A stretch of 64,000 bases of DNA, from IMG/VR virus record IMGVR_UViG_3300046328_000056, positions 1 to 64,000 of that record; one strand, 5' to 3'. The stretch is from a virus. Shown piece after piece: positions 1-64,000 of the stretch (the stretch's first letter is position 1; the number at the start of each line of letters is the position of its first letter). Position numbers and translations under genes: made by a program. The notes under the pieces are model-generated. The model did not search any database. It had not been told where the DNA came from and saw only the letters and a program-made list of their open reading frames with translations.

Positions 1-12
1 TTGTGTTGCCAT
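1..12 (-). CDS. 5' end of a leftward gene (M-A-T-Q...), cut by the window edge
   Basis: Only four codons, ATG GCA ACA CAA, lie in the window. A good Shine-Dalgarno AAGGAG sits 6 nt upstream of the ATG, right after the co-chaperonin gene, so this is a real translation start. By gene order the head genes come next. The capsid gene cut at the other edge of the window lacks its N-terminus, so this may be the start of that same gene (inference). Confidence 0.6.
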
Positions 13-22
13 GTGTTACTCC

Positions 23-436
23 TTATGCAGCTCGTGTGATGCCACGGGGGTCTTCCACAACTGCTTCAATCGAGTCATCGTTGATGATGCGAAATTCACG
101 GCCATGAATCTTCAGGCGGGTGCCTGAATTGGGGCGGACGATGACGAAGTCACCTTCCTTGCAGCTCGGTCCGCTGGGGAACCGGGTAGTGTCTTTGTAG
201 GCGTCGGGGCCTAGCTTGACCACAAACAACACGGGGGTCAGCACCTCTTCGTAGTGCATGGTTTGACCGGATTTAACAAGACCAATCTCGCTGTCGGAGA
301 ACTCTTCCATCGCCTCGGGGACAACGGTCAAGATGTGGAAAGTCTTGGGGTCAGGCAATTGCTTGGCTTTTTGCTCTGCGGTGGTATTCAAAATACCGGA
401 CAGGTCAACTGCCGCAACGTCAAATTCAGTCGTCAT
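23..436 (-). CDS. GroES-like co-chaperonin
   Basis: 137 aa. The C-terminal two thirds read like a cpn10 fold. A strand with VVKLGPDAY corresponds to the GroES 'VVAVGPG' strand, followed by CKEGDFVIV, a G-T-x-x-K-I-x-G-x-E-F turn and DDSIEAVVEDP, which matches the conserved end 'E-D-D-I-L-A-V-V'. Length is slightly above bacterial GroES (about 97 aa) because of an N-terminal extension. The likely role is to pair with host GroEL during folding of capsid protein, as T4 gp31 does; its place between portal and capsid genes fits. SD AAGGA precedes the start. The start overlaps the upstream 63-aa gene by 11 nt. The assignment comes from motif reading, not a search. Confidence 0.7.
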   Translation of the reverse strand: MTTEFDVAAVDLSGILNTTAEQKAKQLPDPKTFHILTVVPEAMEEFSDSEIGLVKSGQTMHYEEVLTPVLFVVKLGPDAYKDTTRFPSGPSCKEGDFVIVRPNSGTRLKIHGREFRIINDDSIEAVVEDPRGITRAA

Positions 437-617
437 TGTGGTTCCTTTGCACTAGCTCGTTGATGATGTTTTCTGCGTAGTTCAGACCTAGGATGACTCC
501 GCATACTTTTCTGTAGTCCTCAATGTTCTCAGCCCGGTTTGCAGCAACGTAAGCTTCACGTTCCTGCTTTAACTTGTTGATTTCATTGAAGATTACAGTG
601 ATTAGTTTGTCGCTCAC
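426..617 (-). CDS. small hypothetical helical protein
   Basis: 63 aa, predicted largely helical with charged residues. It contains the pattern D-Y-R-K-x-C-G-x-I-x-G-L, which I have seen in small proteins next to phage portal genes but cannot name. It overlaps the end of the portal gene by 4 nt and the start of the co-chaperonin gene by 11 nt, so it is translationally coupled within the packaging/head operon. Function unknown. Confidence 0.7.
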   Translation of the reverse strand: MSDKLITVIFNEINKLKQEREAYVAANRAENIEDYRKVCGVILGLNYAENIINELVQRNHNDD

Positions 618-3085
618 TTACTCTCCTTTTTGCTGGGCGGGTTTCGTTGCGCTGCCCGTTGCGCGTTTTGCACGGCCATTTGTGCCCGGTGTTTCGCAAT
701 GTCCACGCCCAAACGAGCACCTTCGGACTCTTGCGAGTGTTTCAGTTTGTCTTTTGCAGCGGCTGATGTAGCCGCGACCTGCATTGCAGCGATCTCTTTT
801 TGAGCCGCGATTCGAGATTCCTCGATACGAAGCTGGTCTGCCTTGGCAGCCGCCTCGATGGTTTGCTTCTGTTGCTTGAGCTTCAGCTCCTCCATCTTGA
901 TCTGGAGTTCTTGCATCTGCATCTGGACGATGGGGTCCTGCATCTGCTGCTGGGCTTGCTGTTGCTGAGCCTGTTGCTGATCGCGTTGTGTGATCTGAGC
1001 GGACGCCTGCGCCACCATCATGGCTACTTGGTCGGCCATCTCTGGAGACATCTGCTTGTTCTGCTCTTTGCTTGGCAGAGTTGTGCCCAGTGCCATCTCG
1101 ATCTGCTTGCGGTACTCGAACGCCATGTGCTCATTGATGTGAGCCATTGCTGCGGCCATGATCTGCTGCGCCATCGGATTCATCTGCATCAACTGCTGAA
1201 TCTTGGGGTTCTGGATTGCGGCCATGTGCGCCTGAATGTGGGCTTCATGGTTCTGCTCAACGAACGCCTTGACTGGCTTCATGGTCAACAGGTCTTGGTT
1301 CTCCTGCACTGGGTCTGTTGGTACTGCATCATCTTCAGTAGGCACAAGCTTGGCTGCGTTCTTGATACCCAGAACTTCAATCATCTGACGGTGCAACAAG
1401 GGCAGGTCATACAACTGAGGCGCTGACTGGGCCAACTGGAGGACGGCCTGATACTGCACGATCTTCTGCGCCATCGTTGCAGCGTTGGGGTCGCTCACTG
1501 GGATCACGTCCACAGAGTCGTAGTCAGCTTTCTTCGCCTTGCGGCCAGCTTCTTCTGGCTCGTATTCATACTCCTCGGGCGTATAGTCGGCGATGATGAC
1601 CTTGAGCAATTTGAACTCTTGCTTCATGGTGTAGTGCAGACGCGCTTGCACCGCTGTCATCACCTTCAATGTGCGCTCCAACAGGGCCAATGTGGTGCCC
1701 ACTGGGGCTTGGGCTGACATGTCGGACACATTCATATCACCGCTTGAGGCGAACTGACGGCCTTCAGACACAATGTTCTGGAACAGCGCGAACAGCACTT
1801 GTGATGGCTCTTTGTACGGTAGGGGCAGGATGTTGTCGCGGATTGAACCGCTTGGGACGTCTACATCTCGGAACTCTCCGGGCTGGATAGGTGTATCGTC
1901 ACCTTTGACGCGGAGACCACGAGATTTGAGACCCCCGGGTAAGTTCGAAAGTGTTCCTGCATCCACGAGTTGACGGATGAGCATCGTCGCGCTCTTCGCG
2001 TACCCGCCGATAAGGTGGATAAGACCGTAGCCATAGAAGCCAAAACCGGGGATGTATTGGTAGTGAACAAAGTGTTGTCGTTTAGTGTGAAGCACATCTC
2101 CTTCATACCAATTTCTCCGTATAGCCAGCACCTTGCGTGTGCCCTTCTCGATTGTCACAACGTATGGCAGGGCGATACCTGTCAGACGGCCCTTTTTATC
2201 TGTGTGCTCGAACCCACTCAGGTCCAAGTCAACGTGCATCTCAAGCACTCGGTAGCGATCATCTTGGAGTGCGCTCAGGCCCATCTCCTCGGCCTTTTGC
2301 TTCTCAACGTCGTCCAACTCGTAGGATGGCTCGCCCAGCTCTACGTCCATGTAGAACCCAGCCTCCATCAGCTTGGTCATCTCGTTCTCGGTCTTACGCA
2401 TGACATGCGTGACCCGCTCCGCAGACTCCAGATTGGACGCGCCATAGGGAACGACGATGTCCTCGGCTGGAATAAATACAGCAGCTTGGCGTCCTTTGCT
2501 TGGGTCGTAGTAAACCTTCTTGAACGCTGAGCCCGTGATGGGCAGGTTCCACAACATCTTCTCGTGCTCTGGCCGGTACTCGACCATCACTTCAGTCAGT
2601 TGATAGTTCATGTCCTCGCGCACGCGAGCGGCGGCTTCTTCACGCAGCACGTCGATGGCCCCAACGATCTGGGTCTTGACTGGCCCCATTGCTGGGAACG
2701 TCTCCATCATCGCCTCTGACTGGAAGCGCACAACTGACTCGGTGAGCATCGGGTGGAACACGCCACACGCACCCTGCCAAGGCTCAGTCCGATCTTCGTA
2801 CTTCAAGCCCAGCAGCTTCAGCCCGTCTACATACGTCTGAATCCAGTCGCGTCGGTCTTGGGTGTCCTTACCAAAATCTTCAACTAGGTCCATACCCAGT
2901 GACTGCAAGTCACCGTCGTCCATGAACTCGGCCAAGTTAGCATCGAACTCCTCGGCTGTGCCCTTGGTCTCTTCCTCCACCACCTCGCCATCGTCCTCGG
3001 GCTCCAGCTCCAACTCGATTTCGATCTCGGGTTCTTGGGTCAAGTCGGAGATGCCAACGGGGGCTGCGTATAAACCTTTTTCCAT
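614..3085 (-). CDS. portal protein
   Basis: 823 aa, the size of the large portals of short-tailed phages (P22 gp1 is 725 aa). The dodecameric portal is the packaging vertex and the docking site for terminase and tail. The order TerS-TerL-portal is canonical. An acidic N-terminal stretch (about residues 18-60) precedes the conserved core with the segment E-P-W-Q-G-A-C-G-V-F-H-P. The C-terminus (about residues 640-810) is a Q/M/A-rich helical barrel-like region with long runs of Q, K and E. SD AAGGA precedes the ATG. The Q-rich tail causes long, leucine-rich open frames on the opposite strand, which are shadows. Family assignment is by context and general resemblance. Confidence 0.85.
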   Translation of the reverse strand: MEKGLYAAPVGISDLTQEPEIEIELELEPEDDGEVVEEETKGTAEEFDANLAEFMDDGDLQSLGMDLVEDFGKDTQDRRDWIQTYVDGLKLLGLKYEDRTEPWQGACGVFHPMLTESVVRFQSEAMMETFPAMGPVKTQIVGAIDVLREEAAARVREDMNYQLTEVMVEYRPEHEKMLWNLPITGSAFKKVYYDPSKGRQAAVFIPAEDIVVPYGASNLESAERVTHVMRKTENEMTKLMEAGFYMDVELGEPSYELDDVEKQKAEEMGLSALQDDRYRVLEMHVDLDLSGFEHTDKKGRLTGIALPYVVTIEKGTRKVLAIRRNWYEGDVLHTKRQHFVHYQYIPGFGFYGYGLIHLIGGYAKSATMLIRQLVDAGTLSNLPGGLKSRGLRVKGDDTPIQPGEFRDVDVPSGSIRDNILPLPYKEPSQVLFALFQNIVSEGRQFASSGDMNVSDMSAQAPVGTTLALLERTLKVMTAVQARLHYTMKQEFKLLKVIIADYTPEEYEYEPEEAGRKAKKADYDSVDVIPVSDPNAATMAQKIVQYQAVLQLAQSAPQLYDLPLLHRQMIEVLGIKNAAKLVPTEDDAVPTDPVQENQDLLTMKPVKAFVEQNHEAHIQAHMAAIQNPKIQQLMQMNPMAQQIMAAAMAHINEHMAFEYRKQIEMALGTTLPSKEQNKQMSPEMADQVAMMVAQASAQITQRDQQQAQQQQAQQQMQDPIVQMQMQELQIKMEELKLKQQKQTIEAAAKADQLRIEESRIAAQKEIAAMQVAATSAAAKDKLKHSQESEGARLGVDIAKHRAQMAVQNAQRAAQRNPPSKKESK

Positions 3086-3094
3086 GATGTGTCC

Positions 3095-4615
3095 TTACAC
3101 TGTGTAGTACCGCTCTTTGCGGTGGCTTTTGAACCATTGAATCTCTTCGGGCTCGTCGGTGGGCAGACGTAAAAAGCCCCCAGCCCGGAATCTCATGAGG
3201 GCCAGAGTTGTTGCGTCAACCAAGTCATCGTGCTCGCCTGACGGGAACGCAGCAATCTCGTCCACTAACTCTTCAGCCCATCGTGTACGGGGAACCCATA
3301 CTTTTCCAGACGCAATTATGTCCGAGACTGAGTTCAAGCGGGCGATTTTGTCCTGACCTTTTGACGGGGTGTAGTCCTGCACGGGTATGCCCATCGCACG
3401 TAGTTCATAGATCAGCGGCGCACCGGTCGCCTTCTTCTCGATCAACAGTCCGTCGGGCTCGTACATGTTGTACTCCTTGAGCACGTCGCGCTTCAGCTCC
3501 ACCCACTCGACCCGCTTCTTGTACGTGTTGAGCAAGATGATGTTCTTGGTCTGGTCTTTGTGATGCGTGAAGATGCCCCACGTCGTCCCAGCGGAGTAGT
3601 CGGCCCGTTGGTTTTTCTCAAAGGCCGTGTCCCATGTCTGGAGGATGTATTCGCACTGGGGCGGGTCGTCCTCTTCCCACCACTGCCACCAATCGCGCTT
3701 GACAATCGCTGACTCGTTGCCCACTGGGTTCTGCTGGTACTGGGCTTGCCACTTACTATTAGGCAGTTCCTCCCGCAGGGCTTCCAATTCGTCGAACGAC
3801 CAGAACTCTGGCCACAGGGGGTTGCCACTAGGCAGGATGGCCGGGAACTCAATGACCTCCCACTCCTCGCCACTGCGTGCAGCCGCTGCTTTAATCACTT
3901 GGCCGGTCAGATCGCGCTGAGCCCAGCGCGTCATCACGATCACAATCGCCCCACCCGGCTGCAAACGCTGCCGGGGTCCGGATGTGTACCATTCATACAC
4001 CTTGTCATACACATCGGGGTTGGTAGCCGCCATCGCAGCCTCTTGTTCCGAGTGCGGGTCATCAATAATCAGCACGTCCGCACCTTTACCGGTCACCGCA
4101 CCGCCCACACCAATAGCGAAATAGTCGCCGCCCTTGGATGTGTTCCACCGGCCAGCCGCTTTTGAGTCACTTTGCAGGTTCAGGTCGGGGAAAATGTCGT
4201 GATAGACCTCGGAATCGACCAAATTTCGCACTTTTCGACCGAAACCCACCGCCAATTCAGCAGTGTGGGACGCCTGAATCACTTTTTTGTGTGGAAATTG
4301 GCCCAAAAACCAAGCCGGGAGCAGGTAGGACGCGAATTCTGACTTCGTATGGCGGGGTGGCATGTTGATGATGAGCCGTTTGCACTCACCTCTGGCCACT
4401 CGCTCGAACGCTTCAGCCATTCTCTTGTGGTGACGGCCTGAAATGAAGGTCGGCCAGACCTTTTCCACGAACTTGATGAACCTCGTCTGGCAAAGCTCAC
4501 GGTCTTTGAGCTTCTCCAACTTGGTTAGCTGTGCTTCAAGAGTACGAAGATCGGAGTCTGTCAGCTTCCCCGAGTTAATCAGGGTCTCGATGTCCTTGAG
4601 TGAGACGTCACTCAT
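3095..4615 (-). CDS. terminase large subunit
   Basis: 506 aa, full length for the family. The N-terminal ATPase has a Walker A-like MPPRHTKS (residues 85-92) and Walker B VLIIDDPHSE (181-190). The C-terminal RNase H-like nuclease shows the acidic residues expected: D329 in QTWDTAF, E393 in LIEKKATG and the D463/D464/D467 cluster in EHDDLVDATT. The enzyme cuts concatemeric DNA and pumps it through the portal. Its start overlaps the end of the small subunit by 8 nt, with SD GAGGT. No frameshift or missing motif. Confidence 0.95.
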   Translation of the reverse strand: MSDVSLKDIETLINSGKLTDSDLRTLEAQLTKLEKLKDRELCQTRFIKFVEKVWPTFISGRHHKRMAEAFERVARGECKRLIINMPPRHTKSEFASYLLPAWFLGQFPHKKVIQASHTAELAVGFGRKVRNLVDSEVYHDIFPDLNLQSDSKAAGRWNTSKGGDYFAIGVGGAVTGKGADVLIIDDPHSEQEAAMAATNPDVYDKVYEWYTSGPRQRLQPGGAIVIVMTRWAQRDLTGQVIKAAAARSGEEWEVIEFPAILPSGNPLWPEFWSFDELEALREELPNSKWQAQYQQNPVGNESAIVKRDWWQWWEEDDPPQCEYILQTWDTAFEKNQRADYSAGTTWGIFTHHKDQTKNIILLNTYKKRVEWVELKRDVLKEYNMYEPDGLLIEKKATGAPLIYELRAMGIPVQDYTPSKGQDKIARLNSVSDIIASGKVWVPRTRWAEELVDEIAAFPSGEHDDLVDATTLALMRFRAGGFLRLPTDEPEEIQWFKSHRKERYYTV

Positions 4616-5264
4616 CGGTTTCTACCTCGGAATCCGAGGTACGTTTTGTTTGTTCCACTGGCTCGACTGGCCCCAACTGCATTTCCAGATCATCAATGGG
4701 TTTGACATCAATGACTTCCGCATTGAGCAGCCGCTTGACCCGCTCTTTAATAGAGTCTTCCAGCGCACTGGAGGTTGTGTGGTGAACCGTGATCTCGCTG
4801 CGTTCGGTGAAAAGGCCGATGTCTGAGTGCTTGCCCAGCAGTTCGAGCGCCTTCAATTCAATCTTCGGGTCGCCGTTGTCGGCCAGCTCAATGAGCTTGT
4901 TTGTTATGAAATTGCGGGCTTGGAGCGCATCCGAGAACGCTTGGAAGTCAAAGCGCTTGACCAAATGGTGAGCCGCCGCAGCTTCTGCTGACTTAGAAAT
5001 AGTCTTGGGTGTCTGGGGTTTGCCTGCGCCTGTGATGAGATCAGCAGCTTTAGTCAGGTCGCCTTCGCCGAAATCTATGCTTGGGCCGAGTGCATCAATG
5101 AGGTCTACGGTGTTGACAGCGATGGCTATGCTATCCGCATGAGTCTTGGGTTGCTCATCGGTCAGGTCAAAGGGAACAGGGTGTTCCGTCGTAGGCTCAA
5201 TTTGAATCATAGGCACCAAAGTAAATTGGGAGTGGGCGAAATGTAGCAGAAAAAATTTATACAT
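4608..5264 (-). CDS. terminase small subunit
   Basis: 218 aa from the start chosen here. The role is inferred from position directly before TerL with an 8-nt overlap, size, and a charged helical C-terminus; DNA recognition for packaging is the expected function. Two starts are possible. The ATG at 5264 has an excellent SD (GAGGGAG, 5-nt spacer) but adds a hydrophobic stretch beginning M-Y-K-F-F-L-L. The ATG at 5210 gives a more typical 200-aa protein but has no clear SD. A segment of about residues 100-150 (A-x-N-F-I-T-N-K-L-I-E-L-A-D) is a likely helix-turn-helix or oligomer region. Confidence 0.75.
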   Translation of the reverse strand: MYKFFLLHFAHSQFTLVPMIQIEPTTEHPVPFDLTDEQPKTHADSIAIAVNTVDLIDALGPSIDFGEGDLTKAADLITGAGKPQTPKTISKSAEAAAAHHLVKRFDFQAFSDALQARNFITNKLIELADNGDPKIELKALELLGKHSDIGLFTERSEITVHHTTSSALEDSIKERVKRLLNAEVIDVKPIDDLEMQLGPVEPVEQTKRTSDSEVETDE

Positions 5265-5495
5265 GACAACTCCCTCATGTATAGAAAATTGCAAAATTTT
5301 TATACGACACCTTTTGGGTCCCTTGACGGGGGGTGTTTTGGAAAATGGAAATACACCGGGGGTGTAGAAAAAAGTAATAGGGGTAGGGGGGTAAAGTTGA
5401 AAAATGCGGATCGGGTGTGCGACACAGTGTGTATGGGGTCCCCACCTCCCCTTGCTGAGAATCGGGGTGCATGGGGTCTGTCTCGGCGCTCGGTC

Positions 5496-5506
5496 TAACA
5501 TTGTTA
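5496..5506. promoter_or_regulatory. operator-like palindrome, copy 1
   Basis: Exact TAACATTGTTA with flanking C/G extending the dyad to 13 bp. It lies about 40 bp upstream of the -35 of the rightward promoter and between the divergent transcription units. Family described under the repeat entry at 5496-24334. Confidence 0.85.
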
Positions 5507-5544
5507 GGCCATTCCCCCATATTTAATTTTTGTTTCCCCAAAAC

Positions 5545-5574
5545 TTGCATTATACCCTTATTTGGTGGTACAAT
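5545..5574 (+). promoter_or_regulatory. sigma-70-like promoter for the 5651 gene
   Basis: TTGCAT at 5545-5550, an 18-bp spacer ending in GGTGG, and TACAAT at 5569-5574. The GGTACAATAT around the -10 is the same as in the promoter at 7288, so they are probably read by the same polymerase. Transcription would start near 5581, giving a leader of about 70 nt with the palindrome CCCGCTAGCGGG. Confidence 0.6.
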
Positions 5575-5650
5575 ATAACCATGCAAACAAACAAGGTTGC
5601 ATCCCGCTAGCGGGTTTGCTAGTAGTTAGAAAATCAGAAGGTATTTCAAA

Positions 5651-6124
5651 ATGACAAACTTAGTTATCACTCCTAACATTGTTACACTCGCCCAACTGCG
5701 TTCCGATGTGGCAGACACAACGAAACGACAATATGGTGCGATCAAGGCTTACGCCATCCGCCTCTGCGATGAATTGCCCCTTGGATGGTATGAGGTAGAG
5801 CACAGTGACGTCACCGACGAAGCAAAGCCCACGTTAGCAGAAGCAACCGCGTTTCGCGCGGCACTCAAAGAAGCGGGACACTCTAACCCGTCGGTCATGT
5901 GGACGCGCGTTCGCAATGAGGCACGAACACACATCGAAGGTGCACCGGAAAAGGGCGCGAATGCCAAGACTTCGATTCAGCTCAGAATGATAACTGACTT
6001 GACTAAGCTCTATCGTGCGGGTAAACGTGAGGAAGGTCTCAGCACTGCCCAAGCAAACGCCATGACCCATATTGCCTCTGCGTTAACTGCTCTTAATGTT
6101 GACCTGAGCATGATTGTTAAGTAA
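5651..6124 (+). CDS. hypothetical protein, first rightward gene
   Basis: 157 aa. Not recognised. It is a mixed-charge, mostly helical protein rich in Ala and Thr, with no membrane segment or cysteine motif. It is the sole gene between its own promoter (5545) and a double terminator (6131-6192), so it is made as a separate short transcript. That is typical of very early host-takeover or immunity-type genes (inference only). SD is AGAAGG, about 10 nt from the ATG. Confidence 0.75.
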   Translation: MTNLVITPNIVTLAQLRSDVADTTKRQYGAIKAYAIRLCDELPLGWYEVEHSDVTDEAKPTLAEATAFRAALKEAGHSNPSVMWTRVRNEARTHIEGAPEKGANAKTSIQLRMITDLTKLYRAGKREEGLSTAQANAMTHIASALTALNVDLSMIVK

Positions 6125-6130
6125 TCCAAG

Positions 6131-6192
6131 AGCCTAGGGTAAACCCCTAGGCTTTCTCTCGTACCCGTAGCCCGCTTCGTGCGGGCTTTTTT
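6131..6192 (+). terminator. double rho-independent terminator
   Basis: Two hairpins in a row after the 5651 gene. AGCCTAGGG/CCCTAGGCT pair at 6131-6153. AGCCCGC/GCGGGCT with loop TTCGT at 6169-6187 is followed by a run of six T. Confidence 0.9.
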
Positions 6193-6230
6193 GCGTCTGC
6201 ACGAACTTGTTCGGGCAGTCGAACCTTGCC

Positions 6231-6241
6231 TAACATTGTTA
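6231..6241. promoter_or_regulatory. operator-like palindrome, copy 2
   Basis: Exact TAACATTGTTA, extended to CCTAACATTGTTAGG (15-bp dyad). It is followed at once by an iteron (GCTTTGTTACGTTT). Confidence 0.85.
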
Positions 6242-6290
6242 GGCTTTGTTACGTTTCGGTAATGTTACGTTTCAGTGCGAAGTCGGGACC

Positions 6291-6405
6291 TGCACCAGTT
6301 CTTCGGGCGGACGTAGCCACCGGTGATAGACTGCACGCAGTCTATCAGTTTTTTCGCCGCTTGTCAAGCCCTTCATGCACCAGTTCTTCGGGTGGGCGTA
6401 GCGAC
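6291..6405 (+). repeat. 30-bp direct repeat pair
   Basis: TGCACCAGTTCTTCGGG followed by a GC-rich tail occurs at 6291-6320 and again at 6376-6405, with a few mismatches in the tail. The terminator hairpin at 6324 lies between the copies. Confidence 0.85.
6324..6355 (+). terminator. rho-independent terminator between direct repeats
   Basis: Perfect 10-bp stem TGATAGACTG/CAGTCTATCA with a 4-nt loop, followed by GTTTTTT. There is no gene just upstream, so it probably insulates the region or ends a short untranslated transcript. Confidence 0.8.
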
Positions 6406-6411
6406 CAAGCC

Positions 6412-6422
6412 TAACATTGTTA
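6412..6422. promoter_or_regulatory. operator-like palindrome, copy 3
   Basis: Exact TAACATTGTTA in non-coding DNA, right after the second 30-bp direct repeat and before two iterons. Confidence 0.85.
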
Positions 6423-6805
6423 TGGTTTCGGGCTTGTATTGTTACGTTTTTTGGCTTTGTTACGTTTTCGGGTGTCTTTGTTATACCACACATCGCTGTA
6501 AGTCCTTGATTCATAAGCAATGTTACATGTTACGTTTTTTTCGGGAAAAATATGAAAACCTGTCAAGTAGCGGAAGGCTCACCAAGTGCGAAACAAACGT
6601 GGTCTGCGCAAAAACCAAAATTTTCCCCCCGCACTCTTTTTTTAATTATTTCATAACTTTACTACAATACATATCTTTCTCTATCTTTTTTCCTTTCCAA
6701 CCCCTATATTTGTTGGACTCCCTTATGTTACGCCACTGTCCAAAAAAACGTAACAAATGGCCCTTTTTTTGTAACAAAGCCAAAAAACGTAACAAAGCAA
6801 AACGC

Positions 6806-6834
6806 TTGCACCCATAACAATGTTATGTTACAAT
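6806..6834 (+). promoter_or_regulatory. promoter of the ribbon-helix-helix gene with the operator in its spacer
   Basis: TTGCAC (6806-6811), a 17-bp spacer, TACAAT (6829-6834). The palindrome TAACAATGTTA (copy 4, 6815-6825) lies fully inside the spacer, where a bound protein would exclude RNA polymerase. The expected start site is about 20 nt before the ATG at 6861. Confidence 0.8.
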
Positions 6835-6860
6835 ACATGTCCAATCATCAGGAGTTCACC

Positions 6861-7283
6861 ATGAAACCAGTCCAATCCGTTCGCACCTCCAAAACCGTCT
6901 CTGTCACCGTATCCGCAAAACTCCACGCGCAAGTCGTAACATTTGCCCAACTGCGCCGCCTCTCAGTTTCGTCCGTGTTCAACCAAGCCCTGCTCGAATA
7001 CCTCGACACCCGCACCTATCTGCGCACACCCGACATCCGCGAGATGCTCAAAGCCACCGACAACCAAGTACCCAAGCGAGACCACGCCCTCGTCGCCGCC
7101 ATGAAACACGAGTCCGCTCGCACTGCGCTCGAAGCCCTAGCCCAAGAACAAGGCCACACAGTATCCGCGCTCATGCGCCGCGCACTGTATGAATACACCA
7201 AACCCGATGGCGCTACACCAATCGACCCGCTTACAACTGTTGACGCATGGGGAGACCAGCCTCGCACTTTGCCCAAGACTTGA
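6861..7283 (+). CDS. tandem ribbon-helix-helix DNA-binding protein, probable repressor
   Basis: 140 aa from the ATG with SD AGGAG. An in-frame ATG at 6825 lies inside the palindrome but has no SD. Two modules look like ribbon-helix-helix units, each a short strand followed by two helices. The first is about residues 10-48 (KTVSVTVSAKLHAQVV, then SVSSVFNQALLEYL). The second is about residues 77-117 (ARTALEALAQ, then HTVSALMRRALYEY). Such proteins usually dimerise and insert the strands into the major groove of short inverted repeats. Its own promoter holds the palindrome, which suggests autorepression and control of the 16 other sites. Family reading is from pattern, and the target is inferred. 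Confidence 0.65.
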   Translation: MKPVQSVRTSKTVSVTVSAKLHAQVVTFAQLRRLSVSSVFNQALLEYLDTRTYLRTPDIREMLKATDNQVPKRDHALVAAMKHESARTALEALAQEQGHTVSALMRRALYEYTKPDGATPIDPLTTVDAWGDQPRTLPKT

Positions 7284-7287
7284 TCGC

Positions 7288-7316
7288 TTGACTTACATGT
7301 AACATCGTGGTACAAT
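7288..7316 (+). promoter_or_regulatory. strong promoter, twin of the one at 10705
   Basis: TTGACT (7288-7293), 17-bp spacer, TACAAT (7311-7316). The spacer holds ATGTAACATCGTGG, nearly the same as in the 10705 promoter, with an imperfect version of the palindrome (TAACATCGTGG). It drives the small-gene operon starting at 7410. Confidence 0.85.
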
Positions 7317-7364
7317 ATAGGTTGGAGGGGAAAAAACGTAACAAAGCCCCTTCAAACCCGCCCA

Positions 7365-7375
7365 TAACAATGTTA
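7365..7375. promoter_or_regulatory. operator-like palindrome, copy 5
   Basis: Exact TAACAATGTTA in the 5' leader of the 7410 gene, between two iteron copies (7331 and 7382) and about 50 bp downstream of the -10 at 7311, where a bound protein would block elongation. Confidence 0.85.
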
Positions 7376-7409
7376 TGGCTCAAAATGTAACAAAGCAAAA
7401 GGTTAGAAG

Positions 7410-7613
7410 ATGATTACCAATGAGTTCGACACGCACGACGACAAGTACACCATCCGTTCATTCGGCAACGGTTGGGCATACGAGGTTATCCACAATGCCA
7501 CCAACGAAAGCCTGTGGTTCCAAGACCATGACGCAGACCAACTGCGCACCGACACCGCCAACTTCGAGGACACCTGTGCCCTTGACCAACACTTTGAATG
7601 CTTGGAGGGCTGA
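7410..7613 (+). CDS. small hypothetical protein
   Basis: 67 aa, acidic, with several Asp/His and Trp residues. Not recognised. First gene of the early small-gene operon behind the 7288 promoter. A purine-rich SD (AAAAGG) precedes the ATG. Stops 3 nt before the next ATG. Confidence 0.7.
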   Translation: MITNEFDTHDDKYTIRSFGNGWAYEVIHNATNESLWFQDHDADQLRTDTANFEDTCALDQHFECLEG

Positions 7614-7616
7614 GCC

Positions 7617-7778
7617 ATGACACCATTTCTTTACATCATCGGCACTGCGCTTGCCATTACTTTCACCCTGTTCGGTTGGGGTGGCGACGGCATCGTTCAC
7701 AAACTCCTCCTCATCTTGGGGGGCCTGTACTTCGGCTTCATCATCACCGAAGCCCTCAACTATGACGAAACCAAATAA
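7617..7778 (+). CDS. small membrane protein, two segments
   Basis: 53 aa, MTPFLYIIGTALAIT... with two hydrophobic stretches (about residues 3-20 and 28-46) separated by G-G-D-G, then a short polar end. Preceded by the stop of the upstream gene with only 3 nt between. Likely a host inner-membrane peptide; function unknown. Confidence 0.65.
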   Translation: MTPFLYIIGTALAITFTLFGWGGDGIVHKLLLILGGLYFGFIITEALNYDETK

Positions 7779-7788
7779 CACAAGGGGA

Positions 7789-7799
7789 TAACAATGTTA
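7789..7799. promoter_or_regulatory. operator-like palindrome, copy 6, across a start codon
   Basis: Exact TAACAATGTTA; the central ATG is the start of the 7794 gene, with AAGGGG as SD just upstream. Confidence 0.85.
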
Positions 7800-8033
7800 G
7801 ACAGCAACTGGAGAGAATGCACCGACTGCGGCGATGACGTCCACATCGAACGCTGGTCACTTGGCTACCGAGTCTGCCTATTCTGCGGCGAAGACCGCGC
7901 CAAGACCGAGCGCATGAGCTGGACTGTGATTCAAGAATACGGCAAGGGTAATTATCAGTTCGTTACACCTACTAACGCATTCGCAACACTCAAGAACACT
8001 AACCAGAAGCACACCCGAGGAGAGATGACATGA
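7794..8033 (+). CDS. small zinc-ribbon-like protein
   Basis: 79 aa. Two CxxC pairs, C9-T-D-C12 and C28-L-F-C31, would form a zinc ribbon. The rest is polar and unrecognised. Start codon lies inside palindrome copy 6. Stop overlaps the next start (ATGA). Role unknown; such ribbons are common in small phage proteins that bind host transcription or replication factors. Confidence 0.7.
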   Translation: MLDSNWRECTDCGDDVHIERWSLGYRVCLFCGEDRAKTERMSWTVIQEYGKGNYQFVTPTNAFATLKNTNQKHTRGEMT

Positions 8034-8194
8034 CAAGACAAACAACAAACAAACTGTGCGAGCTTGCCGAGGAGGGAGTGTTGTCGTGGGAGACCATCGC
8101 CAAGGCTTGCCTTGTGTATATGAGCGAGGCCGATGTGAAAGACATGGCCGAGTGTGAGGGGTTCATTGAAGTTGAGGAGAGCAACGATGACTGA
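8030..8194 (+). CDS. small helical protein
   Basis: 54 aa, acidic and predicted helical (ELAEEGVLSWETIAKACLVY), the type seen in many phage early regions. Overlaps the previous stop by 4 nt and the next start by 8 nt, so it is clearly part of a coupled operon. Function unknown. Confidence 0.65.
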   Translation: MTRQTTNKLCELAEEGVLSWETIAKACLVYMSEADVKDMAECEGFIEVEESNDD

Positions 8195-8360
8195 GCACGA
8201 CTACGAGAAAGCATTGAAGCTGATTGCGGCGGTGGAGATTGACCTGCGCCGATTCTTGATGCGCCCATCCGAGTACCAAGCAGAGTACTTGGAAGACACC
8301 CACGCCTGTATCACCGAGGCGATGAGCTTGTTGAATGTCGAGCCAACCGAGGAGGCATAA
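8187..8360 (+). CDS. small helical protein
   Basis: 57 aa, start chosen at the ATG that follows GAGGAGAGC and overlaps the preceding gene. Acidic helical protein without recognised motif; ends just before palindrome copy 7. Confidence 0.6.
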   Translation: MTEHDYEKALKLIAAVEIDLRRFLMRPSEYQAEYLEDTHACITEAMSLLNVEPTEEA

Positions 8361-8368
8361 CAATGTTA
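8358..8368. promoter_or_regulatory. operator-like palindrome, copy 7, across a start codon
   Basis: Exact TAACAATGTTA; the ATG starts the 8363 gene. SD GAGGAGG lies 6 nt upstream of the palindrome. Confidence 0.85.
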
Positions 8369-8551
8369 GACCAAACCATAACCATCGAAATCAAGGACGT
8401 GTACGGACAGGCCAAGGTCTACCCAGTATGCGACCGAGCCAAGATATTCGCAGGCATCGCAGGGACAAAGACTCTGCTACCACCGGACATCGAGCGTATC
8501 CAGCTACTTGGGTACAAGGTAGCAATCAAACCACGGGAGTTGAGCGTATGA
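8363..8551 (+). CDS. small hypothetical protein
   Basis: 62 aa starting MLDQTITIEIKD, probably a small beta/alpha fold. Unrecognised. Start codon lies in palindrome copy 7 and its second codon TTA completes the palindrome. Overlaps the next start by 4 nt. Confidence 0.65.
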   Translation: MLDQTITIEIKDVYGQAKVYPVCDRAKIFAGIAGTKTLLPPDIERIQLLGYKVAIKPRELSV

Positions 8552-8901
8552 AAACAAATGAACTGACAAGACACGCCCTTAACTGGGCGGTGGCAAAGTG
8601 TGAGGGCGTTGAGTTGTATTCAGGGCCGCGAGATAACAACCCTGCGTACAAAGCAAACTGGGTGCGGCGCAAACATGGTGATTTATATCAACCATCAACC
8701 GACTGGGCGCAAGGTGGGCCGATTATTGAGCGGGAGAAGATTGATGTGTTTTGTTCAGGTGTTGTATGGGATGCAAGCACAGGAGATAGACACCCAAATG
8801 TAGTTTGCGCAGGAAAGACACCACTCGAAGCCGCCATGCGGTGCTATGTGGCAAGCAAGCTCGGCGATGAAGTCGAGATACCAGAGGAGTTGAGCTTATG
8901 A
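8548..8901 (+). CDS. DUF2591 / NinX-like protein
   Basis: 117 aa. The opening K-T-x-E-L-T-x-x-A-L-N-W-A-V-A-K-C-E-G is the signature of the DUF2591 family, which contains lambdoid NinX and many phage proteins of unknown function. The middle has the usual Y-x-P-S-T-D-W-x-x-G-G-P-I-I and the end A-A-M-R-C-Y-V-A. SD GGGAG. Overlaps both neighbours by 4 nt. Confidence 0.8.
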   Translation: MKTNELTRHALNWAVAKCEGVELYSGPRDNNPAYKANWVRRKHGDLYQPSTDWAQGGPIIEREKIDVFCSGVVWDASTGDRHPNVVCAGKTPLEAAMRCYVASKLGDEVEIPEELSL

Positions 8902-9005
8902 CTGGCTGGCTTTGTTTCTTTGCGTGGATTTTTTCGCTGGGTGCTGAGACCCCAGTAGTTGTATCTGTGCTGACCTTCTTGGCATGGATGAATGAAATAC
9001 TGTGA
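8898..9005 (+). CDS. very small membrane peptide
   Basis: 35 aa (MTGWLCFFAWIFSL...), almost entirely hydrophobic with several Trp. ATGA overlap with the preceding gene and an SD 10 nt before the next gene support translation. Too short for a family call. Confidence 0.5.
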   Translation: MTGWLCFFAWIFSLGAETPVVVSVLTFLAWMNEIL

Positions 9006-9014
9006 GGTGAACAA

Positions 9015-9200
9015 ATGAGCGAAGGAATTCTTGTGAGAGGCAAGGATGGCAGGTTATGGATGCCAAGCGAGGAGTCCTTCAACACCCACGATTGTTGGAA
9101 AGATGCGGAAATCATCGCGCGTGGTGAATGGTGGGACTTGCACAAGATAAAAAATCTCGTGAATGACCAACGTGAATTGGAGGGTAACAATGTTAGCTAG
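9015..9200 (+). CDS. small hypothetical protein
   Basis: 61 aa with SD GAGGTGA. Polar, three Trp. Its last codons run through palindrome copy 8 and overlap the next start by 11 nt. Unrecognised. Confidence 0.65.
   Translation: MSEGILVRGKDGRLWMPSEESFNTHDCWKDAEIIARGEWWDLHKIKNLVNDQRELEGNNVS
9185..9195. promoter_or_regulatory. operator-like palindrome, copy 8, across a start codon
   Basis: Exact TAACAATGTTA; the ATG starts the 9190 gene, SD GGAGGG directly upstream. Confidence 0.85.
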
Positions 9201-9351
9201 GTATTACGTAACAGGATGGTGCGACAGGTTCAGCCAGTGGGTTGCCGAGAGCATCGTAGCGAACAACATGAAGCTGGCAAAGGAGAGGTTCAAGACTGCC
9301 AATCCATCGCTTAAGAAAATCAAGGCATACAAAACATTGGGAGGTGTGTGA
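9190..9351 (+). CDS. small basic protein
   Basis: 53 aa (MLARYYVTGWCDRFSQWV...), basic C-terminal half with several Lys. Start in palindrome copy 8. Unrecognised. Confidence 0.6.
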   Translation: MLARYYVTGWCDRFSQWVAESIVANNMKLAKERFKTANPSLKKIKAYKTLGGV

Positions 9352-9578
9352 TGACATATGCAACAGTAACGGTAGAGGCCGAGGTCGATGTGGACTTGTC
9401 ACAGTTTGATACCTCTGACTTGCTTGAAGAACTGAAGGAACGAGGCAAGGAAGGGCTGACCTTTGCGGACAACGAAGTGCTGACCAAAGCATGGCTGGCT
9501 GACCGAGAGGGACGCAAGGACGAGGCTTACGCAATCCTGCGTGAGTACATGTTGGACAAACTTAACAAGGTGGTGTGA
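9351..9578 (+). CDS. small acidic protein
   Basis: 75 aa from ATG (a GTG one codon earlier is less likely). A beta strand T-V-E-A-E-V-D-V-D-L is followed by two helices. Begins with YATVTVE, echoing the start of the next gene (GYATVMN). Unrecognised. Confidence 0.65.
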   Translation: MTYATVTVEAEVDVDLSQFDTSDLLEELKERGKEGLTFADNEVLTKAWLADREGRKDEAYAILREYMLDKLNKVV

Positions 9579-10504
9579 TGGGATACGCAACAGTAATGAA
9601 TGTGCCAAGGATAATGAATCACAGGCACGCCAAGCAGGTATACGAGGTGGTCAAGCCGATTCGCGGGCGCTCGCCAGAGGTTCGACCATTGGGCAACAGG
9701 CGCGATGCCGACACGTACCAAATACGTATGAATGGGGATGATGTTGAGCTGGTCTTGTACAAGACTCCCGTGGTGACGTTCAAACCCGATAACACCGTAG
9801 AGCTACGCACTGCGGGGTGGAGTACTGTAAGCACAAGGCAGTTCATCAGCCGAGTGTTAGGCATAGGCACGCATGGAGAGATTGGCGAGAGCATCGTGAC
9901 CATCGGTGGGCGCAAGCACATCCTGCCAAGCGGGAACGAGTGCATGACTGTGCGCATGAACGACAAAGACCAATGGTGTTTAACGTCTGCTGTGCAAACC
10001 CATTTTGATTGGAAACTAAACCGTAAGGCCGCTAACAATGTTAGGGCTCGGTATGCGAAATTCATCGGCTACTTGGATGTCATCATGCGCCTACGCAAGG
10101 ATGTGGAGGACGGTGGTATTGATGTTGCCTACGCCGAGTATGCCGAGGCGTTCGGAGAGCAGGAGAAGAAGAACTACTGGGGCAACGACACGTACAAGAG
10201 AGGTGGGCAGTGGGTGCGGGACGACATCACCTACGAAGAAGCAACCAATGCGTTCTTCAAGCTCATCACAAGCGGGGCGCACGATGACTTTTACAAGGCG
10301 TCGTTGATTCTGTTTGCGACAGCAGGTGGTGGGCAGATGAACATTGTCAGCGGGCGAGTCGTTCGCACACTGGAGAGCAGAGTGGACGACAGGCTGAACG
10401 AGGTGCTGTACAAATACCATTCGGACGAGGTGTTCGACAAGGTGGAGATGCCCGAGGGCAAGCTACCGAAGGGCAAGTACAAGAATTGGGTCAACAAGGA
10501 GTAA
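9578..10504 (+). CDS. conserved phage protein of unknown function
   Basis: 308 aa. The N-terminal half has the segment D-N-T-V-E-L-R-T-A-G-W-S-T-V-S-T (about residues 69-84), a pattern I recognise from unnamed phage proteins. The C-terminal half is helical with Y-A-E-Y-A-E-A-F. It lies just upstream of the MoxR ATPase and, like the 284- and 289-aa proteins downstream, may belong to that module (inference). Contains palindrome copy 9 in frame as A-N-N-V-R. No catalytic motif seen. Confidence 0.75.
   Translation: MGYATVMNVPRIMNHRHAKQVYEVVKPIRGRSPEVRPLGNRRDADTYQIRMNGDDVELVLYKTPVVTFKPDNTVELRTAGWSTVSTRQFISRVLGIGTHGEIGESIVTIGGRKHILPSGNECMTVRMNDKDQWCLTSAVQTHFDWKLNRKAANNVRARYAKFIGYLDVIMRLRKDVEDGGIDVAYAEYAEAFGEQEKKNYWGNDTYKRGGQWVRDDITYEEATNAFFKLITSGAHDDFYKASLILFATAGGGQMNIVSGRVVRTLESRVDDRLNEVLYKYHSDEVFDKVEMPEGKLPKGKYKNWVNKE
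10033..10043. promoter_or_regulatory. operator-like palindrome, copy 9, intragenic
   Basis: Exact TAACAATGTTA inside the 9578-10504 gene, encoding N-N-V in the gene's frame; no nearby gene start explains it. Confidence 0.8.
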
Positions 10505-10507
10505 GAC

Positions 10508-10693
10508 ATGATTGAGTTATCTATTGGAGAGATTGCATTGTTTGTCTGGGCCGCGATAGCTACTGGCTACGCGCTTAAGTACAAGCATGAAACCAAGATG
10601 GCTGAGTTCGTACTGCGCAAAGTCATTGAGGACAAGAAGGTGCGCGACGACTTGGTTGCGCGGTGGGAGGAGTTCAACTCGCACATTGGGTAG
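10508..10693 (+). CDS. small membrane-anchored protein
   Basis: 61 aa. One N-terminal membrane segment (about residues 7-24, IALFVWAAIATGYAL) followed by a charged amphipathic helix. Last gene before the 10705 promoter. Unrecognised. Confidence 0.6.
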   Translation: MIELSIGEIALFVWAAIATGYALKYKHETKMAEFVLRKVIEDKKVRDDLVARWEEFNSHIG

Positions 10694-10704
10694 GACTAGA
10701 TGTC

Positions 10705-10733
10705 TTGACATATATGTAACATTGTGGTATACT
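10705..10733 (+). promoter_or_regulatory. near-consensus promoter of the MoxR/VWA operon
   Basis: TTGACA (10705-10710), 17-bp spacer, TATACT (10728-10733). The spacer contains ATGTAACATTGTGG, shared with the 7288 promoter and similar to the palindrome with one altered arm. Confidence 0.9.
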
Positions 10734-10781
10734 ATATGTTCAGTCAGAAATTTTTCGTGTGTTAGTTTTTTCAATCAGCCA

Positions 10782-10792
10782 TAACAATGTTA
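10782..10792. promoter_or_regulatory. operator-like palindrome, copy 10, in the leader of the AAA+ gene
   Basis: Exact TAACAATGTTA, about 50 bp downstream of the -10 at 10728, the same distance as copy 5 from its promoter. The ATG inside it has no SD, so the true start is probably 10814. Confidence 0.85.
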
Positions 10793-10813
10793 GGCACATC
10801 AGGAGTATCAGAA

Positions 10814-11878
10814 ATGTCAGAAGTTAAATTCGGTAAGACCATCACATTGAAGCAAGCCGCTTCGCTTATCCGTAGCAACCCCGAGACTCGGTTCTTGTTG
10901 CGCGGCGAGCCCGGCATCGGTAAGTCATCCCTGCTGGAGAACATCGCTGGCGAGTTGGGCTATGACCATGCGTATATTGACGTACCCAATCTCGACTTGG
11001 GCGACATTGCAATGCCTGTGATTGACCACGATACCAAGACCACACGGTATTACCCGAACGCTCGGTTCAAGTTGCATGAGAACAAGCCCATCGTCATCAT
11101 GCTCGACGAGTACACCAAGGGCGCAGACCCAGTGAAGAACATGCTTCACCCCATGTTCGAGAAGGCCAACCCCCGACTCGGTGACATTGCACTGCACAAG
11201 CAGAACATCGTGTTCTTGACCGGTAACTTGACGACCGACGGTGTTGGTGACTCGTTGAAAGCGCACTCTCTGAATCGCTTGGTATCCGTAACCATCAGCA
11301 AGCCAGACGCTGAGCAATGGATTGAGTGGGCCATGAACAAAGGCATCGAGCCCGAGGTGATTGCGTGGGTGAATCGTTTCCCTCATGTGTTGGCAAGCTA
11401 CACCGATGGTGGCCAGAACGACAACCCATACATCTACAACCCCAAGAAGCCACAGACTGCGTTCGTATCTCCACGTTCGCTTGAGACCGCCTCTAACATT
11501 GTTAGGACTCGCAAGGAGAACGACACCGACTCAGTGATTGCGGCGTTGACTGGCGCTATCGGTGAATCAGGTGCGCGTGACATGCAAGCGTACATCGAGT
11601 TCTCAGATCAGTTGCCAACATGGGAAGCGACCATTGCAAGCCCTAAGACTACGAAAGTACCAACAAGCCCCGGCGCGTGTGCCATTGTGGTGTTTGGCGC
11701 GATTGCACGTATGGACAAGGCGAGCATTACGCCTTTCATGGAATACCTTGAGCGGTTCGATGCCGAGTGGCAAGCTGTATTTGCCATTAACATAGCGAAA
11801 ACACCGAGCAAGCAGTCCATCGCGTTCAGTTGCAAGGCGTTCGCCGATTGGGTTGCAAAAAACCAAGATTTGTTGTAA
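10814..11878 (+). CDS. MoxR-family AAA+ ATPase
   Basis: 354 aa from the ATG with SD AGGAG. Walker A GEPGIGKSS (residues 31-39), Walker B IVIMLDEY (D98, E99) and a sensor-1-like FLTGN (N138). MoxR ATPases act with VWA-domain partners as chaperone or remodelling pairs (for example RavA-ViaA) and the related magnesium/cobalt chelatases. The VWA gene lies 1.3 kb downstream in the same operon. The client in phage infection is unknown. Contains palindrome copy 11 in frame as S-N-I-V-R. Confidence 0.85.
   Translation: MSEVKFGKTITLKQAASLIRSNPETRFLLRGEPGIGKSSLLENIAGELGYDHAYIDVPNLDLGDIAMPVIDHDTKTTRYYPNARFKLHENKPIVIMLDEYTKGADPVKNMLHPMFEKANPRLGDIALHKQNIVFLTGNLTTDGVGDSLKAHSLNRLVSVTISKPDAEQWIEWAMNKGIEPEVIAWVNRFPHVLASYTDGGQNDNPYIYNPKKPQTAFVSPRSLETASNIVRTRKENDTDSVIAALTGAIGESGARDMQAYIEFSDQLPTWEATIASPKTTKVPTSPGACAIVVFGAIARMDKASITPFMEYLERFDAEWQAVFAINIAKTPSKQSIAFSCKAFADWVAKNQDLL
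11494..11504. promoter_or_regulatory. operator-like palindrome, copy 11, intragenic
   Basis: Exact TAACATTGTTA inside the AAA+ gene, codons TCT AAC ATT GTT AGG. Confidence 0.8.
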
Positions 11879-11891
11879 GAAAGGATTACAA

Positions 11892-12500
11892 ATGGGAAGA
11901 TTCGTGGACTTAACCAACCAGCGTTTTGGCAGGTGGCTTGTGCAATATAGAGACCCGAAAGGGAAGTACGGTAAGCCTGCGTGGGTTTGCCTGTGCGACT
12001 GCGGTAGCACGAGTGTTGTGGCGGGTAGCGCCCTGCGCATGGGTGAGTCCACGAGTTGTGGATGCTTTCAGAGGGAGCTGGCGGCGAAGAACCTTGGGAA
12101 CACTGCACGTAAACACGGGCGGCACAACACACCAGAGTACTTTCGTTGGCTCAGTATGAAGTTGCGTTGTCAGCATCCAAGCCATCATGCGTTTCAAAAC
12201 TACGGTGGTAGAGGCATCTCTGTATGTGACCGCTGGAATAAAAGTTTTGAGGCGTTCGTCGAGGACGTGGGGGAGAGACCCACACCCGAACACACCCTTG
12301 ATCGGATTGACAACGATGGAAACTACGAACCAACAAATGTTAGATGGGCTACACGGCAAGAACAGGCCAACAACAGGAGAAACAACGTGAGGATTACACA
12401 CAATGGGCAGACTAAAACATTGGCGGCATGGGCACGAGATATCGGTATCACCCCCGAAGGGGTGGCGTATCGAATCCAACACAACAAGCCGTTGCTGTGA
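11892..12500 (+). CDS. free-standing HNH homing endonuclease-like protein
   Basis: 202 aa, start at the ATG after AAAGGATTACAA. N-terminal domain with VCLCDCG and SCGC cysteines, likely zinc-binding. Then Y-F-R-W-L-S-M and YGGRGISVCDRW, and the nuclease core HTLDRIDNDGNYEPTNVRW, followed by R-Q-E-Q-A-N-N-R-R. The C-terminus (about 168-200) resembles a small DNA-binding repeat (THNGQTKTLAAWARDIGIT). It separates the AAA+ gene from the rest of its operon, as an inserted mobile gene would. It shares YGGRGISV and D-R-I-D-x-x-G-N-Y-E-P with the nuclease nested in the polymerase intein. Confidence 0.85.
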   Translation: MGRFVDLTNQRFGRWLVQYRDPKGKYGKPAWVCLCDCGSTSVVAGSALRMGESTSCGCFQRELAAKNLGNTARKHGRHNTPEYFRWLSMKLRCQHPSHHAFQNYGGRGISVCDRWNKSFEAFVEDVGERPTPEHTLDRIDNDGNYEPTNVRWATRQEQANNRRNNVRITHNGQTKTLAAWARDIGITPEGVAYRIQHNKPLL

Positions 12501-12730
12501 AAGACAGAGACATCGAATTGGATAACGGTTGGGTTGTGCAAAGTGACACCAACCGCAGACTCCATGCGCTTGGGTACAGCGTAGGCGGGTACATCGACAA
12601 AGGTGTGCCGCACTATGTGTTGTATCGGAGACTCGGAGAGGCAGGAGTTAAGTTCGAGCGAGTGCATGAGTTCGATTCCGAGGAGGAGTTGCAACGCACA
12701 GTGAAGTTATTGATACCACCGGAGTACTAA
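12497..12730 (+). CDS. small hypothetical protein, GTG start
   Basis: 77 aa if started at the GTG that overlaps the HNH stop (GTGA). No SD is visible, so the gene may have lost its original start when the HNH gene was inserted. Contains D-N-G-W-V-V-Q-S-D-T and Y-V-L-Y-R-R-L. Unrecognised. Stops just before palindrome copy 12. Confidence 0.5.
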   Translation: MKDRDIELDNGWVVQSDTNRRLHALGYSVGGYIDKGVPHYVLYRRLGEAGVKFERVHEFDSEEELQRTVKLLIPPEY

Positions 12731-12738
12731 CAATGTTA
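12728..12738. promoter_or_regulatory. operator-like palindrome, copy 12, across a start codon
   Basis: Exact TAACAATGTTA; the ATG starts the 12733 gene, with GGAG 8 nt upstream. The TAA at its left end is the stop codon of the preceding gene. Confidence 0.85.
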
Positions 12739-13038
12739 TACGCACCTGTGAGCAAGCGAGCGATGTGGATGCTGGCGTGGGGGGAGATTGAGTATCTTGA
12801 GAAGGAACTCAGACGAATCAACGCCAACTACCAACTAGGCGCAGAGCAACGGATGTTTGCATTCGGAGACCATCCTCAGTATCGGTTTGTCTTGATGAAG
12901 TGGAACCGTGACCCAAACACCTTTGAGAAGAAACGCGAGGAGGTGCTTGTGACCCACGATGTGCAACACATGGCATCGGTGTTGAAGATGCTGATAAGTA
13001 TCGAGGACGACGATGAGCACAAAGAACATTACCTATAA
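12733..13038 (+). CDS. hypothetical protein in the MoxR/VWA operon
   Basis: 101 aa, M-L-Y-A-P-V-S start within palindrome copy 12. Two predicted helices flank a beta segment (Q-Y-R-F-V-L-M-K-W). The C-terminus is acidic. Overlaps the next gene by 26 nt. Unrecognised. Confidence 0.65.
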   Translation: MLYAPVSKRAMWMLAWGEIEYLEKELRRINANYQLGAEQRMFAFGDHPQYRFVLMKWNRDPNTFEKKREEVLVTHDVQHMASVLKMLISIEDDDEHKEHYL

Positions 13039-13225
13039 AGAACTGCGGAAGATGTTGGACGACCCATACTTTGTGCAGTGGGTGACCACGTTCGACTCTA
13101 CCAAAGGGAACTTGGAAGTGGTGGGTTTCTGTGTGCGTAGACACAAAACATGGGAGACCGTGTTTACACACGAGAGCGAGACTGTGTGTAGGAAAGTATG
13201 TGACATGTTAAATGAAGGGAGCTAA
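13013..13225 (+). CDS. small hypothetical protein
   Basis: 70 aa, begins MSTKNITYKELRKML, predicted alpha/beta with F-V-Q-W-V-T-T-F-D. The beta part is vaguely like the middle of the previous gene's product, so they could be distant relatives. Stop followed by SD GGGAG for the VWA gene. Confidence 0.6.
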   Translation: MSTKNITYKELRKMLDDPYFVQWVTTFDSTKGNLEVVGFCVRRHKTWETVFTHESETVCRKVCDMLNEGS

Positions 13226-13227
13226 CA

Positions 13228-14442
13228 ATGGTTGAAGAACGTAAAGTACAGAAGGCCAAGATCACGTTGATGCGTAACCCCAAGTTCGCATTGCTGTCGG
13301 GCATATTGATGGTGGGCAAGACCAAGGTCATGGATGGTATTCCGACTGCGTGTACCAATGGGCGCGATGAAATCTACGGACGTGGGTTCGTGAAGAAGTT
13401 GCGCGACCAAGAGTTGAACTTCGTGGTGGCGCATGAGAACTACCACAAGATGTATCGACACTTGACCACATGGAGAAAGTTGCATGACGAGGATGCGAGC
13501 TTGGCTAACGCCGCTTGTGACTACGTTATTAACCTGAGCCTTAAAGACTTAGACCCCAACGAGCAAGTCATTGCAATGCCCCGCTACACCGATGGCGAGA
13601 TGAAGGGTAAAGGCATGGGCTTGGTTGATGAGCGGTTCCGTGGCATGAATGCCAAGCAGGTCTTCGACATTCTCAAGCAGGAGAAGGAGGAAGGCGGTGG
13701 TGGCAATGGCGATGGTGAAGGCGATGGTGGGTTTGACGACCACGACTGGGACAGTGCCAAGGATATGCCCGAGGAGGAGAAGAAGGAGTTGGCGCGGGAG
13801 ATTGACCAAGCCATCCGTCAAGGCATCATGGCGCGTAACAAAGTCGCGGGAACTGGTGCAGATGGCGCAGACCGCGAGCTTGCCGAATTGCTTGAGCCAA
13901 AAGTTAATTGGCGTGAGGTGTTGCGTGACTTCGTGAAAGCCACATGCAATGCCAAGGACGCATCGTCATGGCGCAAGGTTAACCGTCGGTTCTTATCGAC
14001 AGGCACGTACATGCCGTCGCTGATCGGTGAAAAGGTCGGGCACTTGGTCGTGGCTGTGGATACGTCCGGCAGTGTAGGCAACGATGAGTTGGCTGAGTTT
14101 CTATCCGAGGTCAAAGGTATCGCGGAGGAGGTCAACCCTGCCTGTGTGGACTTGTTGTACTGGGGTAGCAGTGTGGTGGCGCATGAAACCTATGGCGATG
14201 GAGAGGCATCTAACATTGTTAGCTCAACTCGACCAGTAGGCGGCGGTGGCACAAGCCCAAGCTGTATCTCTGAGTATCTCAAGGAGAAGAACATTGCACC
14301 CGAGTGCGTCATCATCTTGACCGATGGCATGGTGGGCGGTGACTGGGGTAGCGAGTGGACTGCACCTACGCTGTGGTGCATTGTCGGTGACTACTTCGAT
14401 GGCGAGGCCGACAACGGCAAGACCATTCACATCAAGGAGTGA
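13228..14442 (+). CDS. VWA-domain protein with N-terminal metallopeptidase-like domain
   Basis: 404 aa, the COG3864/DUF2201 type. The N-terminal domain carries VVAHENYHKMYRH, an HExxH zinc site (H69, E70, H73). A glycine/acid-rich linker (about 154-185) and an E/K/R helical segment follow. The C-terminal VWA domain has a complete MIDAS: DTSGS at 278-282, T342 in GGGGTSPS and D366 in ILTDGM. It is the expected partner of the MoxR ATPase encoded upstream. Palindrome copy 13 lies in its coding region (S-N-I-V-S). The start TIR is GGGAGCTAACAATGG, a degenerate relative of the palindrome. Confidence 0.85.
   Translation: MVEERKVQKAKITLMRNPKFALLSGILMVGKTKVMDGIPTACTNGRDEIYGRGFVKKLRDQELNFVVAHENYHKMYRHLTTWRKLHDEDASLANAACDYVINLSLKDLDPNEQVIAMPRYTDGEMKGKGMGLVDERFRGMNAKQVFDILKQEKEEGGGGNGDGEGDGGFDDHDWDSAKDMPEEEKKELAREIDQAIRQGIMARNKVAGTGADGADRELAELLEPKVNWREVLRDFVKATCNAKDASSWRKVNRRFLSTGTYMPSLIGEKVGHLVVAVDTSGSVGNDELAEFLSEVKGIAEEVNPACVDLLYWGSSVVAHETYGDGEASNIVSSTRPVGGGGTSPSCISEYLKEKNIAPECVIILTDGMVGGDWGSEWTAPTLWCIVGDYFDGEADNGKTIHIKE
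14211..14221. promoter_or_regulatory. operator-like palindrome, copy 13, intragenic
   Basis: Exact TAACATTGTTA in the VWA gene, codons TCT AAC ATT GTT AGC. Confidence 0.8.
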
Positions 14443-14445
14443 ACA

Positions 14446-14625
14446 ATGAAACTGGGGAAGCTGGACTATTCCGTAAGCAGAGAGGAAGGCTTTGTGAAGA
14501 TCAACTGGGAAGTTATGCCAACAGGCGTAGTCATGTTGGACGTACTACAAGACTGGATAGTAGAACTGCAAGACATCTACGACGAGCAATTTGGAAAAGT
14601 TTTTAACCAAGGGGAATCAAAATGA
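14446..14625 (+). CDS. small acidic protein
   Basis: 59 aa (MKLGKLDYSVSREEGF...), with a helix L-D-V-L-Q-D-W-I-V-E-L-Q near the end. Sits between the VWA gene and the 284-aa gene and overlaps the latter by 4 nt. Unrecognised. Confidence 0.6.
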   Translation: MKLGKLDYSVSREEGFVKINWEVMPTGVVMLDVLQDWIVELQDIYDEQFGKVFNQGESK

Positions 14626-15476
14626 GTATCAGTGCATCAGCAGTGTTAGTGGAATTGAACATCAGTGTGTGGCCTGCATCGAAGATTGATCGGGAGGTTA
14701 CCGACAAGGTGAACACGGACGCATCAGCGGTACGTGGTGCATCGCAGACCAAGAAGAATCTGTTTGCGGGTACGTCACTACGCAAAGACATCGAGAAGTT
14801 TGCGGCGCGGGTTCGCCTGTATCACAACCAGCACACGTTGCCGTGGGCTGACAAGGGTGAGCGCATGTTGCCGACCAAGTTGTTCATGGAGTACAAGCAG
14901 ACCATGAATGGGTTCGAGCAGACGTTCAACATGATGTGTCAGAACTTCTTCTTGGAGTACCCACGCCTTGTTGCCGAAGCCCCTACCAACTTGGGCACGA
15001 TGTACAAGCCCGAGGACTATCCCGACCTTGAGGATGTGAAGTTGAAGTTCGGGTTCCGTCGAGCGGTCAACCCCATGCCTGAGTCTGGCGACTTTCGCTT
15101 AGACATTCCAGCGAATGACTTGGAGGAGATGCGCAGCGAGTTCGAGGTGAAGTCCAACGAGCGACTGGCCGATGCCATGCGTGAGCCTTGGAAGCGACTG
15201 CACAAAGTGTTGACCGACATGTCGGAGAAGCTGACCGACGTGGATGGCGACGAGGCCAAGAAGCGTTACCACGACTCTCTTATCAGCAACCCTATTGAGC
15301 TGTGTGAGCTGTTGACCAAGCTGAATGTAACCAACGACCCCAAGTTGGAGGAAGCACGTAGGCAGTTAGAGCTAACAATGTTAGGGGCTGACATCGAGAA
15401 CATCAAAGAGTACGCAGACTCTCGTAGCGAATTGAAGTCCAAGGTGGATGCAATTCTTGACAAATTTACATGGTAA
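14622..15476 (+). CDS. hypothetical protein of the MoxR/VWA module
   Basis: 284 aa, highly charged and helical, with no cysteines in a metal pattern and no membrane segment. Contains L-P-W-A-D-K-G-E-R-M-L-P and a central F-R-L-D-I-P-A-N-D. It resembles the DUF3150-type proteins that accompany MoxR/VWA genes in other mobile elements, but I cannot confirm that. Palindrome copy 14 is inside its 3' part, encoding T-M-L-G. Confidence 0.65.
   Translation: MSISASAVLVELNISVWPASKIDREVTDKVNTDASAVRGASQTKKNLFAGTSLRKDIEKFAARVRLYHNQHTLPWADKGERMLPTKLFMEYKQTMNGFEQTFNMMCQNFFLEYPRLVAEAPTNLGTMYKPEDYPDLEDVKLKFGFRRAVNPMPESGDFRLDIPANDLEEMRSEFEVKSNERLADAMREPWKRLHKVLTDMSEKLTDVDGDEAKKRYHDSLISNPIELCELLTKLNVTNDPKLEEARRQLELTMLGADIENIKEYADSRSELKSKVDAILDKFTW
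15373..15383. promoter_or_regulatory. operator-like palindrome, copy 14, intragenic
   Basis: Exact TAACAATGTTA near the 3' end of the 14622 gene. The sequence GAGCTAACAATGTTAG looks like an SD plus start, but the short frame it would open is the gene's own frame. Confidence 0.8.
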
Positions 15477-15485
15477 GGGGGAAAC

Positions 15486-15668
15486 ATGACAACACAAGAC
15501 CTGCATGACACCAGCAAATTCTTAATGGATTTGCACTTTATCCAAGCTAACGCAATCGTAGGAGCTGAGTTGCAGGGTAACAAACAGGCGATCAAGTATA
15601 TGAAGCGGATTGCTGAACTGCGGGAGTTAATTAAATTGGAAGTTGGAATCAAGGAGAAAACTAAATGA
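15486..15668 (+). CDS. small helical protein
   Basis: 60 aa. One long helix with Q-G-N-K-Q-A-I-K-Y-M-K-R-I-A-E-L-R-E. SD GGGGG before the ATG. Overlaps the next gene by 4 nt. Unrecognised. Confidence 0.6.
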   Translation: MTTQDLHDTSKFLMDLHFIQANAIVGAELQGNKQAIKYMKRIAELRELIKLEVGIKEKTK

Positions 15669-16534
15669 ACGTATTAGAAATGAACAACTTGGAACTTGAC
15701 GAGAAGCTGACAAAGCGCGTGGCAAATGAGCCCGACTTTAAGATGGCGGGTGTCATATCCATACTTGAGCCGGTTGTATTGCGCTTGGCAACACTCAATC
15801 CATTGTGGCGATTCGTAGTGTTTGACTACCACTACCGCTTCGGGGGTAACTGCCTTGCAAGTGCATTCCGTGTGTATGACCAAGGCGAGGAGATCGGGCG
15901 CATCGGTCGTACCCATCGTGGCCAAACAGAAGTTATCGCTATCTCCAACGACCGTATCAGTAACCAGCGTACACGCGCAAATGCGTACATGACTGCGGAT
16001 GCGGACAAGGCTGTCTTGAAAGCCAAGAAGCTGTTCTACAAACTCAAGCCCGACGAGCGAATGAAGGATGCCATGTCTAAGGCGCAGACAGTCATTGACA
16101 ACCAAGTACATCGCAAGAACAGAGATAAGCGTGACCACACGTCGAGACTGCGGGATGTGGCGTTGGAATTCATATCCACTGACGAGGGCATGTTGGCGTT
16201 CGTAGGCTGGGTCAAGACATTGACGGGGAGCCAGCAAGCGCCGATCCACAAGTCGATGAATGAAATGGCACGCCTGTCCGATGAACTGATTACGATAGAA
16301 GACGTAAGGAAGAAGTACGGCGACAGCAAGGCGGCATTGGTAGTGCGCGACGGTGGAAAATATCTTGTGCGACTACTTGACAGTGTACAGTTGTATGACG
16401 ATACTACGCTCCCCGATGAGATGAAGGGCAAGCTAGGTATGCTCAAGCTAGTGGAGGCCGAGCACTTTATCACGAACATCGGTTGCCGTATCTCAGATGA
16501 AGTGTTTGTGTTGTTGATGAACGAGGAGGTCTAA
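15665..16534 (+). CDS. hypothetical protein of the MoxR/VWA module
   Basis: 289 aa. Beta-rich N-terminal half (W-R-F-V-V-F-D-Y-H-Y-R-F-G-G-N-C-L-A) and a helical, basic middle (H-R-K-N-R-D-K-R-D-H). It ends at palindrome copy 15. Last large gene of the operon behind the 10705 promoter. No catalytic motif recognised. Confidence 0.7.
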   Translation: MNVLEMNNLELDEKLTKRVANEPDFKMAGVISILEPVVLRLATLNPLWRFVVFDYHYRFGGNCLASAFRVYDQGEEIGRIGRTHRGQTEVIAISNDRISNQRTRANAYMTADADKAVLKAKKLFYKLKPDERMKDAMSKAQTVIDNQVHRKNRDKRDHTSRLRDVALEFISTDEGMLAFVGWVKTLTGSQQAPIHKSMNEMARLSDELITIEDVRKKYGDSKAALVVRDGGKYLVRLLDSVQLYDDTTLPDEMKGKLGMLKLVEAEHFITNIGCRISDEVFVLLMNEEV

Positions 16535-16542
16535 CAATGTTA
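16532..16542. promoter_or_regulatory. operator-like palindrome, copy 15, across a start codon
   Basis: Exact TAACAATGTTA; ATG of the 16537 gene inside, SD GAGGAGG just upstream. Confidence 0.85.
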
Positions 16543-16653
16543 GATGTGATGGCTTTGATTGCGGTGCTGTTCATTGGCCTTGGCCTTGGCGGTGTGGTGA
16601 TAGCAGTGTTCTTGTATGCACTTGACAAGATGCAAAACGGAGGTAGGAAATGA
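16537..16653 (+). CDS. very small membrane protein
   Basis: 38 aa, one membrane segment (ALIAVLFIGLGLGGVVIAVF) then a short basic tail. Start in palindrome copy 15. Overlaps the next gene by 4 nt. Confidence 0.6.
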   Translation: MLDVMALIAVLFIGLGLGGVVIAVFLYALDKMQNGGRK

Positions 16654-16853
16654 TTCTCGACCCAGAAGACGAAGCGTTCAACGAGATTGAACGACAAGCA
16701 CAGCAACGCAAGGAAGCTGTGAAGGCCTCAGTATCCCTTAACCCATACCGAGCCCAAGTCATCGAGGAAGTGGCACAGCACATCGAGAAGATGACGGTGT
16801 TTGGTAAGGACACAGTTGACAGTTTTGCGATTTATATCAGGGGAATGAAATGA
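16650..16853 (+). CDS. small helical protein
   Basis: 67 aa, acidic N-terminus then helical. ATGA overlaps at both ends show tight coupling. Unrecognised. Confidence 0.6.
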   Translation: MILDPEDEAFNEIERQAQQRKEAVKASVSLNPYRAQVIEEVAQHIEKMTVFGKDTVDSFAIYIRGMK

Positions 16854-17071
16854 GCTGGAAAGATTTGACGGTTAAATACATCAAAGAGCTGATGAAGCCA
16901 AAGCCAATCAGCGAGATCATCGAGAAAGAAATGCGCGAGGCCATCATCAAAAAGTTGGAAGCTGAGAGTGCTGTGGAATACGCAAGGTCAATCGTGACCT
17001 ACAACCAGCAACGTATTGAGCGGCTGGAGAAGCGGCTGTATGAACATTCAGATGGAGATGGACGTGATTAG
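16850..17071 (+). CDS. small charged coiled-coil-like protein
   Basis: 73 aa, one long amphipathic helix rich in E, K and R (E-I-I-E-K-E-M-R-E-A-I-I-K-K-L-E). Its end overlaps the next gene by about 30 nt. Unrecognised. Confidence 0.6.
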   Translation: MSWKDLTVKYIKELMKPKPISEIIEKEMREAIIKKLEAESAVEYARSIVTYNQQRIERLEKRLYEHSDGDGRD

Positions 17072-17270
17072 CAGAATCATTCTTTTGAGCGCGGTGGTTG
17101 GGTGGAGTGGTATTAACCTGCTACCCGCTACTGCGGAACCTATAAAGCCTTTGACTTCAGCGCAGTTGCAAGCCAAGGCCAAACAAAAGTCAGTGAGCAA
17201 TGTGTGCAAGGGCAAGAGGAAAAGCAAGACAGTTAAAGAGATGTGCAGACGCTGGGAGGAACAAGCATGA
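17040..17270 (+). CDS. small secreted-type protein with signal peptide
   Basis: 76 aa from the first ATG in this frame near a GGAG (two further in-frame ATGs at 17052 and 17058). The hydrophobic stretch IILLSAVVGWSGINLLPATA ends in an A-T-A signal-peptidase I site, followed by a basic, Cys-containing mature part (V-C-K-G-K-R-K-S-K). Export to the periplasm is inferred. Confidence 0.55.
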   Translation: MNIQMEMDVISRIILLSAVVGWSGINLLPATAEPIKPLTSAQLQAKAKQKSVSNVCKGKRKSKTVKEMCRRWEEQA

Positions 17271-17653
17271 TTGAAGCAAGAGAAATTGATGGTGAGTTGT
17301 GGATAAAAGCATCAGACCATCATCGAGCCATTGCAGAGTTGAAAAGCCAAGAGCCTGTGGCGTTTCTTGCAAACGCTATGCGTTTCAAACTGAGTTTTGA
17401 TAGCGAAGGAAAGGTCAACTGTTTTTGGAATCAAAAAGAACTTGGTGGTCGATGGGTTGCTTTGGTTGCGGCAGAAGATGATTGTCATTTAAAGCTCACC
17501 CACCCACCACAGCGCACATGGGTAGGGCTGACGGATGAGGAAATTGACAAGACACACGAAACACAGGTTTGGGATGCAAGGCGAAGCTACGCCCGAGCCA
17601 TTGAAGCCAAACTCAAGCAAAAGAACGGCTTTGCCGAGGAGAAGAACACATGA
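17267..17653 (+). CDS. hypothetical protein with WVGLTDEE module
   Basis: 128 aa. N-terminal half unrecognised (ASDHHRAIAELKSQEP). The C-terminal half carries Q-R-T-W-V-G-L-T-D-E-E and E-A-K-L-K-Q-K-N, nearly the same as in the next gene. WVGLTDEE-type ends are common in small phage and prophage proteins of unknown role. ATGA overlaps at both ends. Confidence 0.7.
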   Translation: MIEAREIDGELWIKASDHHRAIAELKSQEPVAFLANAMRFKLSFDSEGKVNCFWNQKELGGRWVALVAAEDDCHLKLTHPPQRTWVGLTDEEIDKTHETQVWDARRSYARAIEAKLKQKNGFAEEKNT

Positions 17654-17913
17654 GCGAAATTAAAACAGAAATAAAACGCAACACAGATGGTAGCTACACC
17701 ATTACGGACGCACACTCGACCGCAGACGTTGTTCGATGGTTGTTGACACAAGACGACAAAGAAACAATCCTGTATTTACTTGGTGATAAACAACAGCGCA
17801 CATGGGTAGGGCTGACGGATAAAGAAGCGCAATGGCTTTACGACAACTGCCGAACACCTAGTAATTTGATTGATATGGTGGAAGCCAAACTCAAGGAGAA
17901 GAACAATGCTTGA
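17650..17913 (+). CDS. hypothetical protein with WVGLTDKE module
   Basis: 87 aa. Different N-terminal half from its neighbour (IKRNTDGSYTITDAHS), but the same C-terminal module Q-R-T-W-V-G-L-T-D-K-E ... E-A-K-L-K-E-K-N. The shared DNA around 17510 and 17795 includes 20 identical bases, so one module was copied or exchanged. Confidence 0.7.
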   Translation: MSEIKTEIKRNTDGSYTITDAHSTADVVRWLLTQDDKETILYLLGDKQQRTWVGLTDKEAQWLYDNCRTPSNLIDMVEAKLKEKNNA

Positions 17914-18067
17914 AGCAATCAGAACATTTTTTGGCAGGGTGCGTGGGCAACACCGAGAGAAACAGACCATTGTGGTTGAGGGTGAGTTGTACCGATGCAC
18001 CAAGTGCAAGTTAATTTTTATAACCAAATCAGCAGGGGAGCAACATGAGTGCAGTGAGCGCGTTTAA
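17906..18067 (+). CDS. small zinc-finger-like protein
   Basis: 53 aa. C-T-K-C near residue 33 and H-E-C near the C-terminus give a CxxC...HxC zinc-binding pattern; the N-terminal half is basic. Overlaps the previous gene by 8 nt. Function unknown. Confidence 0.6.
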   Translation: MLEAIRTFFGRVRGQHREKQTIVVEGELYRCTKCKLIFITKSAGEQHECSERV

Positions 18068-18293
18068 TTGGAAAGAGTACACCGATCAAGAGATCGCACG
18101 TAGAGGCGACCCATTCAAGGACATCAAACGCAATGCGGCCATCAGTGCCAACATGACCGAGGGCTTGAACAAGATTCGCAAAACAAACCCAAGCCACGGC
18201 ACGATCTTCGGCATAACAGAGAAGAACATAAGCACCAGAGCACCGGACATGATGGAGAAGAAACGTGCCAAGACCAAAAAGCGAGCTGACTAA
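18045..18293 (+). CDS. small basic hypothetical protein
   Basis: 82 aa, many Lys/Arg near the C-terminus (K-K-R-A-K-T-K-K-R-A-D). SD GGGAG. Unrecognised; the end overlaps the GTG-started gene at 18265. Confidence 0.6.
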   Translation: MSAVSAFNWKEYTDQEIARRGDPFKDIKRNAAISANMTEGLNKIRKTNPSHGTIFGITEKNISTRAPDMMEKKRAKTKKRAD

Positions 18294-18426
18294 AAACGGC
18301 AAAACCATAGGCGTTCGTTTAACTCCGAGCGAGTATGAGGAGTACGTAAAACTTGGCAAGAGCAAATGGGTGCGAAAGCTTTTACGAGAAAGCAAAGACA
18401 AGAGGACAAAAAATGCAAGTATGTAA
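18265..18426 (+). CDS. small CopG/RHH-like protein with GTG start
   Basis: 53 aa from GTG with SD GGAG 7 nt upstream. M-P-R-P-K-S-E-L-T-K-N then T-I-G-V-R-L-T-P-S-E-Y-E-E-Y, a strand followed by a helix, then W-V-R-K-L-L-R. This is the pattern of small ribbon-helix-helix-like phage proteins. It overlaps both neighbours and would be missed by ATG-only calling. Confidence 0.6.
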   Translation: MPRPKSELTKNGKTIGVRLTPSEYEEYVKLGKSKWVRKLLRESKDKRTKNASM

Positions 18427-18688
18427 AGGGTGTGGAGCCCCAATCCTGAGCGGCGACAACTGCAAGTTCTGCGGTGCGTCACAGGTTGAAGAGCCAAAAC
18501 AAAAACGGAAAGGGCGGGGTCTTGGTAAGAAGCCCAGCCTTTTCAATACGAGCTTGCGTCTATCGAAGGAGGTGATGGATTACTTCAACACCCACCATCC
18601 GTATACAAAGCAAGCCAAGATTCGTGAAATTCTGACCGAGTATGTAAACAGCCAACAGCAAGGAGCTAACAATGGCAACAGCAAGTAA
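18413..18688 (+). CDS. zinc-ribbon plus RHH-like DNA-binding protein
   Basis: 91 aa. N-terminal zinc ribbon C-K-G-C (4-7) and C-K-F-C (about 17-20), a basic linker, then N-T-S-L-R-L-S-K-E-V-M-D-Y-F and K-I-R-E-I-L-T-E-Y-V, which looks like a BrnA/CopG-type ribbon-helix-helix. Probably binds DNA. Start chosen after GAGGACAAAAA. Confidence 0.65.
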   Translation: MQVCKGCGAPILSGDNCKFCGASQVEEPKQKRKGRGLGKKPSLFNTSLRLSKEVMDYFNTHHPYTKQAKIREILTEYVNSQQQGANNGNSK

Positions 18689-19172
18689 AGTTCGTAAACT
18701 CACCCGCGCCGCAAAGATGCGCGAGTACTTCACCGCCAACCCAACAGCTACTGTGACAGCCGTAGCCAAGAAGTTCAAGACCACGTACCAGATCGCGTAC
18801 ATGTGCAAGAAAGGGATGGTAGAGAACGCAGTGAAGGACGCTGAGCGTATCTACGAAATTGGCAAGGGGCGCAAGCAACCCAAACAAAAACTTGCGCTTA
18901 TCAGTGGAACCCCAACCTACATCACAATGGTTGAGCCGCGACCTGACCCGGTAAATCATCCTACTCATTACAAAGTAGGTGGAATCGAGACCATCGACTT
19001 CATCGAGGCCAAGGGCTTGACGTATCATTTGGGCAATGCCGTGAAGTACATCACTCGCGCCGACCACAAAGGCAATCGACTGCAAGACTTGGAGAAAGCC
19101 CGTTGGTATCTTGATCGGGAGATCGGCAACTTGAGCGAGAAATTGGCCACACAAAGTATCCAACAACTGTAA
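18672..19172 (+). CDS. DUF3310 protein with N-terminal helix-turn-helix
   Basis: 166 aa. Residues about 1-70 look like a basic helix-turn-helix region (M-R-E-Y-F-T-A-N-P-T-A-T-V-T-A-V-A-K-K-F). Residues about 95-150 are DUF3310: P-V-N-H-P-T-H-Y-K-V-G-G-I-E-T-I-D-F-I-E, then H-L-G-N-A-V-K-Y-I-T-R and L-E-K-A-R-W-Y-L-D-R-E-I. DUF3310 is related to the T7 gp1.7 nucleotide kinase type. TIR GGAGCTAACAATGG. Last gene before the 19341 terminator. Confidence 0.8.
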   Translation: MATASKVRKLTRAAKMREYFTANPTATVTAVAKKFKTTYQIAYMCKKGMVENAVKDAERIYEIGKGRKQPKQKLALISGTPTYITMVEPRPDPVNHPTHYKVGGIETIDFIEAKGLTYHLGNAVKYITRADHKGNRLQDLEKARWYLDREIGNLSEKLATQSIQQL

Positions 19173-19317
19173 TCTGAGGGGGGTAAGCATAGATTGAGGA
19201 CGACCTAGCTGGCAGATGTGATGGTGTCTTTGTGGGTGGGGTTCCCCCCTAGAGTATTAAGCCCCACTCAATCCCCTGACGTGACGGAGGGCACGTAATC
19301 TGCCAACCCTCCACCCT

Positions 19318-19328
19318 TAACATTGTTA
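19318..19328. promoter_or_regulatory. operator-like palindrome, copy 16, intergenic
   Basis: Exact TAACATTGTTA, extended to CCTTAACATTGTTAGGG context, just upstream of the terminator at 19341 and about 55 bp upstream of the -35 at 19374. Confidence 0.85.
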
Positions 19329-19340
19329 GGGTAAATCCTG

Positions 19341-19364
19341 AGCCACCTGCGGGTGGCTTTTTTT
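19341..19364 (+). terminator. rho-independent terminator
   Basis: AGCCACC/GGTGGCT stem with loop TGCG and a run of seven T. Ends the operon that finishes with the DUF3310 gene. The 168 bp between that gene and this hairpin hold palindrome copy 16 and nothing else I recognise. Confidence 0.9.
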
Positions 19365-19373
19365 CGTCTGTAC

Positions 19374-19401
19374 TTGACAATGTCCAACGGTGTGTTATAG
19401 T
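19374..19401 (+). promoter_or_regulatory. promoter of the replication operon
   Basis: TTGACA (19374-19379), 16-bp spacer, TATAGT (19396-19401), 34 bp before the ATG at 19435. It begins TTGACAATGT like the promoter at 26452. Confidence 0.85.
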
Positions 19402-19434
19402 GATGGCTTGAAAAACAACTGGAGGATTAGCGGC

Positions 19435-19788
19435 ATGACTTTTCATTTGACCCCAATCGTTTTGAACGATGGTGATTGGCTTAACGAATGCCCATACTGC
19501 AAGGGCAACAACTTACACCAATCAGACGTATCCGTATACAACCCCGCCAACGCGCGAGTTGAGTGGCAAGTCAACACCGAGAAAAGCAAAATCACTACCC
19601 AAACACAAGTTACGCATGTGTTGACCAACGGCACGGTGACTACTACAACGGTTGATGCAGATGCTACAAGCAACCCGAGCCCAGAGCGCCAAGGCTTGAC
19701 CATAGATTTTTGGTGCGAGACTTGCGAAAACAAACCCGTCTTAGCCATATTCCAGCACAAGGGAATAACCTTCATGGGTTGGAAATAA
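19435..19788 (+). CDS. zinc-ribbon-like hypothetical protein
   Basis: 117 aa, start with SD GGAGG. C-P-Y-C (about residues 18-21) and C-E-T-C (about 97-100) form a split zinc ribbon around a beta-rich insert with many Thr. Unrecognised. Stop overlaps the next start (TAATG). Confidence 0.65.
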   Translation: MTFHLTPIVLNDGDWLNECPYCKGNNLHQSDVSVYNPANARVEWQVNTEKSKITTQTQVTHVLTNGTVTTTTVDADATSNPSPERQGLTIDFWCETCENKPVLAIFQHKGITFMGWK

Positions 19789-20084
19789 TGGCAACCACCC
19801 CTGAGTCCAAGGTCAAGGCCAAGATCAAAAAAATCCTGAAAGACAACGGCGTGTACTACGCCATGCCTATTGGTACAGGCTATGGCAATTCAGGAGTCCC
19901 CGACTTTCTTTGCTGTGTAAACGGAAACTTCCTTGCGATTGAAGCCAAGGCAGGCAAGGGCACGACCACAGCATTGCAAGAAAAGAATCTTCGAGAAATA
20001 AAAGAGGCAGGTGGCACAGCCGCTGTGATCGCCGAAGCCCAACTCGAATACCTTGAGCAACTTATCCAACTGATGAAACAATGA
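19788..20084 (+). CDS. VRR-NUC domain nuclease
   Basis: 98 aa, a stand-alone VRR-NUC of the PD-(D/E)xK superfamily. T-P-E-S-K-V-K at the start is the family's N-terminal helix. G-Y-G-N-S-G-V-P-D-F holds the first acidic residue (D39), and A-I-E-A-K-A holds E52 and K54. A structure-specific nuclease in replication or recombination is expected. Neighbours are replication genes. Confidence 0.85.
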   Translation: MATTPESKVKAKIKKILKDNGVYYAMPIGTGYGNSGVPDFLCCVNGNFLAIEAKAGKGTTTALQEKNLREIKEAGGTAAVIAEAQLEYLEQLIQLMKQ

Positions 20085-20095
20085 AGGAGCTAACG

Positions 20096-20479
20096 ATGGC
20101 TGAATTATCCGCAGGTGTACGTGCGCTGGTAGGGCGAATGGAGTCCAACCCCAGTGAGTTCTATGGCAGTGCAGACAAATGGCATTTCATGTTCTCTGCC
20201 AACTTCCGCGATGTGTTGACCGAGCCCGAGAAGGGCGCACTGCACGAGGCGCTGAAAGAAGTCCGACGCAAAGAGTTCGACGAGAAAGTCATGCGCGAGC
20301 TTTTGAAGGACAACATGGAAGAGCAGTTGTTGAAAAACACCCCTTACTTCACCAATGTGCAGATTGGCAACGGTGGGATAGGTATGAGCGGGTCAAGTGT
20401 GACTGCGACTGCTGTTGGGTATGCCCACGATACCGACAGCTTCAAGGCGGCAACCGCATCACCGAGTCTTTTCAAATGA
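20096..20479 (+). CDS. hypothetical protein, paralogue of the next gene
   Basis: 127 aa from the ATG after GGAGCTAACG (an ATG at 20081 is less likely). A-G-V-R-A-L-V-G-R-M-E-S-N-P-S-E-F and R-R-K-E-F-D-E-K-V-M-R-E align with the following protein. Both have a Gly/Ser/Thr-rich tail that ends L-F-K or I-F-K. Function unknown. Confidence 0.7.
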   Translation: MAELSAGVRALVGRMESNPSEFYGSADKWHFMFSANFRDVLTEPEKGALHEALKEVRRKEFDEKVMRELLKDNMEEQLLKNTPYFTNVQIGNGGIGMSGSSVTATAVGYAHDTDSFKAATASPSLFK

Positions 20480-20943
20480 GCGAGTTCTGTGCGGGGGTAA
20501 AAATCCTACTAGAGCGCATGAAGTCCAACCCCGAGGACTTTGAATTGCTTGAATACGATGCGTCTTTAATGCACGGCATCAAAGGCAGGTTCTACGAATT
20601 TGCTCAAGCTGTTGAGGGAATAATCTTGGGTAAAACCGACAAAGACAGGCCGTGGAAAGACTGGCAGTACTTTACCGAGGAGGAACGCCAAGCTTTGATT
20701 GCTGGGTTCAAGGAAATGAAGCGAGCCAAGTTTGACAAGGGAATCATGGAGCGAGTATTTGATGAGAAATACATTGACCGTCAACATGAGGAACTACAAA
20801 AAGCTAGACAACCTATGTATTACCACCCCTCACATCAACCACCGCCAGTTCACCCGTTACAGCAGGGTACTTTCGTAACTACAACCGACAACACAAGCGG
20901 GACGTTTTTAGGTTCTCTTGGTCTTGGGGGCATTTTCAAATGA
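20476..20943 (+). CDS. hypothetical protein, paralogue of the previous gene
   Basis: 155 aa. A-G-V-K-I-L-L-E-R-M-K-S-N-P-E-D-F and K-R-A-K-F-D-K-G-I-M-E-R match the preceding protein. A His/Pro-rich segment (YYHPSHQPPPVHPLQ) and a flexible tail are added. Overlaps the polymerase start by 4 nt. Confidence 0.7.
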   Translation: MSEFCAGVKILLERMKSNPEDFELLEYDASLMHGIKGRFYEFAQAVEGIILGKTDKDRPWKDWQYFTEEERQALIAGFKEMKRAKFDKGIMERVFDEKYIDRQHEELQKARQPMYYHPSHQPPPVHPLQQGTFVTTTDNTSGTFLGSLGLGGIFK

Positions 20944-23603
20944 ACATCATCACGATTGACTTTGAGACAGCCTATGGCGGTGACCTTGGGTTTGCCAAGC
21001 AGACCACGGAGGAGTACATCCGTGACCCACGCTTTGAGGTTATTGGTGTTGCGGTACAGGTAAACGATGGCGAGCCGGTGTGGTTCAGCGGTACACATCA
21101 AAAGATGTGGGACTTCCTGAACAAGTACGACTGGAAAAACTCCCTTGCGCTTGCGCACAACGCGCCGTTCGACGGAGCCATCCTGAATTGGAAGTTTGGC
21201 ATGACCCCCAAGGGTTGGCTGGACACGCTGAGTATGGGTCGGGCGCTTCATGGTACGAACGTAGGCGGGAGCCTCGCGGTTCTGGCCCAACACTACGGCA
21301 TTGGGGAGAAGGGCACTGAGGTGCTCAACGCCATCAATAAGTTCCGCAAGGACTTCAACAAGGAAGACTTGGCACGGTACGGCGAGTACTGTAAGAACGA
21401 TGTGAAGCTGACGTGGGATTTGTTCGGACACATGAGCCAAGGGTTCCCGAAGATTGAGCTACGGCTGATTGACCTGACTGTGCGCATGTTCACCGAGCCA
21501 GTGTTGCAGTTGGATACAGAATTGCTGGAAGTGCATTTGGAGGCGGAGAAAGAACGTAAAGCCCAGTTGTTGAAAACTTTTGACAAAGACACCTTGATGA
21601 GCAACCCACAGTTTGCTGACCTGCTGGTATCGCTTGGTGTACAGCCCCCAATGAAAAAGAGCCCAACCACTGGCAAACAGACCTTTGCGTTCTCTAAGAC
21701 GGATGAGGAGTTCAAGGCCCTGCTCGAACATGAAAATACAGCAGTGCAAGCAGTGGTCGCGGCGCGGCTGGGAACGAAGTCCACGATTGAAGAGACCCGC
21801 ACCGAGCGGTTCATTGGGATTGCCTCCCGAGGGCCAATGCCAGTTCCCCTACGCTATTACGCCGCCCACACTGGACGCTGGGGTGGTGACGACAAGATCA
21901 ACTTACAGAACTTGCAACGCACATCGCCTTTGAAGATGGCAATCCTTGCGCCCTATGGTGACGTGATGATTGACTCAGACTCATCGCAGATTGAAGCGCG
22001 GACGCTGGCATGGCTGGCTGGACAGGACGACTTGGTGGAAGCATTTGATAGGGGTGAGGATGTATACAAGATCATGGCATCGGCTATCTATGGCAAGGCT
22101 GTTGAAGCGATTACCAAAGACGAGAGGTTTGTCGGTAAGACGACAATCTTAGGTTGTATTTCCGAGGGAACGCTGGTATTATCCGACTCAGGGTGGAAGC
22201 CTATCGAGCAGGTTTCCTTGGACGACAAGTTGTGGGACGGGGAGGAATGGGTATGCCATCAAGGATTACAGAACAGCGGCATCAAGGAAACATTGAATCT
22301 TTGCGGGATGTGGTTAACACCAGACCACAAAGTGTGGTCAGGGACACAGTGGTTGGAAGCGCAATCTCTGGTGCAAGACGCAAGTACCCTCTCCCAAGTA
22401 TTGGACACCGCAGTGGAAAACTTACCGTTACAGGCTACCTTTGCGGACAGAGGGGAGGCGTTGCTTCGCTTGTCGTCAGGTGTGAGTGCCGACCCGATGA
22501 GTACAGCGTGGACGTGCATAATTTCAAGTATTTCAAAAGCACGCGCTGTCCGCTTTGTGCCAAAGCTGCTTCAAACCAAAAACGGTACTGGGTGTATTCG
22601 CACGCAATGGCCGACGACGGGCACAGAACCAGACTACTCAATCGACTGGCTGCTGCCATCACAAGGTGTCACACCGCAACCAACAAAGCATATTCTCACT
22701 ATGGGGGGCGTGGCATATCGGTGTGGCCCAAATGGAGAGAAGATCGAGCTTCGTTTCTTCGATATGTGCAAACGCTTGAAGGCTGGGATGTCCCGAGTTT
22801 TGAAATGGACAGGATTGACGTTAACGGCAACTACGAGCCAGACAACATCCGATTCGTTTCTCGAAGTGACAACCTTAAAAACAAACGTCGAGTCGCCAAC
22901 CTTGAGGCGCAAATTACAGACTTACGATCTCGCTTACGCAGGGCCGAGGAATCGTTACATGGTGTTAACAGCACAAGGGCCGATGATTGTTCATAACTGC
23001 GGCTACGGCATGGGCGCGGCAAAGTTTATGGCGCAACTTAAGAATTTTGGTGTTGAAGTGTCGCTTGAAGAAGCGAAGCGAATCATTGATACGTATCGAA
23101 GTACTTACCCGAAAATTACTGCACTATGGAAAGCTGCGGCGAACGTCCTCCCCGCAATTATCAGCGAGCAAACGACGGCGTTTGGGCGGGACGACATCCT
23201 CAAGGTAGATGGCAAGGACGGCATCCTGCTACCCAACGGACTGCGCTTGAAGTACCCCAACCTGCGCCAAAAGGTGGACGAGGAAAGCGGCAAGGTCGAG
23301 CTTGTGTACGACACCAAGAAAGGCAAAGCCATCATCCCCAACCGAATCTATGGCGGCAAGGTGATTGAGAACGTATGCCAAGCCCTTGCACGTATCGTGA
23401 TAGGCGAGCAGATGCTGATGATCGCCAAGAAGTACCGTGTGGTGATGACTGTGCATGATAGTGTGGGGGTGATAGCACCCGAGGCCGAGGCTGAAACAGC
23501 TAAGGAGTACGTTGAATTGTGTATGCGTATCCGCCCGTCGTGGGCACCCGAGCTACCGCTGAACTGCGAAGCAGGGTATGGCAAATCTTATGGAGACTGT
23601 TAA
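20940..23603 (+). CDS. family A DNA polymerase with 3'-5' exonuclease, interrupted by an intein
   Basis: 887 aa precursor, 606 aa after removal of the intein. The exonuclease domain has Exo I D7/E9 (I-D-F-E), Exo II N74-D78 (HNAPFD) and Exo III Y150-D154. The polymerase domain has motif A D347 (D-S-S-Q-I-E) and motif C H839-D840 (TVHDSV). Motif B, the O-helix, reads F-V-G-K-T-T-I-L-G then C-G-Y-G-M-G, and the intein sits exactly between G405 and C687. The enzyme is therefore inactive until splicing. It is the replicative polymerase; primase-helicase, SNF2-like helicase and nuclease genes follow. Confidence 0.95.
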   Translation: MNIITIDFETAYGGDLGFAKQTTEEYIRDPRFEVIGVAVQVNDGEPVWFSGTHQKMWDFLNKYDWKNSLALAHNAPFDGAILNWKFGMTPKGWLDTLSMGRALHGTNVGGSLAVLAQHYGIGEKGTEVLNAINKFRKDFNKEDLARYGEYCKNDVKLTWDLFGHMSQGFPKIELRLIDLTVRMFTEPVLQLDTELLEVHLEAEKERKAQLLKTFDKDTLMSNPQFADLLVSLGVQPPMKKSPTTGKQTFAFSKTDEEFKALLEHENTAVQAVVAARLGTKSTIEETRTERFIGIASRGPMPVPLRYYAAHTGRWGGDDKINLQNLQRTSPLKMAILAPYGDVMIDSDSSQIEARTLAWLAGQDDLVEAFDRGEDVYKIMASAIYGKAVEAITKDERFVGKTTILGCISEGTLVLSDSGWKPIEQVSLDDKLWDGEEWVCHQGLQNSGIKETLNLCGMWLTPDHKVWSGTQWLEAQSLVQDASTLSQVLDTAVENLPLQATFADRGEALLRLSSGVSADPMSTAWTCIISSISKARAVRFVPKLLQTKNGTGCIRTQWPTTGTEPDYSIDWLLPSQGVTPQPTKHILTMGGVAYRCGPNGEKIELRFFDMCKRLKAGMSRVLKWTGLTLTATTSQTTSDSFLEVTTLKTNVESPTLRRKLQTYDLAYAGPRNRYMVLTAQGPMIVHNCGYGMGAAKFMAQLKNFGVEVSLEEAKRIIDTYRSTYPKITALWKAAANVLPAIISEQTTAFGRDDILKVDGKDGILLPNGLRLKYPNLRQKVDEESGKVELVYDTKKGKAIIPNRIYGGKVIENVCQALARIVIGEQMLMIAKKYRVVMTVHDSVGVIAPEAEAETAKEYVELCMRIRPSWAPELPLNCEAGYGKSYGDC
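22155..22997 (+). other. intein in polymerase motif B (281 aa)
   Basis: Residues 406-686 of the polymerase precursor. Block A begins C-I-S-E-G-T-L-V-L-S-D-S-G-W-K. Block B has L-T-P-D-H-K-V-W with the conserved TxxH. Block F is T-Y-D-L-A-Y-A-G-P-R-N-R-Y. Block G is G-P-M-I-V-H-N, followed by C+1 of the extein. All residues for protein splicing are present. In this reading frame there is no LAGLIDADG or HNH domain between the splicing blocks. The middle is low-complexity Ser/Thr/Leu-rich protein because the DNA there encodes a nuclease in another frame. Confidence 0.93.
22253..22996 (+). CDS. HNH homing endonuclease nested out of frame inside the intein
   Basis: 247 aa from the ATG that lies 7 nt after a good SD (GGAGG at 22241-22245). 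ATG 22247 and GTG 22349 are alternatives. From about residue 49 it reads S-I-G-H-R-S-G-K-L-T-V-T-G-Y, then C-E-C and C-P-L-C (zinc), then YSHYGGRGISVWPKW, and the core F-E-M-D-R-I-D-V-N-G-N-Y-E-P-D-N-I-R-F followed by N-L-K-N-K-R-R and a short coiled coil. This is the same family as the free-standing HNH at 11892. The stop TAA (22994-22996) overlaps the codons for the intein's last His-Asn. Expected role: cut intein-less polymerase genes so that the intein spreads. Confidence 0.85.
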   Translation: MPSRITEQRHQGNIESLRDVVNTRPQSVVRDTVVGSAISGARRKYPLPSIGHRSGKLTVTGYLCGQRGGVASLVVRCECRPDEYSVDVHNFKYFKSTRCPLCAKAASNQKRYWVYSHAMADDGHRTRLLNRLAAAITRCHTATNKAYSHYGGRGISVWPKWREDRASFLRYVQTLEGWDVPSFEMDRIDVNGNYEPDNIRFVSRSDNLKNKRRVANLEAQITDLRSRLRRAEESLHGVNSTRADDCS

Positions 23604-23881
23604 TGAGAAGAATGCTTAAAAAATTTTTGCAATGGGTGATGGCGGCAGACAGAGAAGAAATTACAACGGGGCCTATTTCGATTGAAGATTCCCACAATCC
23701 TTCCCAACCTGCGTTTCGACTTGGTGTGATTGCCGCATCAAATGGACGTATCTTGGAAATGTCCACGTACAAGCGCAATCCCCACGGCCCTGACTGGACG
23801 GCTGAGTTGTTTATCGTCCCCGAAGACCAAACGCTTGCTCAGTGCATCACAACAATCCTAACCGTCAAAGGACTCACATGA
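23603..23881 (+). CDS. small hypothetical protein
   Basis: 92 aa, start overlaps the polymerase stop (TAATG). N-terminal amphipathic helix (R-R-M-L-K-K-F-L-Q-W-V-M), then an alpha/beta part with R-L-G-V-I-A-A-S-N-G-R-I-L. Overlaps the nuclease gene by 4 nt. Unrecognised. Confidence 0.65.
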   Translation: MRRMLKKFLQWVMAADREEITTGPISIEDSHNPSQPAFRLGVIAASNGRILEMSTYKRNPHGPDWTAELFIVPEDQTLAQCITTILTVKGLT

Positions 23882-24540
23882 GTATCGTCTGGTCGTTCAG
23901 TAGCCTGAAAACATTTCAGCAGTGCCCCAAGAAGTACTATCACACCAAGATAGCCAAGGACGTTGTTGAGCCTGACACAACGGCAACGCTGTACGGCAAG
24001 ACTGCTCATACCGTAGCAGAGGAATACATCCGTGACGGCAAGCCAATCCCGCCCCAGTTCGAGTACATGCAGGGCACACTGGATGCGCTGAACCAACTGG
24101 AGGGTGACAAGCTGTGCGAGGTGAAGCTGGGCTTGACCAAGGACTTGGAGGCTTGCGATTTCAGTGCCCCCGATGTGTGGTGGCATGGCATCGCCGACTT
24201 GGTTGTGCTCAACGAGGAAAAGGGTCTTGCCTACTCTGCCGACTACAAGACCAGCAAGAGCGCACGGTACGCCGATACCAAGCAACTTGACCTTGTGGCG
24301 GTGGGTTTGTTCGCCAAGTTCCCTAACATTGTTAGGGTGAAGTCAGCTCTGATCTTCACGGTAAGTAAAGAGTTTGTAAAAGCTGAGCACCACAGAGAGA
24401 TGGTGCCGAAGTACATACAAAAACCCGCCCAAGATGTTGCAAGAATCGAGGCGGCATTGGAGAATGGGGTGTGGAATCCCAGCAGTGGGCCACTGTGCAA
24501 GTTCTGCGCAGTCAAGCAGTGCGAGTACAACAGGAGCTAA
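23878..24540 (+). CDS. Cas4/RecB-like PD-(D/E)xK exonuclease with Fe-S cysteines
   Basis: 220 aa. S-S-L-K-T-F-Q-Q-C-P-K-K-Y (C16), then G-K-T-A-H (H44). Active-site residues are D107 in HGIADL and D122/K124 in SADYKT. C-terminal C207-K-F-C210-x4-C215 with C16 gives the four cysteines of a 4Fe-4S cluster, as in Cas4 and AddB. Likely a DNA end-processing nuclease in recombination or replication. Palindrome copy 17 is inside its coding region (P-N-I-V-R). Confidence 0.85.
   Translation: MSIVWSFSSLKTFQQCPKKYYHTKIAKDVVEPDTTATLYGKTAHTVAEEYIRDGKPIPPQFEYMQGTLDALNQLEGDKLCEVKLGLTKDLEACDFSAPDVWWHGIADLVVLNEEKGLAYSADYKTSKSARYADTKQLDLVAVGLFAKFPNIVRVKSALIFTVSKEFVKAEHHREMVPKYIQKPAQDVARIEAALENGVWNPSSGPLCKFCAVKQCEYNRS
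24324..24334. promoter_or_regulatory. operator-like palindrome, copy 17, intragenic
   Basis: Exact TAACATTGTTA with CC/GGG flanks, codons CCT AAC ATT GTT AGG in the Cas4-like nuclease gene. It is the last copy found. Confidence 0.8.
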
Positions 24541-24542
24541 CG

Positions 24543-24746
24543 ATGACAGACGAAGAAAAACAAGCGGCAGAGGCGTACATCAAGTTGCATGATGATGTGC
24601 GGCAGTTGATTGTGGATACGGTCTACAAAGAACTGCAAACTTATGGGGGTCTAATACAAAATCAAGTTAAAACCGCAGTACTGATTAGCCCTGAAATGGA
24701 ACAAAGGGTCAAAGACATTGTAAGAAACCAAATGCAGAAATACTAA
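24543..24746 (+). CDS. small helical protein
   Basis: 67 aa, acidic, helical throughout. TIR AGGAGCTAACG-ATG, the common start context of this phage. Unrecognised. Confidence 0.65.
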   Translation: MTDEEKQAAEAYIKLHDDVRQLIVDTVYKELQTYGGLIQNQVKTAVLISPEMEQRVKDIVRNQMQKY

Positions 24747-24755
24747 GGAGGCATC

Positions 24756-25070
24756 ATGCCGTACGTGAACAAACCCCGACCCTACAAAAAAGAATATGAA
24801 CAACAAAAAGCAAGAGGAGAAGCCGATGAACGGCTCGAACGCCAACGTGCAAGAGAAGCAATCGACAAGAAAAGCGCCGACCGAAACAAAGATGGACGCG
24901 CTGACGTGCGCGAAGGAAAAGATGTTGCACACATCAAAGCTCTATCTAAAGGTGGCTCCAACAAGAATGGGGTCAAGCTTCAATCACCATCGGCCAACCG
25001 CTCATTCAAGCGCGGCTCAGATCACAAAGTAGTATCAGAAGTCAGTACCAAAGAACGAAAGAAAAAATGA
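24756..25070 (+). CDS. HNH-like small basic protein
   Basis: 104 aa with a strong SD (AAGGAGG). Very charged N-terminal helix (K-K-E-Y-E-Q-Q-K-A-R-G-E), then G-K-D-V-A-H-I-K-A-L-S-K-G-G-S-N-K-N-G and S-P-S-A-N-R-S-F. The D-V-x-H-I-x-x-L-S-x-G-G-x-N ... N-R-S-F layout is a compact HNH pattern often seen in phage proteins. Nuclease activity is unproven. Overlaps the helicase gene by 4 nt. Confidence 0.65.
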   Translation: MPYVNKPRPYKKEYEQQKARGEADERLERQRAREAIDKKSADRNKDGRADVREGKDVAHIKALSKGGSNKNGVKLQSPSANRSFKRGSDHKVVSEVSTKERKKK

Positions 25071-26455
25071 ATCTATCAGAGTATTCGTGGCCTCGTCCTC
25101 ACGGGTTCACGCCGTTCGATCATCAGAAGATTACCGCCGATTTCCTTGTAAGCAACCGCAAAGCATTTTGCTTCAACGAGCAGGGTACAGGCAAAACAGC
25201 ATCAGTGATTTGGGCAGTTGACTACCTCATGGAAGTCGGGCTCGTCAAACGAGTGTTAGTGATTTGTCCGTTGTCGATCATGAAGTCGGCATGGCAACAG
25301 GACTTGTTCAAGTTTGCAATCCATCGCACAGTATCCGTTGCGCATGGCGCGGCGAAGAAACGCAAAGAGATCATCAACGCCGGTTCAGAGTTTGTCGTCA
25401 TCAACTTTGATGGCGTGGGTATCGTCAAGAAAGAAATCTTGGCTGGCGGCTTTGACCTAATCGTGGTGGACGAAGCCTCGGCTTACAAGAACGCGCAGAC
25501 CGAACGCTGGAAAGACTTGCGTGACCTGACCAAACAGATCAAAGGCTTGTGGATGCTCACCGGTACACCGGCGGCTCAAGCGCCTACGGATGCTTACGGA
25601 TTGGCAAAGCTGGTCAACCCCAAGAATGTGCCCCTGTTCTATGGGCAGTTCCGAGATCAAGTCATGACCAAGGTCAGCATGTACCGTTGGCTGCCCAAGT
25701 CCAACGCACAGAACATCGTACACACCGCATTGCAACCCGCCATTCGGTTTGAGAAGAAGCAGTGCCTTGACCTGCCGCCCCTGACGTTTGTCAGTCGTGA
25801 TGCGCCGATGACCCCCCAGCAGATCAAGTACTACAACGTGCTCAAGAAGCAAATGCTGATCGAGGCCGACGGCGAAGAAATATCGGCGGTCAACGCCGCT
25901 GTGCAGATCAACAAGCTGTTGCAGATTGCAGGTGGTGCCGTATACACAGACACCGGAGAGGTACTGGAGTTCGATGTATCCAGTCGGCTCAACGTGGTGC
26001 AGGAAGTCATCGACGAGTCAAGCCAAAAGGTGCTGGTGTTCGTTCCGTTCACGCATACGATTGAGCTACTCCAAAAGCATTTAGAGAAGGCTGGCATTCT
26101 TTGCGAAGTCATCAATGGCTCAGTGCCTGTCAACCGCAGGTCAGAGATTGTCAAGGACTTCCAAGAGCAACCGCATCCCAAAGTTCTCATCATCCAACCG
26201 CAAGCGGCCTCCCACGGACTTACCCTAACCGCCGCCGACACAATTATTTGGTACGCTCCTTGTACCAGCGTAGAAACATACTTGCAAGCCAACGCACGAA
26301 TTGACCGCCCCGGTCAAGTCAACCCAATGACCATCGTGCATATCACAGGTAGCCCAGTAGAGGCCAAGATGTATGGAATGTTGCAAGGCAACATCACCAA
26401 CCACAACAAAGTGATTGATTTGTACCGTCAAGAAATTTCTTCCGAGACCACTTGA
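25067..26455 (+). CDS. SNF2-like superfamily 2 helicase
   Basis: 462 aa. Motif I E-Q-G-T-G-K-T (38-44), motif II VVDEAS (D135, E136), motif III LTGTP (164-168), and motif VI Q-A-N-A-R-I-D-R-P-G-Q near residue 405. Complete two-lobe SF2 ATPase without extra domains. Related phage proteins act as DNA translocases or helicases in replication and recombination. Placed between nuclease and single-strand-binding genes. Confidence 0.9.
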   Translation: MNLSEYSWPRPHGFTPFDHQKITADFLVSNRKAFCFNEQGTGKTASVIWAVDYLMEVGLVKRVLVICPLSIMKSAWQQDLFKFAIHRTVSVAHGAAKKRKEIINAGSEFVVINFDGVGIVKKEILAGGFDLIVVDEASAYKNAQTERWKDLRDLTKQIKGLWMLTGTPAAQAPTDAYGLAKLVNPKNVPLFYGQFRDQVMTKVSMYRWLPKSNAQNIVHTALQPAIRFEKKQCLDLPPLTFVSRDAPMTPQQIKYYNVLKKQMLIEADGEEISAVNAAVQINKLLQIAGGAVYTDTGEVLEFDVSSRLNVVQEVIDESSQKVLVFVPFTHTIELLQKHLEKAGILCEVINGSVPVNRRSEIVKDFQEQPHPKVLIIQPQAASHGLTLTAADTIIWYAPCTSVETYLQANARIDRPGQVNPMTIVHITGSPVEAKMYGMLQGNITNHNKVIDLYRQEISSETT

Positions 26456-26479
26456 CAATGTACAATTCTGTGATAGACT
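26452..26479 (+). promoter_or_regulatory. promoter before the 26506 gene
   Basis: TTGACA (26452-26457), 16-bp spacer, TAGACT (26474-26479). Begins TTGACAATGT like the 19374 promoter; the -35 overlaps the helicase stop codon. Drives the SSB-like and primase genes. Confidence 0.75.
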
Positions 26480-26505
26480 AATTCAAAAACCACAAGGAGC
26501 TAACG

Positions 26506-26934
26506 ATGATGGACGATGAAGTTCAGGGAGAACATCCCGCTATTCCACTCGATCAACTTGCCGCGATCTACATCAAGATTCGTGATGCCAAGGACGATCT
26601 CACTCAAACCTACAAATCAAAAGTCGCTGATCTCGATGAGCAGATGGGCGTACTTGAGACACAGATGCTGGACACCTGTAAAGAGCAGGGCATTGACAGC
26701 ATCCGCACAAAACACGGCACGATCATCCGTTCGGTTAAGTCACGGTACTGGACGAATGATTGGGATTCGATGTACGACTTCATTAAGGAGCACGGTGCAT
26801 TTGGCCTGTTAGAGAAACGACTTCATCAAACAAACATGAAGGACTTTCTTGCTGAGAATCCAGACGTTCTGCCGAGAGGCTTGAATGTCGAAAATCAATA
26901 CACCGTGGTAGTTAGACGTTCTAAGGAAAAATGA
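26506..26934 (+). CDS. conserved phage protein with coiled coil
   Basis: 142 aa. N-terminal helix A-A-I-Y-I-K-I-R-D-A-K-D-D-L-T-Q and E-Q-M-G-V-L-E-T-Q-M-L form a coiled coil. The C-terminal half is K-H-G-T-I-I-R-S-V-K-S-R-Y-W-T-N-D-W. The layout recalls Gp157/Gam-like phage proteins, but I do not assign it. TIR AGGAGCTAACG-ATG. Overlaps the next gene by 4 nt at most. Confidence 0.65.
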   Translation: MMDDEVQGEHPAIPLDQLAAIYIKIRDAKDDLTQTYKSKVADLDEQMGVLETQMLDTCKEQGIDSIRTKHGTIIRSVKSRYWTNDWDSMYDFIKEHGAFGLLEKRLHQTNMKDFLAENPDVLPRGLNVENQYTVVVRRSKEK

Positions 26935-26936
26935 AA

Positions 26937-27839
26937 ATGAGCAACATCACATTGTTGAACCAAGACCTCCCCGACTTCCTGCAAACCGCTGGGGTCAGTG
27001 ATCTTACAAAGCAACTCGCTGGCAAGACTGGCGTAAAACGAATCGTCCCCAAAAACGGAATCTTCCGTAAGGTCGTGGGCGGTGAAGAGATGGGCAAGGT
27101 CAAAGGCAACTTGAATGTTGTCATTGTGAACGCCTCTCCCAAAGTCGGTCGCATCTTCTACGCTAAACAGTGGAGCCCTGATGCCGAGCCAACTGCACCT
27201 GACTGCTTCTCCAATGACGGCGCTTCGCCTGATGCGGGGTCAGCCAACAAGCAATCCGACCGTTGCGACACATGCGCACAGAACATCAAAGGTTCAGGCA
27301 TGGGCAACTCAAAGGCTTGCCGTTACAGCCGCCGTATCGCTATGGTGCTGGAAGAGGACTTCGGTACTTCTCTGCAAGGTGAGGTCTACCAACTGAACTT
27401 GGCTTCTAAGTCACTGTTCGGCGATAGCGTTGGTGACAACACCCATCCGTTTGAGAGCTACACCAAGTACTTGTCCAACAACGGCAAGAGCTTGGACTAC
27501 GTTGTTACCCAGTTGAGCTTCAACGAGGACAATGACAACCAATCCATCCTGTTCACCCCTGTGCGTTTCATCAACAAGGGCGAGTACGAGATCACCAACA
27601 AAGCTGCTGTTCTTCCCGAAGTGCAGAAGATGGTTGTGATGACACCGTACCAAGCCGATGTATCAGGTCGTGCGCCTAAGCTGGAAGCCCCAAAAGCTGA
27701 AACGCCCAAAGCCGCCGCACCTGCCGCTGACGCAGTGGAGGAACCCAAGAAGCGCGAGTCTAAGAAAGCCGCCGAGCCAGCACCCGCTGGTAAGAAGGAC
27801 TTGGGCTCAGTCGTGGCCGCATGGACTGACGAGGACTGA
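26937..27839 (+). CDS. probable single-stranded DNA-binding protein
   Basis: 300 aa (ATG 26931 also possible). Core of about 240 aa with V-N-A-S-P-K-V-G-R and a cysteine set, P-D-C (about 86), C-D-T-C and K-A-C, that could bind zinc. It is followed by a long Ala/Pro/Lys/Glu linker and an acidic end A-A-W-T-D-E-D. A disordered linker with an acidic tip is the hallmark of SSB proteins, and the gene lies between helicase and primase. The function is inferred from this architecture; the core fold is not one I recognise. Confidence 0.5.
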   Translation: MSNITLLNQDLPDFLQTAGVSDLTKQLAGKTGVKRIVPKNGIFRKVVGGEEMGKVKGNLNVVIVNASPKVGRIFYAKQWSPDAEPTAPDCFSNDGASPDAGSANKQSDRCDTCAQNIKGSGMGNSKACRYSRRIAMVLEEDFGTSLQGEVYQLNLASKSLFGDSVGDNTHPFESYTKYLSNNGKSLDYVVTQLSFNEDNDNQSILFTPVRFINKGEYEITNKAAVLPEVQKMVVMTPYQADVSGRAPKLEAPKAETPKAAAPAADAVEEPKKRESKKAAEPAPAGKKDLGSVVAAWTDED

Positions 27840-27841
27840 AC

Positions 27842-28087
27842 ATGAGCTACGGTTACAGCCAAAGTTTGGTTGAGGCGAATAAACGCGCTGATGCCACATC
27901 TCTTGGCGTAGCCTTGGGTCGTTTATGTATCGAACGTGGTATCCCTGTCACTGAGGTGGCAGGGGTATTCAAAGTAAGCCGAGCAACGGTCTACAACTGG
28001 TTTTGGGGGCAGGTCACGCCAAACCGAAGCCACAACGAACTCATTGAACGATTCATCGCACGTCACAAAAAGCGCAAACTGGGGTAA
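27842..28087 (+). CDS. small helix-turn-helix protein
   Basis: 81 aa. G-R-L-C-I-E-R-G-I-P-V-T-E-V-A-G-V-F-K-V-S-R-style helix-turn-helix in the middle (V-T-E-V-A-G-V-F then V-S-R-A-T-V-Y-N-W), basic C-terminus. Cro/C1-like in size. A possible second DNA-binding regulator, or a replication accessory given its place before the primase. Confidence 0.7.
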   Translation: MSYGYSQSLVEANKRADATSLGVALGRLCIERGIPVTEVAGVFKVSRATVYNWFWGQVTPNRSHNELIERFIARHKKRKLG

Positions 28088-28089
28088 AA

Positions 28090-30939
28090 ATGTCATTCGA
28101 CCTACTCGATACCGTACTGCCTACGGATGGGCGGTACTGCATTATCGGGATTGGGAAGTACGTAGATCAACGATTCGCAGACACAAGGGAAGAAGCCGAG
28201 ACACTCATTCAGAATTTTGTATCTCAGAAAGTCAATGCGTTCTTTGGGTGCGCCAAGTTTGGCCCCCTGAATGACAGGACTCACGAGAACGTAGTATCTG
28301 TCCGCGCACTGTGGATGGACATAGACTGCGGCCCCACCAAGGGCGTACCGAATTCCAAGGGGAAGATCGAAGGCTACATCGACCAGCAAACAGGGCTGGC
28401 CGAGTTCCAAAAGTTTTGCAAAGCAGTCGGCCTACCAAAGCCCATCCTAATCAACTCCGGCAACGGAATACATGCGTACTGGCTGATTGAAGAGACGCTG
28501 ACCCGCAATCAGTGGGAGCCTCTTGCCAAGCGGTTGAAGCAACTGTGCAAAGAACAGAACCTGATCGTTGACGAGAAGGTGTTTGAAGCATCGCGTGTAC
28601 TGCGTCCACTGGGCACATTCAATTTCAAAGCCGACGAGCCAAAGCCTGTTGAGGTTTGGAACGAACACACCACCCCGCTGACGTATGAGCAGTGGAGAGC
28701 ATTGCTTGGCGCACCCGAGCCAAAGGTCGAGGAAGACAAGCCCGACTTCGTGCCATCTGCCATGAGCCCCATGATGGAAGCATTGATGGGCAACAAGGTC
28801 AAGAAGTTCAAGACCATCATGATGAAGGGCGATAACGGCTGCGCCCAACTGAACTACGTGTTCCAGAACCAAACCGAAGTAGATGAGCCGCTGTGGGTAT
28901 CAGCCCTGTCGATTCCTGCTTTCTGCGTAGATGGAGACAGAGCGGCGCACAAGCTGTCAGACCAGCACCCCGAGTACGACCCCGATGAGGTGGACAACAA
29001 ACTCAGGAATATCCGCAAGCGCGGTGGCCCGCACCACTGCACGACATTTGAAGAGCGTAACCCCGGTGGTTGCGATGGATGCCCACACAAAGGCAAGATC
29101 ACTTCACCTATTGTGCTCGGCACAGAGATTCAAGAAGCCGACGATGAAGACAACGAGGTTGTTGTAGAGACCGAAGTTGGCGAAACCAAGTATCAGATTC
29201 CTGAGTACCCATTCCCATTCTTCCGTGGCAAGAAAGGCGGCATCTATGTGCGCCCACCAGAGGACACCGAAGAAGAACCCAAGATGGTCTATGAGCATGA
29301 CCTGTACGTGGTCAAGCGCATGAGAGACAAAGAGTTGGGCGAGATTGCGCTGTTCAGGCTGCACCTGCCCCACGACGGCGTAAAAGAATTTTCAATCACC
29401 ACTGCGGCAATCTCCGCAAAAGACGAGCTACGCAAACAGCTTGCGCAACAGGGCGTGATGGCACACCACAAACAGTACGAGAACCTTGCCACCTACGTCA
29501 TCACATCAGTTAAGAACTTGCAGTACACAAAGAAGGCAGAAACAATGAGAACACAATTTGGATGGGTCGAGGGAGACAGCAAATTTATCATGGGTGACAA
29601 AGAGATCACCAAGGACGGCACGTTTTACAGCCCACCGTCATCTACCACCGAGGCGTTCGCCGAGAAGATTCACCCCAAGGGTGACATGCAGGCATGGAAA
29701 GAGGTGTTCAATCTGTATGGGTTGGAGGGCATGGAGCCCCACGCATTTGGCGCACTGACAGCTTTTGGCTCGCCGCTCATGAAGTTCACCGGCTTGAAGG
29801 GCGCAATCATCAACGTGATTTATGAATACGCGGGCTCAGGAAAGTCCACCATCTTGCGTATGTGCAACAGCGTCTATGGGATGCCCGAAGAACTGATGGC
29901 GATTGAGAAGGACACGTTCAACGCAAAGATGCAACAGCTTGGCGTGATGAACAACCTGCCCAATACGATGGATGAGATCACCAACATGTCAGGCGATGAG
30001 TTCTCTGACATGGCGTACAGCATCAGCCAAGGCCGGGGCAAGAACCGAGTCAAGAGCCAGTCCAACGCTTTACGAGTTAACAACACATCTTGGCAGAACA
30101 TGACCCTGTGCTCGGCCAACGCCAGCTTCCACGAGAAACTTGCCTCCGCAAAGAAATCCCCCGATGGTGAGTCCGTCCGTTTGCTGGAGTACAAGATTGA
30201 GCCCAACGACGTGATTGGCGTATCTCGGGGCAAGGAGATGTTTGACCACCAACTGAACGCCAACTACGGCCACGCTGGGGAAATCTACCTGTCATGGCTG
30301 GTGAACAACTTGGAAGAAGCCAAGGCGCTGGTGCTTAAGATTCAGGCCCGCCTCGACAAAGAAATCCAGTTCACTTCACGCGAACGCTATTGGTCCGCGA
30401 CCGCCGCTTGCAACATCGCCGGAGGCATCATTGCCCACAGCCTTGGTCTGCACGACTTTGATATGAAGCGGGTCTACGCATGGCTCAAGCAGATGTTGGC
30501 TGAGATGCGCCACGAGATCAAACCTGCACAGGATTCCCCTGCCACTTCCTTGGGTGAGTTCATCAACGCCCACATCAACAACGCGCTGGTGGTCAACGGC
30601 GAGGTAGACGCAAGGAGCAATCTGGGGGCACTTCCATTACTGGAACCCCGTGGAGAGCTGCTGATACGCTACGAGCCAGATACTAAATGCCTGTACGTGG
30701 CGGCAAAGCAGTTCAAAGACTTCTGCGTCAAACAGCAGATCAACTACCGCAACATGCTCAAACAGTTGGGCGAACACAAGATTTACCTTGAGACCGTCAA
30801 CAAGCGCATGTCCAAAGGCATGAAAGTCGTGGCTCCCCCTGTACGTGCGCTCATGTTCAACGCCGCCAATTCTGAGTTCTTGCGCATGGATGAGATACTG
30901 CCCGCCAATGAAGATCGAGACAGTAACGTACCAGCTTGA
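28090..30939 (+). CDS. primase-helicase (AEP-type primase with C-terminal ATPase)
   Basis: 949 aa. The N-terminal primase-polymerase domain has W-M-D-I-D (D77, D79) and S-G-N-G-I-H (123-128), the AEP metal and nucleotide motifs. A cysteine group in the middle (H-H-C, G-G-C-D-G-C-P-H, about 317-338) is a probable zinc site. The C-terminal DUF927-like helicase domain has Walker A Y-A-G-S-G-K-S (K585). Combined primer synthesis and fork unwinding is expected, working with the polymerase encoded upstream. Confidence 0.85.
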   Translation: MSFDLLDTVLPTDGRYCIIGIGKYVDQRFADTREEAETLIQNFVSQKVNAFFGCAKFGPLNDRTHENVVSVRALWMDIDCGPTKGVPNSKGKIEGYIDQQTGLAEFQKFCKAVGLPKPILINSGNGIHAYWLIEETLTRNQWEPLAKRLKQLCKEQNLIVDEKVFEASRVLRPLGTFNFKADEPKPVEVWNEHTTPLTYEQWRALLGAPEPKVEEDKPDFVPSAMSPMMEALMGNKVKKFKTIMMKGDNGCAQLNYVFQNQTEVDEPLWVSALSIPAFCVDGDRAAHKLSDQHPEYDPDEVDNKLRNIRKRGGPHHCTTFEERNPGGCDGCPHKGKITSPIVLGTEIQEADDEDNEVVVETEVGETKYQIPEYPFPFFRGKKGGIYVRPPEDTEEEPKMVYEHDLYVVKRMRDKELGEIALFRLHLPHDGVKEFSITTAAISAKDELRKQLAQQGVMAHHKQYENLATYVITSVKNLQYTKKAETMRTQFGWVEGDSKFIMGDKEITKDGTFYSPPSSTTEAFAEKIHPKGDMQAWKEVFNLYGLEGMEPHAFGALTAFGSPLMKFTGLKGAIINVIYEYAGSGKSTILRMCNSVYGMPEELMAIEKDTFNAKMQQLGVMNNLPNTMDEITNMSGDEFSDMAYSISQGRGKNRVKSQSNALRVNNTSWQNMTLCSANASFHEKLASAKKSPDGESVRLLEYKIEPNDVIGVSRGKEMFDHQLNANYGHAGEIYLSWLVNNLEEAKALVLKIQARLDKEIQFTSRERYWSATAACNIAGGIIAHSLGLHDFDMKRVYAWLKQMLAEMRHEIKPAQDSPATSLGEFINAHINNALVVNGEVDARSNLGALPLLEPRGELLIRYEPDTKCLYVAAKQFKDFCVKQQINYRNMLKQLGEHKIYLETVNKRMSKGMKVVAPPVRALMFNAANSEFLRMDEILPANEDRDSNVPA

Positions 30940-31102
30940 TTGGTCTAAGTTCCGAGTCGGCTATTCGTTTTTTGTACCCTGCATAGACGAGAAGGCGGCA
31001 AGGAAAACCCTAGCGGCTGTTGCAAAACGGCTGAAAATTGAGATTGTTACGAAAGTTGTGATCGCAGACGGCGTCAAAGGACTGCGCGTCTGGCGGGTCT
31101 GA
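30908..31102 (+). CDS. small hypothetical protein, end of the early block
   Basis: 64 aa, overlaps the primase end by 32 nt in another frame. Basic alpha/beta protein (A-A-R-K-T-L-A-A-V-A-K-R-L). The short overlap and position right before the terminator support it moderately. Unrecognised. Confidence 0.55.
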   Translation: MKIETVTYQLDWSKFRVGYSFFVPCIDEKAARKTLAAVAKRLKIEIVTKVVIADGVKGLRVWRV

Positions 31103-31149
31103 GATAAACTTTGGAGTGGAAGAGTTAGCTCCTTCCGATACTCCTTTGA

Positions 31150-31175
31150 CCCCCCGCCTTGTGCGGGGGTTTTTT
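31150..31175 (+). terminator. terminator of the rightward block at the convergent junction
   Basis: CCCCCGC/GCGGGGG stem with loop CTTGT and a run of T that reaches the stop codon of the leftward 1918-aa gene. It acts on the plus strand; on the minus strand no T-run follows. Confidence 0.9.
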
Positions 31176-34100
31176 ATTGGGCCATCAGCCGCTCACGCTC
31201 CAGCTTCTTCTCTGATGGTTCCAACAAGTCAAGCAGTTGCGGGTAGTATTTCTTGTCGATGGGCATACCACGGTCAGACTTCATCTTGCGCTCAATCTGC
31301 TTCTTGATGGATTGCTTGATGTTGTCCCCACCGATTGCGTCATAGGGGTTCCGGCTGTTGAACGTGAACACGTTGTTAAAAGCTTTCTCAACGTCCTCAT
31401 CTGAGCCTTTATCCAGCTCCCGCTCCAAACGATCGAGCAGCTTGGTGCGTTCCCGCTTCACCTTCAGAATCTCACCTTGCAAGTGGAAGATTGCTTCCCG
31501 CCGGGCCACGAGCCCTTCGGTGGCAAAGCCCATAGACTGAGCCAGCAACTGCCCTTGAGTGAACTCCTCGGCTTCCTTGATAACCGCACCCGAAGTGGTG
31601 GTTGCGCCTTCTTTGCCGTACCGATAAGCGGTGAGTGAGCCACGAGCAAAAGCTGGGGCCAACTGCTCGATACCCCGTGCAATTTCGCCTTTGTTGAAGA
31701 AGTCGATAGCGTTGGGGATTTGTTTGAACGTGATTGACGCACTGGGGCCGAGTAAGGACATAAGGTATTCCTGCATAGCCGCAGCAGAAGTCGCCTGCTC
31801 TTTTACGTCGGGCACCCACATGTTGTTCATGGACAAGCTACCGGAGATGTCGTAGCCCGTCATGGAGGCAATCAAGCCTTTGTCCAGAATTTCGTCGAGT
31901 GTGTGGTCGCCGATCTTGATGTTGCCAAAAGTCTGGGGGAGCCACTTGTTGCGGAACCAGAACTCCAAGTCGCGCTCTTCCAACGGGTCTTCATCGTCCT
32001 CGTCGCGGATTGCGTTCATCATGCCTTGGATTGCGCCCATAGCCATTGTTGCACCGGGGATACCAACGTAGCCAGCAAGCGCAGTGGACATGGTCAATGT
32101 GCCGACCAACTGAGTCATGGCCTTGGCGCGATCTTTTGCGTCGATCCCAGCCAGCGCGCGGTAAGCGTTACGGACAAAGAACGTAGTCACAAACGCGGGG
32201 AACATCTTGAACTGAAGAATTGTGCGGCCCACGGGCTTTTGCGCGTTAATTAAGACTTGGCGTTCAGAGTCGGCCAACAAACCGCGAGGGCGGTTGGATG
32301 CGTGGTAGTTGCCCAAGGCTTCGTGAGTCTCGGCTTCGGCTGCACGCAGGGCTTCTTCGTGGGTGTACTTTTTGCCGGTTTCCTTGTTGGTCTGCTGGGA
32401 GTACAGATCGTAGGAGGTCATGAAAGTCACTTCACGAATCATGCGCTCAGTGTGGTGGAACAAGCTGGTCATCACATTGCTGACGGTGCGCATAGTGCGG
32501 CGTACCCCGCCCTCAAGTTGGTTTGTCGGCGTATCTCTACGGTTGCCAAGGTCGTAGGCCAGTGTGTTGTCGCTGATGCCTCTGTCTGCCATGTATTGCG
32601 CAGCCAGCTTTTGGTTCTCGGTCAACTTCACCAAACCGTTGTTCAGGTATGAGGGGAACTCAAACGTGGACGAGCCGTCTTCAGCTTGGCGGCGAATACC
32701 GCTTGTACCAAAGATAGCCATTGACTTGGCAAGGGCCGCGCCTACCTTGACAGGATTGAACCCGTGGTTGGATGTAAGCACTGGGCCAACAAAGATTGGA
32801 AGCGCCGTCAACTGAGTAGCGGCAGTTTTGACCGAGGTCATCAACCACAAGTAGGCCGAAGAATTCAACAGCGCAGAAGTTTTGTAGCCGAGGCTGTCTT
32901 CTGGGTCGGGGCGCACTTGCTGCTCGGCACGCATACGCATCTCGGTAACAAACTCGCCGAGGCGGGCTTTGTCTGGGTTACCTGCAAGCGTGTCGGTTGC
33001 GCGTTCAAGCTCGCCCATGATGCGGGGGCCGTACTTGATGCGGGCCAGTTGGTTGGCCATGTTTGTGCCGGTCACTGCGAAGTTACGAGCAATGTCGCCA
33101 CTGAAACCAGTAGTGCCTTGGCGGTGCATGTACTGTCTGCGGAAGTTGCGGTCAGGCAAAGTCTGCAAGTACATCTGGTAGATTTCGTCTTTGAGCTTCT
33201 CGGCATCAATGCTGGACATGGTGGAGACTGCGTTACCGAAATCATCAACGATCTCTTTGCCCGCTTTTACACCGTTGTCGATTGAGTTGAAGATTTCCTT
33301 CAACATGCCGCTGGCGTCCAAGTCCCGCTTGCGTGCGTCGGACAAGTCATTGCCCATGTCAATCACTCCAGATTCCTGCATCTCGCGCAAGGATTCAGTA
33401 GTGCCAGCCTCTTGTATTTGACGGATGCGCTTACGCAAGAACATGTTGCGATCAAAGGCGTTCTCAAACATGTAGAACTCGCGGTTCACGCCCTTGCCAA
33501 TTCGCAGCCAGTATTGGCCGTAACGCATCAACGGGAAGTACGGATACAGCTTCTTGCCGTCTTCGTAGATTTGTTTGATCTGTGCAATCAGCTTGCCTTT
33601 GGGGGACTTGCCATCTTTAGCAGTGCCAGCCAGCTTTGAGTTTGCGATTTGCTCTTCTAGCAACACATGGTACTGCTCATGGTTGGCTTTGTAGAAGTCG
33701 CGCACCTGCTCGTACAGCTTCTTGTTTGCGTCGGTCAGACCATCCCACATCTTCTTCAGGTCCGCGTCTTTGCTCAGGTTGCCAGCCACAGTCGGGTCAC
33801 GGTACAGCAACGTAGAGTAGTGCATCACATTGGCCAAGCGCCGCATTTGGTCAGGCGCACTGCGTGCTAACTTAGCCAGAGCTTCAGAGACGGGCACCAT
33901 GTCCAGCGTGAGTTTGTTGCGCATTGCGGCCATGTCAGTGAGATACTGCCAAGCTTCTCTGATGCCGACAACACCACTGCGCTCAGACCATTGAACCACG
34001 GCTTCTGTTTGCAATGTAGGCAGTACCTGACGCATCTTGAAGTTATCAAAGCCAGCGTACATAGAAGACAACGCATCGGTCAAGTCCTCCATACTGCGGA

Positions 34101-36930
34101 TATTCACAAGGCCGGGCAACTCACGGATGGTGTCGGCAAAGCTGGATTTCTCCATGCGCTCAACCATCTTGTTGGTCTTGATCTTCTTCTTTTTAAGTTC
34201 AGAAGAAACTTCCGTGGCATCTGCACTGGCTCGTTCCGCAGCAATCTCCGCCCGCATATCGGCGGTCAGACGGGAACTGAGCATTGAATTGGTAACGGCG
34301 ATTACATCTGCAAGGGCGCTGGTGTGCATTGGCCCCATGTTGAAGAACTGACGCACGTTGTTGACGAACCGAGTGAACAGCGACTGCTTGGTAACGCCCT
34401 CGGTCTCCATCAAGAACTTCTGGAAACGTGGGTGGGACATTGCATAAGCAACAAACTCGCGGGGGTCACCAAAGATGTCGGAGACCACCAGTTCCCCCAT
34501 AAATTCTGGCAACGTGCCTGCGGCGTGCATTTCTTTCACACGCTTCAAAGTCATGTCCATAGTGCCTTGCAAGGCATCAAACGCTTTTACCAAATTAGCG
34601 TTGAGTTCTTTACCTGCGTTGTACGCCCCGTATGCCGCAGTTATTTTTTCATTCAGCGCGGCGTGCAGCATCTCGTGCAGCACGGTGACATTGTTCACGC
34701 CTTGGTTAGGGCCTCCAGTTACGCCGCGAACAAAGACAAAGCGTTCGCCAGTAGACACAACCCGCAAGAACATGCCACGGGATTCGTTCCAGTCGGCCTC
34801 TACTTTTCCTTCAATGATCTGAGGTGGCAACTGCGCGTCTTCCTCGATGACCATGAACTTGACGTCTTTTACAAACGGCAACAGGCGAGCGGCCAAGAAT
34901 CTTTGGAACGCATTACCAGTCTTGATGACGTGCCGCAGTGCTTGCTGGCCAGTGGTCATCTTGCTGAATCTGGAGTCAGCACGGCCCGCTTTGACCTCGG
35001 TCACAGCCTTGGATACTTGGGCAGCAATACCCTTTCTCACATTCTCCAACTCCATGCGAGTAATGGCGGGGTTCTTCAGCAGTGCTTCTGCTCGGTCACC
35101 CGGCTTAGTACCCTTGAGGGAACGCGCTAGCAACATCAAAGACTTGATCGCTTGGATTTTGCCGATGCGCTTGTCTCTTTCAGCGGCGGCTAAATTTTCA
35201 TCGGAAGTAATCTTGTCTTCATCAATGGGAGTGAGCGCTTCATTGAGCGCCTCCTCAGCAGTGTTAACAGCCTTCTCGTTTTCTTTCCAGTTTGCAGTTT
35301 GTTGTGCCCGACGTGCATCGCTGGCGGCTTTTGCTTCTGGGCTCAGGGGTTTACGGCCACGCTTAGTCTTGACCGACACTTCTTCCGCCACTTCTTCAGT
35401 AGGCAGAGTAGCCAAATCGCCAACGGCCTCAGCAACGTCGTCTGGGATCGCAGCTTCTTCAGCAATTACTTCGTCTGACTGCTCGGCTAATTCGGCAGCG
35501 GTTTCTACCGGCTCGGCAACGGTTGGTTCAATGACCGGGGCTGGAGTTTCTTCTGGTTGCTCGGCTAGTTCGGCAACGGGCTCAACGGGGGCTGTTTCTT
35601 GTCCTTGCGTTTCTGCTTGGATGGTTTCAGGGGTTTCAATGCCAACTTGGTCTCCTTGTTCAAACGGGTCAACTATTGCAACGGGCTGTGTTGCTTCTCC
35701 TGTAGCAACCCCTGCAACATCCTGTCCAGCAGGAACCACTCCACTTGGCTCAGGGACTCCAACTCCTCCGGGGGCGATGTCTGCACTGGGCTGTTCAGCC
35801 ACTGGAACGCCTGCTCCACTTGGCTCGGTGATAGTCTGTCCAGCATCTGGTTCTCCTTGAGCTTCCTCACTTGCAGGGGCTTTCTCTTCAGCTTCCAAAG
35901 TCGCGGCTTCAATCGCTCGGATGTTTGCCTGCGCGGGGTCGAGCCCCATGTCTAGGAAAGTTTGCTGGAATTGCGCAACGCGCTCAGGTTCGATGTCAGT
36001 GATGCCTTGCTTGGTCAGGTCGGCAGCAATCTTCTCAACTTCTAACGGCGCTTGTCCGGGTGTTGTAGGTTCTTGGGTAGGCGCAGTTTTAGGAGCAAGC
36101 AGTTCTTTTGCGCCCTGCACCGTAGCACCGAGTCCACCACCAACAATTGCGGCTTCAGCACCGCGAGTCAAAGCTTCTTCTGCGCTCAGACCTTTTTGTG
36201 TGCCCGCAGCTTCGCCAAGGTACGCTGCTTCTTCTTCAGCAACCTCAGTGCCCGCCTGAATACCTGTCTCTTTTGCAATCCGCCCCGCAGTTGAGCCGCC
36301 CGCAGTTGGTTTGAGCAAGCCTTTGGTGGCGAAGCGTTCAAGCGTGGATTCAATGACAGCCGCAGAAGCGGCGGCGGTTACATCCCCTACGGTAGCTTCG
36401 TCGAGTGTTTTGTTGTCGTTCTTGACCCGCTCGTCCAAGATTTCTTTTGTGCGCGCCGCCACATAAGCAGGGAACACGCCTGCTGCGGCGACCATGTCGG
36501 GGGAAGACGTGATTACCCGCTCGGCAATAAACGGAATTGCTTTAAGCGGATTGGTGCCCAGCTCTTTGAGCTGCGTGCTTGGCTGGTAACCGAGGCTCTC
36601 ATCAAAACCCTTCAACGACTTCGCCCAATCAAACAAGGGCTGAAGCTGCTTTTTGTTTTTAATGTCTTCTTCGCTTATGCCTGACAGGGGTACAGCCAAT
36701 TCCAGCTTGTCACCGAGCCTCTCGGCAGCCTCTGCCACTGCGCTAACACCCGCACCAGCCAAGGATGCGACACGGCCAAGCGCCCCAGTGAAGGGGTTTG
36801 CTGTGGTCTCTTTCGGGGGCGTAGTTTGGGCAAAGGGGTCAACGATCTGCGGCGCGGATTGCGCCTCAAAGGGGTCAACGATACCCCTCCGTTGCGGTTG
36901 TTGCGCCTCAAACGGATCAATGATGGCCAT
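31174..36930 (-). CDS. giant ejection-type polyvalent protein with zinc metallopeptidase site
   Basis: 1918 aa, the last gene of the late transcript. The N-terminus repeats I-[IV]-D-P-F-E-A-Q three times within 35 residues, and once more (A-I-V-D-P-F-E-Q) near residue 430. Then come helical, Ala-rich segments and a long Ala/Glu/Pro/Val stretch (about 300-500). A gluzincin-like site is formed by H752-E-M-L-H756 with a later P-R-E-F-V-A-Y-A. The C-terminal third resembles the PLxRFG-type region of large phage proteins. Likely packaged in the virion and injected with the DNA. SD AAAGGGG. The roles of the protease and repeats are unknown. Confidence 0.75.
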   Translation of the reverse strand: MAIIDPFEAQQPQRRGIVDPFEAQSAPQIVDPFAQTTPPKETTANPFTGALGRVASLAGAGVSAVAEAAERLGDKLELAVPLSGISEEDIKNKKQLQPLFDWAKSLKGFDESLGYQPSTQLKELGTNPLKAIPFIAERVITSSPDMVAAAGVFPAYVAARTKEILDERVKNDNKTLDEATVGDVTAAASAAVIESTLERFATKGLLKPTAGGSTAGRIAKETGIQAGTEVAEEEAAYLGEAAGTQKGLSAEEALTRGAEAAIVGGGLGATVQGAKELLAPKTAPTQEPTTPGQAPLEVEKIAADLTKQGITDIEPERVAQFQQTFLDMGLDPAQANIRAIEAATLEAEEKAPASEEAQGEPDAGQTITEPSGAGVPVAEQPSADIAPGGVGVPEPSGVVPAGQDVAGVATGEATQPVAIVDPFEQGDQVGIETPETIQAETQGQETAPVEPVAELAEQPEETPAPVIEPTVAEPVETAAELAEQSDEVIAEEAAIPDDVAEAVGDLATLPTEEVAEEVSVKTKRGRKPLSPEAKAASDARRAQQTANWKENEKAVNTAEEALNEALTPIDEDKITSDENLAAAERDKRIGKIQAIKSLMLLARSLKGTKPGDRAEALLKNPAITRMELENVRKGIAAQVSKAVTEVKAGRADSRFSKMTTGQQALRHVIKTGNAFQRFLAARLLPFVKDVKFMVIEEDAQLPPQIIEGKVEADWNESRGMFLRVVSTGERFVFVRGVTGGPNQGVNNVTVLHEMLHAALNEKITAAYGAYNAGKELNANLVKAFDALQGTMDMTLKRVKEMHAAGTLPEFMGELVVSDIFGDPREFVAYAMSHPRFQKFLMETEGVTKQSLFTRFVNNVRQFFNMGPMHTSALADVIAVTNSMLSSRLTADMRAEIAAERASADATEVSSELKKKKIKTNKMVERMEKSSFADTIRELPGLVNIRSMEDLTDALSSMYAGFDNFKMRQVLPTLQTEAVVQWSERSGVVGIREAWQYLTDMAAMRNKLTLDMVPVSEALAKLARSAPDQMRRLANVMHYSTLLYRDPTVAGNLSKDADLKKMWDGLTDANKKLYEQVRDFYKANHEQYHVLLEEQIANSKLAGTAKDGKSPKGKLIAQIKQIYEDGKKLYPYFPLMRYGQYWLRIGKGVNREFYMFENAFDRNMFLRKRIRQIQEAGTTESLREMQESGVIDMGNDLSDARKRDLDASGMLKEIFNSIDNGVKAGKEIVDDFGNAVSTMSSIDAEKLKDEIYQMYLQTLPDRNFRRQYMHRQGTTGFSGDIARNFAVTGTNMANQLARIKYGPRIMGELERATDTLAGNPDKARLGEFVTEMRMRAEQQVRPDPEDSLGYKTSALLNSSAYLWLMTSVKTAATQLTALPIFVGPVLTSNHGFNPVKVGAALAKSMAIFGTSGIRRQAEDGSSTFEFPSYLNNGLVKLTENQKLAAQYMADRGISDNTLAYDLGNRRDTPTNQLEGGVRRTMRTVSNVMTSLFHHTERMIREVTFMTSYDLYSQQTNKETGKKYTHEEALRAAEAETHEALGNYHASNRPRGLLADSERQVLINAQKPVGRTILQFKMFPAFVTTFFVRNAYRALAGIDAKDRAKAMTQLVGTLTMSTALAGYVGIPGATMAMGAIQGMMNAIRDEDDEDPLEERDLEFWFRNKWLPQTFGNIKIGDHTLDEILDKGLIASMTGYDISGSLSMNNMWVPDVKEQATSAAAMQEYLMSLLGPSASITFKQIPNAIDFFNKGEIARGIEQLAPAFARGSLTAYRYGKEGATTTSGAVIKEAEEFTQGQLLAQSMGFATEGLVARREAIFHLQGEILKVKRERTKLLDRLERELDKGSDEDVEKAFNNVFTFNSRNPYDAIGGDNIKQSIKKQIERKMKSDRGMPIDKKYYPQLLDLLEPSEKKLERERLMAQ

Positions 36931-36941
36931 GCCGAACCCCT

Positions 36942-39263
36942 TTATTTGCCGTATTTTTGATTGTAGTAGGCAGCTAAGTCTGCGTCAGATACACCGGGGT
37001 TTGCTTTTCTAGCCGCATCCATAAACGCTTGCATAGAAGGTTTAGCAACAGGGGCCGCAGCTTGAGGGGCGGCAGCGGGGGCTGTGTTTGACAACTCCGT
37101 TGCTACACCTTGGCGAATACGGGCGGCTTCTGCGGTGTTGCCCTTTTGCACTGCCTTCAAGTAAGGTACGTTGCTTTCCAGCGCCTTATCCACACGGGCT
37201 TGGAATTTGGCGTCCGCGCCTTCTCTAGCAATATCAAGCTTCTCAGTACCGGGGAAACGGCCAAGATCACTCGCAGCCATTGAAGCGGCTTCGGCCATTG
37301 TTTGTTTATTGGCTGGTTTACCTTGTTCAATCAAAGAGTCGTAGCGAATACGAGTTTGACGCGCAAGATCGGTTTCTTTGTTCGCGGCCATTTGTTGCGC
37401 TTTAAGTGTTGCAGCCGTTTGCATTTCTGTACCGGCCAAACCTGCGTTGAGCTGTGCAACTTTTTCTTCCGCCCCAATTTTGAGCTTGAGCCCTTCCAGT
37501 CTTTGCGCTTCGGCTTTGTCTTCCAGTGAGGTGGCCTTGCCAACCATACCTTCTTTACGTGCTTGTTGCGCAGTAGCCAGAGTGATCTCGGACTGACGCA
37601 GTCGATCTTTGGCTTCCTTGGTTTCTTTGGCCACCCGAGCCACTTCACCCGTGAACGCTTTAACAGACTTGCTGGCTCCCTCGCGGAAGTTTTTAGCGCC
37701 GATCATTTCGGCAGCGGCAAGCAGAGCACCGAGACCCTTGGCCTCGTCCATGTTTTTACCCAAGCCAGCACGCTCAGCTTTTACTTCTTCCAAGTAACCG
37801 GCAGTGGCATCCGGGCCGTACAGCTTTTGAACAAACGGCAACTGCTTCTCAACACCAGCTTGGTACTGCTCGGCAGTCTGAGGTTTGTATTCATCGACTA
37901 GGCTAGACAAGCCTTTGAGGGACTCGTCGGTTTTTTGTCTGTATGAACCGCCACCAGCCATTGCAACGATGCCGCCATCCGCCATCATTTGTTCTTGTTG
38001 CTCAGGGGCAATCTGATCGAACGCACTGCCAAGCCCTGCGGTCAAAGATTTGGACTGGGCAAGCTCAGCCAGACGTTCGTCGATTGCGTCTACAGTGTCC
38101 ATGTCCCTGCGGTTCAACGCATTTTCACGAGCTTGCTGTAACTGCTCTGGGCCAAGTTTGTCGATGATGCTTTCCACGTTGCCTTGACTGGTCACGCCGC
38201 CTTCAGCCATGAACTTGCTCAGGCCATATGCGCCCATGCCAATACCAGCCAAGTCTTGCAAACCAGAACCAGCGGGTTGATACATGTTGGTCACGCTTGA
38301 AGAGCCAGTAGGTGTACCGCGCAGCAAGTCGGACATGAAGCCCAATTGTTTGTAAGGGTAGTTCTGTTGGTTCAGGAAGTCCTGATAACCCACGTCCAAA
38401 CCTTTTTGCGCTTGAGCTTGCTGCATACCACCATAAGCCGACTGAAGCTTATTGATGTCCATGCCTTGTTGGAACTGCTGACCACCCAACTGGCCAAGAG
38501 TACCTGCTGCTTGCAGACCAGTCTGAAGTCCTTGCAACCCCAAGCCTGCGCCGTATTGACGAGACTGTTCACCCAGTTGTTGGGCTTGCAGTCGGCGAGC
38601 TTGATCGGCATTGAATTGTTGCTGAGCTTGTTGGAACGAAGTGTTCAAACCCTGCGCTTGGATGTCGCCCTTTTGAGTTGCCAGATTACGCGCAGCTTCA
38701 GCATCTGTGATCGCTTGGCGGCTACCGCCAAATGCGCCGGACCTGACCGCTTGAGCGTTGCGTTGTGTGCCAGCAATATCCGCTTGACGTTGTGCTTCAC
38801 GTTGCTGAACATCCACCACATTCTGCATGTAGGGGTTCATGTATTGCTCAGCGGCACGGTTTCCAAACTGACCGCCCGAGAAGCGACCGGCTTGGTAGTT
38901 TGTATTCATAGCGCCAAGGCCCGCCGCACCAGCCAAGCCCGTACCCATACCCAACTGAGACGCTGGACCCATTGTTCCCGCGCCGGTCATAGCTTGCTGC
39001 TGCAAAGGTTGAAAGCCAGCAATGCGGTCTTTGTCGTATTGCTGGTATGGGTTTTTATTTGTGTCAGTTAGGGCTTCGCCCTTAGCCAGAATATCCTTGG
39101 CGTAACCGCGAGCCCATTCAGGCAAATCGGTTGTTGTGGTTTGGGTTTGCGCAGGGCCAGAACCACCGCCGTCACCATAGACAATACGCCCGCCTTCAGC
39201 CCGGGTTACTGAATCGCCCAAAGGCTCGCCCAAAGCATAAAGTTGGCGACGTGAATAGCTCAT
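36942..39263 (-). CDS. large Q/A/G-rich internal virion protein
   Basis: 773 aa. The first 330 residues are Gln-, Ala- and Gly-rich helices (Q-Q-A-M-T-G, A-Q-Q-L-G-E-Q-S-R-Q-Y). Short glycine motifs FMAEGGVTS and M-A-D-G-G-I-V-A-M-A-G-G-G follow in the middle. A Lys/Glu/Ala coiled coil and a basic C-terminus complete it. No enzyme motif. Its composition and place among ejection-protein genes suggest an internal head or ejection protein. Start overlaps the upstream stop (ATGA), SD AAGGA. Confidence 0.65.
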   Translation of the reverse strand: MSYSRRQLYALGEPLGDSVTRAEGGRIVYGDGGGSGPAQTQTTTTDLPEWARGYAKDILAKGEALTDTNKNPYQQYDKDRIAGFQPLQQQAMTGAGTMGPASQLGMGTGLAGAAGLGAMNTNYQAGRFSGGQFGNRAAEQYMNPYMQNVVDVQQREAQRQADIAGTQRNAQAVRSGAFGGSRQAITDAEAARNLATQKGDIQAQGLNTSFQQAQQQFNADQARRLQAQQLGEQSRQYGAGLGLQGLQTGLQAAGTLGQLGGQQFQQGMDINKLQSAYGGMQQAQAQKGLDVGYQDFLNQQNYPYKQLGFMSDLLRGTPTGSSSVTNMYQPAGSGLQDLAGIGMGAYGLSKFMAEGGVTSQGNVESIIDKLGPEQLQQARENALNRRDMDTVDAIDERLAELAQSKSLTAGLGSAFDQIAPEQQEQMMADGGIVAMAGGGSYRQKTDESLKGLSSLVDEYKPQTAEQYQAGVEKQLPFVQKLYGPDATAGYLEEVKAERAGLGKNMDEAKGLGALLAAAEMIGAKNFREGASKSVKAFTGEVARVAKETKEAKDRLRQSEITLATAQQARKEGMVGKATSLEDKAEAQRLEGLKLKIGAEEKVAQLNAGLAGTEMQTAATLKAQQMAANKETDLARQTRIRYDSLIEQGKPANKQTMAEAASMAASDLGRFPGTEKLDIAREGADAKFQARVDKALESNVPYLKAVQKGNTAEAARIRQGVATELSNTAPAAAPQAAAPVAKPSMQAFMDAARKANPGVSDADLAAYYNQKYGK

Positions 39264-39688
39264 GATTCATCCTTAAAAAACTTTTGGTACGTCACACTCT
39301 GTACCTCATACCCATGAGAGCCAGCGGATTTCCTCCAGCCCGGGCGTCCAATAAATTCAATGCCGGAGCATCCGGCGTCCTTGGCAAACCTGTCAAGCAG
39401 GTCGTACATCTCATCTTCCACATACTGCATGTGGTTTGGCTCACCCGCGCAGTACTGCACAACAAGCATTTTGCGTCGTGGGTAGTCTTTAACCTCAGTT
39501 ATGACATGACCATAAATCTCATTATCGTCGTGTCCCACCCACAATTGCATCTGTCCGTTCAATACAAACCGCAAAATATCATCGACTGTGGCACGTCCCC
39601 GTGTCCACTCCTGCGATTTCACCAAGTAAGGCAGTAAAGAAGGGATGACCCCTGCTACCGTTCCGGGCGGAATCAACGACATTCTCAT
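39260..39688 (-). CDS. GNAT-fold-like virion protein
   Basis: 142 aa. L-R-F-V-L-N-G-Q-M-Q-L-W-V, then R-R-K-M-L-V-V-Q-Y-C-A-G-E, a long helix, and G-C-S-G-I-E-F-I-G-R-P-G-W-R-K. This order of strands and helices is GNAT-like and resembles small internal virion proteins of podoviruses (T7 gp13-like). Catalytic acetyltransferase activity is not evident. Overlaps both neighbours by 4 nt. Confidence 0.6.
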   Translation of the reverse strand: MRMSLIPPGTVAGVIPSLLPYLVKSQEWTRGRATVDDILRFVLNGQMQLWVGHDDNEIYGHVITEVKDYPRRKMLVVQYCAGEPNHMQYVEDEMYDLLDRFAKDAGCSGIEFIGRPGWRKSAGSHGYEVQSVTYQKFFKDES

Positions 39689-41745
39689 GCGGGCAAGTAC
39701 TTCTCAGAACGGCTGTTCTTGGCTACCTTACCTTTGCCCACTGTGCTTCCACGGGCCTTTTGGATTCGGTCCATCATGGCGTACAGCTTACGTGCGCCAG
39801 CTTCAGTCGAGCCATTGCCCAACTCAGAAACGATACGCGCAGGTACAACAAATTCACCGTCGGCTAAACGTGCGGGTTGCTTTTTGCCAATCACAGCGGG
39901 AATGGAGTCAGACACGCCGTCACCGGGGCCTTTGAGTAGTCGGCCACCATCGGAGTAATCGCCAAGGTGAGATATACCACCAGCGGCCATCAAGCCACCA
40001 TTTGCCGCGCCTGCGGCCCCCGCAGCCATACCATGTGCGCCTGTACCCATAGCAGCAGCACCGCCGCCGCTTCCACTGCCGGTAGAAACACCGCCACTAC
40101 CCCCAGCAGCGCCCCCTCCAACGCCGTGTAGACCAGCCAAAGCCGCTGAGGGGCTAGTTGTACTGGCGGCTGTTTGACCCGCCATACCTGCTGGGCCGAA
40201 ACCTAAAGCACCAGCATTGCCGGTCATTGCGCCGGGTGTACCAAAACCAATACCTGAACCCGTGGTGCCAACACCTTGCAGCCCTTGCAAAGCCGCAGCA
40301 ATAACCTGTGCTTGTTGGGCGTTGTTTGCTTCCGCTTTTGCTTGGGCATCCGCCAATGTGCTTTCAGAGTTGAGCATGTCGCCCGCGTCTACAACTTGGA
40401 CGGCATCTGGGTTGGGGTTTGGCTTGCTCATTTTGAAAGCAAGATAGCCAAGCCCGTTTGAAAGCGCATCCCCCACCTTACTCATCGCCAAAGAAGGAAC
40501 AGCCATCGGAGAAATATTGCCGCCACCGTCGGTGAGAGACTTCGCAATAGAGATGAGTCCTGCACCGGGCATGACTGCGTTGATGAACTTTGCTTGGCTT
40601 GCTTGGTGCGCGGCCAAACCTTCTGGGCTCAGGCTATTGAAGTAGCCGTTGATTTGAGCTTGTTGGGGGTTGACGCCGCCACGACCAGATTGAGCAGGGG
40701 CGGAAGATGCGTTTTGGGTCTGGTTGTCAGACGGCATTGACTCGATTTTGCTGAACAACTGTGTCAAGGGGTCGTATGTGTAACCTGTATCTGCTGGAAC
40801 TGCGCCGCCATCAGCAAACGCCATTTCCCCAGTCATAGGGTTAACGCCAGTATCTGAAACATCAGAGATTACATTGCGGGAGATTGGCGTTTGCCAAGGC
40901 GCTGCATACGCGCCCTTGTTGATGTCGGCCATTGGGTAGCCAGTGTTTGCCCCAACAGCGTTCGCCTCTGACATAGCCTCGATGGGGCCACCGCCAGCAT
41001 ATGCCTTCGTATATATGGGTTTGAAGTACGTTTGCTCACGACCGTATGGGTCGGGTGTTGGGGTCGGATTGACTCGACCGGGAGAGTATGTGTACTTAGG
41101 ATTTGGGGTGGTGTCGCCCTTGATTTCAGGTTGTTTGGTTGTCGGCTCGATAGCCTGCATCACTGCTGGGGCTGCGGCAGCGGCGTACTTCCAATTGTTC
41201 TTAAAGAAGTCTCCGGGGGCTTCACCAATCTGGGAAAAGCCCGCTTTTGCTTTGTCCATGAACGGCATTTCTGCGGCTTTGGCTAGTTGAGCAGTGCGAA
41301 GAGCGTTGACCTGCTCGGCGTACTTGGCGGTGTCCCCTGCAAATTGAGGCATACCGGCGGCTTTAATGCCCTCGGCGGCCAAAGCACCTTCACCTGCGCC
41401 CATCAACCCACCCATCATGCCAGCGCCGCCATATGCGCCAAGACCCGCCATCAAGCCTTTGCTCAAGCTACCTGTCGCTGCGCTAGTCACACCACCCATA
41501 AGCAAGCTCGCCATCATAGGAGGCATACCCATAGCGGACATGGCCGCGCCACCAACCAACGGCAAAATGCTGGACAAAAAGCCAGCTTCGGGCAAACCAG
41601 TCTGGGGGTTGATGCTTAAAGAGCCACCGCTGGCGCGGGCCAAATCCTGAAGTCCTTTGACTTCCCCTTGGGACATGTGGACGAGCGTAGTGTCAGGGCC
41701 TCGGCCTTGGCCGGAAAGATGTTGGGCGGCAGCGTGTAGGCTCAT
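39685..41745 (-). CDS. large glycine-rich structural/ejection protein
   Basis: 686 aa. A hydrophobic Gly/Ala/Met-rich region (about 55-130) could insert in a membrane, as ejection proteins do. The middle is Gly/Ala/Ser-rich and low in complexity. The end has G-D-G-V-S-D-S-I-P-A and R-L-A-D-G-E-F-V-V-P-A, a motif shared by many phage virion proteins. Also carries short AGGGP and ADGGAV motifs. SD AGAGG. Exact role unknown. Confidence 0.65.
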   Translation of the reverse strand: MSLHAAAQHLSGQGRGPDTTLVHMSQGEVKGLQDLARASGGSLSINPQTGLPEAGFLSSILPLVGGAAMSAMGMPPMMASLLMGGVTSAATGSLSKGLMAGLGAYGGAGMMGGLMGAGEGALAAEGIKAAGMPQFAGDTAKYAEQVNALRTAQLAKAAEMPFMDKAKAGFSQIGEAPGDFFKNNWKYAAAAAPAVMQAIEPTTKQPEIKGDTTPNPKYTYSPGRVNPTPTPDPYGREQTYFKPIYTKAYAGGGPIEAMSEANAVGANTGYPMADINKGAYAAPWQTPISRNVISDVSDTGVNPMTGEMAFADGGAVPADTGYTYDPLTQLFSKIESMPSDNQTQNASSAPAQSGRGGVNPQQAQINGYFNSLSPEGLAAHQASQAKFINAVMPGAGLISIAKSLTDGGGNISPMAVPSLAMSKVGDALSNGLGYLAFKMSKPNPNPDAVQVVDAGDMLNSESTLADAQAKAEANNAQQAQVIAAALQGLQGVGTTGSGIGFGTPGAMTGNAGALGFGPAGMAGQTAASTTSPSAALAGLHGVGGGAAGGSGGVSTGSGSGGGAAAMGTGAHGMAAGAAGAANGGLMAAGGISHLGDYSDGGRLLKGPGDGVSDSIPAVIGKKQPARLADGEFVVPARIVSELGNGSTEAGARKLYAMMDRIQKARGSTVGKGKVAKNSRSEKYLPA

Positions 41746-41779
41746 TTTTGCCTCTTAGAACGGGGGTTTGTGGATACTA

Positions 41780-42478
41780 TCATGGGAAGAGCGCCGAGAC
41801 AAATGTGATTGACCCGATTGCAGAGGGAACTGCGGGGTGCGGCATAGGCGTAGTTTGGGCAGCTTGGCCGTACATGTATATGCCGGTTGCCCCGCCAGAA
41901 GTGGCGACTTGGGCTGCGCCCCACCACAGCCCGACAGAGTCTCCAGCAGTCAACTCAAAGACAACCTCAGAATATGCGGTAACAAATGCCGGAACCCCGG
42001 CGCTCTTGCGAGCAGGGACTGTGAAGATGGTGGACGAATTGGCAATATCGGCGGCGGAAGTTGATCCGTTTACACGCAACCACACAACAGTGTCGTGCGC
42101 CAGATTGTCATCATTGGCAAGCTGGAGGCTGTACGTTATTTTGTAGATGCCTGAAACTATGGCCGTGGCTGTGTAGCTTGGGTTTAAGGTGAAGCCATTA
42201 CCGCCTTCTAGCGTATCCCATTCAACAATAGTAGGAGTGTTTGCCGCAGTCAAATATTGCGTGGCACTGTCGGATGCAGCAATGAACGGAAACTGCAACA
42301 ACGCCCCGCCAGTCTCAGTCGTAAAAAGCTGAAGGAAATTCTGAAGCTGATTGAAGTACAGCCGCAGGGCGTTGGAATACTGCTCTTGGTACTGCGCGTC
42401 GTACTGCATCGGAGCCGCCAACAGCCGAGGCTGCTGGGGCGCGATAAGAGGGGCAATCTTAAATTGTGGGAGTGCCAT
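41780..42478 (-). CDS. structural protein with C1q/TNF-like beta domain
   Basis: 232 aa. N-terminal helix Y-D-A-Q-Y-Q-E-Q-Y-S-N-A-L-R-L-Y-F-N-Q-L, then a beta-rich domain (G-I-Y-K-I-T-Y-S-L-Q-L and G-D-S-V-G-L-W-W). The pattern resembles jelly-roll head domains of fibres or tail decorations. Start overlaps the stop of the tail-hub gene (TGATG). Confidence 0.6.
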   Translation of the reverse strand: MALPQFKIAPLIAPQQPRLLAAPMQYDAQYQEQYSNALRLYFNQLQNFLQLFTTETGGALLQFPFIAASDSATQYLTAANTPTIVEWDTLEGGNGFTLNPSYTATAIVSGIYKITYSLQLANDDNLAHDTVVWLRVNGSTSAADIANSSTIFTVPARKSAGVPAFVTAYSEVVFELTAGDSVGLWWGAAQVATSGGATGIYMYGQAAQTTPMPHPAVPSAIGSITFVSALFP

Positions 42479-44676
42479 CAGCGACGTCCATCTGGTCGGG
42501 TATCAATACGCGGCGTACCTAACTGCCAAGCCACGCCAAGGTCGTTGGACACCACTTTGAACGCCATCTGCCGCCCCCGAATACGCACAAACACTTGCTG
42601 CGTAAACTGCTGCACGGTGAAGTACCGCTGGTTCTGATAGTTGTCAGCGCTGGTAACAGTGGGGGAATCTGACACGCCGTAGTTTGTACCGGGAAACTGG
42701 CGCGGGCGCACAGTGAAATCCAATGATGGGTTGTTCACAGTTGAGCCGTCAAAGGTCACGTCGGGGATGATGCGGGTCACCAAACCAAAGTTATGGCCGT
42801 CACCAATATCAAAGTCTGAAGACTGCACATAGGCTTCAATCGGCGTGGCGGGGTTCGTTGTGCCGTCGTCATTGCCGTTCTCGTGGTAGATGAGTTGGCC
42901 GTTATAGCCAGCCGCCATAGGCGTTGCCCGCAAGGGGGAGTCCAGCCAGTATGTACGCGCCAAAGTGCCGTAGTACCAAGTGCGCTCGAGATGGTTGAAG
43001 ATGACATACTTGTCGATGGTGGTTGAACTGGCTGAGCAATAGAACCACCAGATTTCGTTGTAACCCTCGTTGGTGCTGGCAAAGAATTGAAACTGCTGTG
43101 ACAAGTTAATGTCGTTGTACACGTACTGGCGCAGAGAACAGGGAAGTGTCTCTACACGACCTGAGTACATGTAAAACTTGTCTGTGCCCATCCAATATGT
43201 CACGTTGTTGGCTGTAGCTACGGCGTTTGGCCCCATGATAGAGATGTTGTCGCCCATCAACTGGAAGCCCCACACGTAAGGCGGGCCAAGGTACTGCATG
43301 GAGTAAATGGCGGAGTCCGTTATCACCAAAATCTCTTGCCGGGTCTGGATTGCCGTAATGATTTGGGAACCGTGGCTGAGTTGATAGCTGCCCGCTTGGT
43401 TGGTGATTGCTGGAGCCCATGTAGCAATCGACTCTTGGTCAGACCAACGAATTAACATCGGATTTTGCACGGTGCTTCCGTAGTCCGTACAACCAAAAGC
43501 AAGTACAAACCGTGATGAGTCGGACACCATCACAAAGTTGGCAACGGTCGGGCAAGAGGAATCAATAGAAATTGACCCTGCTTTTGTAACCACAGTGGCG
43601 CTGGGGCCAAGCAACTGCCCCCGGTTAAACGTGTTTGCTGACGCTGCATTCGCCCAGTAATACAGTGCGCCACCACGGGGGTTAAACACCAAATCCTCAC
43701 CAAAGTTAGATTGGCTCCAAAGACGCAACTGATCGCCAATACCTTGACCCGCAGGTGCGGGAGCGCCCCAACCAGTAAAAGTTGTAGATTGGATAACCGC
43801 CGCGCCGTCGGCGTGAGTGGTAGCCGCGCCTGAACCTGTGCCGCTCACGCCGCGAGTACAGCCTGTGAACTCAGTTGCGGTAACACCGGAATACGTAATT
43901 GTTTCCGAGTCAATCAGAATAGAGCCCGTGCTTGTAAACCCCGTCGTTGAGGTCACAGTCACGGTTGTATTGGAGCTTGAAAGCGTACCGCCTGATACCG
44001 CAGTGGTTCGCGTGCCAAGAATAATGCCGCCCCAAGTACCTGCACCCCAACCCACGTTCTGGGTAAAGATTTCATTACCGGACGTGATTTGATACGCGCC
44101 AACCACGGATGCGCCGCCATTACCAACATCACTGCTGTTGGCTGCAACAGAGGAGGTAATAGTGTAGGTATTGGATGTCAGGTATGTAATCTGAAACTCG
44201 GCGTTCAAAATGGCGGCGGTGATAACACCGCCCAAGGACACCGCACCACTAAAAGTAACAAAGTCCCCAGTCTGAGCTCCGTGCCCAGCGTCTGTAACCG
44301 TGATGGTGGTAGACCCGTTAACTGCTGCAAAGGTGACTTCGCCAGCAGTCGTGGTAGTTCGGATGGGGGTCACATCATAGAAATTACCGCCTGTGCCGTT
44401 TTGGATGTAGTATTTAAGGTTTGTGCCAAGCGCCAACAAGTTGTAGCCAGACAGATTCAACCAATTCCACATGGCGCGGCACACGCCCCAATAGTCACCG
44501 GCGGGGGGCTGCAAAGTAGATGCGTTCGATCCCGTATCAAGAACCCATCCACCAAGCTTTTCGGGGTAGCCAGAACGAAACCGAATTTTGTCCGACTCAA
44601 ACCAACCGCCTTCGTTGGAAAGCGTTGTGCCTTCGCGGTTGATGCCGGGTCTAAATTGCAGTTTCTGTAACGGCAT
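42478..44676 (-). CDS. P22 gp10-like tail-hub / DNA-stabilisation protein
   Basis: 732 aa. Starts L-Q-K-L-Q-F-R-P-G-I-N-R-E-G-T, with W-F-E-S-D-K-I-R-F-R and G-G-W, the typical opening of the large beta-propeller-like tail-hub proteins of short-tailed phages. An Ig-like insert (about 105-190) and a Ser/Thr-rich region follow. Expected at the tail end, closing the DNA channel. Assignment by resemblance and gene order. Confidence 0.7.
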   Translation of the reverse strand: MPLQKLQFRPGINREGTTLSNEGGWFESDKIRFRSGYPEKLGGWVLDTGSNASTLQPPAGDYWGVCRAMWNWLNLSGYNLLALGTNLKYYIQNGTGGNFYDVTPIRTTTTAGEVTFAAVNGSTTITVTDAGHGAQTGDFVTFSGAVSLGGVITAAILNAEFQITYLTSNTYTITSSVAANSSDVGNGGASVVGAYQITSGNEIFTQNVGWGAGTWGGIILGTRTTAVSGGTLSSSNTTVTVTSTTGFTSTGSILIDSETITYSGVTATEFTGCTRGVSGTGSGAATTHADGAAVIQSTTFTGWGAPAPAGQGIGDQLRLWSQSNFGEDLVFNPRGGALYYWANAASANTFNRGQLLGPSATVVTKAGSISIDSSCPTVANFVMVSDSSRFVLAFGCTDYGSTVQNPMLIRWSDQESIATWAPAITNQAGSYQLSHGSQIITAIQTRQEILVITDSAIYSMQYLGPPYVWGFQLMGDNISIMGPNAVATANNVTYWMGTDKFYMYSGRVETLPCSLRQYVYNDINLSQQFQFFASTNEGYNEIWWFYCSASSTTIDKYVIFNHLERTWYYGTLARTYWLDSPLRATPMAAGYNGQLIYHENGNDDGTTNPATPIEAYVQSSDFDIGDGHNFGLVTRIIPDVTFDGSTVNNPSLDFTVRPRQFPGTNYGVSDSPTVTSADNYQNQRYFTVQQFTQQVFVRIRGRQMAFKVVSNDLGVAWQLGTPRIDTRPDGRR

Positions 44677-44678
44677 TT

Positions 44679-45200
44679 TTAAAACTCCAATACAAAAATT
44701 TGCAGGCTTTCACGCATACGGGCATCAATTGCAGTTATGGTAGTTGTATGCCAGAGTGGCGGCTTATACGAAATACCGACGTTATGCTCCGGAAACACGC
44801 ATGAAATTTTTTCAAACGGGGCTTCCCCTTGTGCATACAAGTGCGCCCCACCCCAATCATATTTCCACTCCGGATTTAAATATATTGTAGTTGTATAGAT
44901 GTACTTTCCGTCATTGTGCCAAGGAATAAATGCGCCGCGTGGAAACAAGTTGATGTGTGCAGACCAGTTCTTGGGCTTGTTGGGTAGAACCCCCTTTGCG
45001 AGCAACTCTTCCGCAAGTTGCTCTCGATCCAGCGCTTCCAAATCAAACTGGAAAATAGGGTTGCTCATTCCCACAACTGCTTCGGAGTAGTGAAAATAAC
45101 TTGTTTTTGATGGCTGCCGCCCATCTCTGGTTAAATGGTGCAGCCTTGAAAGCAATTTTTGAGACAGCACATTTTTTGTGATTTTTACATCTACATCCAT
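44679..45200 (-). CDS. 2OG-Fe(II) dioxygenase
   Basis: 173 aa from ATG (a TTG at 45215 is an alternative). Iron ligands are H95-N-D97 (WHNDGKY) and H151 (LWHTTT), with R163 for 2-oxoglutarate in M-R-E-S-L-Q-I-F. The fold order fits the prolyl-4-hydroxylase-like family common in phages. Substrate unknown: protein, nucleic acid or a small metabolite. Lies between the endolysin and tail-hub genes; start region overlaps the endolysin end. Confidence 0.85.
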   Translation of the reverse strand: MDVDVKITKNVLSQKLLSRLHHLTRDGRQPSKTSYFHYSEAVVGMSNPIFQFDLEALDREQLAEELLAKGVLPNKPKNWSAHINLFPRGAFIPWHNDGKYIYTTTIYLNPEWKYDWGGAHLYAQGEAPFEKISCVFPEHNVGISYKPPLWHTTTITAIDARMRESLQIFVLEF

Positions 45201-45204
45201 AATA

Positions 45205-45672
45205 TTAAGCCACAAGTCCAGAAAGATACTGTGTTTTACCAGCTACCTTGGTCGCAGTCAATTCTTGCTTTTTCAAGTTGTTCGGGTCGTAAGACACATG
45301 CACCCAGCCGCTGTCAGGGATGCCGGGGGTGTAGAACTCAAGAATGAGTTGGGTGTATTCTAGGTTATCCATGATCCATTGAGCAAGCTCTGCATTGGCC
45401 ACTCCGGGTATCTCAATATCGGCTGCTCGGCCAAGGCAATGGTCTGAGGTCTTCGAGCCTCCGGTGGCTTGGTTGACGGCTGGAGCACGGAACCCTGAGT
45501 TCACCTTGACGCCTTTGCCAAAGTGGTCACGCACGGGCTGGAGGACTTTCTCGCACAGCAGGCGCAGGGCTTCAATCTCTGCTTCGCCGGGGGTGTTGTC
45601 CAGATCGTTACGCAAGGCAGTGTCGGACTTGGTCAGTTCGTGCAGAGAAAAGTTGGCGGTGAGTTGTGTCAT
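45205..45672 (-). CDS. endolysin, M15 family peptidase
   Basis: 155 aa. N-S-G-F-R-A-P-A-V-N then H78-x-x-G-x-x-x-D85 (SDHCLGRAADI) and H125 in G-W-V-H-V-S are the zinc ligands of D-Ala-D-Ala carboxypeptidase-like endolysins. It cleaves peptidoglycan peptides at lysis. No signal peptide, so it needs the holin. Overlaps the spanin gene by 4 nt. Confidence 0.9.
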   Translation of the reverse strand: MTQLTANFSLHELTKSDTALRNDLDNTPGEAEIEALRLLCEKVLQPVRDHFGKGVKVNSGFRAPAVNQATGGSKTSDHCLGRAADIEIPGVANAELAQWIMDNLEYTQLILEFYTPGIPDSGWVHVSYDPNNLKKQELTATKVAGKTQYLSGLVA

Positions 45673-46136
45673 TTGATACCTTTCTGTGATTCAAGAGCTT
45701 GGTTGTACAGGGTGATGCAGGCGTTGAGCTTTTCAATGGCTCGGTTGCCTTCATCGGTTATTTCGAAAATAGCTTTTCCAAACGCCGGGTCAAGTTCGGC
45801 TCGTGCCTCTCCTCGGTTATCTCCTGCGGCAATGGCGGTATCTGGGGAGGCTGGTACGGGGCAGGTCGTTTTGACAGGAACCCGCAACTTGAGAGCACCA
45901 CTGTCAAGAGCAAAATCGCGCTCCTTGGTGGCAAGCTTGGCTTTTTCATTGGTCTTCCTCAGTGCATCAGCAGTTGTTGTCACAGCGGCTGTCAGTGCCG
46001 CCTCCTTGGCCCTGGCTTGGGTATTCAGGCGATCTACCTCGACCTGTTGAGCTTCTTTCTCAGCCTTGCCCCCATACCAATACCCGCCGCCGAATGTCAG
46101 CAGCAGGGCAATCAGGCCAGACAGCAGGTTACGCAT
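45669..46136 (-). CDS. Rz-like inner-membrane spanin
   Basis: 155 aa from the ATG overlapping the holin stop. One N-terminal membrane segment (L-L-S-G-L-I-A-L-L-L-T-F), then a long Ala/Lys/Glu coiled coil, the Rz layout. Bridges to the lipoprotein Rz1 encoded inside it in another frame. Completes outer-membrane disruption after endolysin action. Confidence 0.85.
   Translation of the reverse strand: MRNLLSGLIALLLTFGGGYWYGGKAEKEAQQVEVDRLNTQARAKEAALTAAVTTTADALRKTNEKAKLATKERDFALDSGALKLRVPVKTTCPVPASPDTAIAAGDNRGEARAELDPAFGKAIFEITDEGNRAIEKLNACITLYNQALESQKGIK
45758..45949 (-). CDS. Rz1-like outer-membrane lipoprotein spanin, nested in Rz
   Basis: 63 aa in another frame inside the Rz gene. Signal peptide with lipobox L-S-S-C (A-I-L-L-L-T-V-V-L-S-S-C) followed by a Pro-rich mature part (P-A-P-Y-Q-P-P-Q-I-P-P-L-P). 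Length, lipobox, proline content and nested position are all typical of Rz1. Confidence 0.88.
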   Translation of the reverse strand: MKKPSLPPRSAILLLTVVLSSCGFLSKRPAPYQPPQIPPLPQEITEERHEPNLTRRLEKLFSK

Positions 46137-46458
46137 CGCCGGTCTTCCCACGGACGTAGGCTTGTGCGGCCATGAACGCCACGACGATGGTGCCCATTGC
46201 GGCGCAGTAGGTGGTGACCAAGCCGTTCAAGGCGTTGACTTTCTCCAAACTGACTAGGTTGGAGGCCAAAAAAGCAATCAAGGCGGGTGGCAATGCAAGC
46301 GCAGCCCATGACATGACACGCTGTTGGTCGGCCATCTTGTCCATGTTCTCAATCATCAACATCCGCTCGGAGCGGGCCAGCTCAGCGTCGGTCACAACGC
46401 CGTCGTGGTCGGTGTCAAATTGGTTATACGTCGAGTTCTTTTCCAGTTGTTTTGTCAT
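46129..46458 (-). CDS. holin-like membrane protein with an EF-hand loop
   Basis: 109 aa. Residues 15-26, D-T-D-H-D-G-V-V-T-D-A-E, form a complete canonical EF-hand calcium loop (positions 1, 3, 5, 6 and 12). Two hydrophobic segments follow (about 48-66 and 78-98) separated by a short polar turn; the C-terminus is basic. Position just before Rz and the endolysin makes it the best holin candidate. SD GGAG, 7 nt. Confidence 0.7.
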   Translation of the reverse strand: MTKQLEKNSTYNQFDTDHDGVVTDAELARSERMLMIENMDKMADQQRVMSWAALALPPALIAFLASNLVSLEKVNALNGLVTTYCAAMGTIVVAFMAAQAYVRGKTGDA

Positions 46459-46609
46459 TTCGTTTCTCCTGCTCTATCTGCCGTCTTAACTTTTCTACCT
46501 TTTCCACCTGCTGCTTGACTTCGTGCTTGGCTTCCAACACGTCCAAGTACAACATCCCAAGCACTGGGAGCATGAGGGCGACCAACACACAAGCGGCAAT
46601 CCATCCCAT
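46424..46609 (-). CDS. small membrane protein with coiled coil
   Basis: 61 aa from the ATG that overlaps the upstream stop (TGATG). An in-frame ATG at 46732 would add 41 residues inside the previous gene and is less likely. One membrane segment (A-A-C-V-L-V-A-L-M-L-P-V-L-G-M) then K/E/Q coiled coil. Could be a second holin or antiholin component. Confidence 0.65.
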   Translation of the reverse strand: MGWIAACVLVALMLPVLGMLYLDVLEAKHEVKQQVEKVEKLRRQIEQEKRNDKTTGKELDV

Positions 46610-47307
46610 CACGTCTTCCCCAAACGATTTATGAACAGGAACCACAGCCACAGGTAAAGGAGGAATAGGAAAGTCGCTACGAGATACGCTGACTTTGCTT
46701 GGAAGTTTCTTTTTTCCTCCCGTCGTTGCCATTGTTTGTACCTCTCCTGCGCCTCTTCCTTCAACCTTGCCTTCTCCTGCTCCTCCTGTATCACGCTCCG
46801 CATCTCAAACACTTTGGAATACAGCGCTCCCATCTCAGGCGGCGACCGGTACACCATTGTCTCTCTGACCTCAACTTCCAGCGCCGCCATCTGATCCATC
46901 ACCATAACCCGCTGCAAGGCGGCTTCCATCAAGTTGGCATCAGGGTCGTAGACGGTCTGGCTCTTTTCTTCCTCTTCTCTTATGTGCGCCGCAAGCTTCT
47001 CTTGAAGCCTGAAAAGCTCCGTGAGCTGGCTGACGACATCGGCCATGATTTTGGTTTCGTCAACGGCAACGAACTTTTCTTTCTTCTTTTGCGCCACAGG
47101 CTGGCTTTGAGCTGGTTTTGGCGAACCGCCAAACATTCTTGCCAGTTTGCCCCAGAAGCCATATACCTCCTGTGCAACTCCAATAGCCTCGTCAACCGTT
47201 GCCTTGACCTCCATGAAAGATGTCTTAGCTTGCTTGTATAGCTCACAACCTTCCTTGATGGCGGCGACACAAGCATTTGCAGCAAAGAGGATGCTGATCG
47301 GATCAAT
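46609..47307 (-). CDS. hypothetical membrane-anchored protein, probable ATT start
   Basis: 232 aa if begun at the ATT at 47307, which has an ideal SD (GGAG, 6-nt spacer) 3 nt after the previous stop. The first ATG (47214) has no such SD and gives 201 aa. The extra 31 residues (I-D-P-I-S-I-L-F-A-A-N-A-C) are open and resemble starts of similar phage proteins. The rest is K/E/Q coiled coil with a C-terminal membrane segment (F-L-F-L-L-Y-L-W-L-W-F). First gene of the lysis cluster; role unknown. Confidence 0.6.
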   Translation of the reverse strand: MDPISILFAANACVAAIKEGCELYKQAKTSFMEVKATVDEAIGVAQEVYGFWGKLARMFGGSPKPAQSQPVAQKKKEKFVAVDETKIMADVVSQLTELFRLQEKLAAHIREEEEKSQTVYDPDANLMEAALQRVMVMDQMAALEVEVRETMVYRSPPEMGALYSKVFEMRSVIQEEQEKARLKEEAQERYKQWQRREEKRNFQAKSAYLVATFLFLLYLWLWFLFINRLGKT

Positions 47308-47310
47308 TTC

Positions 47311-47577
47311 TTACTCCTGATCTGGTGTCTTTGCCATATCTTCTGGTGCATGTTCAACACCGGGCGGCAAGAAAAACACGCCTTCAGGAGGAAGCGGGTA
47401 GTCATCTGGATTAAAAGGAGCGATATTGCCAGACGCCTCTAGCTCGGCAAACAACGCTTTACCAAAAGGCTCGACGTCATCTTTTGTGGCGGTGAACGGA
47501 ATCCACCCATATACAGGATGCTCAATGTCACAGTCTATTCCACCGACTCTTGTCCAACGTGCGTTTTTGTATTGCAT
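47311..47577 (-). CDS. small tail-fibre-associated protein
   Basis: 88 aa, start overlapping the fibre stop (TGATG). M-Q-Y-K-N-A-R-W-T-R-V-G-G, I-E-H-P-x-Y-G-W-I-P-F-T-A and E-P-F-G-K-A-L-F-A-E-L match small proteins that follow phage tail-fibre genes and probably act as fibre assembly factors or caps. A remnant of its first codons lies after the other fibre copy. Confidence 0.7.
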   Translation of the reverse strand: MQYKNARWTRVGGIDCDIEHPVYGWIPFTATKDDVEPFGKALFAELEASGNIAPFNPDDYPLPPEGVFFLPPGVEHAPEDMAKTPDQE

Positions 47578-48746
47578 CAAGAAATCCTCATCCAAATAGT
47601 TTGATCCCAAGAGGAGCCAACCGCATACCCCAAACATTTCCAAGTCCCACTTACAGAGTACCCGGCGTTCATCCAACCATTACCGTTATTGCCGGAAGGT
47701 GTGTTGTTAGTTCCTGCGGTAGAACCTTTCCACATACCCGCCGGAAACAAGCTGCTTCCAGCAACATTACTGCCAAAAGCAACGCCCCCGACGTAGCTGC
47801 CAAGAAAGGCCAACGTGCCCACAGCGCCCGCCGACAAACCTCCTATTGCAGTCCCAATTTGTGCGCTTGTAACAGTAGTCACTGTCCCAGCATTTGTAGC
47901 ATTGGTGGCGTTCGTAGCGTTGGTCGCATTGGTAACTGCTGTTGCACCAATCTGCCCAACAATATCCGCAGCGGAAGCCGTGGTGACGGCCCCTGTTCCT
48001 GCGCCTTTGAGAATCGCCCCGGAAGTAAAAGTCGTGGCCCCAGTACCGCCGTTGGCGACTGGCAAAGTGCCTGTCACGTTGGTTGTTAAATGGGCAAAAG
48101 TAATTGAGGTTGTCCCCGTTCCACCATTGGCTATGGGTAATGTTCCTGTGACATCAGTAGTCAACCCGACCTGAGCAAACGAAGTATTGGTGCCGTCTGA
48201 GCGAAGCACGCGGTTGTTTGTCTGTGCTGGGAGCAAAGCATTGAATGCCGCATTTGCTGTTGTCTGCCCAGTACCGCCTTTATTGATTGCCAAAGTGCCA
48301 GTCAGGTTCTGGGCCTGCAAGTCATAGAAACTTGTTCCGTCAGACCAGACCATGACTTTGTCGCCGTTTGCAATCGCAATGCCTGTACCTGCTGCGATGG
48401 TATTACCAATTACAGTGGAGTTGTAAATTGTGGCGGTGTACCCACTGTTGTTCCAGATGATGTACGACTTGGAAACGGGCGGCGCATAAATGGAAAAAGC
48501 TGCGCTAGTAGCGGTTGTCAACCGGAGCATAGCGTATACCGCCTGATTCAGCGCCGCAGTAGACGTTGCGCCGTTCAAATAGGTCAGCGCCTGATTTGCC
48601 GTTGTTACGCTGACGGTCTGATACCCCGCAATAGCATTGTCCAAAATATTTGAAAAGTTGCTGTTTGTGGTCGTCCCTAAAGCCCCGGCTTGGTCGCCGG
48701 AACCAATCAACTCAATGCGGAGACTGTTTGAATATGTGCTGCTCAT
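47577..48746 (-). CDS. tail fibre protein, copy 2
   Basis: 389 aa, the same length as the next-upstream copy and alike along its whole length. Start M-S-S-T-Y-S-N-S-L-R-I-E-L-I-G-S-G-D-Q-A. Several G-T-L-P-I-A-N-G-G-T-G-T-type repeats of phage fibres, A-T-N-A-T-N runs, and a C-terminus with W-M-N-A-G-Y-S-V-S-G-T-W-K-C. Likely a receptor-binding or side fibre. SD AAGGA. Confidence 0.85.
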   Translation of the reverse strand: MSSTYSNSLRIELIGSGDQAGALGTTTNSNFSNILDNAIAGYQTVSVTTANQALTYLNGATSTAALNQAVYAMLRLTTATSAAFSIYAPPVSKSYIIWNNSGYTATIYNSTVIGNTIAAGTGIAIANGDKVMVWSDGTSFYDLQAQNLTGTLAINKGGTGQTTANAAFNALLPAQTNNRVLRSDGTNTSFAQVGLTTDVTGTLPIANGGTGTTSITFAHLTTNVTGTLPVANGGTGATTFTSGAILKGAGTGAVTTASAADIVGQIGATAVTNATNATNATNATNAGTVTTVTSAQIGTAIGGLSAGAVGTLAFLGSYVGGVAFGSNVAGSSLFPAGMWKGSTAGTNNTPSGNNGNGWMNAGYSVSGTWKCLGYAVGSSWDQTIWMRIS

Positions 48747-48766
48747 GCTTTATCCTTTGCGTTGCA

Positions 48767-49936
48767 TCACGAAATCCGCATCCAAAGAGTTTCGTCCCAA
48801 GAAGACCCCACTGCATAGCCCATACATTTCCAAGTTCCGGCAACAGAGTACCCAGCGTTCATCCAACCATCGCCGTTATTGCTTGATGGAGAACCGCCAG
48901 TACCCGCGCTAGACCCTTTCCACAAACCCGCTGGGTATAAACTACTGCCCGCGACGTTACTACCAAAAGCAACCCCGCCAACATAACTGCCCAGAAAAGC
49001 GTAAGTTCCAACAGCGCCAGCCGACAACCCCGCAATGGCCGTACCCACTTGCGCACTGGAAACTGTGGTCACCGTGCTGGCGTTGGTTGCATTTGTGGCA
49101 TTGGTGGCGTTTGTTGCGTTTGTAACTGCGGTGGAACCGATTTGAGCAACGATGTCGGCGGCTGAAGCCGCAGCAATTGCACCCGAGCCAGCACCTTTAA
49201 GGAGTGCGCCAGAGGTGAAGGTTGTAGCCCCAGTACCTCCGTTGCCAACAGGCAAAGTCCCAGTGACGTTGGTCGCCAAATTAACAAAGGTTGTAGACGT
49301 TGTGCCTGTGCCGCCGTTAGCGATAGGCAGTGTTCCTGTGACGTCAGTAGTTAAAGCAACTTGAGCAAACGAGGTGTTTGTGCCGTCTGATCTAAGTACT
49401 CGGTTGGCAGTTTGCGCAGGAGCCAGTGCGTTGAACGCGGCATTGGCGGTAATTTGTCCAGTACCGCCCTTGGCAATAGCCAGAGTCCCAGTCAGGTTCT
49501 GCGCTTGCAGGTCGTAGAAATTTGTACCATCCGACCACACCATGATCTTGTCGCCGTTGGCAACCGTAATACCTGTACCCGCTGCTGTAGTGTTGCCAAT
49601 AACAGTCGAGTTGTAGATGGTCATCGAGTATCCGCTGTTGTTCCAGACGATGTACTGCTTTGACACTGGGGGAGCATAGACGTTGAACGCCGCACCGGTA
49701 GTTGTCGTAAAACGCAACATGGCGTACACGGATTGGTTCAAAGCGGCTACCGCAGTCGGCCCGTTAACGTAGGTAAGAGCTTGGCTGGAACTTGTGACGC
49801 TGACGGTCTGATACCCAGCAATCGAGGCATCAAAGACGTTTGAAAGGTTGCTGTTTGTAGTTGAACCCCAAGCACCAGCTTGGTCGCCTGAACCAATCAA
49901 CTCTACCCGCAGGCTACTTGAATACGTGCTGCTCAT
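48767..49936 (-). CDS. tail fibre protein, copy 1
   Basis: 389 aa tandem paralogue of the copy at 47577. Differences are spread along the protein, with many silent changes in DNA, so the duplication is not recent. Its stop is followed by ATG-CAA-CGC-AAA-GGA-TAA, five codons that match the start of the 88-aa fibre-associated gene and then stop. SD CAGGAG. Confidence 0.85.
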   Translation of the reverse strand: MSSTYSSSLRVELIGSGDQAGAWGSTTNSNLSNVFDASIAGYQTVSVTSSSQALTYVNGPTAVAALNQSVYAMLRFTTTTGAAFNVYAPPVSKQYIVWNNSGYSMTIYNSTVIGNTTAAGTGITVANGDKIMVWSDGTNFYDLQAQNLTGTLAIAKGGTGQITANAAFNALAPAQTANRVLRSDGTNTSFAQVALTTDVTGTLPIANGGTGTTSTTFVNLATNVTGTLPVGNGGTGATTFTSGALLKGAGSGAIAAASAADIVAQIGSTAVTNATNATNATNATNASTVTTVSSAQVGTAIAGLSAGAVGTYAFLGSYVGGVAFGSNVAGSSLYPAGLWKGSSAGTGGSPSSNNGDGWMNAGYSVAGTWKCMGYAVGSSWDETLWMRIS

Positions 49937-49953
49937 TTAATTTGCTCCTGTGG

Positions 49954-52900
49954 TTAACTTTTCATAATATACGCAAGGGCGTAGTATGGGGGAAGGTTTG
50001 CATTGGTGCCAGACACACCTGTTGCTGCAACTGTTGTTGTAATGTTTGCAAACCCCGTTCCGGTATTAACGTTGGCAACACGGTTTGGCGCGCCTGACGC
50101 ATTTTGTCCGCTCGGAGAAAATGGTTGAAATCCCCCTGAATGCACATGTCCAGAATCTGTTGATGTTGCAGTATGCGTGTGGCTAACAATAACAGCATTA
50201 GCAGAACCGCCTGTACCGGCAACTGCGTATGTACTGCCAGCACCAACGATAAAACGGTCACGTAAGTCAGGAGTGCCGCTAGTGCCGTTACATAGCAGCC
50301 AACCACTAGGAATACTGGCGATTGAACCAGACCACATAACAATGCTGCCGGAAGGAACTCCGTTATCGGCCACTCTTGCAGAATCAACACGAACGCCATA
50401 AGTGCTTACTCCATTCCAGCCCATCAATGTAGGGTATGTCGCACTCCAAACAACTTGGGAATTAGTGTTGTTTACCGCAGTGCCATCAGGTGCAGTGCTT
50501 GCTGAAGCATCAAAAATTGTATGGTTGTTGGAATAGTTTTTCCACGACAATTGCCCAACAACAGCAGTGATTGTTCCGTTGGTTGACCAGTTGGTGCGGT
50601 TGGTTGAAAGATTGGTTGCAGTATCCGCATTACCAGTCAAAGCAGCATTGATTGTTCCCGCCGTGAAGTTGCCAGACCCGTCACGTTGAACAATTGCAGA
50701 CGCCGTGTTTGCGCTGGTTGCTGTTGTCCACGTTGGAGCCGCAGCACCAGCGGATGTGAGGACTTGCCCAGATGTGCCTGCTGTTGAGTACGCTTGTGCT
50801 GTACCTGTGCCGTAAACAACCCCGCCGTTTGTTGGAGTAGCCGTACTGTTTGTACCGCCGTTGGCAATTGGCAAAGTCCCATCAACATGTGTCGCCAAGC
50901 CAATCTTGCCCCAGCTTGGAGCCGCAGCCACGCCGCCAGAAATCAGCGCATTGCCAACTACTACATCCGCGAGTTGCGCCAACGTCGTTGTTGTGTCTGC
51001 GTAAAGTAAATCTCCCACAGCGTAAGAGGCAAAGCCAGTGCCGCCATAAGCAGCAGCAATAGTTGTAGCGTTCCAAGTACCAGCAGTAAGAGTACCGACT
51101 CCAGTAACGCCCGTGTAGCTGCCAGACAAGCGCGAAGTGCCCAGAGTACCCGAAGTAATGTTTGAAGCATCGGTTGTATCCGTTGTTGCTGATGGGGCCA
51201 AGCCTGTGATGTCAGACGCCGCAGGTTGCTCCCAGCCGGGGGCTTGCCCAGCCGTGCCCGTACCTGTTTGGGCCAAGAACTTCTTGGTGGTTGTGGTGTT
51301 GGCCGTCACCTTGTCCAGCGATGTTGTGGTGTTGGCATACAGCATCTCGCCTTGGGCGTAGCCAGTAATCCCTGTGCCACCATTACCAACTGGAAGTGCG
51401 CCAGCTACTGCGGCTGATTGATCTAAAGCAACAGCGTTCCATTCAACCTGCGTACCTGCACCGTTGACTGACAACGTCTTGTAGGCCGCGCCAAGAGCCA
51501 ACTTGCTCCATGTGTTTGAAGCGGAGCCGTACAGCAGATCGCCAACTGCGACTGTGTTTACGCCTGTACCGCCATTGGTAGCCGCGACGGTTCCGGTCAA
51601 AGAAATCGTCTGACCAGTGATGTCGATGTTCGTACCGCCAACGTAGTCAACGGAGCCACTGAACTGTGTATATGTCAGCGTGGTATACCCAATAATCATT
51701 GTGTTGGGTTCAGTGGTCAGAACGTGCGAGTCGCCAGCGTTCAGCAAACCTTCTTGGGTGAAGAAGTAGTCGCCTGTGCCAAGCCCATCAGGATCGGCGG
51801 GGCTGACAAAACTGGCGTCATCGGCACGGGTCAAAACCCAATTTGTACCGCCGGGGTCTGGAGTACCCACAGTGGTAACCACGTACACACCGTTTTCTTC
51901 GCCATTTGTTTGCAGCCGCACCATGACACGGTTGGTCGTGGAAAGATTAACCCCATCAATTTGCAACGCTGCTTTTGTACCTGCGTTGGTCAGATACGCT
52001 CCGACACCAGAATTAGCCCGTGTTGCATATGCCAAACCAGAAGCGTTGGTCAGCCCAGTTATTTGTGAGCCGCCAAATGTCAGCGACAGGGTCAAGGTAT
52101 TCAACGCAGGGGTTGAGTACACAAAATAGGCGGTGTTTGTAGACAGGCCGTTACCAGCGGTGCTGTACAACCAAATTTGGTCGCCAATAGACAAGCCGTG
52201 GTTCACAGACGTGGTTACTGTGTTTGTGCCGGTAATGTCTGTGATGTTGAATGTCGTGCCGCCCTGCGTGTAGGTAGCGGTCAGATTGCCGGTTGTTTCA
52301 ACCCGCACAGGCTCGTGGATGTGCAATCCTGCGGTGACTTGGTTGTCAACATATTGCTTGGTGGCCGCTTGCAATGGGAGAGCGGGGTTGGCATTCAAGG
52401 TCACAGTAGAGCCAAACGTAGCAGCCCCTGTCACATCCGCCGCGCCAGTCACATCCAAAGCACCGCCAACATTCACATCGGCAACAGTTGTGACGGCCTT
52501 GGTTGTCTTGTCAATCCGAACTGCTTCATCCGCCGCATCAACGCCGCCCGCAAACAGAACGACGTCGTCGGTGGCGCTACCAAGAAAAAGCTCCCCGCCA
52601 TCGTTGAAAAGGTAGGCTGAGCCGGGTGTGAAGATGGGGTAGGTTGCAGATGTGTATGTTGAGCTGTTGATGCCCATGTCCACAAAGTTGTTGACCCCGT
52701 CCCCAAGATCGTTGTACGCCACAAAGTCGGCAGATGCTTCTGTGCCATCGCTCAAATTTTGGGCATAGAACTGAGCAAACGAATCAATGTCTGCGTACAT
52801 TTCGCCAAGTGCGGCTGAGAATGTGGTAAAGCTTGTGACCCCTGTACCAATCACAGTAATTGGGCCACCGTCGATCAAGACATTGCCACTCAACTCTTCA

Positions 52901-53208
52901 TATATTGCCTTCTCAGCGGGGTAGGTACAGAATACGTCCTTGTCGCCAGAACCAAAGCTGATCTTCGCCCCAGCCGCGCTGGAAGACAGAATTGTGTTGC
53001 GGGTAAGTGTCGGGCCAGACGTGGTGTACTGCCCGTAGCCAACTTCCCAGTCGCCTGTGGCTGGGTCTACAGCGGCGTAGTATGTGTAGTTGTTGTTGCC
53101 GATTGCGGCAAACGTCTGGAAGCCAGACGGCGCACCGCCCAATATAAAGTCTGCTGTGCCTGTAGTGGCGCTAACAACTTTAACTCGGTCTTTTACAACG
53201 ATTGCCAT
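49954..53208 (-). CDS. long tail fibre with phage collar domain
   Basis: 1084 aa. N-terminal domain (V-K-V-V-S-A-T-T-G-T-A-D-F) likely joins the tail. The shaft is a long row of G-G-T-G and T-N-G-G-T repeats. The C-terminus is a tail collar domain: G-S-I-V-M-W-S-G-S, P-S-G-W-L-L-C-N-G, L-R-D-R-F-I-V-G-A-G, H-T-H-T-A-T, and N-L-P-P-Y-Y-A-L-A-Y-I-M-K. Probably the main receptor-recognition fibre. Confidence 0.9.
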   Translation of the reverse strand: MAIVVKDRVKVVSATTGTADFILGGAPSGFQTFAAIGNNNYTYYAAVDPATGDWEVGYGQYTTSGPTLTRNTILSSSAAGAKISFGSGDKDVFCTYPAEKAIYEELSGNVLIDGGPITVIGTGVTSFTTFSAALGEMYADIDSFAQFYAQNLSDGTEASADFVAYNDLGDGVNNFVDMGINSSTYTSATYPIFTPGSAYLFNDGGELFLGSATDDVVLFAGGVDAADEAVRIDKTTKAVTTVADVNVGGALDVTGAADVTGAATFGSTVTLNANPALPLQAATKQYVDNQVTAGLHIHEPVRVETTGNLTATYTQGGTTFNITDITGTNTVTTSVNHGLSIGDQIWLYSTAGNGLSTNTAYFVYSTPALNTLTLSLTFGGSQITGLTNASGLAYATRANSGVGAYLTNAGTKAALQIDGVNLSTTNRVMVRLQTNGEENGVYVVTTVGTPDPGGTNWVLTRADDASFVSPADPDGLGTGDYFFTQEGLLNAGDSHVLTTEPNTMIIGYTTLTYTQFSGSVDYVGGTNIDITGQTISLTGTVAATNGGTGVNTVAVGDLLYGSASNTWSKLALGAAYKTLSVNGAGTQVEWNAVALDQSAAVAGALPVGNGGTGITGYAQGEMLYANTTTSLDKVTANTTTTKKFLAQTGTGTAGQAPGWEQPAASDITGLAPSATTDTTDASNITSGTLGTSRLSGSYTGVTGVGTLTAGTWNATTIAAAYGGTGFASYAVGDLLYADTTTTLAQLADVVVGNALISGGVAAAPSWGKIGLATHVDGTLPIANGGTNSTATPTNGGVVYGTGTAQAYSTAGTSGQVLTSAGAAAPTWTTATSANTASAIVQRDGSGNFTAGTINAALTGNADTATNLSTNRTNWSTNGTITAVVGQLSWKNYSNNHTIFDASASTAPDGTAVNNTNSQVVWSATYPTLMGWNGVSTYGVRVDSARVADNGVPSGSIVMWSGSIASIPSGWLLCNGTSGTPDLRDRFIVGAGSTYAVAGTGGSANAVIVSHTHTATSTDSGHVHSGGFQPFSPSGQNASGAPNRVANVNTGTGFANITTTVAATGVSGTNANLPPYYALAYIMKS

Positions 53209-53212
53209 TTGG

Positions 53213-54136
53213 TCAGCCCTGCGTTTTTATTACTTGCCATGTGTCAGTTTGACCGTCGTAGATGACTGTCCAACCAGCATTCTGAGCATCATTGATGTTC
53301 TGCCATCCGCCTGTCTGGGCTGTCCCAATCGTGGCCCAAGTCGTTGTCTGGGAGGCATTGATATTGCCCCAGTTTGCCGTTTGCGCATCGTTGATGATCT
53401 CCCAAAGCAGTCTAGCAATGATCTGATCTGCGGCTACCGCACCTTCGGTAATGGTAGCAAAAAAGACCGCACTTGCAAAGACTGCGTCTAGTGCCTGCGC
53501 TGTTTCACTGATGGCGGCGTTAAAGGTAGAAGGGGCCACCAACGCACTGTCTGAGCCAGCCGCTGTTTCAGAAACGGCCACCCCAAAACCTGCCGCCGCA
53601 CTAGTGGCATCCAGCCCCGAAACAATCTCCACCACTGCCGCCCGAAAATCTACACTCACTGCGGTGGCGTCTAGCGCAGCAGCCAGCTCAGAGACTGCGG
53701 CTAGGTAATCCAATCGTGCGGTTGCACTGTCACTACCAGTCGCTGTTTCAGCAATAGAAGAGATGAAATCTGCCAAAGCAGAGGCGACGTCTTCGGCTGT
53801 TGCTGCTTCAAGTATTGCCGCTTGGAAATCCACCAAAGCGGAGGTGCTGTCAGCACCGGCGGCAGTCTCTGCAATGTTCACAGCAAAGTCAACCAGTACA
53901 GAAACGATGTCTGATCCGGCGGACGCTTCGCTGATTACAGTGTTGAAAACAGAAGCGGCCACAAGAACGGTGTCCGAACCAGTGGCGGCATCGGCAGTGC
54001 TTGAGTTAAATGCCGCTTGCGCTGCGGTGGTGTCTAAGGCCGAAACGCTTTCAGTAATTAGGCTGTCAAGGCTTCGCCCGCCAGCCGCCCCTTGCGAGGC
54101 AAACGGTGCTTGGGCAAAGGCTGATTCTGCAAACAC
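53213..54136 (-). CDS. tail protein made of short tandem repeats
   Basis: 307 aa, GTG start coupled to the upstream stop. More than ten units of about 18-20 residues follow the pattern F-x-x-x-[IV]-[SA]-E-[TA]-A-x-G-x-D-x-x-x-A. The last 60 residues switch to a Trp repeat, W-x-x-I-x-x-A-Q-T-x-x-W. Likely a fibrous linker between tail and fibre. No SD; depends on translational coupling. Confidence 0.7.
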   Translation of the reverse strand: MFAESAFAQAPFASQGAAGGRSLDSLITESVSALDTTAAQAAFNSSTADAATGSDTVLVAASVFNTVISEASAGSDIVSVLVDFAVNIAETAAGADSTSALVDFQAAILEAATAEDVASALADFISSIAETATGSDSATARLDYLAAVSELAAALDATAVSVDFRAAVVEIVSGLDATSAAAGFGVAVSETAAGSDSALVAPSTFNAAISETAQALDAVFASAVFFATITEGAVAADQIIARLLWEIINDAQTANWGNINASQTTTWATIGTAQTGGWQNINDAQNAGWTVIYDGQTDTWQVIKTQG

Positions 54137-54139
54137 TCA

Positions 54140-54715
54140 TTAAGCAGCGTCAAGGCTGAACGTGTAGGTCACATTCAAAGTGTCGCCAGCAACAACGGTA
54201 CGGTCGCCGGGAGACTGGAAGTCTGACTCGGAAAACAACACGCCAGATGTGCCACTAGACACGGTACACAGGAACGCACCAGCGATCACGCCGCCTGCAC
54301 CAGAAATGGTGAAAGCAGAAGGCGTGGCTGAGTTGCTGATGACTGAGGGGTCTGCGGTTGTGGCTGTACCAAATGTCACGGCCTTACGTGCGCCGCTGTA
54401 GTCTGTGTATTCAGTCCAAGCGTGGGAGGCCAAAGTGTCGGCTGCGGCAAAGGTAGTGCCTGAACCGGGGCCTGTAATCAAGCCAAGGTAGAGCGCGGCA
54501 GTGTAGGTTGAACCCTTGAAATACTGGGTGTTCATGTCCTGCAAACCCTCGTTCACAACCAAGTTGTGCTCGGAGGTTTTCCATTTCAGGTTGCCGTCTT
54601 TGTCAAAACACTGGACGTGGAAGACGCCGCCTGCACGAGCACCTGAATCGGCTCCAGTACGAGCGACAAGACCCGCGCTTACGGTATCTGTTGAAGTTGC
54701 TTTTTCGTTGAACAT
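54140..54715 (-). CDS. virion structural protein
   Basis: 191 aa. F-H-V-Q-C-F-D-K-D-G-N-L-K-W-K, then N-L-V-V-N-E-G-L-Q-D-M-N, a beta-rich domain with Ser/Thr. Typical of small phage tail or head decoration proteins that I have seen beside fibre genes; unnamed. SD AAGGAG. Confidence 0.65.
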   Translation of the reverse strand: MFNEKATSTDTVSAGLVARTGADSGARAGGVFHVQCFDKDGNLKWKTSEHNLVVNEGLQDMNTQYFKGSTYTAALYLGLITGPGSGTTFAAADTLASHAWTEYTDYSGARKAVTFGTATTADPSVISNSATPSAFTISGAGGVIAGAFLCTVSSGTSGVLFSESDFQSPGDRTVVAGDTLNVTYTFSLDAA

Positions 54716-54724
54716 GGTCGCTCC

Positions 54725-55147
54725 TTAAACGAGTCTGATGAGTGCGGATGTGCTGGTGTTAGCTGGCATCGCCACGGTGAAAGTTGATGTGGAAGTTTTA
54801 TTGCTGCCAAAGTCCAACACACATACTGCGTCTCCAGTTGTGTTGTTGTAGATCAGTGCCCCACGAGCAGTGATTGCTCCAGTCCATGCTGGCGCTGCGA
54901 ACGATACATAAACTGTGCTGCCTGTTGTGGTGGCGGCGGTGGATACAGTAGCGGCAACAGTCTGACCGCCAGCGGAATAGTTTCCGCCAGACGCCTCGCC
55001 AGTGGCTGAGTAACCTGAAGTCTCTGCGTTAAGCGTAGCTGTGTTGGTATACAAAGCCAGCTTAAATACATCCGATGAAAAGTTCATCGTGCCGTTCATC
55101 AAGGCTGTGCGCAGTGAGTTGCAGGAGTAGTTGCCGGTAAATGCCAT
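54725..55147 (-). CDS. virion structural protein
   Basis: 140 aa. L-M-N-G-T-M-N-F-S-S-D-V-F-K-L-A-L-Y and A-R-G-A-L-I-Y-N-N-T. Beta-rich. The pair with the 54140 gene product is common in phages of this kind. Start overlaps the stop of the adaptor gene (TAATG). Confidence 0.65.
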   Translation of the reverse strand: MAFTGNYSCNSLRTALMNGTMNFSSDVFKLALYTNTATLNAETSGYSATGEASGGNYSAGGQTVAATVSTAATTTGSTVYVSFAAPAWTGAITARGALIYNNTTGDAVCVLDFGSNKTSTSTFTVAMPANTSTSALIRLV

Positions 55148-55884
55148 TAACGCACTCCATTATTCTGTGGCAGCGGAGCTTCGCGGTACTGCCCACTACG
55201 GTAAGCATCGCTGCGCTCCATACCATCGCCCAGACGTTTGGCCAACCCAAGTGCTTCTTTGTACTTGCCGTCATAAAGCGCAATGATGTCTTGCTCGCCC
55301 TTCATGAAGGTGTAAGCCTCGACCAGTGAACCATACAACAGCACGGAATCAAAGTTGTCGCCCAACCAAGTGTGGCCAGAAGCCACAGTCGTGATGGATT
55401 CGGGATAGTAGTAGTAGTGCAACTCAACGTCATACGCCGCATCAGGAGTTGGGCCAAGAATGAAACTCAGCTCGTTTGTGATGGCAGGGCTTGGGTCGTT
55501 GGTAGTCGTTGGGCCAAACAGAGCGTAGTACTTGGGTGTTGAGTAACCTGCGGCACCCGTATTTGGGTATGCCTGACGGATGAAATTCACATCCTTGTTC
55601 AACAGGTACTCGTAATTGTCGTCCGCATCAATCACGGCCAACGAATACGACGCCAAAAAGTCGGCGGGGCACGATAGATACTTGTTACCAGTCGTGGTTA
55701 CCCCCGTCACATTCTTGCGCAACGAGGGGAACTGAACCGTGTTGTAGATGCGCTGCTCAGCCTGCGTGATGAAGGTGTTTAACTGAGCCGTTGAAGACTC
55801 AGTTGCTCCACTTGCAAGGTACGTTTCCGGGAACGTATTCTCGGTGTACGACTGAATAGCAGCAATCAACTCGGTGTAGGTCAT
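55147..55884 (-). CDS. head-tail adaptor-like protein
   Basis: 245 aa. T-Y-T-E-L-I-A-A-I-Q-S-Y-T-E-N at the start, Q-A-E-Q-R-I-Y-N-T-V-Q-F-P, then Y-Y-Y-Y-P-E-S-I, and helical end E-A-Y-T-F-M-K-G-E-Q. This matches the adaptor type of SU10-like podoviruses, which binds under the portal. Overlaps the small-protein gene upstream by 4 nt. Confidence 0.7.
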   Translation of the reverse strand: MTYTELIAAIQSYTENTFPETYLASGATESSTAQLNTFITQAEQRIYNTVQFPSLRKNVTGVTTTGNKYLSCPADFLASYSLAVIDADDNYEYLLNKDVNFIRQAYPNTGAAGYSTPKYYALFGPTTTNDPSPAITNELSFILGPTPDAAYDVELHYYYYPESITTVASGHTWLGDNFDSVLLYGSLVEAYTFMKGEQDIIALYDGKYKEALGLAKRLGDGMERSDAYRSGQYREAPLPQNNGVR

Positions 55885-56138
55885 GCCATCGGGCCTCGGG
55901 CCATCAAGCCTTTAGTTGCCGCGCCAGTGCCGCGAATCTTGATGCCGCTGGTTTTGGTTTCAGAGTAGTTGCCTTTGCTGATGCCACCAGCAGACATGTT
56001 CATCTGATTCATGCGGGCTGCGCCGGTCTCTGTAGGCACTTCTGCCTTCAAAGCCTTACCCTTCATAGTGTGTGGCTCTGCGTAGACGCTGGCTGGACCA
56101 ACTTCTTTGCCGCCCTTTTTCATGCTGTATTTAGCCAT
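55881..56138 (-). CDS. small basic protein with Gly motif
   Basis: 85 aa, Lys/Met/Gly-rich. M-K-K-G-G-K-E-V-G-P start and G-I-K-I-R-G-T-G-A-A-T-K-G in the C-terminal half. Related in style to the RGKT-motif proteins upstream. Probably a minor virion protein. Confidence 0.65.
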   Translation of the reverse strand: MAKYSMKKGGKEVGPASVYAEPHTMKGKALKAEVPTETGAARMNQMNMSAGGISKGNYSETKTSGIKIRGTGAATKGLMARGPMA

Positions 56139-56139
56139 A

Positions 56140-56304
56140 TTAGCCTCCGCGAGCGCCGCCGCGCTGATTCATTGCACGAGCAACATTGCGGCCATACTTG
56201 CGCATGGATTCGCCTGTCACGCCACCTTTGGCCATTTTGTGCATACGCTGCTCGTGAGATTTCACTTCTTTGCTGGCAATGCGTTTAACTGCTTTCGTGT
56301 CCAT
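56140..56304 (-). CDS. very small basic protein with KGG motif
   Basis: 54 aa with SD AAGGAG. M-A-K-G-G-V-T-G-E-S-M-R-K-Y-G-R-N-V-A-R and a C-terminal Q-R-G-G-A-R-G-G. One nt separates it from the next gene. Basic enough to bind DNA; no enzyme motif. Confidence 0.65.
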   Translation of the reverse strand: MDTKAVKRIASKEVKSHEQRMHKMAKGGVTGESMRKYGRNVARAMNQRGGARGG

Positions 56305-56313
56305 ATCGACTCC

Positions 56314-56742
56314 TTATGTCGTTACAACCGTAACTGTACCAAGTTCCACAGTCAAAACCAAATTATTTGGAGTCAATGTGGCATCAAAAAATGAAGAACC
56401 TCCTACGGGATTCCACCCCCACTGGAAGATTCGACTTCCCGCCTCGTTGGTTCCTGAACCTGTTGGCCCAGTCCCACCATTCACGTTAATCTGCAACCCG
56501 CTGTTGCCTGACAAAAGATAGCTTCGATCTGGGCGGGGGTTACGCAAACCTTGGGGGTCGTCCACCGGGAACATACCCAACTGCAACTGAGGCTGGTCAG
56601 GGTCCCAACACTCTGGACATACAAGCAAGTCGTAGTTCTTGGTTTTGATGATCTCTTTGCGCAAAACCTTGAGCTTGAACCGCTGGTCGCAACGGTCGCA
56701 CTGGGCGATTGCCCATTTGCCGCTGGCGAACCTATTTCCCAT
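56314..56742 (-). CDS. zinc-ribbon virion-associated protein
   Basis: 142 aa. C-D-R-C (15-18) and C-P-E-C (42-45) form a zinc ribbon; then L-G-M-F-P-V-D-D-P-Q-G-L-R-N-P-R-P-D and a beta-rich C-terminal half. The N-terminal part is common next to head-tail genes of similar phages. Start overlaps the preceding stop by 1 nt. Confidence 0.65.
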   Translation of the reverse strand: MGNRFASGKWAIAQCDRCDQRFKLKVLRKEIIKTKNYDLLVCPECWDPDQPQLQLGMFPVDDPQGLRNPRPDRSYLLSGNSGLQINVNGGTGPTGSGTNEAGSRIFQWGWNPVGGSSFFDATLTPNNLVLTVELGTVTVVTT

Positions 56743-57197
56743 TACACAATTCTCCCTTTGGTCTTACCACGGGATGCGATACCGTCGGCTCGGCGAGAGG
56801 CGGTCATGCCGCCCTTCTTCATGCCTGTACCGGCAGCGCCCACCGGGTCTTTGGTACGGACTGCGTCGCCACCTGCGTCTTCGTATTCATCGTTGTCCTT
56901 GGCTGCGGCGGCTTCTTTGCTGGTCATTGCTTTTACACCCGCGCCAGCAGCGCCTGCGCCTGCGGCTCGACCAACCATGCGGCTTACAGCTCGATCTTCG
57001 GCCAACTCAACAGATTTTTTGGCCGCGCCTTTTGCTTTAGTTGGTGGGGCGGTGATCTTTTTAATGTCGTCCATGAGGCTGGCGTTGCCCTTCATTGAGG
57101 GCATTCCGCTCCATTTGGTGCTTTTAATGCTCGCACCAGCACCGCCGCCTTCAAGCAGTTGTTCATCCAAACCACGCCTTGAGGGGTTCTTAGCCAT
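56742..57197 (-). CDS. small virion protein with C-terminal RADGIASRGKTKG motif
   Basis: 151 aa, Lys/Ala/Gly-rich, no known domain. Ends K-K-G-G-M-T-A-S-R-R-A-D-G-I-A-S-R-G-K-T, the motif shared with four other small proteins. Adjacent to the gp4-like gene; overlaps it by 1 nt. Confidence 0.65.
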   Translation of the reverse strand: MAKNPSRRGLDEQLLEGGGAGASIKSTKWSGMPSMKGNASLMDDIKKITAPPTKAKGAAKKSVELAEDRAVSRMVGRAAGAGAAGAGVKAMTSKEAAAAKDNDEYEDAGGDAVRTKDPVGAAGTGMKKGGMTASRRADGIASRGKTKGRIV

Positions 57198-58126
57198 TAT
57201 GTACCTCCAATATATTGCTGTCTGGGCACGAACCGAATTGCGGCTTTTTCGTGGTCCTCATACGCAGCCAATTCCCAAGCCTCGTCATACTGAGCCTTCA
57301 GAAACTGTAGGCGCTCAGCGCCTTGCGGGATTTTTCCAGCCACGTAGTAAGACAAACCTGCAACCATGCAAGGGATAAAGCGGAATGGAACGTCCATTAC
57401 GTTCACACCGCCGCCAGCGTCTTGGGTGCGGCGCAGTCGCCAGTACACGAATTGGTACGGCTGCACATTGTCTGGGGTTGGCCAAACGGTCACGGCGGGC
57501 AGGTTCTGTACGGCCACGGCCACGCCAGTCAGGTGAGCTGCGGCTGTGGTGTTGTTCTGCCCACGGAAGCAATTATTGAGCGTATTGCCGTCGATATAAC
57601 CATAATTGATGGTTTCTGAGCCTATCTGCACAAAGCCCACAGCGGGCATACCAGCGGTGGAAGTCACCGTGATTGTGGTGTCAGTGGCTGAAATACCGCC
57701 ATTCAACGTGGTAATCGGGGCCGCAGTCTGGCCATCCAGACGCTGTACCCACACCTGAATTGGGCGGGCCTGTTGAAGCTTGTTGGGCAGGGTAGCGTAG
57801 GTGGAGACACTGATGCGTGTGATGGTCAGGTCGGCCTGAGTAGCGACGTTGTTGGCTTGTGTGCGGATGACGTGCTCCAGCAAGTCCACGGTGTCATTGG
57901 GCAGGGCATAGGTGTTCTGGCCCGGAACCAAATCAATGACCCCGGTCTCAATCGTCCACATGTTGATGCCACGGTTGGCCCACTCAGCGAACATGATGTT
58001 GAGGCTACGGCGAGCCGTGCGCAGGTCGTAACCCGTGCGCAGTTCACCCCCAGCGCGTTCAAACGCCTCCTCGACTAAGTCGGTCAGGTCGAGGTTAAAT
58101 GATGTGGAGCCGGAAGTAACTGCCAT
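57197..58126 (-). CDS. P22 gp4-like head-tail connector / tail accessory factor
   Basis: 309 aa. D-L-V-E-E-A-F-E-R-A-G-G-E-L-R-T-G-Y-D-L, then R-S-L-N-I-M-F-A-E-W-A-N-R-G-I-N-M-W is a strong signature of the gp4-like family that binds the portal ring. An Ig-like or beta insert (about 135-200) carries the fibre-type stretch. Followed by RGKT-motif genes. Confidence 0.8.
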   Translation of the reverse strand: MAVTSGSTSFNLDLTDLVEEAFERAGGELRTGYDLRTARRSLNIMFAEWANRGINMWTIETGVIDLVPGQNTYALPNDTVDLLEHVIRTQANNVATQADLTITRISVSTYATLPNKLQQARPIQVWVQRLDGQTAAPITTLNGGISATDTTITVTSTAGMPAVGFVQIGSETINYGYIDGNTLNNCFRGQNNTTAAAHLTGVAVAVQNLPAVTVWPTPDNVQPYQFVYWRLRRTQDAGGGVNVMDVPFRFIPCMVAGLSYYVAGKIPQGAERLQFLKAQYDEAWELAAYEDHEKAAIRFVPRQQYIGGT

Positions 58127-58127
58127 A

Positions 58128-58406
58128 TTAAATCAACTTTCCACGGGTTTTGCCGCGAGATGCTACACCGTCGGCGGATTTTATATACCCACCACGCTTA
58201 GCCGTTACAGGCTGTTCATCGGATTCTGTAGAACTTATTTTTTCTGGAAGCTTGCCGGGAATAAGTTTGGGTATGTAGCGTGAACCACCATAAGTTGTAT
58301 CCATGCGGTTGCTCGCAGCGTTAGCTTTACTAATGCTGTCGTATTCTTTATTACGCACCCAGTTTTGAGACTTTATATCCCAAACACCAAACTTATTATC
58401 CGCCAT
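58128..58406 (-). CDS. small protein with C-terminal SADGVASRGKTRG motif
   Basis: 92 aa. N-terminal half W-D-I-K-S-Q-N-W-V-R-N-K-E-Y and S-K-A-N-A-A-S-N-R-M-D. Ends G-G-Y-I-K-S-A-D-G-V-A-S-R-G-K-T. Not recognised otherwise. Confidence 0.65.
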   Translation of the reverse strand: MADNKFGVWDIKSQNWVRNKEYDSISKANAASNRMDTTYGGSRYIPKLIPGKLPEKISSTESDEQPVTAKRGGYIKSADGVASRGKTRGKLI

Positions 58407-58639
58407 TATCTAAACCCTGCCGTTTTCTTTGCGATGTTTTTGGGTTGCGCCACAAACTGCTTACCCGCTGCCTTACCTTTGCGCTTGGCTTTGGTTGTGG
58501 CTGCGTACTCGGCGGAAGACAAAGACTTAATGGCCGCTTCAGGGAGATACCTCTCACCTGTTTTTGACGAAGGCTTCCCCGACTTGGTACGCCATTTCTG
58601 GTCGCCCCAATTTTTAAGGGAAGTCTGCGGTGCTTTCAA
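58406..58639 (-). CDS. small basic protein, TTG start (DUF5872-like)
   Basis: 77 aa. S-L-K-N-W-G-D-Q-K-W-R-T-K-S-G-K-P-S-S-K and G-E-R-Y-L-P-E-A-A-I match a family of small basic phage and virus proteins (DUF5872, name from memory). TTG start inside the previous stop context (GATTGA), SD GGAGG. Confidence 0.65.
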   Translation of the reverse strand: MKAPQTSLKNWGDQKWRTKSGKPSSKTGERYLPEAAIKSLSSAEYAATTKAKRKGKAAGKQFVAQPKNIAKKTAGFR

Positions 58640-58911
58640 TCTCTGTAACCTCCACCAGCAGCTTTGTATTTCTTGGCTACAAGCTGCGCCTTACGTGCTG
58701 ACCACTGGCCAGCTCCAGTACCGTGAGTCGCCGCCGCCTTAACCTGAGACACAATCCGCTTGCGCAGACTTGGCTTGGTGTAATTGCCAGCGGCGTTCAC
58801 GCCACCACCTTCCGCATACTCAGTAAAGTCGGTGTCGTCCCTACGAGCCTTGCGCTTGGCCCCGGGCATTTTCTTGGGGTTGATAGCCCCCATGCCACGG
58901 GATGCCATCAT
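58636..58911 (-). CDS. small basic protein
   Basis: 91 aa, very basic. K-K-M-P-G-A-K-R-K-A-R-R-D-D, a Y-A-E-G-G-G-V-N-A-A-G-N-Y-T-K-P segment, and a C-terminal A-A-G-G-G-Y. Looks like a DNA-interacting virion protein; unrecognised family. Confidence 0.6.
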   Translation of the reverse strand: MMASRGMGAINPKKMPGAKRKARRDDTDFTEYAEGGGVNAAGNYTKPSLRKRIVSQVKAAATHGTGAGQWSARKAQLVAKKYKAAGGGYRD

Positions 58912-59141
58912 TGGATGATCGTCCCACGAGTTTTACCGCGCTGGGCAATACCGTCTGCACGGCTGGAAGCGGAACCACCAGAAGCCATCTTCTTGGCGGG
59001 CTTCACAGGCTTGCCGTCAACACGAATGTCTTGGCCGGGTTGCTCGGGCATACCGGGCTCACCCTTTTTGAACTTGCGTCCAGCGGATGCGCCATCAATG
59101 TCTTTTGGTGCTTCTTTGTTCTTTTCCAGTTCGTAGTCCAT
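58908..59141 (-). CDS. small protein with C-terminal RADGIAQRGKTRG motif
   Basis: 77 aa, charged, with SD GAGGTGA. Ends A-S-G-G-S-A-S-S-R-A-D-G-I-A-Q-R-G-K-T. The rest is Glu/Lys/Pro-rich and probably disordered. Confidence 0.65.
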   Translation of the reverse strand: MDYELEKNKEAPKDIDGASAGRKFKKGEPGMPEQPGQDIRVDGKPVKPAKKMASGGSASSRADGIAQRGKTRGTIIQ

Positions 59142-59149
59142 GATTCACC

Positions 59150-59821
59150 TCAATACATTTTGCAGTTGGTTTTACCGCGAGACGCAATACCGTCGGCGCG
59201 TTTGGAAGCAGTCATACCGCCAGAAGCCATCTTCTTGGTTGCGCCGCCTTTTTTGTACGAAGAACCAAGAGCGGCTCGCATACGCTTACCCAGCAACCCG
59301 CTGTCCGCATCATCTTCGGATGTTTTGGTTGGGGTTTTTTCGACCATCTTCCCGCTGAGACTGCGGTAGTACTCTTTTTTCGCTGTACTTGCTGGGGCCA
59401 AATCGGGCTTTGCAGCGGGCGCTGGAGCGTTACGGCCTTCATTGCTGTAGTCAGAGTTTTTGGCCACAGCAGGACGACCACGGCTCATACCGGCTTCCAA
59501 ATTAACGCGAGAAGGATCGCCACGGGGGGCTGTCTTAGCGGTCGTAGAAGTGCGAGGAGCCGTGGCTGTTTTAGGGGCCGCAGGCGTTGCCTTTTCAGGC
59601 ATGACAACGTCGGCCTCAGTAATGGGTTTACTGTCGCCATCGGACTTTTTCATGCTGCGCTTGATGGTGTCTTCAGGAGACTCCAAACGAGTCTCGGTGG
59701 ACTCTGGACGCGCTGCACGGGTGGGGTTTGAATCCTCGCCCTTGTCCTTGTCTTTGGACGCCATATACGCTGCGCCCGCAAGAGCAGCAAGACCCGCTAA
59801 TCTGCCTAGTTTCTTCGCCAT
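59150..59821 (-). CDS. protein with disordered middle and C-terminal RADGIASRGKT motif
   Basis: 223 aa. N-terminus L-A-G-L-A-A-L-A-G-A-A-Y-M-A-S-K (short hydrophobic segment), a long disordered Lys/Ala/Pro/Thr stretch, and the end A-S-G-G-M-T-A-S-K-R-A-D-G-I-A-S-R-G-K-T. The largest member of the motif group. SD AAGGAG. Confidence 0.65.
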   Translation of the reverse strand: MAKKLGRLAGLAALAGAAYMASKDKDKGEDSNPTRAARPESTETRLESPEDTIKRSMKKSDGDSKPITEADVVMPEKATPAAPKTATAPRTSTTAKTAPRGDPSRVNLEAGMSRGRPAVAKNSDYSNEGRNAPAPAAKPDLAPASTAKKEYYRSLSGKMVEKTPTKTSEDDADSGLLGKRMRAALGSSYKKGGATKKMASGGMTASKRADGIASRGKTNCKMY

Positions 59822-59836
59822 GACCGGCTCCTTAAA

Positions 59837-60319
59837 TCAGCACTTGCCGCCGTTCTTCATGCCTTTGTTACCGGGCATGACAATCATTTTGCCTTTGGTT
59901 TTGCCTTTGGCAGCAACACCGTCGCGGCTAGGAGCTGCGGTTTTAACTGCGCCCATCTTGCTGGCAGTCATGCCGCCTTTGGCCATTTTCTTAACTTTCA
60001 TTTCGGACTCCTCGTGTTTAATCATAGATGCAGGTGCGCCCTTCTTTTTCATGAAGGACACTTCTTTTTTAACCATTGCTTTTGACTCAGCCATCTCGCC
60101 TCCTTTTGCGAACAATTCGTTCTTACCTTGATTGGTTTTGGGCTTGTTGATTGCTTGTGCATCCGCACGGCTGCCCGAACCCTTACCAAATTTCATGCCT
60201 TTACTGGCTTCGCTGAAGTCCTTGCCAACGGCTTTAGGCACTCCAACTTTCTTTGCAAACGCTGGGTTATGCGCCACAGCATCCATGAATTTCTTTTGTT
60301 TAAGACTTGTCGCTGGCAT
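59837..60319 (-). CDS. small basic protein with modified RGKT motif
   Basis: 160 aa from the ATG that overlaps the previous stop. A-K-G-G-M-T-A-S-K-M-G precedes P-S-R-D-G-V-A-A-K-G-K-T-K-G, so the shared motif is split by an 8-residue insert. Several K-K-M and G-K-G segments; ends N-G-G-K-C. Confidence 0.65.
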   Translation of the reverse strand: MPATSLKQKKFMDAVAHNPAFAKKVGVPKAVGKDFSEASKGMKFGKGSGSRADAQAINKPKTNQGKNELFAKGGEMAESKAMVKKEVSFMKKKGAPASMIKHEESEMKVKKMAKGGMTASKMGAVKTAAPSRDGVAAKGKTKGKMIVMPGNKGMKNGGKC

Positions 60320-60558
60320 CACTTCCCCGCTGAAAGAAGGCGGTCAATCTTTTCTTCAAGCTTGTTGAAGCGTTGGTCAATGTGGTCAGTAACCCTTGCA
60401 ACTTCTGCTTTAGTAGCTGTATCACGGGCAATCTCCTCGCGTGTGATGTTTAAGAGCCGCTCAAGACGTTTGACATCCTCGAATCTCTCGCGGATGAAGA
60501 ACCACACTGCGCCCATGACAAGCGACAGTGCGCCAGACCAAATGGTGTTGATGTCCAT
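60319..60558 (-). CDS. small membrane protein with coiled coil
   Basis: 79 aa. One membrane segment (I-W-S-G-A-L-S-L-V-M-G-A-V-W-F-F-I) then an E/R/K coiled coil. An additional holin- or spanin-like candidate, but far from the lysis cassette. Function unknown. Confidence 0.65.
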   Translation of the reverse strand: MDINTIWSGALSLVMGAVWFFIRERFEDVKRLERLLNITREEIARDTATKAEVARVTDHIDQRFNKLEEKIDRLLSAGK

Positions 60559-60559
60559 G

Positions 60560-60814
60560 TCAGCATTTCCACCGAGCCAAGGAAGCCGCCTTGCGGGTGG
60601 GCTTGCCTTTTTCGTCTTTCATCGGGCCGGGCATACCAGACATACGAGCGCAGAATGACTTCTTACGGGGGCCACCTTCGGGCTGTGGAGCCTTCAGGTT
60701 ACTGCCCGTTGCTGCGTTGTACTTGGCACGACCTTTGGCGGTCAAACCTGCTCCTTTGGAGACGGGCAGCTTTTCGCCACGGCCAACTGCAAGAGAGGGA
60801 TTTTTCTTAGCCAT
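60560..60814 (-). CDS. small basic protein (DUF6321-like)
   Basis: 84 aa. G-A-G-L-T-A-K-G-R-A-K-Y-N-A-A-T-G-S-N-L and K-S-F-C-A-R-M-S-G-M-P-G-P match a family of small basic phage and large-virus proteins (DUF6321, name from memory). Probably in the virion. Overlaps the upstream gene by 8 nt. Confidence 0.7.
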   Translation of the reverse strand: MAKKNPSLAVGRGEKLPVSKGAGLTAKGRAKYNAATGSNLKAPQPEGGPRKKSFCARMSGMPGPMKDEKGKPTRKAASLARWKC

Positions 60815-61292
60815 AGTACACCATCGCAGTCACGCTAGGGCCGCAGCCAAAGAAGATTCCACCCGGGCAAAGAATGCCTTGGCCGGGGATTAGTACAGAC
60901 AACCCAACGGTGCTGTAAGTGTCCAACTCCATGTAAATACCGGGGTAGATATTCACGTCGCCAGAAGTAGAAACAGAGTTTGCGGTTGTCACGCTGAAAC
61001 TATTAGCGCCAATGTACGTGATGTCGTACATGCCGTCACGACTTGTGCCAGTAAGAAAATCAACAAACACCCGTTGCCCATTTGTCAAACCGTGCGCAGT
61101 GATGGTGATTGTGGCGGTAGTGCCTGTTTGACTGTAAGTACCGGACTTAACAGTTGTAGGGTTGCACGCTGCCACATTACGTAGGGAAGACGTACCAGAC
61201 GTAACCACGCACCCCTTGAGTCGGTATGGCAACGGTGTTACAAGCACGCCAGAGCTTTTTATGTATGCTGATTTGACATCGGTTTGCATCAT
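60807..61292 (-). CDS. virion protein with Ig-like insert, paralogue of the next
   Basis: 161 aa. M-Q-T-D-V-K-S-A-Y, then R-L-K-G-C-V-V-T-S-G-T-S, a beta-rich insert (T-I-T-I-T-A-H-G-L-T-N-G-Q-R-V-F-V), and I-P-G-Q-G-I-L end. Similar start, order and end to the 61304 gene product. Likely head surface decoration. Confidence 0.65.
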   Translation of the reverse strand: MMQTDVKSAYIKSSGVLVTPLPYRLKGCVVTSGTSSLRNVAACNPTTVKSGTYSQTGTTATITITAHGLTNGQRVFVDFLTGTSRDGMYDITYIGANSFSVTTANSVSTSGDVNIYPGIYMELDTYSTVGLSVLIPGQGILCPGGIFFGCGPSVTAMVYYG

Positions 61293-61303
61293 GACTTGGC
61301 CCC

Positions 61304-61798
61304 TTATCCGTAAAAGATAGTGGATGTTACAGATGCTGACGGCAGAAAAACGTAAATGCCGTTGGTCGCCAACACGCCCTCGCCGGGGATCAACGTATAA
61401 AACGACGTGCCGGTAGAACAGTCAATTTCTGTCAGCAAGTCCATATACACAGTCACAGTCCCGCTTGTAGTCAAAGTGCCTGTAGTTACTGTGAAAGTGG
61501 TGCTGGTTGGCACGGTTTGCACAAGGTAGGTATCCGCTACCAAAGTACCCGTACCTGTGACCAAAACCACTCGGCTTACGCCAGCAGTCAGTCTTGAAGT
61601 GGAAGGAACTGTAACCGTACACACGGTTGTCCCGGGGATGTTGTACGTGCCTGAAACCGGCAAGTTATCAACGATAGACGTGTTGAGCGTCACTGATGTA
61701 GACGGGGATACCACCACACCTTTGAGGCGCGTACGGTAAGGTACAGCAACACCGGAAACAGTGTTGTGGTACGACTTTACATCGGTTTGCATTCCCAT
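61304..61798 (-). CDS. virion protein with Ig-like insert, paralogue of the previous
   Basis: 164 aa. M-Q-T-D-V-K-S-Y-H, R-L-K-G-V-V-V-S-P-S-T-S, another beta insert, and I-P-G-E-G-V-L-A-T. SD AGGAG lies within one arm of a perfect 10-bp inverted repeat (61799-61848) that may control translation. Confidence 0.65.
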   Translation of the reverse strand: MGMQTDVKSYHNTVSGVAVPYRTRLKGVVVSPSTSVTLNTSIVDNLPVSGTYNIPGTTVCTVTVPSTSRLTAGVSRVVLVTGTGTLVADTYLVQTVPTSTTFTVTTGTLTTSGTVTVYMDLLTEIDCSTGTSFYTLIPGEGVLATNGIYVFLPSASVTSTIFYG

Positions 61799-61848
61799 AA
61801 TTGATCTCCTAGTTCAAAAACTGGGGGCCGAAGCCCCCGAGATCAATT
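61799..61848 (-). promoter_or_regulatory. inverted repeat enclosing the terminator and covering an SD
   Basis: AATTGATCTC (61799-61808) pairs with GAGATCAATT (61839-61848). In the leftward RNA the arm nearest 61799 contains the SD of the 61304 gene and the other arm overlaps the stop codon of the 61847 gene. The terminator hairpin lies in the loop. Confidence 0.7.
61823..61838 (-). terminator. rho-independent terminator after the 61847 gene
   Basis: GGGGGC-TTCG-GCCCCC on the leftward strand followed by AGTTTTTG. Confidence 0.85.
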
Positions 61849-62347
61849 AGACGTTTTGCTGGCCAACCAGAGGATCAGTCACAAAGTACAGGATTGTGCC
61901 TGTAATAGCGCCGCCAGTGGCTGCATCGCCAGTAGTTGCACCACCAGTCAAGGTGACCATTTGAGTTGTTGACATAGCCACGCCCAGATCGTCGCCAGCG
62001 GTAGCAGAAGCGAAGTTGAACACTTGCTTGCCTGCGTCGGCATCAGCGGCGCTCAACAGGCCGTTGGGGTCGGAAACTGCGGTGTTGGTGTAGCCAATCC
62101 AGCCCATATCAAACGTGGGGGTTGTGCCACCTGTGCCAGCGGCGTTGGCTTGAATTTCGACGACCACTGCGCCAGCGGGGAGCACAACAGGAACGGTGCT
62201 GCCAGAGGCAATTTTTACAGTGGTGGAGTCAGCGGCGGCTGGGTTAATGTAGAACTGAGCGGCCATCAAGCCGGAGCCACAGTAAGCGGTGCGAGTTTGA
62301 TCGCCACCACCAGAACGCCAAATACTTTGGGTAGTTGAGAGTGCCAT
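61847..62347 (-). CDS. head structural protein, possibly decoration
   Basis: 166 aa, Gly/Ala/Thr-rich beta protein (A-G-A-V-V-V-E-I-Q-A-N). It has its own strong promoter (62438-62465), a leader stem-loop and its own terminator, which suggests a highly expressed virion protein such as a capsid decoration. SD AAGGA. Confidence 0.65.
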   Translation of the reverse strand: MALSTTQSIWRSGGGDQTRTAYCGSGLMAAQFYINPAAADSTTVKIASGSTVPVVLPAGAVVVEIQANAAGTGGTTPTFDMGWIGYTNTAVSDPNGLLSAADADAGKQVFNFASATAGDDLGVAMSTTQMVTLTGGATTGDAATGGAITGTILYFVTDPLVGQQNV

Positions 62348-62372
62348 TTAATTGTCCTTACGTACAAGATCA

Positions 62373-62415
62373 GCGCATCAATCGGTACGTCGTCTGCCGG
62401 GTCAGTTTGATGCGC
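62373..62415 (-). promoter_or_regulatory. leader stem-loop
   Basis: GCGCATCAA and TTGATGCGC (9-bp perfect arms) around a 25-nt loop in the 5' leader of the 61847 gene. Could stabilise the mRNA as leader hairpins do in other phage late messages. Confidence 0.6.
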
Positions 62416-62437
62416 CGGGTTACCCCGGGCTAGGTGC

Positions 62438-62465
62438 AATATACACCATTTTCAATCGGAGTCAA
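62438..62465 (-). promoter_or_regulatory. late-region promoter for the 61847 gene
   Basis: On the leftward strand TTGACT (62465-62460), 16-bp spacer, TATATT (62443-62438). The -35 overlaps the last codons of the HNH gene. Confidence 0.75.
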
Positions 62466-63036
62466 GCAGCTTATTGGACTTTTTTAAGTTTTCCCCCTGA
62501 GTGATGACCCGTAGATTCCACGGCACATGCAAGCCGCAAACAAAATCAGATCGCAAAGGGATGATGTGATCTACAACGTATTGCTCGCCAGTGGTTTTTG
62601 TGAGGGTAATGGCAGCTTGATACATCTGCCGTATTTCAGTTTTTTGTCTGCGGGAGAGCCACGGTGGGGTGGCTTCACGGTGTTTGCGTCGGCGAGCTTT
62701 TGTATCCGCACGAATTTTAAGGACGTTGTTTGCTTTCCATACGTTGCGATATTCTCGTTTTACATGGTCTGGGCGGGTAGCCGCTGCCTGCTTTACCTTT
62801 TCATGGTTCTCAAGATACCACTCGTTTTTTCGGTCTTTAACTTCTTCCCGCCGGTTGTACTCACGGAAGTACTCAGCACGGGCCTCGTTTCCTTTTTCCC
62901 ATTCAGCCTTCAAGCATTCAACGCACGCCCCCTTTGTTTTACGCAGCGCGATATGCCCATACTTGCATGGTTCGCCTGTGAAATAGTGCTTAGCCCCCGT
63001 GGACTTAGCCTCTGCTCTGGTTTTTGGGTACTCCAT
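62452..63036 (-). CDS. HNH endonuclease inserted in the head operon
   Basis: 194 aa. Zinc-type C-K-Y-G-H and C-V-E-C near the start, a basic helical middle, and a C-terminal HNH core V-V-D-H-I-I-P-L-R-S and G-L-H-V-P-W-N-L-R-V-I with N-L-K-K-S-N. A different HNH subtype from the two YGGRGI-type enzymes. SD AGGAG. Likely a free-standing homing nuclease. Confidence 0.85.
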   Translation of the reverse strand: MEYPKTRAEAKSTGAKHYFTGEPCKYGHIALRKTKGACVECLKAEWEKGNEARAEYFREYNRREEVKDRKNEWYLENHEKVKQAAATRPDHVKREYRNVWKANNVLKIRADTKARRRKHREATPPWLSRRQKTEIRQMYQAAITLTKTTGEQYVVDHIIPLRSDFVCGLHVPWNLRVITQGENLKKSNKLLDSD

Positions 63037-63065
63037 TTTGTTCTCCTGCGACTTAGTTACAGGTA

Positions 63066-63074
63066 ATCATAGCA
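63066..63074 (-). promoter_or_regulatory. possible extended -10 promoter for the HNH gene
   Basis: TG-C-TATGAT on the leftward strand, 30 nt before the ATG and just after the capsid terminator. No -35 seen. Confidence 0.4.
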
Positions 63075-63082
63075 TAAAAGAA

Positions 63083-63100
63083 AGGGGGCCGAAGCCCCCT
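63083..63100 (-). terminator. terminator after the major capsid gene
   Basis: AGGGGGC-TTCG-GCCCCCT on the leftward strand followed by TTCTTTT. Separates the capsid transcript from the HNH gene. Confidence 0.85.
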
Positions 63101-63127
63101 GTTCCAAGTACAAAACTTAGTACTTTA

Positions 63128-64000
63128 TCAGGCAGAACCTGAAGAACCCCACATACCCAATGGGTCAGACCAGCCGAAGCTATAACGCTCGCGGGCTTTG
63201 TAACGCACGTTGCCGGTGTCGAAATCACCATCCATTGAGTTCTGGAGGGGAGTGCGGACGAAGTGCTTCATACCGTTAGGCACGTCAGTGGTCAGATACC
63301 AACCATTGGTGTCGGTCAAGAAGTGGTTGACGGTGTAGCCTTCTGGCACAGCGCCGTTGTTCTTGATAGCGTTGATGTCGTTGTCGTTTGTACCAACGCG
63401 CAACTCGGTTTCGAGCAAGCGGGTAGCGACGAACATCAGGCTAGGAGGAACAATCAACTTCTTGGGTTTAGCAGCGATCAACAAGCCACGCTCGTCTGTC
63501 CAAGCAGCGATCTGAATGACAGCGGCTTCCAAAGAAGTCTCATTCAAGTCGGCTTGAGTAGCGGGAGTGTTGGAGTTGACACCACCAGAAACCAAGGGAT
63601 GGTTTGCGTTGAACAAAGAAACGCCGTCACCACCGGGGTAAGTGTTGCTGAAACCGTTGTTGATAACGGCAGCAGCTTTCACTTGCTTGGTGTACGCCAT
63701 CGCACGGGCCAAGGACTTGGTGTAACGAGCAGACAAGCTGTCGTACAAGTTATCTTCGACCGCTTCTTCAGTGATCGAGAAACCCAAGGCGATGGTTTCG
63801 TGGGTGTAGCGGGTTGACCATGCTTCTTGTGCATTGTCGTAAGCGATGGCAGAACCTTCGTTTTTGACAGGTGCGGCAGAGAAGCCGGACAGCTTGGTTT
63901 CTTCTTCGAAAGAACGCTCAGAAGTCTCGGTTTCGTAGATTTCTTTGTGTTCTTCGCCGTAGCGAGCGTACTCCATACCGAACAAGGCGTTCAGGCCGGG
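63128..64000 (-). CDS. major capsid protein, N-terminus outside the window
   Basis: 291 codons present, incomplete at the N-terminus. First visible residues P-G-L-N-A-L-F-G-M-E-Y-A-R-Y. F-E-E-E-T-K-L-S-G-F, then Y-T-H-E-T-I-A-L-G-F-S-I-T-E-E-A-V-E-D-N, L-F-N-A-N-H-P-L and the C-terminal F-G-W-S-D-P match the HK97-fold capsid proteins in which an E-D-N helix and N-x-H-P motif are conserved. Probably only a short stretch is missing. Confidence 0.85.
   Translation of the reverse strand, partial: PGLNALFGMEYARYGEEHKEIYETETSERSFEEETKLSGFSAAPVKNEGSAIAYDNAQEAWSTRYTHETIALGFSITEEAVEDNLYDSLSARYTKSLARAMAYTKQVKAAAVINNGFSNTYPGGDGVSLFNANHPLVSGGVNSNTPATQADLNETSLEAAVIQIAAWTDERGLLIAAKPKKLIVPPSLMFVATRLLETELRVGTNDNDINAIKNNGAVPEGYTVNHFLTDTNGWYLTTDVPNGMKHFVRTPLQNSMDGDFDTGNVRYKARERYSFGWSDPLGMWGSSGSA

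What the first reader, a model, noticed from the sequence alone, without database searches (positions are those of the whole stretch)
55881..60319. Group of very small virion-region proteins sharing a C-terminal tag-like motif
Five genes (56742, 58128, 58908, 59150, 59837) end in GG-x-x-x-S-x-[RS]-ADG-[IV]-A-x-[RK]-GKT-x-G although the rest of each protein differs. Two neighbours (55881, 56140) have related KGG and RGTGAATKG segments, and ADGGIV-type motifs recur in the large ejection proteins. A shared short end on unrelated small proteins looks like a sorting, packaging or processing signal for the virion, which I do not know from described systems.
Basis: partly seen in the sequence, partly recalled or inferred. 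Interest (0 to 1): 0.72.

Follow-up and report, generated by a model that had tools for sequence, protein, structure and literature searches.

The report
Shared C-terminal tag on phage proteins
An uncultured freshwater phage carries five otherwise mostly unlike small proteins that share one short tail-end sequence; the same kind of tag recurs on well over a hundred different proteins in lake and ocean phages, and may be a docking label that recruits a changing set of cargo proteins into the new virus particle.

Summary
An HMM built without this virus finds it in exactly the five named proteins among 890 window ORFs. A stop-independent IMG/VR scan gave 318 tagged ORFs in about 120 loci. In most, the tag ends 1-3 residues before the stop. 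Their N-terminal parts fall into 101 clusters, so this is not full-length paralogy. Two further tag types exist at the same place in related marine phages (RGxGAAxRGxxFKGVF*, RGCGAVMxxRRKKTxY*). 55881 is the only window ORF matching the second. Homologous proteins occur with type I, II, III or no tag, most cleanly DUF6321, where the tag is a 22-23-residue extension absent from most orthologues. Synonymous codons vary freely, so selection acts on the peptide. Models of two tagged proteins leave the tag unstructured. In eight genomes of 50-67 kb all tags lie in one block of head-neck genes.

Best explanation (inferred): a C-terminal docking peptide recruiting variable, basic, disordered proteins to a common virion-assembly partner, working like T4's N-terminal capsid targeting sequence. 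Not shown: presence in virions, the partner, cleavage, ejection. The ejection-protein "ADGGIV" motifs are something else. Cultured tagged phages (HTVC023P, Pag-Yong1) make it testable.

The parts
56742..57197 (-). tagged protein, 151 aa; tag at 56745-56822 (KKGGMTASRRADGIASRGKTKGRIV*)
   Evidence: HMM without window seeds E=4.1e-12; genome search E=1.2e-14
58128..58406 (-). tagged protein, 92 aa; tag at 58131-58202 (KRGGYIKSADGVASRGKTRGKLI*)
   Evidence: E=2.6e-7; E=4.7e-12
58908..59141 (-). tagged protein, 77 aa; tag at 58914-58991 (KKMASGGSASSRADGIAQRGKTRGTIIQ*)
   Evidence: E=3.5e-15; E=5.5e-15
59150..59821 (-). tagged protein, 223 aa, short hydrophobic N-terminal stretch; tag at 59153-59233 (KKMASGGMTASKRADGIASRGKTNCKMY*)
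   Evidence: E=2.5e-11; E=1.4e-15
59837..60322 (-). tagged protein, 161 aa: N-terminal 3-helix module (phrog_16759; stands alone in phiKZ-like jumbo phages) plus divergent tag at 59882-59953 (SRDGVAAKGKTKGK) followed by about 15 residues
   Evidence: E=1.2e-3; E=3.1e-8; PHROG hits; AlphaFold model; jumbo-phage homologues
55881..56138 (-). 85-aa protein with type II-like C-terminal tag (KIRGTGAATKGLMARGPMA*, 55884-55934); 55 orthologues in tagged loci
   Evidence: only window ORF hit by marine tag HMM, E=1.3e-4; orthologue C-termini conserved
56140..56304 (-). 54-aa basic protein in the block; no C-terminal tag, only an AKGG stretch
   Evidence: no tag HMM hit
58406..58639 (-). 77-aa basic protein (phrog_14910), untagged here; marine homologues carry the type III tag
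58636..58911 (-). 91-aa basic protein (phrog_17747 at the C-terminus), untagged, conserved neighbour in 90 loci
60560..60814 (-). DUF6321 protein, untagged here; seven orthologues have a 22-23-residue tag extension (six type I, one hybrid)
57197..58126 (-). SU10/Pam1-type head-tail adaptor, anchor gene of the tag block (97 loci)
   Evidence: PF24175, synteny
55147..55884 (-). second SU10-type adaptor, far edge of the block
   Evidence: PF24175 E=3.5e-23
63128..63985 (-). major capsid protein, upstream in the same transcription direction (full ORF runs past the part listed)
   Evidence: PF25209/PF10124, phrog_371

Best explanation
The shared end is a C-terminal docking peptide. Shown: it is a discrete module of about 16 residues behind a GG-rich linker, tied to the C-terminus, selected at the protein level, carried by many unrelated small proteins, present, absent or of another type on homologous proteins, and confined to one hypervariable block among the head-neck genes of one broad aquatic phage lineage. 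Inferred: during head assembly the tag binds one conserved assembly partner (capsid, scaffold, portal or adaptor) and so co-packages a quickly changing set of small, basic, largely disordered proteins, which act on packaged DNA or are ejected into the host. It would work like the T4 capsid targeting sequence on IPI/IPII/IPIII and Alt, or like encapsulin cargo-loading peptides.
For: Position: 132 of 159 pattern hits end 3 aa before the stop, all within 15 aa; type II exactly 2 aa before the stop in 131 of 133; type III 3 aa before the stop in 102 of 118. Cargo diversity: 101 N-terminal clusters, 68 singletons. Modularity: DUF6321 with and without the extension, including a hybrid end RGGGCEIRGKTKGKMV in L087; homologous N-termini with types I/II, II/III and III/none. 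Protein-level selection: invariant D, G, G, T with free synonymous codons. Equal tag similarity within and between genomes and orthologue groups. Tag unstructured in AlphaFold models beside folded parts. All tags in one structural block in 8 genomes of 50-67 kb, next to adaptor, capsid and portal genes. [quoted passage not shown] encapsulin CLP on an HK97-fold shell (PMC7355545).
Against: No proteomic or structural evidence that any tagged protein is in a virion. Relatives with homologous capsid and adaptor genes show no tag in the proteins inspected (HTVC027P, psg01, CRP-901), so the lineage can do without it. No gene separates tagged from untagged genomes, so the partner is unidentified. About a quarter to a third of type I tags have 8-27 extra residues behind them, and about ten proteins carry the core far from the C-terminus. 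No solved relative.
Confidence: 0.48

Rival explanations
1. The tag is a nucleic-acid-binding tail: a short basic RG/GKT-rich peptide that lets small proteins coat or condense packaged or replicating phage DNA, with no specific protein partner.
For: Whole tagged proteins are basic (mean +0.106 per residue against +0.026 for other ORFs); R/K at several fixed tag positions.
Against: Invariant D, G, A and T, a fixed distance to the stop and alternation between three distinct sequences are more specific than charge needs; the N-terminal parts alone are only mildly basic (+0.059).
Confidence: 0.2
2. Simple paralogues: tandem duplicates of one ancestral tagged gene whose disordered N-terminal parts have diverged beyond recognition, the tag being the conserved remnant.
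For: Tagged genes are adjacent and on one strand in every locus; N-termini are poor in order-promoting residues (0.18 against 0.33), so fast divergence is plausible; weak 56742/59150 similarity.
Against: Recognisable conserved proteins (DUF6321, 58406-type, the 59837 module) occur with and without tags or with different tags, which duplication alone does not explain. It may still account for some of the genes and does not explain why the tag is kept.
Confidence: 0.14
3. The tag acts in the host after injection: a localisation or binding motif for a host target (polymerase, membrane, ribosome, protease), shared by ejected effectors.
For: Small, variable, non-universal proteins in a hypervariable slot resemble accessory effectors; the C-terminus is predicted to be exposed.
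Against: The genes sit strictly among head-neck genes rather than early genes; hosts are unknown and probably diverse while type I is nearly invariant.
Confidence: 0.1
4. The conserved stretch is a DNA or translation signal (recombination site, or Shine-Dalgarno of the next gene) read by chance as a peptide.
For: The next start lies a median of 1 nt after the stop; the last codons (GGA/GGG AAG ATG) could double as part of a ribosome-binding region; codon identity is slightly higher within genomes (0.453 against 0.409 between genomes).
Against: Core arginines are mostly CGN, D is GAT or GAC at 173:128, and Thr/Gly/Ala use several codons.
Confidence: 0.04

Closest known systems
T4 capsid targeting sequence (CTS) of IPI, IPII, IPIII and Alt
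   Same: Short constant peptide on several small, variable, basic proteins; [quoted passage not shown]
   Different: CTS is N-terminal, about 10 aa and removed by the gp21 protease; this tag is C-terminal, about 16 aa plus GG linker, and no separate protease was recognised nearby
Encapsulin cargo-loading peptide (CLP)
   Same: Short, often C-terminal peptide on unrelated cargo, loading it into an HK97-fold shell (PMC7355545)
   Different: No sequence relation tested; here the carrier is a phage with portal and adaptor and the partner is unknown; several tagged cargos per genome
Jumbo-phage (SPN3US) head propeptides
   Same: Terminal segments proposed to target head proteins, including a C-terminal one on the protease (PMC7411985)
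   Different: Long (64-130 residues), cleaved at AXE; not described as one short motif shared by unrelated proteins
DUF6321 (PF19846) and phrog_16759 module
   Same: Two conserved phage modules that carry the tag in some phages
   Different: They are cargo, not the tag; widespread without it (526 cultured phage records match DUF6321, mostly cyanophages; phiKZ-like phages)

Membership tests
T4-type capsid targeting sequence | One short peptide shared by several otherwise different small proteins | tested here: met
T4-type capsid targeting sequence | Located at the N-terminus as a propeptide | tested here: not met
   C-terminal in nearly all cases
T4-type capsid targeting sequence | Removed by a phage prohead protease | tested here: inconclusive
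   No separate protease domain recognised among the capsid-cassette genes scanned; cleavage itself untested
T4-type capsid targeting sequence | Sufficient to put a foreign protein into the head | not testable with these tools
   needs fusion and virion analysis
Encapsulin cargo-loading peptide | C-terminal short motif behind a flexible linker on unrelated cargo | tested here: met
Encapsulin cargo-loading peptide | Binds the lumen of an HK97-fold shell encoded nearby | not testable with these tools
   A phage capsid gene is nearby, but no complex could be modelled
Simple paralogue family | Full-length homology among the tagged proteins | tested here: not met
   101 N-terminal clusters at E<=1e-4; BLASTP among the window five finds mainly the tag
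Type II tag (RGxGAAxRGxxFKG), for 55881 | Match to the marine tag profile at the C-terminus | tested here: met
   sole window hit, E=1.3e-4; none in reversed ORFs
Common descent of tag types I and II | Profile-profile similarity | tested here: inconclusive
   hhalign aligns RADGIAQRGK with RGQGAAIRGT at 42% probability, E=2.6e-4; a hybrid exists in L087

The most novel reading that the evidence does not exclude
A widespread aquatic phage lineage uses a small set of interchangeable C-terminal tags (types I, II, III) as a general loading code that lets unrelated, fast-evolving disordered proteins join the virion and be injected, with tag and cargo evolving separately.
Probability: 0.33. Interest if true: 0.85.

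Novelty: new variant of a known kind. Interest (0 to 1): 0.64.

Why it matters
If the tag is a virion-loading signal, it gives a computational handle on many unnamed small proteins of abundant freshwater and marine phages: any protein with the tag becomes a predicted virion passenger. It would extend the T4 idea (one targeting peptide, changing cargo) to a different phage lineage and offer a short C-terminal address for putting proteins into phage particles. Cultured phages with tags exist (HTVC023P with two, Pag-Yong1 with one), so a basic proteomics test is possible now.

Tried and rejected
Searches for the tag in cultured phages by tblastn with short or full proteins gave nothing; tags there were found by profile and by reading C-termini. 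No PDB chain matches the tag or the capsid protein, and the DUF6321 model has no PDB fold match. No Pfam or PHROG function for the type I tagged proteins except DUF6321 and the phrog_16759 group; type II likewise. Genome-contig scan: one hit, a 5.9-kb virus-like contig in a Gammaproteobacteria MAG, so prophage contexts were not found. Gene-presence profiling for a partner was uninformative and used incomplete relatives. Shine-Dalgarno or DNA-site reading rejected for the core by codon use. ADGG motifs of the ejection proteins rejected as tags. The GxxxxGKT match to a Walker A pattern was judged coincidental: a P-loop context is not possible at the extreme C-terminus, and the K is replaced in a few tags. 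Literature: no paper in the library contains the string RADGIAQRGKT, and concept searches found nothing relevant; the library is open-access only and holds no preprints.
Full report
What was checked. The window is 64,000 bases of a 66,296-base IMG/VR virus record. The region 55.1-60.8 kb (- strand) lies between the major capsid gene (63128-63985) and the tail genes and contains two SU10-type adaptor genes (57197-58126 and 55147-55884). BLASTP among the small proteins aligns essentially only their C-terminal parts. Tail-to-tail comparison of 32 window genes puts all ten pairs of the five named proteins at 55-95, while shuffled tails reach a mean best of 39.9 and a maximum of 60 in 100 trials. 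An HMM trained on other viruses only finds these five and no other window ORF below E=0.4. The ADGG motifs of the large ejection-type proteins are not matched by the tag profile. 55881 carries a different but related end, RGTGAATKGLMARGPMA*.

How common and how strict. Of 159 ORFs with the strict pattern, 132 end three residues after it and all end within 15. An HMM raised this to 318 complete tagged ORFs (a handful of them from the window and its own copies), one to five per locus and always on one strand. The loci were chosen by the pattern, so residue frequencies at pattern positions are inflated; C-terminal position and cargo diversity are not. N-terminal parts fall into 101 clusters at E<=1e-4, 68 of them singletons. 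In eight records of 50-67 kb every confident tag lies in one block of about 0.3-3.2 kb.

Two more tag types. RGCGAVMxx[RK][RK]KKT did the same, with 118 ORFs in 118 loci, three residues before the stop in 102. The patterns for types II and III came from reading relatives and from memory of marine phage proteins; the scans are the test. Types I and II are both 16 residues from the first Arg to the stop in their commonest form; profile comparison aligns R-x-x-G-x-A-x-R-G only weakly (42%). Marine type II loci contain homologues of the freshwater portal (64 loci), terminase (44), first adaptor (43), capsid (33) and second adaptor (32), so the tags occupy comparable cassettes. 55881 of the window is the only ORF hit by the type II HMM, and its orthologues recur in 55 freshwater loci.

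The tag is a module. In the DUF6321 family seven freshwater orthologues have a clean 22-23-residue extension after the conserved ...W-x-C end, while the window protein and most others stop there; one (L087) has a hybrid end RGGGCEIRGKTKGKMV. Homologous N-terminal parts carry type I in L119 and type II in L133 (60%), type II in L225 and type III in L301 (96% over 55 residues), and type III or nothing in the 58406 family (60%). The N-terminal module of 59837 is a stand-alone protein in phiKZ-like jumbo phages.

What selection sees. At the tag core D, G, G and T are invariant and K and A nearly so, yet codons vary: Asp GAT/GAC 173/128, Arg mostly CGT/CGC, several Thr, Gly and Ala codons; codon identity at shared residues is 0.453 within and 0.409 between genomes. 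So the peptide is selected, not the DNA. Tags are no more alike within a genome (0.68) or within an orthologue group (0.68) than across both (0.71), as expected of a motif held by one common constraint. Tagged N-terminal parts are poor in order-promoting residues (0.18 against 0.33) and whole proteins are basic. AlphaFold gives DUF6321 a moderately confident helical domain with the tag at pLDDT 34-40, and 59837 a confident three-helix N-terminus with the tag region at about 37-53; both alignments are shallow.

Cultured relatives. HTVC023P has two type II-tagged proteins (gp32, gp51) and Pag-Yong1 one type I-like protein (UMO75986.1...RDGCAKRGRTKGRFI*). HTVC027P, 023Pt_psg01 and CRP-901 share the capsid and adaptor but showed no tag in the proteins inspected. 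No gene family is present only in tagged genomes and in all of them, so the partner is either shared by tagged and untagged relatives or not phage-encoded.

Mechanism. The steps shown are: discrete C-terminal module; many cargos; presence, absence and swapping on homologues; protein-level constraint; restriction to one structural gene block. The inferred steps are: recognition by a common assembly partner, entry into the virion, and action on DNA or host after ejection. The T4 capsid targeting sequence is the nearest working analogue, with encapsulin cargo-loading peptides as a C-terminal parallel. It fails the N-terminal criterion of T4 CTS, and cleavage is unsupported, so it is not filed as a CTS.

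Limits. Virion content, partner, cleavage and ejection were not testable. Literature was checked only in an open-access library.

Noticed in passing
L090:2679-2867, L100:8345-8533 and about eight similar loci: A 59-92 aa protein (MAFTKSADGIAKKGKTEGKNLGDSGP...MGRNLAKIANQKRG) carries the tag core near its N-terminus; its C-terminal part resembles window gene 56140.
   Followed up: partly
window 60560-60814: DUF6321 is found in 526 cultured phage records, mostly cyanophages, usually as an unannotated protein, and at the C-terminus of several larger PHROG families; function unknown.
   Followed up: partly
window 59837-60322 (residues 2-42): Three-helix module with close relatives as stand-alone 52-58 aa proteins in phiKZ-like jumbo phages (fnug_197 = PHIKZ165.1; Eowyn gene 51, annotated 'structural protein').
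   Followed up: partly
window 31174-36930: 1918-aa protein whose C-terminal half matches DarB-like antirestriction and other giant phage proteins.
   Followed up: no
window 62452-63036: A 194-aa ORF with an HNH-like C-terminal stretch (VDHIIPL) lies between the capsid gene and the next head gene.
   Followed up: no
window 23-436: GroES-like co-chaperonin encoded in the capsid cassette, found in all relatives profiled.
   Followed up: no
window 47577-48746 and 48767-49936: Tandem duplicated 389-aa tail-type proteins with nearly identical C-termini.
   Followed up: no
L123:6847-7191 (phage DSL-LC04): C-terminus YAKGGLVTSKGQGRVIRSKKTRIC* looks like a further tag variant close to type III.
   Followed up: no
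tag 3' ends, all loci: The last tag codons (GGA/GGG AAG ATG) lie a median of 1 nt before the next start and may double as part of its ribosome-binding region.
   Followed up: partly
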